The notes below the pieces were generated by a model. That model ran no database searches. It was not told the origin of the DNA and saw only the letters and a program-made list of their open reading frames with translations. This document shows, one piece after another, positions 1 through 41,628 of a DNA stretch of 41,628 nt (positions are counted from its first letter, which is position 1; each line of letters starts with the position of its first letter). This stretch comes from a virus. A program made the position numbers and the translations under genes. Location: positions 1 to 41,628 of the IMG/VR virus record IMGVR_UViG_3300035698_022581; one strand, 5' to 3'.

Positions 1-716
1 CCAGTGGCAAAACTACCGTCAGATAAAGCAGTATTAAACTCTGCTATACTTCCACTTATTCCTACTATTGAAGTTTGGTCGCCAGTATTACTTCCAGAAG
101 TATTACCTATAATAGTTTTTTCAGCGTCAGTTACATAATTATCATCAGCTCCTAACGAAGGTGCTTTTCCATTTAATTGTGTTTGAATAGCAGAGGTCAA
201 TCCTTTAATATAGGATATTTCAGTTAAAGAAGGATAAGTAGCAACTGCCAGAGATTGAAGTTTTTTGTCTGCATCGGTAGCTGTTAATTCAGAAGCAGTT
301 AATCCAGACAAAGTTAAATCAGCAAATGTTGGACTATCAGCAATTTTAACCCCCTGATCAATATTATCCTCTAAAGCATTAATTGCAGTTTCATATTCTA
401 CTACTCCACCAACTGTTACCAAAAGACGAAAAGCAGAGCCTTGCGCATGCTCTACTCCTGTGGTACTTTCTTTCGCTCTAGTAATATTATATGTATCCCC
501 ACTAGCTAATTCAGCATCTACCATCTCCATATTAGAATCATCATTCGGATCTGAATAAGTAGTTGCATCCCAGATAGTAACTCTAAAGATTCCAGTTGCG
601 GGAAATTTAGTGTGCTCTCCTGTTAATATAGAAACTTGAGCACCATCACTTGCTAGAGGATTATCTGTTATAAGAGATTTTCCCCCTCTCTTTTTTTCTA
701 AAAATGTACTTGCCAT
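1..716 (-). CDS. tail-fibre-like protein, 3' part beyond window edge
   Basis: An open frame starts at ATG 716 and stays open for 238 codons to the window edge, so the gene is cut off at its C-terminus. I translated it by hand. It begins MASTFLEKKRGGKSLITDNP, continues with short beta-rich segments, and contains phrases common in phage fibre proteins: SPTFADLTLSGL, LNGKAPSLGADDNYVTDAEK and NTSGSNTGDQTSIVG. The SGxNTGDQ phrase is typical of tail-fibre shafts in many phages. It is the last gene visible in a run of fibre and structural genes, which supports a receptor-binding or fibre-shaft role at the distal tail. The upstream sequence is AT-rich and has no Shine-Dalgarno box. The tip domain that would decide receptor specificity is not in the window. 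Confidence 0.8.
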   Translation of the reverse strand, partial: MASTFLEKKRGGKSLITDNPLASDGAQVSILTGEHTKFPATGIFRVTIWDATTYSDPNDDSNMEMVDAELASGDTYNITRAKESTTGVEHAQGSAFRLLVTVGGVVEYETAINALEDNIDQGVKIADSPTFADLTLSGLTASELTATDADKKLQSLAVATYPSLTEISYIKGLTSAIQTQLNGKAPSLGADDNYVTDAEKTIIGNTSGSNTGDQTSIVGISGSIAEFNTALSDGSFAT

Positions 717-726
717 ACATAAAAAA

Positions 727-1158
727 TTAAGTTTTATTTAAAATCTTTTCCTCTATGGCTTCAATCTTGAGATTTAGTAACGTTGGTTCGCCAGAAGAAT
801 TTTCAATTGTTCCATCAGGATAGAAGTACAGAATGTGTTTAATGTTAACATCTCTTTGTCCTAGACGTTTTACTGTAGTCTGCCAACCTATCATATAAAC
901 ATGGAGTTTAAAAGCTGCTAATCCTTGGTGAACTATTGTTCTAGTAAACCATATTAGTCTAGCTTTGGGGGGAATTTCAATCAAAAGACTTGATAACTTT
1001 TCCCCCTCCAGAGGAATCAACTGAAAATATTTAACTTTGTAAAAATCTGGATTGGATGAATTAAATTTAAAACCTGTGTTCTCTCCTGGTTCTTTTTGTT
1101 CAATAACTTTAGAGGAATTTAATATTAATTTATATTTATAAAAATTTGTAAGTTTCAT
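727..1158 (-). CDS. hypothetical protein, probable tail-region structural protein
   Basis: 143 aa, not recognised. The sequence is mixed alpha/beta with several hydrophobic beta-like stretches (for example LIEIPPKARLIWFTRTIV and IKHILYFYPDGTIENSSGE) and has no signal peptide or membrane segment. It sits 10 bases upstream of the partial fibre gene and downstream of a 168-aa beta-rich virion-like protein, in one co-directional block. Position suggests a tail or fibre-attachment component, which is inference only. The start ATG is preceded by an AT-rich leader without a Shine-Dalgarno box, like its neighbours. Confidence 0.6.
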   Translation of the reverse strand: MKLTNFYKYKLILNSSKVIEQKEPGENTGFKFNSSNPDFYKVKYFQLIPLEGEKLSSLLIEIPPKARLIWFTRTIVHQGLAAFKLHVYMIGWQTTVKRLGQRDVNIKHILYFYPDGTIENSSGEPTLLNLKIEAIEEKILNKT

Positions 1159-1228
1159 ATAATTTTAACTTAGCACATTAAGTTATAGTAATCTAACTAT
1201 GTTTAGTTCCTGTTAATGGATGAGAATT

Positions 1229-1735
1229 TTAGTTTTCGTCATATGAATATGAATATTCCTGTTGAGAAATGTTTCCCTGACCAGCAGTTGATGTGACATC
1301 AAGTTGCATAACTAAATAATCAGTCTCATCATTCTCAAGAGTTAATGTTCCTGCAATAGCTAATTGATTATCAGTATCATAGTAATTAGTATCTTGCTGA
1401 GTAGCAGCAGCTGAAGAGTCTGTGACAACAGGAGTTACTCCAGTATCTGTAGTTCCAACATAAAGAATTAATCCAGTTCCCGGAACCGTATTAGGACCCC
1501 AGAATTGAAAGTTAGTACACTGAGTATCTGGAACAGCAGTACATTTCCATCTTAACCACTTCTCATAAGAGTAAGCAGTACCTGCAGCAGGAATAGTAAT
1601 TGGATAAGCGTCTCTGTTTCCAGAAGTGTTTAAAGCATTATCAGCAGTAATAAAATCAATACCAGTCCCTGTAATATCTGTTTCTACTCCAGCATCAGTA
1701 CTGTTACAAACCATAAGTTTTACCGTAGCGGCCAT
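1229..1735 (-). CDS. beta-rich phage virion protein
   Basis: 168 aa, acidic, rich in Thr, Asp, Gly and Ala, with few Lys or Arg, a composition typical of extracellular or virion-surface beta-sandwich proteins. The middle region (PITIPAAGTAYSYEKWLRW, then FQFWGPNTVPGTGLILYVG) resembles a small phage structural protein family that I remember only as conserved hypothetical. The C-terminus (DYLVMQLDVTSTAGQGNISQ) again looks like beta strands. It lies between the large fibre gene and the partial fibre gene. A decoration, baseplate or tail-surface role fits. No enzymatic motif is visible. Confidence 0.65.
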   Translation of the reverse strand: MAATVKLMVCNSTDAGVETDITGTGIDFITADNALNTSGNRDAYPITIPAAGTAYSYEKWLRWKCTAVPDTQCTNFQFWGPNTVPGTGLILYVGTTDTGVTPVVTDSSAAATQQDTNYYDTDNQLAIAGTLTLENDETDYLVMQLDVTSTAGQGNISQQEYSYSYDEN

Positions 1736-1802
1736 AGTAATTGTCGTTTATTTTTAAGATTATTTAGGGGGAAGAAGACCTTTAATTTTTTTCCCTCTCC
1801 CT

Positions 1803-2054
1803 TTATAATTGTCTGTAGATATTATTTTCCTTAAATTTAGCAGTTTTAAATACTTGACCTGGACCGATGTTTCTAAATAGGGGGAATTTTTTTGCCTCGC
1901 TCACGACCTTTTTAAAGAGTCTGGCATCACCCCAAGCTTGAATCTCCATCCAAATTTCATCGGACATAAAAACAGTATTACCATGGCTTGCATGGAAATC
2001 TTTTGTCCGATAAGACTTAGTATTTTTATCCCCTAAAAAAATTGCTTTAATCAT
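1803..2054 (-). CDS. small hypothetical protein
   Basis: 83 aa, not recognised. It is basic overall, starts MIKAIFLGDKNTKSYRTKDF and has no cysteine pairs, membrane segment or obvious catalytic motif. The short hydrophobic beginning followed by FHASHGNTVFMSDEIWMEI could be a small beta-barrel of the kind found in head-tail joining or tail proteins, but this is a guess. It stands between the 988-aa fibre gene (38-base gap) and the 168-aa protein (67-base gap) in the tail block. Confidence 0.5.
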   Translation of the reverse strand: MIKAIFLGDKNTKSYRTKDFHASHGNTVFMSDEIWMEIQAWGDARLFKKVVSEAKKFPLFRNIGPGQVFKTAKFKENNIYRQL

Positions 2055-2092
2055 ACTTACATATTAAATTACTTAAATGATTTTGTCAAGAG

Positions 2093-5059
2093 CTAGAAGT
2101 TTGCAATCGTAACTACAGTACCAGAAGAATTTTTTGCTTTGACATCACCATCAGCAGAATCATAATAAATATAAACTTCTCCAGCACTAGGGTTTCCTGG
2201 GGCAGCTCTTGATCGTAATCCCAATAAATATGATCTAAACCTACCATTAGCATCTTGAGCATCAATTGATCCCCCATGAACTTCAATTCCTTTTTGTAAA
2301 ACTAATCCAGCATCATAAGCATTATCTAAACTTAAATAATAATAGCTATTATCAGCACTATAAATTGGATCTGATAAGCTTATAGATTGAACATACAAAT
2401 ATCTCCATCTATCTGTTCCAGTAGATCCTAAATCATAACTAGATGAAATAGGATAAATATGACCAGCAGTAATATCGCCAGAATTAATATCACCAACAAT
2501 TAGAGAACCATTAATCTTATTTCCCGCATAAGAACAATTAATATTCAGAGTTCCGCCTTGAAGTAATCCACTAGCAACAACTGAACTGGGTGTAATAGCT
2601 AGTCCATTTGAGGTTGAACTATGATGGGCTGAAGCAGTAGCAGCATGAGTTGAAATATTCACGCCATCAACAGTCCCACTAACTATAATATCGGCAATAT
2701 AAAGATCTGACCATGGATGAGCTGCACTCCCAATACAATTATAGCCTAATCCACTTCCAGTATCATAAGGAAGAATAGCATCATTCTGACCAATTGGTCG
2801 AATTCCTCCCGTTGTACTTTCCCACAGAGATGATCCACTATTATCATCTACATACTTTTTAGTAGCAGCATGTCCGTCAGCTGTTGGGGTAGCACAACTA
2901 ACAACATTTGAAAATATTCCATATTCCGCATAGACAATACTCCACTCATGAGCCGCACTTCCTATACAATTATAACCTGCTCCAGAACCAGTATCATGTG
3001 GAAGAATAGCGTCATTTTCATATAGGGGTCGAATATTTCCCGATGTAACTTCCCATAAAGAAATATCAATATTATCATCTACATATTTTTTAGTAGATGC
3101 ATCTGTATCAGCTATTGGAGCACCTAATCCTGTAATCTTAGAAGTTCCCATAGCTATTGCGCCACTCATAGTTCCTCCAGCTAAAGGAAGATAAACTCCT
3201 GAAGATGCATCATCTATATTAATCCAACTTGATCCATTATATGCTTTAAAATGTGAATCATCTGAGTCGAAGAAAATCGTTCCTTGTGTATCAGAAACTG
3301 ATACTTGGCCTTTTAGTATTAAACACTGAACGTCAAAAATAGAACGATCATTCATATCTAAACTAAAATCAGATCGAATACTTCCTGGAGCTCCACCTGC
3401 AGAAGTAAGATTAACATAACTATAACCATACTCATCATTATCTAAAGTAATTTGAAATTCACTACCGTGAACAGAATCAACAAATTGTAACATAGGTTCA
3501 GTTCCTAGAATACTTACTAGACCATAATAGATTCCTAACCCAAATAGACTATTACCATAAATAGAGCCTTTTAAACTTCCAGCTTCATCCCAAAAGGTTA
3601 GGCCTTGTTCTCTAAAACTAGCACGTAAAACAGCAGCCTCAGATTCATTTCTATAAAGATCTACTCGAGGAACATCCCCAGCAGCAGTCATCTGTACATA
3701 AGTATATGCAGAATCAAAAGAAAAGTTTTTAATATGGGGAGTATAAATTATATTGTAACTTTCTCCTGATACAAAAATATCATCAGCTATATCTAATTCC
3801 CCAGAATCTACAAATGCAGTTACCGTAGAATAAGTATCATCAGTGGAATTATGAACTGTTGCTCCAACCATATCAGTTGTGAAACTTCCATCAGCATCAT
3901 GAAGCTTACTTGCTTCAGTTGCATCTGCTGTTCCAGAACAAGCTAGGCCTCCAGAATTCAGTTCAATTATTTCATTATAACTTTTTAAAGCTGAACTTCC
4001 TAAAGTCCACCCACCAATATAACCTGTAGTTGCTGCTAGTTCTCCAGCAAAATAAGCAGTACCATCAATACCAATTGTAAGAGTATTGTTTCCAGCCTTT
4101 TTTCCTAGAAGTCCAGTAGGAGAAATCCATAAACCATTATCATCATCTGTTATCATTTTAATCGCGCCAGAGACTCCAAATGTAAAATCCCCTAAAATTG
4201 TTTTAGCAGAAGTATCTAGCTTAGAATTTATAACATCTGTAATTAAATTACTAGAACTATTTATAGCTGCAGCTAAAGCAGAAGCATTACGTCCAGCTAT
4301 AGTTACATCAGGACCTAATCCAAATGTACCAGCAACAGGATCCCACTGTATCCATTTATCAGTAGTTAAATCTCCTAAGCTAACAAGTCCTTCAGCAAGT
4401 ATTGATCCATCTACAGTTATACGAAGGGGAGCATCTGCCCAAGTTTCATTACCCATTTGCAAACCATTAGCTGGAATTAAAGCAATATAATCAGTTCCAG
4501 TGCCATTAGATAATCTATCTGGCTCAATTGCCCAGCCACCAATCTCTCCTACATCTGCATAAAGAGTTCCCTTAACTACAAACTGAGCATTAGCTTGATC
4601 CCACATAGCATATTGATCATTCTCAAAATCTCCAATAATACATGTACCAGGCTCTATAGTACCAGTTTGAGAAAGATATAATCTGAAACGTAAAGATGAA
4701 TCTGTATAACCAAAGAGTCCTATCCGCCCCATAGCCCATCCACCTCCAGTCTTTCCTACATCAGGACCAATTAAAATTCCCTCGTTACTAAGTTTAACGA
4801 GAGAATCATGTCCTAGATCTAAAACATTTTCAAAGATTCCAGAAGAAATATCTTCAGGACGTGTCTGTCCTTCATCCATTCCTCTAGCACCCATCCTTAC
4901 TTTAGTAGATCCGGGCATTGTAGCTAGGCGAATTACAGACTTTCTACCCATAGGTATCACAGCACTATGCTGAGAGTCTCTTTTTATTTCAGCTTTTTGA
5001 GTATCATAAGGTTCTAGAGACTGATCTAGGGTGTAACTTTTTGGATATTTTGTTGACAT
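2093..5059 (-). CDS. large tail fibre / receptor-binding protein
   Basis: 988 aa. It is low in Lys and rich in Gly, Ser, Thr, Ala and Asp with repeated beta motifs, as in elongated trimeric fibres. Glycine-tryptophan repeats recur (GKTGGGWAMGRIG near residue 104, VGEIGGWAIEPDR near 170, TGYIGGWTLGSSA near 344), a pattern seen in phage fibre and tail-tip proteins. The C-terminal third holds ASTKKYVDD fibre-shaft motifs, and a 77-residue unit containing GYNCIGSAAH is present twice. No intramolecular chaperone is recognised at the C-terminus, which ends GDVKAKNSSGTVVTIANF. The start overlaps the end of the Vsr-like nuclease gene by 56 bases. The probable job is host recognition. Confidence 0.85.
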   Translation of the reverse strand: MSTKYPKSYTLDQSLEPYDTQKAEIKRDSQHSAVIPMGRKSVIRLATMPGSTKVRMGARGMDEGQTRPEDISSGIFENVLDLGHDSLVKLSNEGILIGPDVGKTGGGWAMGRIGLFGYTDSSLRFRLYLSQTGTIEPGTCIIGDFENDQYAMWDQANAQFVVKGTLYADVGEIGGWAIEPDRLSNGTGTDYIALIPANGLQMGNETWADAPLRITVDGSILAEGLVSLGDLTTDKWIQWDPVAGTFGLGPDVTIAGRNASALAAAINSSSNLITDVINSKLDTSAKTILGDFTFGVSGAIKMITDDDNGLWISPTGLLGKKAGNNTLTIGIDGTAYFAGELAATTGYIGGWTLGSSALKSYNEIIELNSGGLACSGTADATEASKLHDADGSFTTDMVGATVHNSTDDTYSTVTAFVDSGELDIADDIFVSGESYNIIYTPHIKNFSFDSAYTYVQMTAAGDVPRVDLYRNESEAAVLRASFREQGLTFWDEAGSLKGSIYGNSLFGLGIYYGLVSILGTEPMLQFVDSVHGSEFQITLDNDEYGYSYVNLTSAGGAPGSIRSDFSLDMNDRSIFDVQCLILKGQVSVSDTQGTIFFDSDDSHFKAYNGSSWINIDDASSGVYLPLAGGTMSGAIAMGTSKITGLGAPIADTDASTKKYVDDNIDISLWEVTSGNIRPLYENDAILPHDTGSGAGYNCIGSAAHEWSIVYAEYGIFSNVVSCATPTADGHAATKKYVDDNSGSSLWESTTGGIRPIGQNDAILPYDTGSGLGYNCIGSAAHPWSDLYIADIIVSGTVDGVNISTHAATASAHHSSTSNGLAITPSSVVASGLLQGGTLNINCSYAGNKINGSLIVGDINSGDITAGHIYPISSSYDLGSTGTDRWRYLYVQSISLSDPIYSADNSYYYLSLDNAYDAGLVLQKGIEVHGGSIDAQDANGRFRSYLLGLRSRAAPGNPSAGEVYIYYDSADGDVKAKNSSGTVVTIANF
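2680..3102 (-). repeat. tandem duplication inside the tail fibre gene (unit 231 bp)
   Basis: Two neighbouring segments of the fibre gene, about 2680-2871 and 2911-3102, match at an offset of 231 bases, which is 77 codons. Both encode a [S/A]TKKYVDDN motif, then SLWE, IRP, NDAILP, DTGSG, GYNCIGSAAH and a W-S strand. Most mismatches are conservative (for example YDTGSGLGYNC against HDTGSGAGYNC). A third, weaker copy with LGSTGTDRWRYLYV follows downstream. Unit duplication is a common way for fibre shafts to lengthen. Confidence 0.8.
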
Positions 5060-5717
5060 ATTTTTTATGTTTTAAATATGCAGTATGTTTATAAGGAGAA
5101 TTTTTAGGAAGAATTCTTCGTGCAGCCTGAGCACTCTTCTGTCTTTCTATTCTTAACAGCTCAGCTTTTTTATTTTCCAAATACTGATCTGGCATTCCTC
5201 TCCTTATTGGACTGAAAATTATATCTGGTAAATCCCTAGCAAATAACTCAGCAACGCCAGTATAAATCTCTATGTCTGTCCAAACAATTAATCTTTTCCC
5301 CTGATAACCACCTGAAGGATAAATTGGGATTCCATTCATATATCTAGTATAACCTTTATTAAGCATATATAGAGCTTTTAATTGATCCTTATCTTCAGTC
5401 TCTGGCATTGAATGCCAGTATACTCCGAAGACTTCAATTACAACATCGTAGTCAGGTAGAATAAAATCTGGTATCCATCTGTTCTCCGCAGTATAAGTAT
5501 CAGGTGCATCTTGCAAATGATATTGAAATTGGAATCGCAATCCTAATCTAACTAGATAATCATAAATCATTTTCTCTGGAATGCTTCCAGGAATATTAGG
5601 TGTAATGCTAGACCACGCAAACTCTTTACTTTTAACCTGTGTATTAATATAATCAAAATTATCATAGCGTCTTTCTTCTAGAGCATGTAGCCTTCTGTAC
5701 TTTAAAGATTTCCCCAT
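5004..5717 (-). CDS. Vsr-like / PD-(D/E)XK-fold nuclease
   Basis: 237 aa. Residues about 45-150 look like a very-short-patch-repair-type endonuclease fold: GSIPEKMIYDYLVRLGLRF (helix with an acidic residue), then WIPDFILPDYDVVIEVFGVY (the D...E strand pair with the following aromatic YWH), then a late strand KRLIVWTDIEIY. In Vsr-like and related PD-(D/E)XK nucleases these residues bind the metal. The C-terminal 70 residues are strongly basic and probably contact DNA. Nothing suggests a partner methylase, so a mismatch-repair role is unlikely. Vsr-like proteins in phage genomes often behave as free-standing homing-type nucleases, and the position between structural genes next to an HNH gene fits that. 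The gene ends inside the fibre gene. Confidence 0.65.
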   Translation of the reverse strand: MGKSLKYRRLHALEERRYDNFDYINTQVKSKEFAWSSITPNIPGSIPEKMIYDYLVRLGLRFQFQYHLQDAPDTYTAENRWIPDFILPDYDVVIEVFGVYWHSMPETEDKDQLKALYMLNKGYTRYMNGIPIYPSGGYQGKRLIVWTDIEIYTGVAELFARDLPDIIFSPIRRGMPDQYLENKKAELLRIERQKSAQAARRILPKNSPYKHTAYLKHKKYVNKISKKLHPRSVSRTL

Positions 5718-5720
5718 TTG

Positions 5721-5885
5721 TTATTTTTTAGGAAGCATCTTGGCCATGCCAGTTCCACAAACTTTACATTTTCCCTTAAGGAAAATCATAGTTCTTCCCT
5801 TTGATTTTTTGACTAACTTTTTAGCATTAATCATAGGTTGGATCTTTTTACATCGCACACAGAATGCCTTTATTATTGTTGCCAT
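5721..5885 (-). CDS. DUF5679-like mini zinc ribbon, 54 aa
   Basis: A short gene found by hand: ATG at 5885, stop TAA at 5721-5723, 54 codons. The protein begins MATIIKAFCVRCKK and carries a second pair in GKCKVCGTGMAKM, giving a CxxC...CxxC zinc ribbon, and ends KMLPKK. Small proteins of the form 'xCVKCK...CPVCGTKM' are widespread in phage and archaeal genomes under the name DUF5679, and this one fits in length and spacing. The function is unknown, with nucleic-acid or protein binding being the usual guess. It starts 38 bases before the end of the upstream HNH gene and stops 4 bases before the Vsr-like gene begins. Normal codon use and the four cysteines argue that it is real. Confidence 0.75.
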   Translation of the reverse strand: MATIIKAFCVRCKKIQPMINAKKLVKKSKGRTMIFLKGKCKVCGTGMAKMLPKK

Positions 5886-6246
5886 AAATTTTAGTTTTAT
5901 TTAAATTATATTTTCTGAAACCTTTTTTTATATCATATTTCATGTGACAAGAACGACATAAAGAAATATAGTCTTCCTTTTTCCTTCTATATTTATGATC
6001 TTTATTTGCCCATTCCAAATTTTTAGTTGAACCACAAAATATACAAATTATTAGCTTTCCTTTATTTCTACGGATCCAAGCATGAACTCCAGCATAACTA
6101 ACTTTATCACCTTTCCAATTAGAATTCTTCTTGCCTATTTTAGAAATCCCCATCAGTAATTTTGTTGCTTTACTTCTCTTAATTCCTTTCAATAATTTTC
6201 CATAAGTATTTCCTTTTTTAAAATAGCCTTTATGTTTTTTAATCAT
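5848..6246 (-). CDS. HNH endonuclease, free-standing homing type
   Basis: 132 aa. The N-terminal 50 residues are Lys- and Gly-rich with NUMOD-like stretches (KGNTYGKLLKG, ISKIGKKNSNWKGD). The NSNWKG phrase is typical of phage HNH homing nucleases. Residues about 65-105 carry the zinc and catalytic core: CIFCGSTKNLEWANKDHKYRR and then LCRSCH, with both CxxC pairs intact and a Asn/His cluster. Such genes cut alleles that lack them and spread into phage genomes. It is inserted between the propeller-like tail protein and the small zinc-ribbon gene, and its last 38 bases overlap the latter. All key cysteines are present, so it may be active. Confidence 0.85.
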   Translation of the reverse strand: MIKKHKGYFKKGNTYGKLLKGIKRSKATKLLMGISKIGKKNSNWKGDKVSYAGVHAWIRRNKGKLIICIFCGSTKNLEWANKDHKYRRKKEDYISLCRSCHMKYDIKKGFRKYNLNKTKIYGNNNKGILCAM

Positions 6247-6262
6247 AAAATTAGTTAGTTAA

Positions 6263-8821
6263 TTATACTTCTCTCAATGAAAGATTAATCCGAGTGCTGC
6301 CACTGCCAGTAGGATCAGTTATAGTTTCAATAGGAGTTCCAGACGTAATTAAAACTTCATGAATAGATGTTCCTGACTTACAAGTATATCCCCCTTGAAT
6401 TGAAACTGAAGATATAGGCATTAGAGTAGTTCCAGAATCAGTTCCAGTTGCATCAGGAGAAAGCTCAGCTGAATATCCAGACAAAGCATCAATAGCAACT
6501 TGAAGAGCAGTTAGAGTTTGAGAAGAGGAAATTGAATGTTGTAAAACTCCAACGTCATTATAGAACTTAATCAAGTGATCTACTTGGTCAATAGTTACTG
6601 TATAAGCAGAAGCATGAGTAAACTTAATTGCCTCAGCTTCTACATTATCTTGTCCAACAAAATTAAATATCTCCTTCTTAGATTTAGTTTCCCATATATG
6701 ATCTAAAATCTCTCTACGAGTATAGAGGAAATCTGATCCATCTTTTGCTGACATTGAATCCTCAGCAACTATTGTAAAACTAAATGTTTTTTTAGCATCA
6801 GTTTCTTCACGTGGTCTTTCTAAAAAGAACTTCCATGTAAGATCAGTAACTACTGGAGTTGAAGTTCCAGTTTTAGTTAACTTAATTTGAAGAGTCATTC
6901 TATTTCCAGATGTCCCATTTAATAACTCTTTATCAACTTGGAAAGAAGATGCTGTTAAAGTATTATCCTCATAAGCTCCAATGCTATCATTATCTAAAGC
7001 ATAAGCAATTGATATTTTAGAGTTAGCAGGAGATTCAGAAAGAATAACAGATATATTTTTATAAAGTTTTTGAAGCTTAATTAAATTTTCATCTATTTTA
7101 GAAGTAGTAAGATAACCAGTAGTTTGATAGACTCCATTTACTAAGTCTAAAACATCTGTAGTTTCATCAGCATAATGAATATAAATCTTTTTAACAGTTG
7201 CTGTTCCAAATGAAGAAAGATGAGAAGGTTCTTTTGATAACTTTTTCACCATAGTAAAATGTGTAGGGTTAGCAAAGTAACGTTGATTAGAACGTGCTAA
7301 ATACCACTCATCACTTGAATTCTTAACTAGGGCGAAAATATCTTGACCAAGACTTTCTATTCCAGCACAAGATCTAAAGGGAAAAGCATTTGATTGAGAA
7401 TCTATATTCGTAACGAATGAAGACTTACCATCAGTATAGAAAATTCCCTCATTCTCTATTGAGAATAAACCGAAATAATCATACTTAGCAAACCCACTAA
7501 AGTTATTAGTTGAAACTTGTCCACTAAAATCTCTTATAGCATAACCAGATGAACCAGCACTTAACATCCATAAACCTTTAGAAGTTCCTAACAAAAATCC
7601 CCTAGGAATAGTTAAAGCATTAACAGGAATTCCTTCGCCTGTGGGTAAGGCCCATAAAGGATCTGGCGGTTCTGGTATCCAGACTATTCCATCTTCTGAT
7701 TGTCTAATACCATCATTAAAATATCCATAGATAATCTGACTCTCAACAGATACAAAATATAAATTATCTGGACCAATCTCTAACCATGCATCTACTTCAG
7801 CTTCTTGATTCCATATCTCATAAATGAAAGCATCATCTTGAGTTGCAGTCCAATCAGTTCCATCATAAGAAATTGCATAACCTGGATCAGTAGGGTTTAA
7901 AGTATCCTTAGCAAAAATAACTGACTGATCTGCTCCTCCTATTACGCTAATTACAAAAGCATATTCGTTTTCTTTCTTTAAAGTAATATCTTCAGAGAAA
8001 CGAAATGTAACCCATCTATAATTATTGTCTTCAGAACCAGCATTATCATCTCCATAATTACAAAGAGGTCCATGTTCAGCTGTAGCAATTGCATCTCCAG
8101 TTGGTTTATGATTTACATCAGTATCAAAAATAGCACATTCTACATTTCCTGTTAAGACTCCAGCTAAAGCTCTCATCATTGCTTTGATCATTCTTATTTT
8201 ATAGACAGTTGCAGTAGTCGTAAATGTCTGACCATATTTATATTTGTTTCCAGGCATACTACAGCCACTCCAATTAGTATAAGGATATTCAAATATCTTA
8301 GACCAGGTAGAATAAACCCACGTTGTATTTGCTCCTTTAGTAGCAAACAAGAAACCATCAACCTCAAAGAAGTTATATATCTGTCCCGTACCAGTAGCTT
8401 TATCTAAAGCCCAAGTTTCTCCATCAGTTGTTTTCAGTATATTCCCATCCTCAGTCCCAACATAAAGTGCTGAGGAAGCTCTATAATGAGCAGTAACTGC
8501 TCCCTGAGAGACCGGGAACTTAATAGTTGTTATAGTTGCTAAGTCTCTCTCTAATTTAATCTCTCCAGGCGTTGTTATATCAATTCCTGTAGCAAAATAA
8601 TAACGAGAAGGATCAACTAAAAAATCCTGTCCTATTCCTTTTGAGAAATCAGTAAGAGCTCCTATCTGCCATAAGTCCATACTAGAATACTCAGGCCTTC
8701 CCTGTGAGAAACGAGTTCCAAACAGTGTAGCAGGAGTAATCCTAAAAGAACCTGGCTCAATTATGTAGCCGTAGTAATTTAACTCTACGTCATACTTTTG
8801 ATCTATATTAATATTTTCCAT
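6263..8821 (-). CDS. large tail protein with propeller-like and anchor-like domains
   Basis: 852 aa. Residues about 90-175 and 365-520 contain repeats resembling beta-propeller blades (SALYVGTEDGNILKTTDGETW is a BNR/photosystem-like turn, and LYFVSVESQIIYGYFNDG is similar). Residues about 185-345 resemble a beta-sandwich often seen in secreted and phage proteins: YGQTFTTTATVYKIRMI, ECAIFDTDVNHKPTGDAIAT, LKKENEYAFVISV and GYAISYDGTDWT. The C-terminal quarter is another beta-rich module. The combination suits a tail hub, stopper or receptor-facing protein. It lies 2 bases from the connector-like gene, so it is probably assembled just beyond the head-tail joint. Confidence 0.7.
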   Translation of the reverse strand: MENINIDQKYDVELNYYGYIIEPGSFRITPATLFGTRFSQGRPEYSSMDLWQIGALTDFSKGIGQDFLVDPSRYYFATGIDITTPGEIKLERDLATITTIKFPVSQGAVTAHYRASSALYVGTEDGNILKTTDGETWALDKATGTGQIYNFFEVDGFLFATKGANTTWVYSTWSKIFEYPYTNWSGCSMPGNKYKYGQTFTTTATVYKIRMIKAMMRALAGVLTGNVECAIFDTDVNHKPTGDAIATAEHGPLCNYGDDNAGSEDNNYRWVTFRFSEDITLKKENEYAFVISVIGGADQSVIFAKDTLNPTDPGYAISYDGTDWTATQDDAFIYEIWNQEAEVDAWLEIGPDNLYFVSVESQIIYGYFNDGIRQSEDGIVWIPEPPDPLWALPTGEGIPVNALTIPRGFLLGTSKGLWMLSAGSSGYAIRDFSGQVSTNNFSGFAKYDYFGLFSIENEGIFYTDGKSSFVTNIDSQSNAFPFRSCAGIESLGQDIFALVKNSSDEWYLARSNQRYFANPTHFTMVKKLSKEPSHLSSFGTATVKKIYIHYADETTDVLDLVNGVYQTTGYLTTSKIDENLIKLQKLYKNISVILSESPANSKISIAYALDNDSIGAYEDNTLTASSFQVDKELLNGTSGNRMTLQIKLTKTGTSTPVVTDLTWKFFLERPREETDAKKTFSFTIVAEDSMSAKDGSDFLYTRREILDHIWETKSKKEIFNFVGQDNVEAEAIKFTHASAYTVTIDQVDHLIKFYNDVGVLQHSISSSQTLTALQVAIDALSGYSAELSPDATGTDSGTTLMPISSVSIQGGYTCKSGTSIHEVLITSGTPIETITDPTGSGSTRINLSLREV

Positions 8822-8823
8822 AA

Positions 8824-9447
8824 TTAAAAAGTATCAACTTGATTCTGACGTTGCAACATCGTATCTCTTTCAATCTCATTATCAAGTTCTTTAATTAAAC
8901 TTAAAACAAAAAAATGCGAAACATTTCCCGCATATAATTGATAGCGTTTAAACTTAACCTTATCCATTAAGATTCTAGTTAACGCTTCTTTTCTACAAAC
9001 TCTTTTTAGTAAACCAATATTCTTAGTATCAATAGGGATATCATCATTCTCATCTGTAAGCTCTGTAGCGTAGTGAGACCACCTAACATAAGTCTTAGAA
9101 TAATCATCAATACTTTTATTAGCTTCCTTATAAGAATCTGGATTGAGATCAATAATTTTCTTCTCTGGTAAATAAGACCAGTGATCATACTCAACTATTT
9201 TCCCATTAGTAGCTTCTAATAATACTGCATCAACAGCTATTAAGTCATCATAAGTACTTTCAGATAAATCAATCTGTAAAGTAGTAGAGCTATAAGTAAC
9301 TTCAGTTGTAGTCTTAACAGCAATATTGAAAGAGATTTCTTTAAGTTGAAAGTTTACTATTTCCTTCCAATCTTCGGGGGAAAATAATTGAAAGTCAGGA
9401 TCTGAAAAAGAGCTACCTAGTTCCTTGATAAAATTTGCTGTAGTCAT
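8824..9447 (-). CDS. head-tail adaptor-like protein
   Basis: 207 aa, mostly helical with a central beta region. It starts MTTANFIKELGSSFSDPDFQ, continues with FSPEDWKEIVNFQLKEISF and ends in a long helical stretch before RQNQVDTF. Short helical proteins with an N-terminal 'sPedw..lln.al.ei' segment are found as connector or adaptor proteins between the portal ring and the tail in several phages. Its place between the giant protein and the tail proteins agrees. No sequence motif proves this, so the call rests on layout and general shape. Confidence 0.5.
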   Translation of the reverse strand: MTTANFIKELGSSFSDPDFQLFSPEDWKEIVNFQLKEISFNIAVKTTTEVTYSSTTLQIDLSESTYDDLIAVDAVLLEATNGKIVEYDHWSYLPEKKIIDLNPDSYKEANKSIDDYSKTYVRWSHYATELTDENDDIPIDTKNIGLLKRVCRKEALTRILMDKVKFKRYQLYAGNVSHFFVLSLIKELDNEIERDTMLQRQNQVDTF

Positions 9448-9464
9448 TTTAAATATTTAGTCAA

Positions 9465-12400
9465 TTAATCTATGAGTTCCACAACGATAGGAGTAATCCT
9501 TCTTTTGAATGGAACAATTCTTCCTCTAGTCAACCAGATCTTAGATAGTCTCTCAAGTTCTTTTCTGAGTAAAGGATTGTAATACAGATCTAAAGCAATA
9601 AGTTTATTCTTTAGCATTCCTTTCTTTAAGTAATATTTCTGCCAATCTGATCTCTTCCAGTTCGCTCTAGATTCCCAGATACCAGCTCTTATAAATTCTT
9701 TTCTTACTTTATCCTTTAAGTGATATGGAACATTAGAATCATATTTATAGTGTGTCTTCTCTGCTAAATGTGTTCTTAGTTTAGACTTAGACAATAGATC
9801 TAATCTGAGAGGTTCTTCTAAAAATCTTTCTAAAGAATATTGTGAAAGTAAACTATATTGTGGATGAGTTTCTATATACTTATTTCTTAACCATTCAGGT
9901 AATTGTCGAAAAAAAGCTATTCCACCTATCTTATTCCTACTTAAAAGATCAGACCAAGCAGACATAGCTTCTCTATAAATACGAGACACAAACCATTCTG
10001 ATATCTTTCCTTTCCCTAGATTTGTATAAAACTCTGGTAAATTCTTACGAAGTTGTTCAGCTTCAGCCCATGATGAACTCTTAATCTTATTGTAATACTC
10101 CAAAACTTTTTTGTCAATATCTAAATATTTCTTTTTAGTTTCTGAATTAGTAAAGAAAATATCTGGATAAGATTTAACTTCCCAATAATTCTTTAGTTCA
10201 GGATGATCTGAGAGAAATTTATCTTTAGTATCCCAATCATCAATACCTAAATTAAAGTATTGTCTTTGTAATTCAATAACTTTTCTAACGCCAGAAGGAG
10301 AATATCTAGTTAAGTATTCTAAAAGCTCTGGATGTTTATCTATAAATTCATCCTTCTTAGCAAACAATTCTAATCCATTATAAGTATCTGCTAACTCTTG
10401 AAGAAATCCTTTTTGTTCATCACCATATTGTTTAGTATGAGTTTGTAGAAATTCTAGAACTTCGGGATTGTTTTCTAAAAACTTATTTGATACTATCCCT
10501 AATTTCTTCCAGTCATAGAAATAATCTAAACTAGTCCCATCTTCTTTGGCACTTTGTCTTATCTTAAAATATTGATCTATCTTATTTCGTAATTCTAAAT
10601 CTTTAACTGTAGCATCTTTCTGAAAGAAGTTCTTTAAATCAGAATTGGAATCCAGATAATTAGCTTTCTTTTTTCTTTCTTCCCAATTAGTAGCGGGCAT
10701 TAATTGATATTTCATCCACATAAGAAATGTTTCTTTAGCTTCGGGATGTTTCTTCCAGTGCCTAAATCTATTTACTTTATTTTGATCACTATAATAATAT
10801 CTAAAATATCTCTGCCAATGTCCTTTATCAGCAAGTTCGGAAAGATTATACCAGAACTTATAGTAAGCAGTGATACCCGGATCATCTGCTTCCATCATTT
10901 CTCTAGCTTTTGTATTCTTATCAGACAGAAAGAACTTTTGAACTTCATTAGCAGGAAGTTTCCCCATCTCTACTTTAAATGGATAAAGGATATTATATTT
11001 ATCAGGTTGTCTTATTTCTAGTTGTTCTCTAAAACTTGGATGAGATTTAATATAACCTTCATAAATTTCCCCCCACTTATCTACTCCTTTCTTATCAACT
11101 AATTCAGATATCTCAAACCATCCAGTATAGTAATCATAAACTCCTTTCTCAGCTTTATCCCATATCTTAAGAGCATCTTGAAAATCTTTACTCTTAAAAA
11201 CTTCTTTAGCTTTAGAAGACGGAATGCCTTTTGCTTTATTTTCTGTATCAAGAGTAATAGCTTTAAAATACTTTTGAACCTCAGCTAAATAAAGTCTTGC
11301 TAAAGGATGCTTTCTAAAATAAATATCTTGAAACTTCTGAGAAGCAGAGAGAATTAAATCATAGTATTCTCCTGCATCTTTAGCCATGGCGAAAATTCGC
11401 CCTCTCTCTTTCATATAATATTCTTCGTTAGGATGCGATTCAAAGTAAGCATTTCTTGCTACAGCATTCTCTGAACTCCAGAAGAACTTGTTAGCTTTAT
11501 CTTCTTCTCCTTCAACAAAGTCTTTACCAAAAAGCAGACTGTTATATTTAGCCATAAAATCAATATACTTAATTGAATCTAAATGGTGGCGAATATAATA
11601 CAGCTTAGCTTCTCCAGATAAGTCCTTTATAAATTGATAGTAGTTCATAGACTCTCCAGCTTCTAATTTCTTATCATACTGGAACTGAAGTCTCATATAA
11701 AGCTTGTAGCCTTTATTCATTTCATTCTTCTCGCGCCAAGTTTTAACATCATTCCATTTTGGATTCTTCCAAATCTCTTCACTAAGATTTGAGATAACTC
11801 CTTTCTCTAAATCCTTTTGTTCTTTAATCCTAGCATTTTCTAATAAGGAACTAAACTCAAACCACTTCTTAGACATATCAAAATCGTTCTGAGTCATCCA
11901 TCCAGACTTAACAGAATCCTTTTTAAATTCCCAATATTTATTTTTCCACCACTCTGGCATCGTTCTAAATAATGTATAGTATCCAACTAATGAACCAGAA
12001 GAATAACTTATATCAACCTTACGACTTAATTCCTGACCTAGACTATTAAACTCAACTGCTTTAGGATCACTTTTAAGTATTGCTGCTCTTCCTTTAACTG
12101 CAAGAAAATTATCAGAGGAATAGAAAGCATCTCGTTCATTAGACTTATAGCCTTTTAAATGTTGCTCTCTATCAATCTGAGACTTTCTAAACAGTTCTGC
12201 TTTAAATGGAATGATCTCTTTATTCTCTGGATGATATACAAAATTAACATTCTGAATCCACTTAGGAAGCTTTTCAAACTCAGCATAGTAATTCTTATTA
12301 TAAGGATCTTGTTGAGATACTTTATAAATATCAGAAATCTTAGCAGCATAAACTTCCATTACTTTCCCGAACTCTTGAATATATTCTGGCTGTTCTTCTT

Positions 12401-15400
12401 TATACCGTTGATAATATTCCTTTCTCTTTAAATAATCATCATGCTTATTCCAATATTTTGTTTGTACTTCTGAAGACAATTTATCTAAATCATCAGGCAG
12501 ATAAGATTGAGCTACACTTCTAGCTAAGTAATAAGCTGAATCTTCTTCATTCTTTTTTTCCTTTTCTTCCCAGCTTCTGAGTTTCCACTCTAAAGTTTCC
12601 TCTCTCATTCTTTCTTTAACCTCTTGGGGAATTAAATTATCTAGATTAAATTTCTTAGCTAGTTCTTCAGAAGCTTGAATTGCTTCTTCTAATGTATCAA
12701 ATTTAACATTCCCATAACCATCAAAAACTATATCATTAAATGCTTCTTTAAAACCTTCAGCTGGATGTGGAATATTCATAACATCCATGACAGCTGAAGT
12801 AGTAGGAGAAATTGTTGCAGAATACTTATCCTTAACTTGCTTCATATAAATCTTAGCTTGATTCTTTTCATACTTAGCTGTTTGTTGACGTCTCCAGCTA
12901 CTATCATTAATATCATAATTGAAATGTTCCTGAAGCAAAGCCTTAGGGCCCATGTTTCCTTTCTTAGCCATTGCTTCTATCCATCTAGTTCCATCTCCTT
13001 TGTGCTTATCTTCTAATTCATAATACTTTGAAACAACTTCAAACTTTTCTAATTCGTGCATAGCTAAAGCTTTCTCGTCAGCTGATCTAGCATTCAAAAG
13101 ATTAAGCATTTTACTCTTAGCTATAAAATTCTCCCAAGCTTCATAAATTAATGGATTCTCTTTTTTAGTTTGCTCAATAAGAAATGGTCTAAAATGTGGT
13201 GCTGTCTTTTCATACAAACTTCCAAACTTCATCCACGGTTCTACTTTTATAATATTAAAACCAAACCACTTAAATAATGATCTTAAAGTAGTAGACTCTA
13301 TAACAGAAAATTCATCTTCTAAAGTAGCTCTATCTATTTTAAATAAACTTGGAAAGATAATTCCAGCAAGTGCTGCAGGAGGAAAATAAGTAGAAAGAAA
13401 GGTAGGAAAATCAATTAGCATCTTTAAATTAGGTGCTCCAAATTTAGCTTCATCTTTTTTGATTTCTTCATCTGTCCAACCAGTATGATCCTTTAATATT
13501 CTAGAAGTCTCATACCATTTCTTATCTGTTAACATTCTAGTGACTGTTACAGCAATAGGATCCATTCCTAAACCAAATGGCATCTGTGCTGGATTATCTA
13601 TAAACCTCATAAGTTCCTCTTTGGGATTCGCCATCATCCTCCAGTAATCTATAATCCCGAATGGCAAATACGCAAACGTTCCAGTATATGGGATAGGAAC
13701 TCTATTTTTAAACTGCTCTGGTAAATCTTTAGACACTTCATCTAATGCTTCCATAAATAGTTTTCCAGCCCAATAGAACTTAGGCCCCATTTCTAAAAGC
13801 ATTTTAGTATAAAGCTCAACACTAAAACGACTAAATGACCAGAATGGACATATGATTCTGAAAGTTCTTTCTACTCTAGATAGATGAGAGTAATCGAAAA
13901 TATATCTTTTAACTTTCATAGAAGCTTTAGCTAGACTCATAGCCTTGTTTTTCATTAAGCTATCTAATAAAAGAAGACGTCTCATCTTCTCATTTATACC
14001 AGAATAAAGAACTATATCTAATTTTAAAAGAGAAGCTCGTCTCTTTAATGCTGACTTAATTCCAGTTTCAGTCATTAGCTTCCATAATTTTGAAGCATAG
14101 ATTGGATCTTCTAAAGCAGTTAACATTCCCATATGAGCAGCTTGTTCTACAGAAGACATAGGGATTTTATATTTTCTAGCCCAATACTGTGGACTAGTTA
14201 AATTCTTAAAAACTTTTTTAGGTGCCCAACCAAAAGTTCCTTTTGTATTAAGTAATCTTAATGCTTTTGGATTAAAAGTAAGTTCATAATTCTTCAAGAT
14301 TGTCATCAACTTCTTTTTATTCGCAACTGTATTAGGAGACACAGTTATTTTTAAAGCCTTCAACATTTTCTCCTTACTATATTTTAACGGATCTTTAAAC
14401 AACCAGAACTTTCTAAGCTTACTTGGAATAAAGTTTTTATAGAGAGGATAAAATAAAGCACGAATATCTCTACCTAAAAATTTAAGATAAGAAAGAGTAA
14501 GTAAATTAAACTGTCTAGCTGAATCTATAAAATACTTAAGTTGATGAGATGCCATAGTCCCTCTCAAACTATCTCCAAGCATATTATTTAGATGCCATCC
14601 TGGTCTCAAAAATAAAACTCCCCATATCCACATAGTTCTTAAAGTTCTAAAAGGAAGTGAAGCCATTATGCCAGCTGTCTTAATCGTTTTATCTAAAGCT
14701 TGTAATGAAAATATCATTCCCTTCTCTCCCATAGACAACGGTGTCCCTAGTTTTCTTTCAGCTACCCATTCAAATCCAGAGTTAATTATAGCTCTTAATT
14801 TGTTTCCTATAGTATGAAAAGATAATTTCTTTGCCCCCCCAAAACCTAACTTCATTTCTTCAGCTAACTTTATATAATCATCAAACTTAGACATCTTTCT
14901 AGCCAATATATGTTGAGCAGTCTTTTTATTCAAAGTTCCAAATTCATTAATTAAAACTTTCTCTAGATTAATTTGATATTCTCTTGTTATCTTCTTAGCT
15001 GTTTTTTTCCACTCAGTAATCAAATCCCTTTTTCCCTTAGTTATATAAGCACTATTCAACCACTCAAAAGTACTCTTACGTAAAGATCCTCGATCAATTG
15101 AAGATACAGGCATGACTTGTTTAAAGTTCTTGAAAAAACTATTTAAGTCTGATTTCATTTCTTTATAAACAGTAGTCTTCAAACCTTCTATCTTTTCATA
15201 TATTTGATTTATACCTTTCCTGCCCTTAACATAAGTGTAATGAATTTGTTTTGCTCTAGCTGAAGATATAAGCTTAGGAGAAATTCCTTCAAGATTTAAC
15301 TGTTTTAAAGCAGCCTTACGCATACCAATTACCTTTTCAATATAAAGAGAGACCCCAGCATTCTTTAACAGACCAAGATTCTCAATATCAGAATAAGTTA

Positions 15401-18400
15401 ACATCGTAGGTAATTCAACCTTAACGTGTTTAACTTTATTTCCTATAGCTTTTCTTGTTTTGTTTATCCAAAACAAACCATAATCAGGAGAAATTTTAAC
15501 AGAGTGTTCTAGGTCAGTAAGAAAGTTAGCAACAACTCTTTTTGTTTGTTCAGCTGGAATCTCTTTAACTAAACGTGGAACAGATGGTTTTTCTAAGTAT
15601 CCTACTAAATCATCCCAGTTTTTTTTAGGAAGAATTCTAGTAAGTAATTCTTCCTCCTCTGGAGTTATAGTTAATGGTTTGTTACCTTTACGATGTTCCC
15701 ATGTATAACCAGGATATTTCTTTGTTCTTATATATGGAATTCTTTTTAATGTAAATAACCCTTTATAAGTTGCGTATTCCTCTGGTGGAAAAAGAGATAG
15801 CGTTCTTAATCTAACACGATTTGCATTTTCCCCTATAAAAACTATTTTCTTCTTTTTAAAGAATGCATCTCGGATTCTATTCGTTAAAGCAATCTCTTCT
15901 TTAGTAGCAAACTTAGATCCAACTGGAAAGAAGTTTCGTGACTGTGCCTTAACTACAGACTTAAATTTACTAGAGATTTCTTTTGGTATTTTAACATCCA
16001 CTAAAACAATCATATCAGCACCAATTTTCTTCAAAGCTTTTACAGATGCATTTTCATTAATATCAGTAATAATAGAAACAGGAAATTTAACATTACTAAC
16101 CTGTTGAGTCTCAATAAATTTTGTAATCTCAGGAATAGATTTAGGTTCAATCTTAGCTATTTTTAGTTTATGTTTTTTTAGATCAATTAAATTATATCTT
16201 AAATTATGAGGCCCTCTTGAGTTAACTATAAAATTAGTTCTCCATTCTCCAACTAAACCAATAGCCTTAGTTGATGGAGTCTTATGTGAAATATCCCAGA
16301 TCGCATCAATAAAATCATCTAAGTTATTTATATACTCAGATTTAAAATTAAACAATTCAAATACTTTTTCAAGTCCTTCTATCTTTGGAATATAAAGTCT
16401 TTGGTTTTGTAAATCTTTAGCTAAACTTTTTATTGCATCATCTATATTAACTCTTTCAGCACTCTTAACTTTAGTCATAACATTTTCAGAACTTAGTAGC
16501 TTAGAAGTAAATTCACTTCTGGTTTGAAACCCTTCAGGAATAACTGAACTAATTGGTTCATATTTAGTAATTGATTTATAACTAGTTGCATCACCAAGAC
16601 CTTCAATTTTTTTCTTTGCTGTTTGTAATCTTTCACCATGAATAACAACAGCTTTTTTCTCTAGATATAAATACTTCTTTCCACTCTTCTTTAGTTTTAT
16701 CAATCGTTTCTGGCTTTTCTTTAAAAGATTAAGATTTTTTTTAGCTATTTCTAATTCACTCTTTATAGTTCCAAGTAAGTCACCTCTTTGTTCTAGATCA
16801 AGAAGGTCTTTAACTTGAATAGAAAAATCTTTATCTAATTTAGAATAGGCAATTCCCTTTTTTTCTAGGCCTAAGTCTTTAATTAGTTTATTTAAAGCAG
16901 TATCAACCTTACCTTCTTTTGTAGGTTTTATTATTTGTTTAAAAGCTTTTCTAAACTGTTCACGAGTATTATATTTATCTAAATAAAAAGCTCTCTTAAT
17001 ATGATTTGAGGCTTGATCAAAATTAAGATCTTTTGGCCATTGTGCTTTTTGTAATTTATTCTTATTAGCTAAATCATAAATATACTGTTTAATTCTCTCT
17101 TTTGTTAAAGCTTTTGGATTACCTAACACTTTGCCTTTCGTAAGTCCAATTGCAATCGTACTGTCTAATGGCATACCATATTTCCCTATAGTACTAAAGA
17201 TAATCTTGTTCTTCTGAAGATAAAACTCTTTAGATGAGAACATAGAATTAAGTAATTGCTTTTTATAACTTAGTACTTCAAAAATGTCCATGACCATTCC
17301 CCTATGATTCTTTTCTAATTCAGCTAACTCCTCGTATTTTATCCAGTTCTTAAATTCTTTGGCAGCTGGTGTCTTAACATCTCTTAAAACAACATTAAGG
17401 TTTTTCTGAATATCATCAATTGCATCATAATCATAGTTCATCGTAAATGATTTCTTAGGTTTGAAATGTTCGCTTCTTTCTATCATTCCAAGTTCTTTAT
17501 CTATCATAATCTGTTTAGCACGCTTAGTTCCATATTTCCTTTCAAGATTCTTAAGATATCTTTGTCTAGCTTGAGCTTCAATTCCCGGTAATGTAGCTCC
17601 TTGAAACCCTTTCTTATAAACTTTAATACCTGGAATCTCTGCTGGAACCTGTGACCAAAATTCTGCTAATTTACTTTGGGGAATAATACCACCTAAAGTA
17701 AACTCCTCCATCTGATTTAAGTTCTTGATATCATCTAAAAATTGAGATTGTTCTAAAATAAATTCACTACCAGTTTCCTTCTTAAAAGTTTTCTTTATAA
17801 TCTTTACTCGTCCTTGGGGAAGATATGAATTAAGTTTTTTCGCAGCATACTCTGCATTCTTGTAGTCACCTGGAATAATAAAGTTTGCCCTATTCCCATA
17901 TTTACTTATTGCTAACTTGATATTTTTATCAGTCTGAAACTTAGAAGCTGAAGGACAAAACAAAAAGTTATTAGCTTGAGCAACTGAAACATCAGCTTTA
18001 ATGTTTTTTATTTCTTCAATATATTGGGGAAAAGATTTCTTTTCGGAAATTATTTCCGAGAATCTTTGTCGCCCTCCTTGCTGAATACTATAGAAAAAAG
18101 CTTCAGCTTCTTCTTTATTCATCGAACGTTTAGGATAATAATCTTTTTCTAAACGAGTTACATATTTAGCTGGAATTAAATTTGAAGCCTTTTTAAATCC
18201 TAAGATTGGATAACTTTCCAGCAATCGTTTAACAGCAGCAAACTCTTCTTCTAAAGGATTTATAGTTAGATCAAAATTCCATCGCCTTCTGTATAACTGC
18301 CATTCTCTTTCTGGATCTTTAATACCATGAACTTTAAAATCTTTTATTATTCTGCTCTTTTCAGCTAACATAATCTGTTCTTTTTCTAGTTTCATTCTCT

Positions 18401-21338
18401 TCTTTAGAAACTGAGAAATAGATCTCTTTATATCATCCGCAGTTCCAGTAAAGGATTCCAAAAGTTCTATGACTGAATTTGGTAGAGATTTTGTTCCAGT
18501 ATTCTCATTTTTAAATATCATTAAAGAAATCTTATCAGAAGGACTTAGATAAGCTTTTAATTTATCAGCTGTTAATATTCTATCCATCTGAACTAAAGTA
18601 TTTTTGTATTTAATATACTCAGTAGGGGAATATTTTTTCAAAAAATAAAGACTTACAGCATCTTCAAAGTATGCTTTAAAGTCTCTTGGATCTTCTATGA
18701 TTATTCCTTGTTTTGATTTTATCTTCGTAATCTTGGACATTCCATGACGTGAAGGTAAACCACCGAATGCAGTATAACCAGCAGCCGCTTTATCTGCTTG
18801 CCACCACTGCACAGGCAAAGTATTATAAACATCTTTTGATTTGGTAATAGGCTTAAACTTACTATCTATACTCGCAACTTTCTTCATCATGCCTTTAAAT
18901 TCATATGCAGTCATTCCTTTCCAGTCTTTTGTTTTAAATACATCAAACTTTATATTCTTATAAATTGCATCTAATAACGAAGATGATTGTTTAGTCTGAA
19001 CAGGTATTCCAATTTCCCATCTCTTAGTCATGAATTTAGCTTTAGATGCTTGGCCCTTAGCTGCTTTTTCTAATTCTTTCATTAGTTCTTTAACAGACAT
19101 TTTATCCCCCTTAAACCTAACTGTATCTAAAAGGCGAAGTCCTAAACCACCATGGCCATCTTTTATTCCTTTAACTATATCAGCATACGATATATTCTTT
19201 CTTACTAATAAAGTACTCTCAGAATAATAAGCTTTAGCATTACCAAGATACTTAGTTAATTGGCCACTAACTTGACCATACCAATCTTTAAGTAATCCCT
19301 CTGTTCCTCTCTGTCCTAGTTTTGTAACTACAAACTGTTTACTTAAAGTATTAAAACGATTCTCACCTTTTCCTCCCAGATTAAAAACTACCTTATATCC
19401 TTGGGGCAAATTAATAGTAGCTTTACTTTCCATTAAAATCTGTTTAGCTTCTTTAAGGCTATCCTTAAGTAGATTAACAGACTTCTCAATTTTATTTATA
19501 GCCTTCGGTGTAAATTCTGGACGAGTCAATAATCTTCCTTTCCAAGTTAAACCTTCTCCAAGTTTTCTCATTTGACTAAGTTCTTTATTGATTTGTATTG
19601 TAGTCTTTTGAGAAAGAGATTGAACAACATTTCTTTCTAATGAATTTAAGCCAGCTAAACTATCATCAATATTCTTTCTAACTAAGTACTCTCTTAATCG
19701 AGCAGTATGATAATTCTTTACTACTTTAGTAAGTCCAGCTTCTAAAACCTTAGGACCCTGAGTGGCAAGCTTTTTAATTAAATCAAAACCATCACCACCA
19801 AATTGATTTAAGACTTCCCATACTAAATTATCAGTAGGCATTTTCCCCTCCAACATTAAGCCACGTAATGAATCTTGAAAAGCTTTTAATTTTTCTTTAC
19901 CAACTTTAGTTTTTAGATTCTCAATAAAAACTTTGGAGAAATACCCACTTCTCCATAACTCTCCTTCTTGTGCAAGTTTCTCTATTTTAGCTAAAATCCT
20001 AGGATCAAGACTATCTAAAACTTTTAAACTCATTACTGACTTACGACTATTGATAAGTGAAGGGAACATCTCTTTAAACTTTCCCCCCGGAACAGCATCA
20101 AAGGAAGCAAAACTAATAAGATCTTCTGCTAAATCACTAGACCTAGAATACTCATTAGCAAACTTATATAAATCTTTTCTAGTCTTTAATTGATTGTATA
20201 CCTTGGGGGAAGTAAACTTAAAAAGAGACTTAGATAACGAACCAATCCTTGTCCAGAGTATTGCTGAAGGTTCTAAATATCCCCATCCAACAAAATCAAA
20301 GACAAGTAATCCAAACTTTCCTTCAGGTGTCTTCTTCAATTCTGTCCTATAAGCTGGCTTGATTAAATTACGTGGGGACACAAAGCTTTGAGTAGGCGAC
20401 AAAATCTTATCTCCAACATACAGAATAGTATCAGTTTTAAAATTATTTAACTCTAAAAATTCTTGCTCAACATTTTTAAATTCAGCTGGTAAATAATCTC
20501 CAGCTGTAGTTCGTTCACGGACCAGAACATTCTGATAAGATCTTGGATGACGATAGCTAGCGTAAAGAGTAGAAAGATATCCACCAGTTTTTAGATCTAC
20601 CCACTTAGGCAAATTCTTAAAAGTAAACCTTTCACCTGGGGCTATCTTTTGAAGATCAGGAACTCTAGCTGAATCATATAGATTAAAGAAATTAAAGACA
20701 TTAAGATTCCATAACTTACTTAAATAATTATCTTCCTTAAATGGATACTCACCTAATGTAGTTAAAGTCTCCACATCTTTTCTTTCCATTCCAAATAAAT
20801 CCCCAGTACTCTCTAATGCAGTTTCATAAAAAGTAGAACCAACATCAAACAAAGCAGAGATTGCTGTTTGAGATGCTGGAAGAGTTCTGTCCCACATCCA
20901 TGACATTCCTTTAAATGCTCCCTTAGCCATCTCATATCCTATAGGGGTAACAAGAATAGGAAGATCTTGTTTAAATCCACCCTCCATAAAATATCTTTTA
21001 AAACCAGAAGGAAAAACAATCTCTTGAGCAGCTTTTAATTTAACTTTACCAGCAATTTCCTCCTGAGTTTTTCTAAATTTTAAGAAGAAACCTTTCTCAT
21101 CTTCTTTCTTTATTTCCCAGTTATGATTCTTTAGATAAAAAGTAAGACCATTCATCACATTACGAGCTACATACTTAAAGGTTCTAGCTTCAAGATAGGC
21201 ATCTTGAAATTCAGATACACGAGCTTCAGATTTTAGTTCTACTTTAAGTAGAGCTCTATGATAGTCCTCGATAGCTTGTCCTTCATCAATTAGAAAATGA
21301 GCTAGAGTACCTTGCTTTTTTAGGATCACCCAAAGCAA
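9465..21338 (-). CDS. giant virion protein, about 3957 aa, polyvalent/internal type
   Basis: An uninterrupted frame of 3957 codons, 28% of the window. Its only available start in frame is a TTG at 21338, directly after TGA and TAG stops in that frame, so the true N-terminus is probably supplied by the 43-codon frame just upstream. Around residues 2230-2270 it carries LRPGWHLNNMLGDSLRG, and near 2478-2510 VKRYIFDYSHLSRVERTF plus FWSFSRF. Both resemble conserved segments of very large phage polyvalent or internal proteins. Residues about 1520-1575 are a Lys-rich coiled coil. Residues about 2900-3850 hold many divergent short units built around FxxxHPELxxY with tryptophan/aromatic spacing. It is probably packaged in or ejected from the virion, perhaps taking the tape-measure or ejection role. 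No enzyme motif was found. Confidence 0.8.
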   Translation of the reverse strand: MLWVILKKQGTLAHFLIDEGQAIEDYHRALLKVELKSEARVSEFQDAYLEARTFKYVARNVMNGLTFYLKNHNWEIKKEDEKGFFLKFRKTQEEIAGKVKLKAAQEIVFPSGFKRYFMEGGFKQDLPILVTPIGYEMAKGAFKGMSWMWDRTLPASQTAISALFDVGSTFYETALESTGDLFGMERKDVETLTTLGEYPFKEDNYLSKLWNLNVFNFFNLYDSARVPDLQKIAPGERFTFKNLPKWVDLKTGGYLSTLYASYRHPRSYQNVLVRERTTAGDYLPAEFKNVEQEFLELNNFKTDTILYVGDKILSPTQSFVSPRNLIKPAYRTELKKTPEGKFGLLVFDFVGWGYLEPSAILWTRIGSLSKSLFKFTSPKVYNQLKTRKDLYKFANEYSRSSDLAEDLISFASFDAVPGGKFKEMFPSLINSRKSVMSLKVLDSLDPRILAKIEKLAQEGELWRSGYFSKVFIENLKTKVGKEKLKAFQDSLRGLMLEGKMPTDNLVWEVLNQFGGDGFDLIKKLATQGPKVLEAGLTKVVKNYHTARLREYLVRKNIDDSLAGLNSLERNVVQSLSQKTTIQINKELSQMRKLGEGLTWKGRLLTRPEFTPKAINKIEKSVNLLKDSLKEAKQILMESKATINLPQGYKVVFNLGGKGENRFNTLSKQFVVTKLGQRGTEGLLKDWYGQVSGQLTKYLGNAKAYYSESTLLVRKNISYADIVKGIKDGHGGLGLRLLDTVRFKGDKMSVKELMKELEKAAKGQASKAKFMTKRWEIGIPVQTKQSSSLLDAIYKNIKFDVFKTKDWKGMTAYEFKGMMKKVASIDSKFKPITKSKDVYNTLPVQWWQADKAAAGYTAFGGLPSRHGMSKITKIKSKQGIIIEDPRDFKAYFEDAVSLYFLKKYSPTEYIKYKNTLVQMDRILTADKLKAYLSPSDKISLMIFKNENTGTKSLPNSVIELLESFTGTADDIKRSISQFLKKRMKLEKEQIMLAEKSRIIKDFKVHGIKDPEREWQLYRRRWNFDLTINPLEEEFAAVKRLLESYPILGFKKASNLIPAKYVTRLEKDYYPKRSMNKEEAEAFFYSIQQGGRQRFSEIISEKKSFPQYIEEIKNIKADVSVAQANNFLFCPSASKFQTDKNIKLAISKYGNRANFIIPGDYKNAEYAAKKLNSYLPQGRVKIIKKTFKKETGSEFILEQSQFLDDIKNLNQMEEFTLGGIIPQSKLAEFWSQVPAEIPGIKVYKKGFQGATLPGIEAQARQRYLKNLERKYGTKRAKQIMIDKELGMIERSEHFKPKKSFTMNYDYDAIDDIQKNLNVVLRDVKTPAAKEFKNWIKYEELAELEKNHRGMVMDIFEVLSYKKQLLNSMFSSKEFYLQKNKIIFSTIGKYGMPLDSTIAIGLTKGKVLGNPKALTKERIKQYIYDLANKNKLQKAQWPKDLNFDQASNHIKRAFYLDKYNTREQFRKAFKQIIKPTKEGKVDTALNKLIKDLGLEKKGIAYSKLDKDFSIQVKDLLDLEQRGDLLGTIKSELEIAKKNLNLLKKSQKRLIKLKKSGKKYLYLEKKAVVIHGERLQTAKKKIEGLGDATSYKSITKYEPISSVIPEGFQTRSEFTSKLLSSENVMTKVKSAERVNIDDAIKSLAKDLQNQRLYIPKIEGLEKVFELFNFKSEYINNLDDFIDAIWDISHKTPSTKAIGLVGEWRTNFIVNSRGPHNLRYNLIDLKKHKLKIAKIEPKSIPEITKFIETQQVSNVKFPVSIITDINENASVKALKKIGADMIVLVDVKIPKEISSKFKSVVKAQSRNFFPVGSKFATKEEIALTNRIRDAFFKKKKIVFIGENANRVRLRTLSLFPPEEYATYKGLFTLKRIPYIRTKKYPGYTWEHRKGNKPLTITPEEEELLTRILPKKNWDDLVGYLEKPSVPRLVKEIPAEQTKRVVANFLTDLEHSVKISPDYGLFWINKTRKAIGNKVKHVKVELPTMLTYSDIENLGLLKNAGVSLYIEKVIGMRKAALKQLNLEGISPKLISSARAKQIHYTYVKGRKGINQIYEKIEGLKTTVYKEMKSDLNSFFKNFKQVMPVSSIDRGSLRKSTFEWLNSAYITKGKRDLITEWKKTAKKITREYQINLEKVLINEFGTLNKKTAQHILARKMSKFDDYIKLAEEMKLGFGGAKKLSFHTIGNKLRAIINSGFEWVAERKLGTPLSMGEKGMIFSLQALDKTIKTAGIMASLPFRTLRTMWIWGVLFLRPGWHLNNMLGDSLRGTMASHQLKYFIDSARQFNLLTLSYLKFLGRDIRALFYPLYKNFIPSKLRKFWLFKDPLKYSKEKMLKALKITVSPNTVANKKKLMTILKNYELTFNPKALRLLNTKGTFGWAPKKVFKNLTSPQYWARKYKIPMSSVEQAAHMGMLTALEDPIYASKLWKLMTETGIKSALKRRASLLKLDIVLYSGINEKMRRLLLLDSLMKNKAMSLAKASMKVKRYIFDYSHLSRVERTFRIICPFWSFSRFSVELYTKMLLEMGPKFYWAGKLFMEALDEVSKDLPEQFKNRVPIPYTGTFAYLPFGIIDYWRMMANPKEELMRFIDNPAQMPFGLGMDPIAVTVTRMLTDKKWYETSRILKDHTGWTDEEIKKDEAKFGAPNLKMLIDFPTFLSTYFPPAALAGIIFPSLFKIDRATLEDEFSVIESTTLRSLFKWFGFNIIKVEPWMKFGSLYEKTAPHFRPFLIEQTKKENPLIYEAWENFIAKSKMLNLLNARSADEKALAMHELEKFEVVSKYYELEDKHKGDGTRWIEAMAKKGNMGPKALLQEHFNYDINDSSWRRQQTAKYEKNQAKIYMKQVKDKYSATISPTTSAVMDVMNIPHPAEGFKEAFNDIVFDGYGNVKFDTLEEAIQASEELAKKFNLDNLIPQEVKERMREETLEWKLRSWEEKEKKNEEDSAYYLARSVAQSYLPDDLDKLSSEVQTKYWNKHDDYLKRKEYYQRYKEEQPEYIQEFGKVMEVYAAKISDIYKVSQQDPYNKNYYAEFEKLPKWIQNVNFVYHPENKEIIPFKAELFRKSQIDREQHLKGYKSNERDAFYSSDNFLAVKGRAAILKSDPKAVEFNSLGQELSRKVDISYSSGSLVGYYTLFRTMPEWWKNKYWEFKKDSVKSGWMTQNDFDMSKKWFEFSSLLENARIKEQKDLEKGVISNLSEEIWKNPKWNDVKTWREKNEMNKGYKLYMRLQFQYDKKLEAGESMNYYQFIKDLSGEAKLYYIRHHLDSIKYIDFMAKYNSLLFGKDFVEGEEDKANKFFWSSENAVARNAYFESHPNEEYYMKERGRIFAMAKDAGEYYDLILSASQKFQDIYFRKHPLARLYLAEVQKYFKAITLDTENKAKGIPSSKAKEVFKSKDFQDALKIWDKAEKGVYDYYTGWFEISELVDKKGVDKWGEIYEGYIKSHPSFREQLEIRQPDKYNILYPFKVEMGKLPANEVQKFFLSDKNTKAREMMEADDPGITAYYKFWYNLSELADKGHWQRYFRYYYSDQNKVNRFRHWKKHPEAKETFLMWMKYQLMPATNWEERKKKANYLDSNSDLKNFFQKDATVKDLELRNKIDQYFKIRQSAKEDGTSLDYFYDWKKLGIVSNKFLENNPEVLEFLQTHTKQYGDEQKGFLQELADTYNGLELFAKKDEFIDKHPELLEYLTRYSPSGVRKVIELQRQYFNLGIDDWDTKDKFLSDHPELKNYWEVKSYPDIFFTNSETKKKYLDIDKKVLEYYNKIKSSSWAEAEQLRKNLPEFYTNLGKGKISEWFVSRIYREAMSAWSDLLSRNKIGGIAFFRQLPEWLRNKYIETHPQYSLLSQYSLERFLEEPLRLDLLSKSKLRTHLAEKTHYKYDSNVPYHLKDKVRKEFIRAGIWESRANWKRSDWQKYYLKKGMLKNKLIALDLYYNPLLRKELERLSKIWLTRGRIVPFKRRITPIVVELID

Positions 21339-21417
21339 CTATCATTCTATTTCTTGCATCAATCTTTTTTTGATATTCTGTAAATTCATCTCTAACTAAT
21401 TCAGATTGAGAATTCAT
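21286..21417 (-). CDS. 5' exon-like frame: probable true N-terminus of the giant protein
   Basis: ATG at 21417 overlaps the TGA of the 588-aa gene (ATGA), the coupling pattern used by other genes here. The frame runs MNSQSELVRDEFTEYQKKID, then ARNRMIVALGDPKKARYSSS, and stops at TGA 21286-21288, giving only 43 residues. The giant protein's reading frame lies one base off. If one A is removed from the A6 run at 21316-21321, the two join as ...VALGDPKKQGTLAHFLIDEG, a smooth helical N-terminus. Either the assembly or genome carries a one-base insertion, or ribosomes change frame (+1) at the run. I regard this frame as part of the giant gene rather than a separate product. Confidence 0.65.
   Translation of the reverse strand: MNSQSELVRDEFTEYQKKIDARNRMIVALGDPKKARYSSSFSN
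21316..21321 (-). other. A6 run: frameshift or indel site in the giant gene
   Basis: Six A residues on the coding strand, in CCT AAA AAA GCA (upstream frame) or C CTA AAA AAG CAA (giant frame). A change from upstream frame to giant frame needs +1 movement or a five-A run. The giant frame has TGA and TAG immediately 5' of its TTG, so it cannot begin any earlier. Confidence 0.65.
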
Positions 21418-23180
21418 TTCCTTTTCAACTTTGGGCCATAAATAGTTCGTTCCGCATTCAACTTAGCTAATTCTATAATTGGTTCTAACAACTTTTTCTG
21501 TTCTACAGATAAATATTTATAACTATCAAGTATTGCTTTCTGGAAATAAGGATCTTCCATTAATTCCCAAGTCTTCTGAAGTTTAGTAGCATCATCCTTT
21601 TCACCTATTAATTTATTTAGAGTCATTAGCCTTTGATAGTTTGTTCTCTGTTCATCAGTCAATCCTTGCCAAAAAGCATCACTAGCTTCTAGACTATCTG
21701 TATCTATTTTCGAAGCATCATCTAAGACTTTTTTCATTTCTGGAGTTAAAAGAATATTCATTTCTTTCTCAAGTTCTATAACTTCTGGAGTCGTAACTAA
21801 AACTTCATTAGGTGATTTAGTTACACCCAACATAAAACTTTTGTCAGAAGGAAACCAAGTTTGTACCTTGGTTAACATTTTAGGATCAGTAATAACTTTC
21901 GGATCAGAAATCAAATCAAAAACTTTAGCACTATAATCTTCTACATTCTTTAAAAGAATAGTTTGCCACTTATTAGATTCTTCAGTATTTTCCTGCATCC
22001 TTTTAGCATTAGGCCCAATCTGTTTGCTTAATTTCTCAAGTCTATTCGCTTCTTCCTGTAATTCTTCATCTTTCTCAAAAACACTAAAGTCAAATATATT
22101 TCCTTCTGAATCTTCTAATCCAGTAAAAGAATTACCCTTAGCTACTAGATCTAAATTTTGCTTTCGTAATTCTTCTCTGATCTTATCTAATTGAGAATGA
22201 ACGTTCTTAAGTTGAGCAGTTGCGTATTCGGGAGATTCATCTTTAGGTTTTGATAACTTCTTTATATCTTGTGGGGTAAGGTCAACTTTTTCCCCAGCTA
22301 TCAAATCTTGTATAGATGGAATTAAGAAGCGTCTCTCAGCTTCAAGCTTCTTATCAGTCTTTAATTTAGAACTTTCTTTTAATAGAGATTTTAAATAAGA
22401 AGTATCTTTTCCTAGAAAAGTAAGAGGTTGTATAGGAAAAAATACAAACTTAAATAAACTTTTAATAGTCTCAGCAGGATTCCACCTCGCTGACTTTGCT
22501 TTAGTATCATCCTTAAGACTTTCAGCTAATTCTGATTTTCCAACTAACTTTTCAGTAAGAAGAATACTATCTGAAACATTTTTAGTTATTTCAGGAACAA
22601 TATTTTTTCCTCCTTGTATAACTTCTGGTACTTCCTTACCTTTCTTTAACAAATCAGAAAGGCTAAGCTTAGCTATTTCTGAAATATCTTTAGGCTTAGT
22701 AATTTCTTTTTTTATTACCTCCGATAATTGTTTTGTTCTAGGAAGATCTTTTAAAATATCAACTTCTACCTTAGGCGTCTTAACTTTAAAAGGACTCTCA
22801 ACTTTAAAATCCTCCGTCTTATAGGCTGGATTAAGTTTTTGAAAGTCCTCAAACTTTATTTTCTTTTCCTTTAACCATTGTCCTACAGTCTTTCCTGGAG
22901 TCAAACGATCATATTCAAACGGTTCCTCTTTAGGAATCTCTGGAACCTTTACTGGTTTAACTACAGGAATAACTGTGGGAGTAATTATGGGAGTCTTTAT
23001 TTGCTTAACAAAAACATCAAATTCTTTTGAATCTTTTTCAATAGCTTTAGAAAGTAATGTGTTTTGATTAAACGTTCCTCTGTAATCTTTCCCTAGCTTA
23101 TATTTTGAGTATAGCTCTTTCCTTCTTGTAACAGAAGGTAGACTCAAATTCTGTCGTTGAAACAAATGCGATAAAGTCAC
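21414..23180 (-). CDS. 588-aa structural protein with LysM-like segment
   Basis: 588 aa, start GTG at 23180. The N-terminal 60 residues are basic, followed by a Pro/Val/Lys-rich linker (residues about 63-88, PIITPTVIPVVKPVKVPEIP). Residues about 89-136 resemble a LysM peptidoglycan-binding module (LTPGKTVGQWLKEKKIKFEDFQKLNPAY, compared with the usual pGDTlxxIAkkygvxxxxLxxlNp), although the usual G-D-T is altered to G-K-T. The remainder is charged and helical, with coiled-coil stretches around 325-400. It ends in ATGA overlap with the start of the giant gene, so the two are translationally coupled. Peptidoglycan contact plus a giant partner suggests a role in DNA ejection or tail-host wall engagement. 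This is inference. Confidence 0.6.
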   Translation of the reverse strand: MTLSHLFQRQNLSLPSVTRRKELYSKYKLGKDYRGTFNQNTLLSKAIEKDSKEFDVFVKQIKTPIITPTVIPVVKPVKVPEIPKEEPFEYDRLTPGKTVGQWLKEKKIKFEDFQKLNPAYKTEDFKVESPFKVKTPKVEVDILKDLPRTKQLSEVIKKEITKPKDISEIAKLSLSDLLKKGKEVPEVIQGGKNIVPEITKNVSDSILLTEKLVGKSELAESLKDDTKAKSARWNPAETIKSLFKFVFFPIQPLTFLGKDTSYLKSLLKESSKLKTDKKLEAERRFLIPSIQDLIAGEKVDLTPQDIKKLSKPKDESPEYATAQLKNVHSQLDKIREELRKQNLDLVAKGNSFTGLEDSEGNIFDFSVFEKDEELQEEANRLEKLSKQIGPNAKRMQENTEESNKWQTILLKNVEDYSAKVFDLISDPKVITDPKMLTKVQTWFPSDKSFMLGVTKSPNEVLVTTPEVIELEKEMNILLTPEMKKVLDDASKIDTDSLEASDAFWQGLTDEQRTNYQRLMTLNKLIGEKDDATKLQKTWELMEDPYFQKAILDSYKYLSVEQKKLLEPIIELAKLNAERTIYGPKLKRK

Positions 23181-23196
23181 AAATTTAGATTAATAT

Positions 23197-23748
23197 TTAA
23201 TTATTTTTATTGTCTTCTAAAAATATATTTAATTGTTCTCCTGTAAAATTTCTTGTACCATAGATTTTATGAAACTCTGCATGTGCTCTCTTGCTCAAGG
23301 TTATTCCATTATCTACAGCAAATCTTAATCCAGGATAGTTAGCGAAACTTAAAATATGATGCGGATGTAGATAGTCTCCTTTTGTTCTATATTTTTGGCA
23401 AACCCAATTGTCCCTAGCAAATACTGCCTCTCTCCATAAACAAAATTCTATACTATCTCTAAGTTTTTTATTTTGAGGAGTAATTCCCCCTTTCCAATTC
23501 CAATGTTTACTCCCAGAACAAGAAAGATGATTCTTCCCCTTATCACTTCTAATAACTTTATTTGAACCTCTATGAAATTTCCATCTGCCACTTAAACGTC
23601 CTTTTAGTTTAATTTCTTCGGATAATTTCCAACGTTTTCCTTTTGCATTCTGATTCCCTTTACGTGCTTCACTCATTTTAGAGGTATCTTTTACTTTCCA
23701 ATGCTTCCCTTTTGCATTTTGATTTCCTCTAGCTGCTTTACCCATCAT
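23197..23748 (-). CDS. HNH-family endonuclease with lost zinc cysteines and an ATG-less 5' extension
   Basis: 183 aa from the first ATG. The N-terminal half is made of NUMOD-like repeats: GNQNAKGKHWKV and GNQNAKGKRWKL, each with a charged spacer. The C-terminal half matches the phage HNH pattern RDNWVCQK...HPHHILSFANYPGLRFAVDNGITLSKRAHAEFHK. The His pair and the DNGITL strand are intact. The second cysteine of the first CxxC is Tyr (CQKY), and the usual CKxCH is SKRAH, so the zinc site is missing. The same frame is open upstream to TGA at 23875-23877 and encodes another repeat pair (SKHWKLSKEV, TGKHWKVKDT) without any ATG. Either translation starts at a rare codon such as ATT 23859, or the gene is decaying. 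It is a probable mobile insertion among head genes. Confidence 0.75.
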   Translation of the reverse strand: MMGKAARGNQNAKGKHWKVKDTSKMSEARKGNQNAKGKRWKLSEEIKLKGRLSGRWKFHRGSNKVIRSDKGKNHLSCSGSKHWNWKGGITPQNKKLRDSIEFCLWREAVFARDNWVCQKYRTKGDYLHPHHILSFANYPGLRFAVDNGITLSKRAHAEFHKIYGTRNFTGEQLNIFLEDNKNN

Positions 23749-23864
23749 AGAAGTATCTTTTACTTTCCAGTGTTTACCAGTTGATGGCCCTGGTCTTTCT
23801 TTTCTTTTTTCTAATACTTCCTTGGATAGCTTCCAATGTTTACTAAAGTTCCCATAAATTTTTG

Positions 23865-24545
23865 CTATATAATATCATAAAGATTATCTAACAATACTAT
23901 TAACTTATTGTTTATAGATGGACTAACTAGTCCATTTGAATGCAGCTCTAAATTTTTAAGCTCCCTCCGGACTACAGAGAAACATTCCCAGTTCCTATGA
24001 GGTACTAAATGCTTAGAACTACTTTGAAAATATTGACAAGAACAAGCTAACTTTTTCCCCACACTTTTAAAATCCTTTTCCTTTATAAAACTATTGCTAT
24101 TAATAGCGAGAAGCTCTGGATATTTAGCAATAGCTATTCGCCATTTACCTACGTGAAGTGGATAAGCAGTAGAGTAATAGAAATGAGATGCTCTAATTAA
24201 ATTCCCCAGATTCTTATAGGCAAACTTAACTGGTACCTGAACAAAGAGAATCGCTTTAGTACGTGGACTTACTAATGAATCCTTTATAAAATCAACAGGA
24301 GTTTTTCCAAAATATATTCTAACTCCATAGGGGAAAAATTTATATAGTCGGCCTAAACGAAATAATCTTTTCTGATTCTCATCCTTAAACAGAATACTTA
24401 TCGCTGGTTTTCCCCATGAATGAAAATGTTTTGTTCTAGTAAAGGTACTAAGAAGATATGTTAGTCCATAATAACATTCTATCCACCGTTTAATCCCTGC
24501 TCTCTGTTCATCTATAGCTATAATTATCTCATATGATCCTCTCAT
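23865..24545 (-). CDS. hypothetical protein, head-tail region
   Basis: 226 aa, not recognised. It is mixed alpha/beta with many aromatic residues, begins MRGSYEIIIAIDEQRAGIKRW and has a CSC pair near residue 168 (KKLACSCQYFQSSSKHLVPH) with two nearby histidines. These could bind a metal, though the pattern is not a known finger. The start ATG overlaps the stop of the 153-aa gene by ATGA. It is the last of three short coupled genes downstream of the major capsid gene, a slot where head-completion and connector proteins are usual. No database family can be named. Confidence 0.6.
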   Translation of the reverse strand: MRGSYEIIIAIDEQRAGIKRWIECYYGLTYLLSTFTRTKHFHSWGKPAISILFKDENQKRLFRLGRLYKFFPYGVRIYFGKTPVDFIKDSLVSPRTKAILFVQVPVKFAYKNLGNLIRASHFYYSTAYPLHVGKWRIAIAKYPELLAINSNSFIKEKDFKSVGKKLACSCQYFQSSSKHLVPHRNWECFSVVRRELKNLELHSNGLVSPSINNKLIVLLDNLYDII

Positions 24546-25003
24546 TCTAACATAAGTTTAGATTTGAACTTATCAATCCTAGCTTTAAACTTATCAGATG
24601 GAACACACAACTGTAAAATATGCATAGCTTTAGTGTATTTTGATTCAGAAGTAAAGATTGAAAGCGGATAATTAAGTTCTAGCTTCTTCAAATAAAGACT
24701 AGACAGAGACTTATTATTAGAATAAACCGTTAAATTCTTATAAAAATCCCCACTCTTCTTAACTGCTAAATACATATAAGGAGTATTATAAGCAATTTTA
24801 GGATAGTGAAAGTAATGCATTACAACCAAATTAGGTCTATAATGCTTAATTTCTTTGACTATATAACGTAGATTACATTTAAAGAAGTGAAGTACCTGAA
24901 CATTTAAAGCTTTAGGAGAAACAGAAGTTATCCCCTTACTAATTAAAAACGCTCTAAAGAATTGTGATGTGCTATTATAAGGTAATGTTAATGCTTTTAT
25001 CAT
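24542..25003 (-). CDS. hypothetical protein, head-tail region (153 aa)
   Basis: An ATG at 25015 would give 157 aa, but ATG 25003 (MIKALTLPYNSTSQF...) overlaps the upstream TGA as ATGA and is the better start, giving 153 aa. The sequence is Lys/Leu/Tyr-rich and helical, with HYRPNLVVMHYFHYPKIAYN in the middle. The last 15 residues are strongly basic. No motif is recognised. It is the middle gene of a coupled trio behind the capsid gene, so it is probably made together with its neighbours and may act in head completion. Confidence 0.55.
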   Translation of the reverse strand: MIKALTLPYNSTSQFFRAFLISKGITSVSPKALNVQVLHFFKCNLRYIVKEIKHYRPNLVVMHYFHYPKIAYNTPYMYLAVKKSGDFYKNLTVYSNNKSLSSLYLKKLELNYPLSIFTSESKYTKAMHILQLCVPSDKFKARIDKFKSKLMLE

Positions 25004-25479
25004 AGTAATTTCCAAAATGGTTTAATTATTTTAGTTAAATGTGAACTTTTAATATCATCTACATAAAGATTTTGAGAGCTAGAATTATCTTTTGAAGAAT
25101 CCCATGGCAAAAAATCATATGTTCTAGCAACTAAAGCAAAATGAAGTGAGCTAAACTCTCGAGGAATATTCTGCCAATCAAACCCATCAGAGTAAAACAC
25201 TCTAGAGTATTCAGGAAATGAAACCCTTTCTATATTAACCTGGACTCCTGGATGAAAGACAATAGCCCAGTAATATTTCTTCTTTAAGTAATTCATCAAA
25301 ACATTCATCCCGATAGACTTATCTTCCATTAAAGTTAGAAATAATCTAGCCTTAAATCCTGGCAAACTCTGATCATTATTTTGACAAAGAACAAATAGAT
25401 CTTCTAATCCAGTTAAGTCTTCTCTTCTCTTTAGACTAGGATGATACCAAGTCACATAGCAATACTTTTTTCTTTTCAT
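25000..25479 (-). CDS. hypothetical protein, head-tail region (159 aa)
   Basis: 159 aa, not recognised. It begins MKRKKYCYVTWYHPSLKRRE and contains FHPGVQVNIERVSFPEYSRV and FYSDGFDWQNIPREF, a folded alpha/beta pattern without catalytic signature. Its start codon lies only 7 bases beyond the stem of the terminator-like hairpin after the capsid gene, so it is likely translated from transcripts that read through. The stop overlaps the next start (ATGA). Head-completion or neck protein is a positional guess. Confidence 0.55.
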   Translation of the reverse strand: MKRKKYCYVTWYHPSLKRREDLTGLEDLFVLCQNNDQSLPGFKARLFLTLMEDKSIGMNVLMNYLKKKYYWAIVFHPGVQVNIERVSFPEYSRVFYSDGFDWQNIPREFSSLHFALVARTYDFLPWDSSKDNSSSQNLYVDDIKSSHLTKIIKPFWKLL

Positions 25480-25485
25480 AAAATA

Positions 25486-25517
25486 AGGGAGACAAGAACA
25501 TAAAGCCTCGTCTCCCT
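25486..25517 (-). terminator. intrinsic-type terminator after the major capsid gene
   Basis: Coding-strand sequence AGGGAGACGAG, a 10-base loop, then CTTGTCTCCCT forms an 11-bp stem with one G-U pair, followed by TATTTT. It stands 20 bases past the capsid stop. A leaky terminator here would raise capsid expression above the downstream genes. Confidence 0.75.
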
Positions 25518-25537
25518 AATTAATAACAGAAATATGT

Positions 25538-26527
25538 CTAAGCTTCGGTTAAGCCACTAGCCATGGACTGCTTTCTAGCACAACTTGAGGTAAAGGCAAG
25601 ATAACCTTTATAAGTTGCTTGGAGATAATCCTTACCTTGATCTGCAATTGATTTCCAACCTTGGGTTGAGAATTGTTTTAAAATTCTCGCACTTAAGAAT
25701 GACTCTGTTAATCCGAACAAAAGCCCAGATCCACAGAAAGGATCACTCACGATTGGAATACCCTTGAAAGAAAAGGCACGAAAACCACCTTCCAGAACTT
25801 TACTACCTAAGGTTAATCTGACACCTGAGTTAGTAGCAGATACTACTTTAGAATAAGTATCTTCATACTTTTGCATAACTCCATCCGAACAAACAATGAG
25901 AGACATAGGAACACCATCACCATAGCGTTTAGTTTTGACATAGAGATCATTTAAGATCGACCAGTCTAAAACTCCGCCAGTAGTGTTAGTGACTCCTTGC
26001 CACCAAGAGTTTGTTCCTTTAGCAATTCCACCAATAGTTCCAGTTGCAGCGACTAGTGCTTGTAAGCCCATGATATTCTTTCCAGATTCACCCGTATCAG
26101 CACCATACAAATCAGTTGCTAGATCTTTTCTTAACGTCTTAGAAGCATTCTTCATTTTGATTGCAGCGATATCGTAGATTCTGGCTTTCCCAGTATTCTC
26201 TGAAACAGTAAGGTTAGGGATTTTAATGGTTGAATGATATTGCTTCCAGCTATACTCAGCTAGAGTCAAAACATCTTCATCATCAGCAGCCCAGGTATCA
26301 CTAGAATCATAAGATCCATGAGAACCAGTTGCTTGTGCGGCCTCTTGATACTCAAGAGGTTCTGCAATCTTGCGTCCACCACTAGTAGTTTGAGCCATTC
26401 CCCAACTGCCTTCTTTCGCTATCTTAAAGATACGATGAAGGAGAGGAGAATATTTAAAGATCTGATCGACAACGACAGGAGAATAATACTTTTCTGTTGC
26501 AGCGTTTAGTTCAGTAATTAAGGACAT
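25538..26527 (-). CDS. major capsid protein, HK97-type
   Basis: About 329 aa from ATG 26527 (MSLITELNAATEKYYSPVVV). The frame also allows a TTG at 26533, but that codon is inside a hairpin and is not needed. The features are those of HK97-fold capsid proteins: an N-terminal helical arm, an acidic loop region (DSSDTWAADDEDVLTLAEYS) leading into the E-loop-like strand KQYHSTIKIPNLTVSENTG, a spine helix (KARIYDIAAIKMKNASKTLRKDL), a central domain with GVLDWSILNDLYVKTKRYGD and SLIVCSDGVMQKYE, and a C-terminal strand near FRAFSFKGIPIVSDPFCG. It follows the acidic scaffold-like gene and is followed by a terminator, the usual order. I am confident of the role, less of the exact subfamily. Confidence 0.85.
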   Translation of the reverse strand: MSLITELNAATEKYYSPVVVDQIFKYSPLLHRIFKIAKEGSWGMAQTTSGGRKIAEPLEYQEAAQATGSHGSYDSSDTWAADDEDVLTLAEYSWKQYHSTIKIPNLTVSENTGKARIYDIAAIKMKNASKTLRKDLATDLYGADTGESGKNIMGLQALVAATGTIGGIAKGTNSWWQGVTNTTGGVLDWSILNDLYVKTKRYGDGVPMSLIVCSDGVMQKYEDTYSKVVSATNSGVRLTLGSKVLEGGFRAFSFKGIPIVSDPFCGSGLLFGLTESFLSARILKQFSTQGWKSIADQGKDYLQATYKGYLAFTSSCARKQSMASGLTEA

Positions 26528-26531
26528 AAAC

Positions 26532-26547
26532 AAGACTATAAAGTCTT
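26532..26547 (-). promoter_or_regulatory. short hairpin just 5' of the capsid start
   Basis: AAGACT-TTAT-AGTCTT on the coding strand (6-bp perfect arms) lies 4 bases before the capsid ATG. It could stabilise the 5' end of a processed capsid mRNA or affect its translation start. It is too short and lacks a T-run, so it is not a terminator. Confidence 0.4.
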
Positions 26548-26560
26548 AAATTAAACACGT

Positions 26561-27328
26561 TTACTCTTCTGATAACTCCGACTTTGCTTTAGTTCTAGCT
26601 GCTTCCCAAGGATCACCCTCAGGTTCACTAGGCTGAGTTGAAGAGTCTTTTGAAGTTCCTGAAGATTGAGGCACAGAGACGTTTCCTTTTTGCTCTTTAG
26701 TTGTCTCTTCTTCAAGTTCCTTCTTTATTTCATCGCGCATAGTAGCACGGGTTTTGGTTTGATCTTCATCTAAAGATTTTGCAATCTCAGATGCTGTTTT
26801 GTTGGGATCTTCTTCAATCCCCCTAAGTATATCACTCTTCTTAACATCAGGAAATTCCTTTATTGATTCATTAACTTCTCTATTTAAGTTATCTTCATCA
26901 AATCTTTTCTCTATAGCATCCTGCTTTTCTGAAAGTATCTTTGTACTTTTAATTACATTGTCTCTAAACTCTTGATCATGTTTAATAGCTTCATCAATTC
27001 CTTCATCTTCATCACCTTCTTTCTTTTCAGGTTTAGTAGTTTCCTCTTCTTCTTTATCAACTTCTTTCTCAGCTTCATTAAACAGATCATCACCTGTAGA
27101 ATTAAATGATTCCTCTTTTTCTTCTTCAATTAAATCAAGGCGAGATTTCATTCCACCAACTGATTCTTTTGTATCTTCTACAGATTGCTTAATACCTCTT
27201 ATAGTTTCAACAACTTCTTCCATAGGATCTTTCTTAGTTTTTTCCTCTGTTTTTTCCACAACCTTTTCTTCAGTTTTTTCTGGAGTCTTTTCCTCCACTT
27301 CTTTTTTTTCACTAAATTTAATATTCAT
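26561..27328 (-). CDS. acidic scaffold-like protein
   Basis: 255 aa, extremely charged: the first 35 residues alternate Lys and Glu (EKKEVEEKTPEKTEEKVVEK), and residues 40-200 are predicted helical coiled coil (VETIRGIKQSVEDTKESVGG, IEEEKEE...). The C-terminus is Gly/Ser/Pro-rich and ends RTKAKSELSEE, a flexible tail with a short helix. No enzyme motif is visible. Size, charge, coiled coil and location immediately upstream of the major capsid gene match phage scaffolding proteins, which chaperone procapsid assembly and then leave. No protease domain is fused to it. Confidence 0.8.
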   Translation of the reverse strand: MNIKFSEKKEVEEKTPEKTEEKVVEKTEEKTKKDPMEEVVETIRGIKQSVEDTKESVGGMKSRLDLIEEEKEESFNSTGDDLFNEAEKEVDKEEEETTKPEKKEGDEDEGIDEAIKHDQEFRDNVIKSTKILSEKQDAIEKRFDEDNLNREVNESIKEFPDVKKSDILRGIEEDPNKTASEIAKSLDEDQTKTRATMRDEIKKELEEETTKEQKGNVSVPQSSGTSKDSSTQPSEPEGDPWEAARTKAKSELSEE

Positions 27329-27349
27329 AGTTACAGATTAGTTAATTAA

Positions 27350-27604
27350 TTATTTTTTCTCTTCTTCTTTCTCTCCTCCGTAGCCATAGCCAGCAGGCTT
27401 GGCTTTTTTAATAAGACTACCAGCGGCAGCTCTTCTGCTCTTTCTTGCTTTAGCAGCAGCATAAGCTTTAGCATAAACAGCAGCCTTCTCTGGAGTTAAC
27501 ATAGGTACTCCACACTTAGTACACTTGAGCCCTTTTGCTTTGTCGGGTTCAACTGTAACCTTTTGTCCACATTTGGGACAAATTAAAGTTATAGATTTTG
27601 CCAT
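27350..27604 (-). CDS. zinc-ribbon protein, 84 aa
   Basis: 84 aa. Cys9/Cys12 (CPKCG) and Cys28/Cys31 (CTKCG) form a classical zinc ribbon in the first 33 residues. The rest is an Ala/Lys/Arg-rich helix (AVYAKAYAAAKARKSRRAAAG) and a basic tail with GYGYGGEKEEEKK. A ribbon plus basic tail suits DNA or protein binding. It stands between the phosphoesterase-like gene and the scaffold-like gene, 22 and 26 bases away, so it is expressed with the head proteins. The target is unknown. It could belong to the DNA-end toolkit suggested for this operon or be an assembly factor. Confidence 0.7.
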   Translation of the reverse strand: MAKSITLICPKCGQKVTVEPDKAKGLKCTKCGVPMLTPEKAAVYAKAYAAAKARKSRRAAAGSLIKKAKPAGYGYGGEKEEEKK

Positions 27605-27629
27605 AAAGTTTAAAATTATTCAAATTATA

Positions 27630-28547
27630 TTATGTTTTCAGAATCTTTCCTCCTCTCTTAAACTGCCACGTTGGCTTAAGAGGAGATTGATCCTTTAAAT
27701 AATCATCCTGATGCTTAACTTCAATGGGGTCCATTTTTTTCTTTCCAAGAAAGATAGCTTTTGCTTTAGATGAATCAAAACATTTTTTAGCTCTCCATAA
27801 ATAAAATCCTAAAACAAATTTATCTCCAAATTTTCTTTCTACTAACCTGTCAAAGTATCTCCCATTAAAATATTTCCCCAAAAAAGTAATATCTAAAAAA
27901 TCTAGTTCTCGTCTATGAATTAAGCAGGGTTGTAAATATTCTAGTGCTATCATGATACCAGGTTGCCCAGTAGGAGTTCCAATTCCGGGAGGACTCCAGT
28001 ATTTACTTTTAATTTTCATCCATGAAACTCTATCACGTCTTTCAGAAGTTCCCTCTGTAGTCATAGCAGCTTCTGCTTTTTCTTTTAAAAATTTATTAAG
28101 AGCTTTAGACCCTTTAACTAATGACTGATAACCTTTAACAGTCCCACGTACTTTATCTTCAGAAGTTCCAGTCCATGGTAATCTGAATGTAGTAAAACCA
28201 AACCAAACTGGAGCACCTTTTTTTATAACACGTATGTCATAATGGAATTTTCCTTTAGGTAAATGAATAATGGGGTCTTCATGATTCTTTAATGCCATCT
28301 TAACAACCGAGTTTATTTTTGTCAAGGCCTCTTTACCTTTTCCATAACTTCCTTCATCAAACCAGCCATGTAACTGTACAGTAAATTTACCAGGAATAAA
28401 ATCTATCCATTTTTCATGAACATCTAAAGGCCCATGAGCCTTCTTTAAAGCACGGCGGAGAAACTCAGCTTTAGTAGGAACCTTTTTAGTTCCTTTATAA
28501 GTTTTAAAATGAGTTCCCTTTTTTGGTTTTACTGTTTCTAGTTTCAT
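27630..28547 (-). CDS. LigD 3'-phosphoesterase-like protein
   Basis: 305 aa. Residues about 55-125 resemble the 3'-phosphoesterase domain of bacterial LigD. KFTVQLH (Gln58, His60) and HYDIRV (His102, Asp104, Arg106) are followed by GAPVWFGFTTFRLP, paralleling the LigD order FVxQxH...LHYDFRLExxGxLxSWAxPKGP. About 40 extra residues separate the two motifs. Residues about 190-265 include GIGTPTGQPGIMIALE and a later strand-rich FNGRYFDRLV that resemble the rest of that fold. LigD phosphoesterases clean 3'-phosphate or ribonucleotide ends before ligation. Neighbours are a nucleotidyltransferase (44-base overlap) and, two genes upstream, the portal-ligase fusion. The fold assignment is a motif-level judgement, and catalysis is not proven. 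Confidence 0.5.
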   Translation of the reverse strand: MKLETVKPKKGTHFKTYKGTKKVPTKAEFLRRALKKAHGPLDVHEKWIDFIPGKFTVQLHGWFDEGSYGKGKEALTKINSVVKMALKNHEDPIIHLPKGKFHYDIRVIKKGAPVWFGFTTFRLPWTGTSEDKVRGTVKGYQSLVKGSKALNKFLKEKAEAAMTTEGTSERRDRVSWMKIKSKYWSPPGIGTPTGQPGIMIALEYLQPCLIHRRELDFLDITFLGKYFNGRYFDRLVERKFGDKFVLGFYLWRAKKCFDSSKAKAIFLGKKKMDPIEVKHQDDYLKDQSPLKPTWQFKRGGKILKT

Positions 28548-28839
28548 TATATAAACCTTTAGTTCCCAACGCTCCTAAATCTTTTGTATCTACTGTAAGA
28601 TATATTTTAGAAGTGGGGCGATTTCCTTTTAAGATAGAGAAATGAACATCCTTTTTATATGGGCCAAGAGCTTCTTCAACTAAAGGGATATCTTTCTGAT
28701 TCTTAACACAAATATCTATATCATGATCTGATCTACCACTTGTTACTAATCCACCAACTACAAAAATCTTATCCTTGTTTCCTTTAAGAGCAGCAAGTTT
28801 TCTAGTTACCATTGTCAATAGAAGGATTTTTTTGTTCAT
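28504..28839 (-). CDS. Pol beta-superfamily nucleotidyltransferase, minimal type
   Basis: 111 aa. The signature is in residues 27-44: FVVGGLVTSGRSDHDIDICV, with the GG pair at 29-30, GRSD at 35-38 and the metal-binding acids Asp40 and Asp42. This is the core of Pol beta-type nucleotidyltransferases (hG[GS]...GxSDxDhD). The fragment covers little more than the core fold (VEEALGPYKKDVHFSI, then KIYLTVDTKDLG), so it is a minimal form. Such proteins transfer nucleotides to nucleic acid ends, proteins or antibiotics. The partner here is unknown. It overlaps the phosphoesterase-like gene by 44 bases and follows the basic 210-aa protein by one base, so it belongs to the same tight block. Confidence 0.75.
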   Translation of the reverse strand: MNKKILLLTMVTRKLAALKGNKDKIFVVGGLVTSGRSDHDIDICVKNQKDIPLVEEALGPYKKDVHFSILKGNRPTSKIYLTVDTKDLGALGTKGLYNETRNSKTKKGNSF

Positions 28840-28840
28840 A

Positions 28841-29488
28841 CTATTTCTTACGAAAAGTTAAATGTTTCCCATACCAATTATCAAGTTTATCTGCAACATA
28901 TTTGTTACTTCCTGTGCCTCTAGTTTGATTCTCTAATTTAGATAATTGACTAACCATATAATTAGAAGCAGCGACATAATTCCCTTTCTTTAAGTAATCA
29001 TCAATAGTTTTAATAGCCTTATTATAATTTGTTCTTCCCATTATAGTAGATGGTAAATCAACACTGAATTTTTTCAAGAGACCTTTACGTGCTTTAACAG
29101 CTTCTGCATTAGACTTTATTGTTTTAAGTTTTTCCCCTAGAATTTTAATAGTAGGCATAATGAAATCACTTTTCTTTATAAGATCAGATGTATCTTTAAT
29201 AATTTTATCTCCAAGTTTAACAACAGGAGATTTTTTTACTTTCTGCAATAAAGCTTTAGCAGCATCTTTTCTAAAAGTTGCAGCAACAGGAGCAGAGGTT
29301 TTTAAATTCTCCCACTTTTTGGTATCTTTATTGAAACCATATGCATCTTTTGATGTAGGTTTTAACCCAATCTTCCGAGCCGAAAGAATACTCTTATGAA
29401 GATTTTTATCAAAGACTTTAGTTTTTTTTCCATCGCGTACACCTGCGATGTAATAGTTTGTGTAATTAGCCATAGAGTTTTTTAACAT
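28841..29488 (-). CDS. basic protein of unknown function in the head operon
   Basis: 215 aa from ATG 29488, or 210 aa from ATG 29473 (MANYTNYYIAGVRDGKKTKV). Both starts lie near the stop of the portal-ligase gene. It is rich in Lys (for example KNLHKSILSARKIGLKP, KARKGLLKKFSVDL) and mostly helical, with no cysteine or membrane segment. A C-terminal Gly-Thr-Gly linker (QTRGTGSNKY) precedes a short helix, and the protein ends GKHLTFRKK. The high positive charge suggests DNA binding or a structural role near packaged DNA. I do not recognise a family. Confidence 0.6.
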   Translation of the reverse strand: MLKNSMANYTNYYIAGVRDGKKTKVFDKNLHKSILSARKIGLKPTSKDAYGFNKDTKKWENLKTSAPVAATFRKDAAKALLQKVKKSPVVKLGDKIIKDTSDLIKKSDFIMPTIKILGEKLKTIKSNAEAVKARKGLLKKFSVDLPSTIMGRTNYNKAIKTIDDYLKKGNYVAASNYMVSQLSKLENQTRGTGSNKYVADKLDNWYGKHLTFRKK

Positions 29489-32400
29489 TACTAATTAGTT
29501 TTTTATTTTCATTCCTTTTCCAAGCATTATGTTTAGGCAACCACTCAGCCCAGATAGCTTCAGTGCCACCATGTGCTAAATAATGTTCCTTTACAAATGC
29601 TAAGGTATCAGGACTTGATATTCCTTTTTGTTTTAATGAAGGATGGGCCCCTATTTTTCCTTTAACATCCTTAGGTCTTGGAGCAAACCAACCTAAAGCA
29701 CCATCCGGTCGTAAAGTAAAGTGATCAACCATAACTCTAATCACATCACCAGGCTTAGCTTTTACTTCTGCTTGTACATAAGTTTGCCCCATATAAGTTC
29801 CATCTCTTAATGCACAGTGAAAGACAGGCAAACCATTCTTAGTCTTCTCAACAGCTATAATCTTAACATCTAAATCAGCAGTCTTCTTGCAATTATGAAC
29901 TATAACTGCGGAAGCAATCTCAGAACAATTTCCTTTTAATTCAAAATCATAAACATATACTGAACGTTTTTTATAAGGAATAATAGATCTAATTCTTCCC
30001 CAATCTTTCTTATATTTTTCATTTAAAATTCTAATTCTCCAATAAGTAAAAGATTTATTCTTATACTTAGCATTATAAAAACTCAAACTAAAAGGCAATC
30101 CATAACTTCTTCCGAGTAAATAAAATCTCATTATTAACGGATTATCAATAGAACATCCTTTATCTCCTATCCACCAACCATCAAATAATGATTGGAATTC
30201 TCCTTTAGTTAAATAATCAATAAACTGGGGCAAAGTTTTAGTATGACCAATATGCCAACCATTTCTTCTGCTAAGCGAGAAATTCTTACTCAGCCATTCT
30301 GCAAATCCCATATCAGAAATTGTCAATACATAACAATTATTTTTCATTTTAGTAATCTTACCCTCTTTAATTCCTAAAGATTTAATAGCAATCTGTTGAG
30401 CTTTCTTCAAAAGAGAAAGATTTTTGTTAGAAATAAACACAGACTTATTCCAAGAACCTTCTGCTAGAATTAATCCAACTAACCACCAAAAACTCTTAGA
30501 CAATTGAATTTCTTTTACATATCCTGGAACTCTAGAAAATTTAATATTCTTTAGACTTCCATTTTGTCTTTGATAAATAGGAAGATTTAAAAAGTCATTA
30601 GCTTTTCCAATATAATTTTCTCTTAATGGTCCTTTTTTATACTTTAATTTTCCCAATTCTATCCATTCCTTTCTAGACTTAATTAAATGATCTGAAGTAA
30701 ACTTAATAGGAAAAGTTCCATAGGTTTTCAATTCCATAATCTTATCAGAAGAAGTTATTTTTCTTTTCATTATGTTTTTAATTCCTACAAATTCCCCCTT
30801 CCCATTTAAAATTTTATCAAAAGATTTAATTCTTTTTGCTTGAACCATTCCACGATCAGTAAAAATATACGTATCTCCATGAGCACATTTGTACATAGCA
30901 TGAGTGGCCCAGTAAGCAGCATCTATGTCTCTGATAACTACTCCCTCATTAGAGGTAACTAACTTAGAAGCTTTTCCTAACTGATCTCTAGATGCATTAG
31001 TAGTTTTAACACGGCGGATTTTTCCTTTAGTCTGACCTGGTTTAATCTTAAGGTTAAGTAATCTATATCTATCTATAAAAGGTTTATCAGCTAAAGATTT
31101 TCCATTAAGATAAAGTATATCCCAAGTTATATATTCAATAGCTTTCTTTTCTTCATCAGTAACCTTAGTTTTAGCTACAAAGCCTGTGACATTCTGATGC
31201 TTAGCTCCCTTTAAAGAAAGTTCCCCATCTAACAATACATCTTGAGTTTTAAATAAACTTTTAATTGAGTCTGCAACTGCAGTCAACTTCTTAGCAGGAA
31301 TTTCATTCCCAGTATCCGTGAAGAACTTCACCTTATCTCCACTCTTCCAACAGAATGTTCTTATACCATCTATTTTTTCAGAAACATTATAAGTTCCTGG
31401 AGGAATAACTTCTTTTAATCTAGCTGCAGAAAATATCTCATAAGGTTGAAATGCTTTCTTCTCAGGTTTAGCAGACGGGGGAATCTTAAACGGGGCCAAA
31501 GATACTGGCTTTAAATCCCCTGAATATGGCACACCAGTATGTTCAACTCTCAAAGGGATAGGAGCCTTCACAAAATTCTTAACACCAGGTTTTCTTTCCC
31601 ACTCAACAGGTTCTTCAAACTTATGGAACTCAAATAAATATCCATACAAAGTTTTAGTACCCCACCATTTCTTTCGTTGCTTATCGGAAATCAAATGGTA
31701 CTTTTCTGTTTCAGCAAATCGTTTTGGCCCCATCTTAAATACAACACGAGGAACTAAAATCCCATAAGCATATTTAGGTCCAAGTAGTATTTGTGGTTTA
31801 TCTATAATGTCAAATAAACGAGACTTAATTATCAATAGTTTTTTACCAGAATAGATATCTGTAGCATGAGGATCAACTAAATACAAACCAGGATACTTAC
31901 TTATAAACTTTCCAACAGCTTCTTTCTTTATTCCCATTTTAGAAATCTCAATTAACTTTTCTAATATCTGTTTGAACTTAGAAGTCTTAGGAGCTTCTTC
32001 TTCAGGTGTAGCTTTAGTAACTTCTTCTTTAACAGGTACTTCTTCTTTAGGAATTTCAGCTTTTGGAGCCTCAGCTTCAGGAACTTTTTCTTTAACTTCC
32101 TCTGGCTTCGCAGGTTCAGGTTGAGCTTCGGAAACAATTTCCGGTTTTGGTTTAGGCTTTTCAAATGGAACATTAGGAGCATTTTTCGCCCTAGTCCCAT
32201 CGATATAAACCTTTTCCTCTATATCTGACATAAGAAATCTACTCTTCTCAACATCAGCTTCTTCTACTTTAACTACAGCTTTACCAGTTCCCGCCATTAT
32301 AATTTCTGGATTATAACCTAAAGCTGGAGAAAGAACCCTATTAATTTTTTGATCAAGAGTTACAATAGGTTGTTTTAATTTTTCAGCTAAATCTTTTTGC

Positions 32401-33854
32401 TGAAGCATCTCATCTTCAAGTTCATTTTTTAGTCTATCAGGATTAGGATAACCTAATTCCTTTAATGCTTGTTCTCTAGAAATTAATCCATCACTTCTTT
32501 TCCTTAAGACAAAAGTTTGTTCTATCATAGTTCGAGATGCAGAAGAAGGAAGTAATTCAACAACAGATTCAAAAGATCCTTCTTTTAAATCTGGAGAAGA
32601 AAGAGAATCAAACTCTTTTAAAAATTGTAGTCTGTGACTCTGAATATATTTCAAATAGTAATCACACATATTTTGTAAAGCTCCTTTAATTTGATTTGAA
32701 TAGAAAACAAATTGACGAAGCGATGCTCTTATCACTGCTTCAACTGCTCCCTTCTCTCTAACTGAACCAACATTAGTTGTTGAACCAGTCCCAAACATTT
32801 GTAAGATTTGACGCAAGAGATTTTGCTGATGAATCAATACATACTCAGGCAATCGAGCAGGTTGCTTATAATTAATATCACCTATCTCACTTTTCCCAAT
32901 CATGATATTCTTACCTCCTTCCTGTAACTGAGCTTTAAGTTTATCAATATCTATTCCAGCTTCTGTATCATAAACTAATAAGGCTCTAGCTTGAGCATGT
33001 GCAGCATGATCAATTGATAGAGTAATCTTTTTATACTTCTCCATTAAAGGAATTGCCTTACTCATTAAAGGTAAAGTATAAAACTGAGCTGGACTTAAAG
33101 ATTCATTTACTTTAAAAAAAGGATAGCTTCCTGGATCAGGAAAACTATCTTTAAACAAAACTTCTCCAGTTGGAACCTGAAGAATTCTTTGGTTCAAATC
33201 TTTAAACCATAAATCTCTTATCTCAATAGTTCTAGCATCTGGTAGCTTTAATATCTCAGAATAAACAGCAGAGTTAACTAATGAATTAGTAGAAGGATTT
33301 GGAATAGAACTAAGTAAAGTTCCTTTAGTTGGATAAGTAGTTCTTAAAAGAAATGGCTGATCTGGAATGTTTGATATCTGAGGATCACCAGGAATAAAAT
33401 CTCTAGAAGGCAAACTATAAAATCTTCCTTTTACTGGATCTATATAAAAAATAGAATAGGAATGATTAATCATCTCGAACAATGAAGCTAAACCAAAAGA
33501 TGCAAAGTCTTTAAACATCCTTTCAAGCTTTTGTGAAAGTTCATTAGCAAATTCATATGCTCCATCAATTTTCTTCAAAGCTCCAGTCGGAACTACCTTA
33601 ACAGATATGATTGTATTCCCCATCTCTTGAAACATTACCTGAAGAGGAATCAAACATGAATTAAAAGCAGAAGGTTTAACTGATTCCATCGAGCTTATAA
33701 AATCCCCATAAGTAAATCTACCTTGATTATAAGAAGCAATATCTTGATTCTTACCCCAGAAGAAGTAAGAAGCATTTCTTTCAGTTGCTGTCAAGAAGTT
33801 ATCATGAACTTCCCGAGCTGCACTGATTTGACTAGATAAATCTTTTATCTCCAT
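29466..33854 (-). CDS. portal protein fused to ATP-dependent DNA ligase, with intein
   Basis: 1462 aa precursor in a single frame. Residues 1-530 are portal-like: long helices, a DxEAGIDIDKLKAQLQEG segment, LLRQILQMFGTGSTTNVGSV, and a position directly after TerL. Residues about 563-626 are a Pro/Glu/Lys linker. Residues about 638-758 resemble a PUA/ASCH-like module (YAYGILVPRVVF, KQRKKWW). Residues about 770 onward are a compact ATP-dependent ligase: motif I EKIDGIR with adenylation Lys827, motif III LLDGEL (Glu878), motif IV EGVVIRD (Glu970), motif V split as Lys989 / Cys1322-Lys1323. A C-terminal OB-like part (GDVIRVMVDHFTLRPDGALG) follows. After splicing the product would be about 1130 aa. 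Portals form dodecamers, so up to 12 ligases could ring the vertex. The fusion is highly unusual. Confidence 0.85.
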   Translation of the reverse strand: MEIKDLSSQISAAREVHDNFLTATERNASYFFWGKNQDIASYNQGRFTYGDFISSMESVKPSAFNSCLIPLQVMFQEMGNTIISVKVVPTGALKKIDGAYEFANELSQKLERMFKDFASFGLASLFEMINHSYSIFYIDPVKGRFYSLPSRDFIPGDPQISNIPDQPFLLRTTYPTKGTLLSSIPNPSTNSLVNSAVYSEILKLPDARTIEIRDLWFKDLNQRILQVPTGEVLFKDSFPDPGSYPFFKVNESLSPAQFYTLPLMSKAIPLMEKYKKITLSIDHAAHAQARALLVYDTEAGIDIDKLKAQLQEGGKNIMIGKSEIGDINYKQPARLPEYVLIHQQNLLRQILQMFGTGSTTNVGSVREKGAVEAVIRASLRQFVFYSNQIKGALQNMCDYYLKYIQSHRLQFLKEFDSLSSPDLKEGSFESVVELLPSSASRTMIEQTFVLRKRSDGLISREQALKELGYPNPDRLKNELEDEMLQQKDLAEKLKQPIVTLDQKINRVLSPALGYNPEIIMAGTGKAVVKVEEADVEKSRFLMSDIEEKVYIDGTRAKNAPNVPFEKPKPKPEIVSEAQPEPAKPEEVKEKVPEAEAPKAEIPKEEVPVKEEVTKATPEEEAPKTSKFKQILEKLIEISKMGIKKEAVGKFISKYPGLYLVDPHATDIYSGKKLLIIKSRLFDIIDKPQILLGPKYAYGILVPRVVFKMGPKRFAETEKYHLISDKQRKKWWGTKTLYGYLFEFHKFEEPVEWERKPGVKNFVKAPIPLRVEHTGVPYSGDLKPVSLAPFKIPPSAKPEKKAFQPYEIFSAARLKEVIPPGTYNVSEKIDGIRTFCWKSGDKVKFFTDTGNEIPAKKLTAVADSIKSLFKTQDVLLDGELSLKGAKHQNVTGFVAKTKVTDEEKKAIEYITWDILYLNGKSLADKPFIDRYRLLNLKIKPGQTKGKIRRVKTTNASRDQLGKASKLVTSNEGVVIRDIDAAYWATHAMYKCAHGDTYIFTDRGMVQAKRIKSFDKILNGKGEFVGIKNIMKRKITSSDKIMELKTYGTFPIKFTSDHLIKSRKEWIELGKLKYKKGPLRENYIGKANDFLNLPIYQRQNGSLKNIKFSRVPGYVKEIQLSKSFWWLVGLILAEGSWNKSVFISNKNLSLLKKAQQIAIKSLGIKEGKITKMKNNCYVLTISDMGFAEWLSKNFSLSRRNGWHIGHTKTLPQFIDYLTKGEFQSLFDGWWIGDKGCSIDNPLIMRFYLLGRSYGLPFSLSFYNAKYKNKSFTYWRIRILNEKYKKDWGRIRSIIPYKKRSVYVYDFELKGNCSEIASAVIVHNCKKTADLDVKIIAVEKTKNGLPVFHCALRDGTYMGQTYVQAEVKAKPGDVIRVMVDHFTLRPDGALGWFAPRPKDVKGKIGAHPSLKQKGISSPDTLAFVKEHYLAHGGTEAIWAEWLPKHNAWKRNENKKLISNVKKLYG
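29892..30887 (-). other. intein with LAGLIDADG homing endonuclease, 332 aa
   Basis: Residues 990-1321 of the fusion protein. Block A begins at Cys1 (CAHGDTYIFTDRG). Block B is FTSDH with Thr64 and His67. The endonuclease motifs are LVGLILAEGS (Glu143 acidic) and LFDGWWIGDKG (Asp242). Block F is VYVYDFELKG, and block G ends AVIVHN. The first downstream extein residue is Cys, as required for standard class 1 splicing. All splicing residues (Cys1, TxxH, His331, Asn332, Cys+1) are present, so splicing should work. The insertion divides ligase motif V (Lys989-Cys-Lys1323), a conserved active-site position typical of inteins. Confidence 0.95.
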
Positions 33855-33859
33855 AAATT

Positions 33860-35482
33860 TTAAATGGTCTTAATTAAATTCCATTCTTCGGAATCTTTCC
33901 CTTGTCTTAATGCTTTTACAAAATCAGGATCTTCCAAAAAATCATTCTCTTTTTTTGGCTTGTCCTTTTTGATCTCTTTCTTTTCGATCTTGATTGGCAT
34001 TAAGATAGAAGCTCCTATTGAAAAGAATGATAGAGCGAAAGCCAAATGATCTTCGCCTATCTTTTTATATCTCCTTTTAAAAGTACCTTTAACCTCAGTC
34101 TCTTCTGGGATTATATTACCCAGATGCTTTTTAAATGTATCCTGCATTGACGACTTTTTATTTATTTTTAAGATTCCTTTTTCTAAAGCTTCGAACATAT
34201 CATCTAATATCATAGTTCTATCAGCACTAACTATTCCATTCTTCCAATCTACTTCTATCGGTTTAGATCCCTTTAAATTTTTATCTCTTTCATTAGCTAG
34301 AAGAAATTTAGTTCTGCCATACTGCTTCTGAAATATTCTCCCAAGATGTTTATTTGGTAAAGCATCCATCACAATTAAATCTGGTTTTAAAGTAGCAATC
34401 ATATCATTAATATCTGCGGGCAATTCTGTCTCACCAACATAATCTATAATCCTAAATGATTTTCCAGCAAGGCCGCACGTAATGTAAAACTTATCTCCCT
34501 GATCAATTCCCATTATTCTTTTCCCTTCCTTTAAAAGAGAATCAGTTAAAAAGGTTTTAAACTTAGTCTTAATATTAATTCCACTTCCTTCATACGGTTC
34601 ACCTAAAACAAAACGATAAAAATTCTCTATCTTCTTATTTTTAAAATCATCCAGTATATCTTCAGCAGTAAACCAAGGAGCCATTAAACGATTGAAAGAA
34701 TAACCAACAACATCTCTATCTGGATATGTAGCTTTCCAAAAACCTTTTCTTCTATCATCATCAGATAGGGGACGATCACAACTCCTGCAAACAAATTCCT
34801 TTCTCACTTTATCAATTGAATCTGGCCATACTAATCTCTGAACATGACTACAAAATGGACAAGTAACATACCAATAATTCTGAGTAGAATTCTCAAACTC
34901 TTTTGCAATTCCGTAATTTGGAATAGTAGGATTTCCAACTTTCCAATTAATACGTAACGAATCAGAACCCTTCAATCTCTCAGTATACATTTCCTTAATA
35001 CTCTGTTCTTGATAATCCCATTCATCACCAATCCAGATATCAATCGAAACACTCAAAGCTCTTGACTTGGATCTCGATCCCCTAAAGTAAAAGAACGAAT
35101 CAGCTATCTTCTTTAACTGAATAGAATAAACCTTGTCTTCTTTTCTAACTCCCTCAGCATATCTGTTAAGAGCAGAACCTAGAACAATGGGATCAAATTT
35201 TGTTCTAACAAAATCCTTAACATCATCATCTGTTGGTAAAGTATAAAGGGTAGAAACTCGTCTCTTTAAAGTATCAGATAAATAAAGTATCTTAGAAAGT
35301 AATGCTAAAGAAACTCCTATCTGAGAACATTTCTTAACAACAATATCTTTATGAAAATCACTAAACAAAGCTTTCGTACAAGCATGCTCTATAAATTCAA
35401 ATGGATTTCCACTATCAGTTTCAACTCTTGTATCTTGTAACCATTTGAAAATCTCAGTATCTTTTTTCTTAATGGTTAACAT
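33860..35482 (-). CDS. terL: terminase large subunit, GpA-like
   Basis: 540 aa, ATP-driven DNA packaging motor and nuclease. The P-loop region is a divergent VVKKCSQIGVSLAL (residues 48-61), as in GpA-family terminases. Walker B is IDIWIGDEWDY with Asp153-Glu154. A zinc ribbon (Cys208/Cys211 and Cys232/Cys235) sits between the ATPase and nuclease domains, also characteristic of that family. The nuclease metal site is visible as GIDQGD (Asp327), VMDALPN (Asp373) and the late DHLAFALSF segment. It is 5 bases upstream of the portal fusion and overlaps the membrane-protein gene by 7. No small-subunit gene is identified, although the 97-aa gene is a positional candidate. Confidence 0.93.
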   Translation of the reverse strand: MLTIKKKDTEIFKWLQDTRVETDSGNPFEFIEHACTKALFSDFHKDIVVKKCSQIGVSLALLSKILYLSDTLKRRVSTLYTLPTDDDVKDFVRTKFDPIVLGSALNRYAEGVRKEDKVYSIQLKKIADSFFYFRGSRSKSRALSVSIDIWIGDEWDYQEQSIKEMYTERLKGSDSLRINWKVGNPTIPNYGIAKEFENSTQNYWYVTCPFCSHVQRLVWPDSIDKVRKEFVCRSCDRPLSDDDRRKGFWKATYPDRDVVGYSFNRLMAPWFTAEDILDDFKNKKIENFYRFVLGEPYEGSGINIKTKFKTFLTDSLLKEGKRIMGIDQGDKFYITCGLAGKSFRIIDYVGETELPADINDMIATLKPDLIVMDALPNKHLGRIFQKQYGRTKFLLANERDKNLKGSKPIEVDWKNGIVSADRTMILDDMFEALEKGILKINKKSSMQDTFKKHLGNIIPEETEVKGTFKRRYKKIGEDHLAFALSFFSIGASILMPIKIEKKEIKKDKPKKENDFLEDPDFVKALRQGKDSEEWNLIKTI

Positions 35483-35790
35483 TTGAAAAAGAACTTAAAT
35501 GAATGAAGTAAATCAAGACAGAATATAAACATAAAAGTAGTAGCTACAATCTTGAAAGACAACCCTATATTAAGACTCGCTGTAATACAACTTGTTACAA
35601 AAAGAAACAAACTCAGAAAGACAAATATGAGAAACATCATTTTGAATTTACTGAGCCCTTTAGCTTTGATTGGCTTAACAAATTTTTCCACTTCTTGACT
35701 AGACTCAGAAGCTAACGGGGGAATATTTACAACGCTATCTTCTATGGGCTCTTTATCTTTCTTTTTAAAATCTTTTTTTTCTGTAATCAT
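35476..35790 (-). CDS. small two-helix membrane protein, holin-like by shape
   Basis: 104 aa. The first 45 residues are charged and cytosolic in character (KKDFKKKDKEPIEDS...). Two hydrophobic helices follow, about residues 50-68 (MFLIFVFLSLFLFVTSCIT) and 77-95 (LSFKIVATTFMFIFCLDLL), and the protein ends in basic SFKFFFKC. Small proteins with two closely spaced helices include class II holins, but no lysis gene is next to it, so this is only a possibility. It is coupled to the 97-aa gene (ATGA overlap) and to TerL (7-base overlap), so it is expressed early in the head operon. Confidence 0.65.
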   Translation of the reverse strand: MITEKKDFKKKDKEPIEDSVVNIPPLASESSQEVEKFVKPIKAKGLSKFKMMFLIFVFLSLFLFVTSCITASLNIGLSFKIVATTFMFIFCLDLLHSFKFFFKC

Positions 35791-36080
35791 AATCTTTTAA
35801 TTTTAATGTCAATAATTTTATATAAATATTTATCATTAGTAGTATCAATAAGCCAAGATATCTTTTCCCCATCTCTGGCTTTCTTAGCATCCTTAGTATT
35901 CTTATATGGGTTCTGCTCTATCAGCATATAATCACCGAAAGAATAATAACGTAAGCTCTTTCCAGTTCCTCTTATCTTAAGTCTTTTTAAATTATACTTC
36001 TTGTCTAGATAAGATGACTTATTATTAAAGAGATTAGAATGAAATTTAAGTAAAGTTTTAATTAGTTTTGGAAAATCCAT
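35787..36080 (-). CDS. first gene of the head operon, 97 aa, unknown
   Basis: 97 aa from ATG 36080. The frame extends to ATG 36188 (133 aa), but that longer start reads through the terminator and promoter at 36102-36160 and overlaps the previous gene, so I choose 36080. The sequence is basic with several Tyr residues (KSLRYYSFGDYMLIEQNPYK, KDAKKARDGEKISWLIDTT) and has no cysteine. It looks like a small alpha/beta protein. As the gene before TerL it might be a small terminase subunit, but no helix-turn-helix is evident. The leader is only about 15 bases. Confidence 0.6.
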   Translation of the reverse strand: MDFPKLIKTLLKFHSNLFNNKSSYLDKKYNLKRLKIRGTGKSLRYYSFGDYMLIEQNPYKNTKDAKKARDGEKISWLIDTTNDKYLYKIIDIKIKRL

Positions 36081-36101
36081 AGTACGTAGGATATTAAATA
36101 T

Positions 36102-36130
36102 ATAATAAAGGAAGGAGAAAAAAAAGTCAA
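36102..36130 (-). promoter_or_regulatory. sigma70-type promoter of the head operon
   Basis: TTGACT (-35, 36125-36130), a spacer of exactly 17 bases, then TATTAT (-10, 36102-36107) on the minus strand. Transcription would begin near 36095, just ahead of ATG 36080. A 14-bp dyad GTCAAG-GT-CTTGAC (36126-36139) covers the -35 element and could be an operator, but it also partly coincides with the terminator stem. Confidence 0.8.
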
Positions 36131-36160
36131 GGTCTTGACACAACATTGCCAAGACCCGAC
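36126..36160 (-). terminator. intrinsic terminator of the MoxR/VWA operon
   Basis: Coding-strand GGTCTTG, a 12-base loop, then CAAGACC forms a 7-bp stem. GTC/GAC extends the stem across a small internal loop, and a run of eight T residues follows closely (36118-36125). It lies 12 bases past the stop of the 170-aa HExxH gene. The T-run doubles as part of the promoter spacer of the next operon. Confidence 0.85.
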
Positions 36161-36171
36161 TTCTTTTTTTA

Positions 36172-36684
36172 CTAAGCAGGCAATACAATTCCCTTAGCTT
36201 TTAAAAGAAAGCTAGTCATCTCTGAAACTAAGAATCTTACATAAACCTTCTCTTTTTTAAGTTGACATAACTGATAAAACAATTCTACATGTGTTAATCT
36301 TTTAATACAAATCTTTTTTCCATTCTCTTCTATATTCCAATTACAATCAGGATAAGTAGAAGTATATCTAGTAAGCTCAATCAAATTAAATTCATTAATT
36401 AGAATCCCATTAACCACGTAATCACAAGCATTCTGAAATAAATACTTATGTTTTTTAGTAACCTCTGCAAATGGATGAAGTAAAGCAAGATGCATTAATT
36501 CATGAGCAACAATAAGTTGAATCTCTTTTAAATCTCTTTTTGAATTGCGTTCACAATACAATACTAAATTTTGATCAATCTGCCACTTAGAACTTTCAGC
36601 ATATGTTAAAAGATTTTTCAGCTTATCAAAGTAGGAAGGTAATCCTAAAGCCTGCATTGATAATTTTCTTATTTCATTTTTCAT
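36172..36684 (-). CDS. stand-alone HExxH metallopeptidase-like protein
   Basis: 170 aa. HELMH at residues 61-65 (VAHELMHLALLHP), followed by NACDYVVNGILINEF (Asn85, Asp88), gives the same pattern as the N-terminal domain of the 409-aa VWA protein of this operon (MHEILHLVFLHP, NIAADLKINDILL). In the DUF2201-type family these residues bind zinc. The C-terminal half is a helical KLKKEKVYVRFLV... stretch without further motifs. It is the last gene before the terminator and overlaps the 331-aa gene by 4 bases. A peptidase or pseudopeptidase working with the MoxR/VWA pair is the likely role. Confidence 0.75.
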   Translation of the reverse strand: MKNEIRKLSMQALGLPSYFDKLKNLLTYAESSKWQIDQNLVLYCERNSKRDLKEIQLIVAHELMHLALLHPFAEVTKKHKYLFQNACDYVVNGILINEFNLIELTRYTSTYPDCNWNIEENGKKICIKRLTHVELFYQLCQLKKEKVYVRFLVSEMTSFLLKAKGIVLPA

Positions 36685-37676
36685 CCTACTAGTTTAGCTA
36701 AAGTTTTATAAGCACTAACCTTTACTTTAAACTTTTCGAAATCTGATTCTATTAAATCAAACTTAGATTTTTCCTTTACATAAAATTCATTCAAACTTTT
36801 TTTAATTTTATCCCATGCTTTTAAGAATCCATGATATCTTTCATAATAAAGTTTTACTCTGTTAAAGGCATAGATCTTTTCTTTGTTCCGAACTAGTAAA
36901 TTAAAATCAATATCTGTATCAGCATATACAGGCGTTCCTCTATAATTATAACTATGAGTAGCTTCTCCATTTAGAATTTTTTCAATGCTAGTTCCTAGAA
37001 AACCATAGAGATCACTATTCCATCTTGCTTCTTTAGATACAGAAAAACTTGTATCTAGACTAACATTATCTAGAATAGTATCTTCTTTTTTTACTCTTCC
37101 CATTGTAAATCGCAGAGCTCCAGATTCTTTTCCACAAGGAAATGCAAACTTCCATTCCATTCTATAATCATTCCAATAATGCTGAAGTAATTCCAAGAGA
37201 AAACTAAGATTTTCTTGATTAACATGTTTACTTGAATACATTGCTGGATCTAAATCAATTGTAATTCTTTCTGCTCTATCATGTCGACTTGGAAAAAGTT
37301 CAGCTTCTGTTCCATTTAATTTTATAGCTCTTAATAACAAATCAGATTGACTTAAACTAGTTGGACTTGATTGTCCTTTAATCCCAAGTCTCTTATGAAA
37401 AACTGGATTCTTTAAATCACGTCCAAGCCATCTTCCTTCTAAGCTATCTTTAATAATAATACAAGGAACTCTTGAAATATATGGAATAGACTTAACTAAA
37501 TAATTTAGATTCTGACTTTCCTTTTGAATTATCCGCTGAACCTTTCTCATAAGTTTAATTACTGGATGTTCAGAAACCATTTTAACTAACTTAACTCTTG
37601 AATTATAATCTGTATTTTGTAAATCAACAAGTTTCTTTAAAGACTTATCAGCAATTTTTACAATTTCTTTTTCCAT
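36681..37676 (-). CDS. 331-aa protein of unknown function in the MoxR/VWA operon
   Basis: 331 aa, no family recognised. Helical coiled-coil ends flank a middle part rich in beta strands and Arg (residues about 90-265: RDLKNPVFHKRLGIKG, RAERITIDLDPAMYSS, GALRFTMGRVKKEDT, DTDIDFNLLVRNKEKIY). The layout resembles that of the neighbouring 359-aa protein: a helix, a beta-rich centre with short polar loops, then a helix, though the sequences are not clearly alike. It is coupled to both neighbours. By context it may be a substrate, adaptor or shell subunit handled by the MoxR and VWA proteins. This is inference. Confidence 0.6.
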   Translation of the reverse strand: MEKEIVKIADKSLKKLVDLQNTDYNSRVKLVKMVSEHPVIKLMRKVQRIIQKESQNLNYLVKSIPYISRVPCIIIKDSLEGRWLGRDLKNPVFHKRLGIKGQSSPTSLSQSDLLLRAIKLNGTEAELFPSRHDRAERITIDLDPAMYSSKHVNQENLSFLLELLQHYWNDYRMEWKFAFPCGKESGALRFTMGRVKKEDTILDNVSLDTSFSVSKEARWNSDLYGFLGTSIEKILNGEATHSYNYRGTPVYADTDIDFNLLVRNKEKIYAFNRVKLYYERYHGFLKAWDKIKKSLNEFYVKEKSKFDLIESDFEKFKVKVSAYKTLAKLVG

Positions 37677-37680
37677 ACAC

Positions 37681-38760
37681 TTAAGTTTTAAGCAACTTAG
37701 ATAATGTTAACGACCTTTGTTGATAGCATTCTAACTTTTCAATATTCTTATCTAAAGATTTACATAGAATATCTATTCCTTTTAATGCTTTATGATTTCT
37801 TAGCTTCTCAAAATATTCAATTATTTTAGATACATCCTGAACTTTAACTAACTGATTATTCATCGTAATCTTAAATGATCGAATTTCTTTTTCAGAATAT
37901 TTTTCTATAACTTCTTTATAATTAAATGTTAAGAATTCTTCAATATTCTTTATTATCTTAACATAATCATATAAGTAAGCTCTATCATCACGAGATCTTC
38001 CTGTAAACAAAAGATTAAAGTCAAAAGATCTATAACCATTATTTCTCTCTACAAAACTTACATGCGAACCACGAATATTAAGTTCTACATTTTTCTCTAA
38101 TTCTATAGTTCTATTGTAAGCTGTAGTCGAAAAATTCAAACAACCAATCTTATTCCTAATACCTGACATAATCTCTAGCAATTCTATAAACAACTTCTTG
38201 TTTATATTTAAGTGATTATAGATTCTTGATAATTCTAAAGTCGATCCCACTATTTGGGGATTTTTATCTGTCTTAATGTACCAATCATCATCTTTCTTAT
38301 ACAAACTACTATTCGAATTACAACTAGTTAAGAATCTAAGAGGAAATTGATGTCCATAATAAAAGAAGTTCGCTCCCATCTTTTTATTATTGTAAGAAAG
38401 CCAAGGTCTAAAGGTAAGCTGATTAACACAATAAGGATTCTTGAGACCAAAAACAATTCTTTCTAACTTAGCACAAGCAAAGTAAAAAGCATATGATAAA
38501 TTTTCCTCAAACTTATTAGCCTTTTCACTAAGACTTAGCATAGGTAAAAACTGATTTAGATTTAATTCTTCCTCAAGCTTCATATGAATTCTTATTCTTT
38601 TCTTTAAAGTTTTAAATTCTAAAGCTTTCAAGACTCCTCCATATTTCCTTTCTATAATTTCCTGAGCTTTATACTTTAAGTTTTGAATCTTTCTCATTTC
38701 TATTTCATATCCATTAATCTTCTTAGTTAATTCAGAAATGAATTCTTTTAATTTACTCAT
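37681..38760 (-). CDS. 359-aa protein of unknown function in the MoxR/VWA operon
   Basis: 359 aa, not recognised. The first 60 residues and the last 80 are Lys/Glu/Leu helical and probably coiled coil. The centre has aromatic and Asn-rich beta segments (YAFYFACAKLERIVFGLKNP, MGANFFYYGHQFPLRFLTSC, RGSHVSFVERNNGYRSFDFN). There is no membrane helix or catalytic triad. Its start is in ATGA overlap with the 77-aa gene, and only 4 bases separate its stop from the next start. It may act with the 331-aa protein as a pair, and the conserved order implies that they work with the AAA+ and VWA proteins. Confidence 0.6.
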   Translation of the reverse strand: MSKLKEFISELTKKINGYEIEMRKIQNLKYKAQEIIERKYGGVLKALEFKTLKKRIRIHMKLEEELNLNQFLPMLSLSEKANKFEENLSYAFYFACAKLERIVFGLKNPYCVNQLTFRPWLSYNNKKMGANFFYYGHQFPLRFLTSCNSNSSLYKKDDDWYIKTDKNPQIVGSTLELSRIYNHLNINKKLFIELLEIMSGIRNKIGCLNFSTTAYNRTIELEKNVELNIRGSHVSFVERNNGYRSFDFNLLFTGRSRDDRAYLYDYVKIIKNIEEFLTFNYKEVIEKYSEKEIRSFKITMNNQLVKVQDVSKIIEYFEKLRNHKALKGIDILCKSLDKNIEKLECYQQRSLTLSKLLKT

Positions 38761-38990
38761 AATTTCTTTTTATCTTCTTTACTTAATTTTAGAAGACTAA
38801 GAAAAGCTCGACTCCACTCTCTTGCTTCTTCTAAAGTATCACTTCTGAAAGTCATTGTTCCTCTATCTAGACACCTTAATGATCTATAATCTGGACTATA
38901 CTCACCTTTTGTTTCTAACTTTTTATCAATAGAAAACTCCAGTTTAAAATCATAAACTTCTTTTTGAGTTTTAATTTTAGTATCTGCCAT
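38757..38990 (-). CDS. 77-aa protein of the MoxR/VWA operon
   Basis: 77 aa, highly charged with a helical C-terminus. It begins MADTKIKTQKEVYDFKLEFS, and residues 20-45 contain TKGEYSPDYRSLRCLDRGTM. No zinc site or membrane helix is present. It is too small for an enzyme and could be a regulatory subunit or assembly chaperone. The gene sits 4 bases after the VWA gene and overlaps the 359-aa gene (ATGA), so it is translated with both. Confidence 0.55.
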   Translation of the reverse strand: MADTKIKTQKEVYDFKLEFSIDKKLETKGEYSPDYRSLRCLDRGTMTFRSDTLEEAREWSRAFLSLLKLSKEDKKKL

Positions 38991-38994
38991 ATAT

Positions 38995-40224
38995 TTATTT
39001 CAAGCTTAATCGTTTTCCAAATGGCGGAACTATGTCAGAAGTAATTACCCATATAACTTCGAACGGCAAATTTTTTGTTGTAGGGAAATCTCCATAGCCA
39101 TCTGTGAAATATATAAGACAATCGACTGGTTGTCTTAGTTTTGTTTTAATCCATTTAAAGACTGGGCGAAAATCTGTTCCGCCGCCACCACTTAACTTAA
39201 TCTTTTTCAACTCTTCTTCTTCGTGGTCTTTAAGATTATAAACATTATGAATTTCTGAATCACAACCTAAAATTATCATTTCAACTGCACCTCTATAATC
39301 AACATAGATTCCATAGAGTTCGGAAATAATTTCCGAGTATTCTTTATCGGATATTGAACCAGAAGTATCGACTCCTACAACACATCTCAATCCAGAAACC
39401 TTAGTTGAAGCAGGAAAATACCAGGGAAGCCAGCGTTTACTTGGCCTACTCCAAGTTCTTTCTTTAATTAGACGAGCAAATCTTCCATGCAACCAGCTGT
39501 TCCAAGTAATCTTATGTGCTCTTAACTTGTTTAAAGCTCTATCAATTTCCCCTGGAAGTAATCCTTGCATCTTAACTGCATTAACTCTATCAGTCCAAGC
39601 ATCTTTAGCTGCTTGCATTTTCTCACTAGTTATTTCTTCTTTACTATTACCTATTTGTTTACTCTTTCCTTTTGATTTATTAGGATCACCTTTAGCCTGA
39701 CTCAAAATTAAATCAGCTCTAAACTTAATCTTTTCTTGAGGAATAGCTTTTCTTAGTTCATAGTAAATTTGTTCTGTTGTTTTCTGGTCTATACTTTTTA
39801 TTTCTATTGTCTTCTTATTTATTTTATATTGCCAACTATGCATATAATCTGGTCGACAAGGGCCATCAGGAAGATCAGCTCTATAATTTTGATCATTCAA
39901 AAGTATATCATTTATCTTTAAATCTGCTGCTATATTAAATAGATCACGATCAAAATCTCTATACCTAGACGGATGAAGAAATACCAAATGTAGTATCTCA
40001 TGCATCAGTACACCTTTTAATTGAGGAAAAGGCAAAGCATCAACCCATTTAGAATTGACAAATAATTCTCCTAATTGATTTACTCCCATAGTAGGACAAC
40101 GTTTATCATCCACAACTGGGACAAGATATGAAGCTAGCTGACCATAGAATGGTTGATCAACTAGCATTTGAATCTTTGCCTTTATAAATCTATCGCTATT
40201 CATCGTCTTCACTAAAGTAAACAC
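38995..40224 (-). CDS. HExxH metallopeptidase-like plus VWA protein (DUF2201-type)
   Basis: 409 aa, or 402 aa if translation starts at ATG 40203 (MNSDRFIKAKIQ), which overlaps the MoxR stop in ATGAATAG and is a plausible coupled start. Residues about 70-110 hold HEILH (75-79) followed by NIAADLKINDILL. Residues about 280-380 form a VWA domain with the metal-ion site DTSGS (286-290), Thr350-Asp351 in GGGGTDF and Asp375 in FTDGYGDF. A charged Lys/Ser-rich linker (residues 178-205) separates the halves. Known relatives occur beside MoxR ATPases and act as partners in metal-dependent protein maturation or remodelling. It sits between the ATPase and the two unknown coiled-coil genes. Confidence 0.9.
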   Translation of the reverse strand: MFTLVKTMNSDRFIKAKIQMLVDQPFYGQLASYLVPVVDDKRCPTMGVNQLGELFVNSKWVDALPFPQLKGVLMHEILHLVFLHPSRYRDFDRDLFNIAADLKINDILLNDQNYRADLPDGPCRPDYMHSWQYKINKKTIEIKSIDQKTTEQIYYELRKAIPQEKIKFRADLILSQAKGDPNKSKGKSKQIGNSKEEITSEKMQAAKDAWTDRVNAVKMQGLLPGEIDRALNKLRAHKITWNSWLHGRFARLIKERTWSRPSKRWLPWYFPASTKVSGLRCVVGVDTSGSISDKEYSEIISELYGIYVDYRGAVEMIILGCDSEIHNVYNLKDHEEEELKKIKLSGGGGTDFRPVFKWIKTKLRQPVDCLIYFTDGYGDFPTTKNLPFEVIWVITSDIVPPFGKRLSLK

Positions 40225-41314
40225 CTAAACTTTCTATTGAACTAGCAATACCTGGTCGCTCTAACAATTTAGGTAATCTTCTTTTACCTTTAGAATTTCC
40301 AACAAGCATCTTTAAAAATGCTGTTTGAAACTCTAAGTCTAGACAAGTTAAAACTCCTTCGACCTGTTCAGCTTTTAATTTATTATTGTTCCACCTATCT
40401 TGTAAGGTAGCAATAATAGCATAGAGTAATGATATCTTTTCAGGCTCTTCACATAACTTTTTGATGGAAGCTTTCGGTGTCTTTAAAATATCCTCTATGT
40501 TTAACTTAGATGCTAATGCTATAAATCCTATCAGTTTTGCTCCAGCTCCATTACCAACTGCTGAACAAACAAATGCTCTTAACTCAGGCGTTTTTATCTT
40601 TGGATTAGCATTCATAAACTCAGAAATAGATTCCCACATACACGGAAAAGGATTAGATTTTAACTCAAGCATCTTTTCATCATATGGACTTGGAAATAAT
40701 TCATTCGGATAATTAAGTAAGAAAGCAATAAGCATAGGATTTCCCCCAATCCTGGAGAAATAATCTGTTATCTCTTTTGCTTCTGGAACAATCTGTAAAT
40801 GATGAAACCTTCTAAGTAATGCTAGTCTTAACCTACCAACATTACTAAAATCAGTTTCCTCATTACTTGCAGCTATTCTCCAGAACTTTAATTTACCATT
40901 CTCATCTACGACAGGAGGCAAATTAGAATAGCGTCCTTTAAGTATATACATATACATACTCTTACGAACAATTTCATCGGCCAAATTCATTTCATCGAAG
41001 AAGATTATTCCCTGTCCTTCTCTTGGTAATTCTGCTCCAGGAATAAACACAGTTGTATTATCTTTAATCTCAGGCATTCCTCTTAAATCTGGGGCGTCAA
41101 ATTGTGATAAAGGAATAACTTTACAAGTAAAGATATCCTTTCCAAACTTATCTTCTGAATACTCAAGGTTTTGTCGTTTGGCTTCAGCTTGTGCGAACTG
41201 TCTAATGATTGAAGACTTAGCTGTACTAGGTTTTCCCCATAGATACAGTGGCTTATTCAACTTGAAATAATAAGGGAGCAACGTATTAAGTTGCTTTAAA
41301 TTAACTTGATACAT
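40196..41314 (-). CDS. MoxR-type AAA+ ATPase
   Basis: 372 aa. Walker A is GKPSTAKSS (residues 27-35), in which the usual second Gly (GxxxxGKS) is Ala; Lys33 and Ser34 remain. Walker B is GIIFFDEMN with Asp107-Glu108. MoxR-type features are present: FDAPDLRGMPEI (72-83), a sensor-like AASNEETDFSN near residue 160 and an arginine segment RLRLALLRRFHHLQI. The C-terminal third is helical. MoxR ATPases remodel or activate partner proteins, usually with a VWA protein from the next gene, exactly as here (28-base overlap). The P-loop change may lower but need not abolish ATP use. Confidence 0.9.
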   Translation of the reverse strand: MYQVNLKQLNTLLPYYFKLNKPLYLWGKPSTAKSSIIRQFAQAEAKRQNLEYSEDKFGKDIFTCKVIPLSQFDAPDLRGMPEIKDNTTVFIPGAELPREGQGIIFFDEMNLADEIVRKSMYMYILKGRYSNLPPVVDENGKLKFWRIAASNEETDFSNVGRLRLALLRRFHHLQIVPEAKEITDYFSRIGGNPMLIAFLLNYPNELFPSPYDEKMLELKSNPFPCMWESISEFMNANPKIKTPELRAFVCSAVGNGAGAKLIGFIALASKLNIEDILKTPKASIKKLCEEPEKISLLYAIIATLQDRWNNNKLKAEQVEGVLTCLDLEFQTAFLKMLVGNSKGKRRLPKLLERPGIASSIESLGVYFSEDDE

Positions 41315-41576
41315 ATTTAGTTTCGTTTAGCTTATTATATCTATATTCTAATTCTAAATCAAAACATTTAATGAAATACTTTTCTGCTTGACAAAAATGC
41401 AAATCATCAGTATGTCCTTTTACTAATCTTTTTATTACTATAATTCTTGTTAGAAATTTTATACATCGAATAATATAAGAAATCGACATGTCTCTTATAT
41501 AAAATCTATTTCCATTTTTATCCGACCACATTCTTACTGGATTGTAAATCATCTTACTTATTTTAGTTCTTTTCAT
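41301..41576 (-). CDS. 91-aa small phage protein
   Basis: 91 aa. Residues 14-43 (VRMWSDKNGNRFYIRDMSIS, then YIIRCIKFLTR) match a short phage-protein pattern, 'W-T-x-x-D/N-G-x-x-I-x-I-x-D-M-x-x-x-H-L/I-x-x-x-I-x-x-L', seen in many small phage proteins of unknown role. The rest is helical with a His-Tyr-rich end (FCQAEKYFIKCFDLELEY). It overlaps the MoxR gene by 14 bases and is expressed with it. The pattern is recalled from memory, and the function is not known. Confidence 0.6.
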   Translation of the reverse strand: MKRTKISKMIYNPVRMWSDKNGNRFYIRDMSISYIIRCIKFLTRIIVIKRLVKGHTDDLHFCQAEKYFIKCFDLELEYRYNKLNETKYVSS

Positions 41577-41577
41577 C

Positions 41578-41628
41578 TTAGAAAGGTGAAACTTTCTGGA
41601 CTCCTTCTAATACTTCTTTAGGCATTCC
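41578..41628 (-). CDS. C-terminal end of an upstream gene, truncated by the window
   Basis: The last 16 codons of a minus-strand gene: GMPKEVLEGVQKVSPF then TAA at 41578-41580. The stop is 1 base before the start of the 91-aa gene, so it belongs to the same operon. It is too short for any functional call. Confidence 0.5.
   Translation of the reverse strand, partial: GMPKEVLEGVQKVSPF

Follow-up and report, generated by a model that had tools for sequence, protein, structure and literature searches.

The portal of a tailed phage is usually viewed as a channel for DNA and a sensor of packaging, and the ligases of phages as soluble enzymes of replication. Phage T4 Alt is an enzyme carried inside the head as a separate protein and injected. 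The part of PMC9503650 drawn on here, in which Alt is also treated, describes fusions of portal or MuF proteins to 2H phosphoesterases and ADP-ribosyltransferases and reads them as head-packaged. The locus analyzed here lies in a 41.6-kb IMG/VR virus record, considered over its whole length and hereafter called the window, in which a portal part and an ATP-dependent DNA ligase are encoded as one chain. A search of the open-access literature found no report of a portal-ligase fusion, and an earlier report elsewhere is possible.

A single open frame encoding portal and ligase

An earlier note on this DNA had placed the fusion at 29466-33854, directly after the gene coding for the terminase large subunit (TerL). 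These coordinates are correct, with the gene encoded on the minus strand: its 1462 codons, intein included, run without interruption from 33854 down to 29466, and stop codons occur throughout the plus strand of the same interval. The fusion starts 5 bases past the stop of TerL (33860..35482, minus strand; PF05876, E=6.7e-23; phrog_675, E=8.6e-88), which adjoins it upstream. Downstream of the fusion come three genes for proteins of 215, 111 and 305 aa, then those for a zinc-ribbon protein, a scaffold-like protein rich in Glu and Lys, and the major capsid protein (25538..26533, minus strand; phrog_9953, E=1.6e-35), leaving the fusion as the sole portal-sized gene between TerL and capsid. The same fusion was found directly behind TerL in four further assemblies (L002, L003, L050 and L066), all of which keep it between TerL and scaffold/capsid. 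The claim that a portal and an ATP-dependent DNA ligase share one frame is confirmed for the window: the fusion is real and open over its full length.

The ligase adenylation domain occupies residues 801-989 (30888..31454, minus strand). Pfam DNA_ligase_A_M (PF01068) matches residues 823-983 (E=1.2e-18), and PDB DNA ligases match the ligase part with a best E of about 2e-6. Lys827, Glu878 and Glu970, given among the ligase motifs in the earlier note, are all where it placed them, with EKIDGIR starting at 826, DVLLDGEL at 872 and EGVVIRD at 970; a WDILY motif is also in place. Motif V (YK/CKK...DLDVK) had been described as split, and what interrupts it after Lys989 is a 332-aa intein with a DOD (LAGLIDADG-like) endonuclease (residues 990-1321, 29892..30887, minus strand). 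The intein begins with Cys990 as its Cys1, contains a Block-B-like TSDH of the TxxH type and the DOD motif LVGLILAEGS, and ends in His-Asn followed by the +1 residue Cys1322, while its match to Pfam Intein_splicing (E=0.003) is below the curated cut-off. L002 carries an intein 79% identical at the same site; L003, L050 and L066 are free of it and read YKMKK, YKLKY and YKVKK, respectively, through an uninterrupted motif V. The C-extein (residues 1322-1462, 29469..29891, minus strand) contains, according to alignments, the rest of motif V, an OB-like domain and a C-terminal tail. The OB fold is suggested by weak Foldseek matches obtained from a poor model, and the sequence of this part is conserved across members.

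Recognition of the portal part (residues 1-555, 32190..33854, minus strand) relies on a homologue and on a structural comparison. Residues 1-560 of the window protein gave no direct sequence match in Pfam, PHROG or PDB, and direct searches of these collections with the portal sequences of the three closest members gave none either. Against PDB, no match was returned for a five-member profile or for L066 alone, and hhalign comparisons with portals and putative portals of other phages stayed at background level. The 1157-aa ORF of L066, retrieved by the window-family profile with E=5.6e-30, matches PHROG portal family 156 at residues 223-408 (E=2.1e-10) and, on the same chain, PHROG ATP-dependent ligase family 114 (E=2.3e-18). 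Solely by way of L066, therefore, sequence profiles indicate homology of the window protein to known portals, and residues 1-530, which the earlier note had taken to be a portal, do have a portal match along this route.

Structural comparison tentatively points the same way. In a Foldseek search of PDB with the AlphaFold model of the portal part, all 33 best matches were phage portals (best E=3e-5), including those of SPP1, T7, KHP30, N4, 80alpha, PaP3 and others, and most of the named top matches in BFVD were portals as well (best E=1.7e-8). The model itself is of low confidence (pLDDT 40) and was used for Foldseek only; both half models are poor (pLDDT range 36-40) because their alignments had just 3-5 rows. 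The TM-scores to portals were low, and the result is therefore a signal of local structure rather than a good superposition. The model of the ligase part, just as poor, served as a control and retrieved no portal but mostly weak OB-fold matches and one DNA ligase, which indicates that a bad model does not by itself produce a portal signal.

Between the portal and the ligase lie a Pro/Glu-rich linker (residues 556-624, 31983..32189, minus strand) and a conserved extra domain (residues 625-800, 31455..31982, minus strand) that is always joined to the ligase. The linker evolves fast: among the three close members (window, L002 and L003) its identity is 21-39% and its length varies, and the frame is never lost in any member. 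Residues 625-800 are 81-89% identical among the close members and have no Pfam match. That the ligase might be translated on its own was weighed and rejected, no start codon near the linker being common to all three close members.

Homologous fusions and selection

The homologous fusions span a wide range of divergence. L002 (IMG/VR 3300033145_002388; 1445 aa with its intein) has a portal 73% identical to that of the window, and L003 (IMG/VR 3300031227_000040; 1126 aa) one that is 61% identical. L050 (contig JAGMCN010000046.1, from a MAG labelled candidate division WOR-3 bacterium) has a ligase 47% identical; its fusion gene is broken by the contig end, and another contig from this MAG, with an exact overlap of 150 bases, carries the portal start and a TerL 36% identical to that of the window. 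L066 (IMG/VR 3300022871_000130) is 39% identical to the first member of the profile. Divergence of portal and ligase rises in parallel across the members, as expected of a single ancestral fusion. Beyond the group, relatives of TerL at 22-31% identity are followed by plain genes of portal size, about 470-650 aa, without ligase motif, for which the name portal rests on position and size. Two genome scans yielded the one WOR-3-binned relative, and 147 genomes of the phylum of that relative contained no further fusion. Searches with tblastn of 50,697 phage records and of 72,556 plasmids returned ordinary ligases and unrelated inteins and no portal-ligase fusion.

An assembly junction between the two parts, which the earlier note had named as a refuting result, is not what the comparison of assemblies (rather than reads) indicates, for the junction recurs in five independent ones. 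That a chimera or an annotation artefact joins two neighboring genes can be dismissed as extremely improbable: all sequences are metagenome assemblies, but the junction is found in five of them at portal identities of 24-74%, the linker frame is kept in every member and no internal start is shared.

Nucleotidyltransferase motifs I-V with the nucleotidyl Lys are present in all five members. L050 deviates at two secondary positions, where KIDGLL and LLQGEL replace KIDGIR and LLDGEL, with loss of the Arg of motif I and the Asp of motif III; its nucleotidyl Lys and Glu residues remain. L066, the most divergent member, has canonical ligase motifs throughout. In comparisons of the three close members, dN/dS is lowest for residues 625-800 (0.05-0.08), followed by the adenylation domain (0.07-0.12), the C-terminal part (0.14-0.18) and the portal (0.18-0.27); with synonymous sites near saturation, only this ranking is usable. 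Purifying selection is stronger on the ligase part than on the portal, and the sequences argue that the ligase is a maintained function.

Several other features of the window and of related contigs were recorded. The 111-aa protein (28504..28839, minus strand) has a GG-x9-DIDI nucleotidyltransferase-like motif and no significant family match. The 305-aa protein (27630..28547, minus strand) has an FHYD[IL]R motif and no hmmscan match; by hhalign it scored 21 against LigD_N (PF13298), aligned at HYDLR only, which about equals the best of 150 background ORFs, itself a LigD_N protein. Both proteins hold the same position after the fusion in four of the five members (window, L002, L003 and L050) and are absent there in L066. 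In the late region, a 3957-aa ORF (9465-21338, minus strand) without Pfam or NCBIfam match has relatives in the L002 and L003 contigs and, at about 27% identity, in the WOR-3-binned phage; it is possibly a giant virion or polyvalent protein. Small HNH homing endonuclease-like ORFs lie between late genes (5848-6246 and 23197-23748, minus strand), the latter with a weak HNH_2 match (E=0.07) below the cut-off. At 38995-41314 (minus strand), a MoxR-like ATPase adjoins a metallopeptidase-vWA protein (DUF2201, E=6e-32), a pair that is kept in the WOR-3-binned phage and is of a kind described in some jumbo phages (PMC7824862). That related phage (L050, L061-L063) consists of two contigs (52 and 38 kb) within the MAG, and WOR-3 is a possible host group for it. 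Upstream of the packaging genes, two related phage contigs encode uracil-DNA glycosylases (L045:15423-16016 and L048:16851-17402; PF03167, E=7e-11 and 2e-27, respectively), L045 also having RecA and L048 an RtcB RNA ligase.

Proposed role and alternatives

We give a probability of roughly one half to a reading in which the ligases of this genuine and evolutionarily stable fusion work inside the head. The product would assemble as a ring at the portal vertex, with up to about 12 ligase modules hanging inside the capsid near the DNA channel on flexible linkers, where they would close nicks in the phage's own DNA, or join its ends, during packaging or on its way out of the head. The tethered ligase would be inside the head, on packaged DNA, because portal C-termini point into the head, an orientation taken from other portals; according to the part of PMC4992974 used here, the C-terminal domains of the P22 portal putatively form an inward 15-nm barrel. 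A pre-adenylated ligase (enzyme-AMP) would need no additional ATP to seal a single nick per copy, and splicing of the intein would have to precede ligase activity in the phage of the window and in its nearest relative. Points against this reading are the limited ATP supply in a closed head, the residues lost from motifs I and III in L050, the missing direct portal match of the window sequence and the poor structure models. Nick sealing or circularization during packaging or ejection, as proposed in the earlier note, would be the most economical use of the tethered ligase.

A tentative alternative, clearly less probable, is that the fusion serves to load the ligase into the head: the linker would be cut during maturation, and the free ligase would be ejected with the genome to circularize or repair incoming DNA, or to undo host-made nicks, early in infection. 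Such a route is in keeping with the flexible and fast-evolving linker and with the view, in the part of PMC9503650 considered, that injection is the fate of enzymes joined to a MuF or portal domain. However, a scan of genes from TerL to capsid identified no head protease, and the fusion has no known cleavage site or sign of release.

It is unlikely that the enzyme is a replicative ligase fused by convenience, acting in the cytoplasm on replicating phage DNA within unassembled fusion chains or outside procapsids, its attachment to the portal being incidental or serving to coordinate packaging with nick-free DNA. The fusion does provide the only PF01068 match in the contigs of the three close members (window, L002 and L003), but these contigs are possibly incomplete and the count covers ligases of the ATP-dependent type. 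Moreover, a late structural gene is an odd site for a replication enzyme, and the fusion is kept in five out of five members.

Rather more doubtful is a repair station borne by the portal, in which the in-head ligase, the nucleotidyltransferase-like protein and the HYDLR (LigD phosphoesterase-like) protein of the same operon would clean, fill and seal breaks in the genome on its way through the portal, with intein splicing gating the activity in some phages. The least likely alternative for the role of the domain is that the ligase fold has lost its enzymatic activity and become a DNA- or nucleotide-binding portal module, such as a clamp or a packaging sensor; the altered motifs of L050 would fit it, but none of the five members lacks the nucleotidyl Lys or the Glu residues, L066 is canonical despite being the most divergent, the insertion of an intein into motif V is a mark of strong active-site conservation and dN/dS is very low.

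Under the preferred reading of ligases working inside the head, a conserved chain of portal and ligase would put DNA sealing at the vertex of genome entry and exit. The fusion also gives a handle, for example through a K827A substitution, on nicking and repair of packaged phage genomes at the portal.

Comparison with known systems

The portal part resembles tailed-phage portals (PHROG 156; in PDB, SPP1 gp6, T7 gp8 and N4) in gene position, size and, tentatively, fold signature, and differs from them by a very divergent sequence and by about 500 extra residues that include the ligase. The ligase part shares motifs I, III, IIIa, IV and V and a putatively OB-like C-terminal part with ATP-dependent DNA ligases (PF01068, PHROG 114). 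Known ligases are normally soluble, whereas that of the fusion sits behind a portal and a conserved 170-aa domain and is split by an intein in two members. With inteins carrying a DOD homing endonuclease, the window intein has in common an N-terminal Cys, TxxH, a LAGLIDADG-like motif, the His-Asn/Cys junction and insertion into an active-site motif; it is set apart by its host protein, the portal-ligase fusion, and by a weak Pfam match. Phage T4 Alt offers a precedent for a head-internal enzyme as proposed here, but Alt is separate and the enzyme of the fusion is part of the portal chain. The portal and MuF fusions are alike in that a head protein carries an enzyme on its own chain, as in the window, and is presumed to package it in the head. 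The fused enzymes covered by the part of PMC9503650 drawn on here act on nucleotides, RNA or host proteins, and none among them is a DNA ligase. The fusion of a structural head protein to an enzyme is thus known, and what appears new, in the records and papers searched, is a DNA ligase as that enzyme, by which a DNA-repair enzyme joins the list of those that phages attach to their head proteins.
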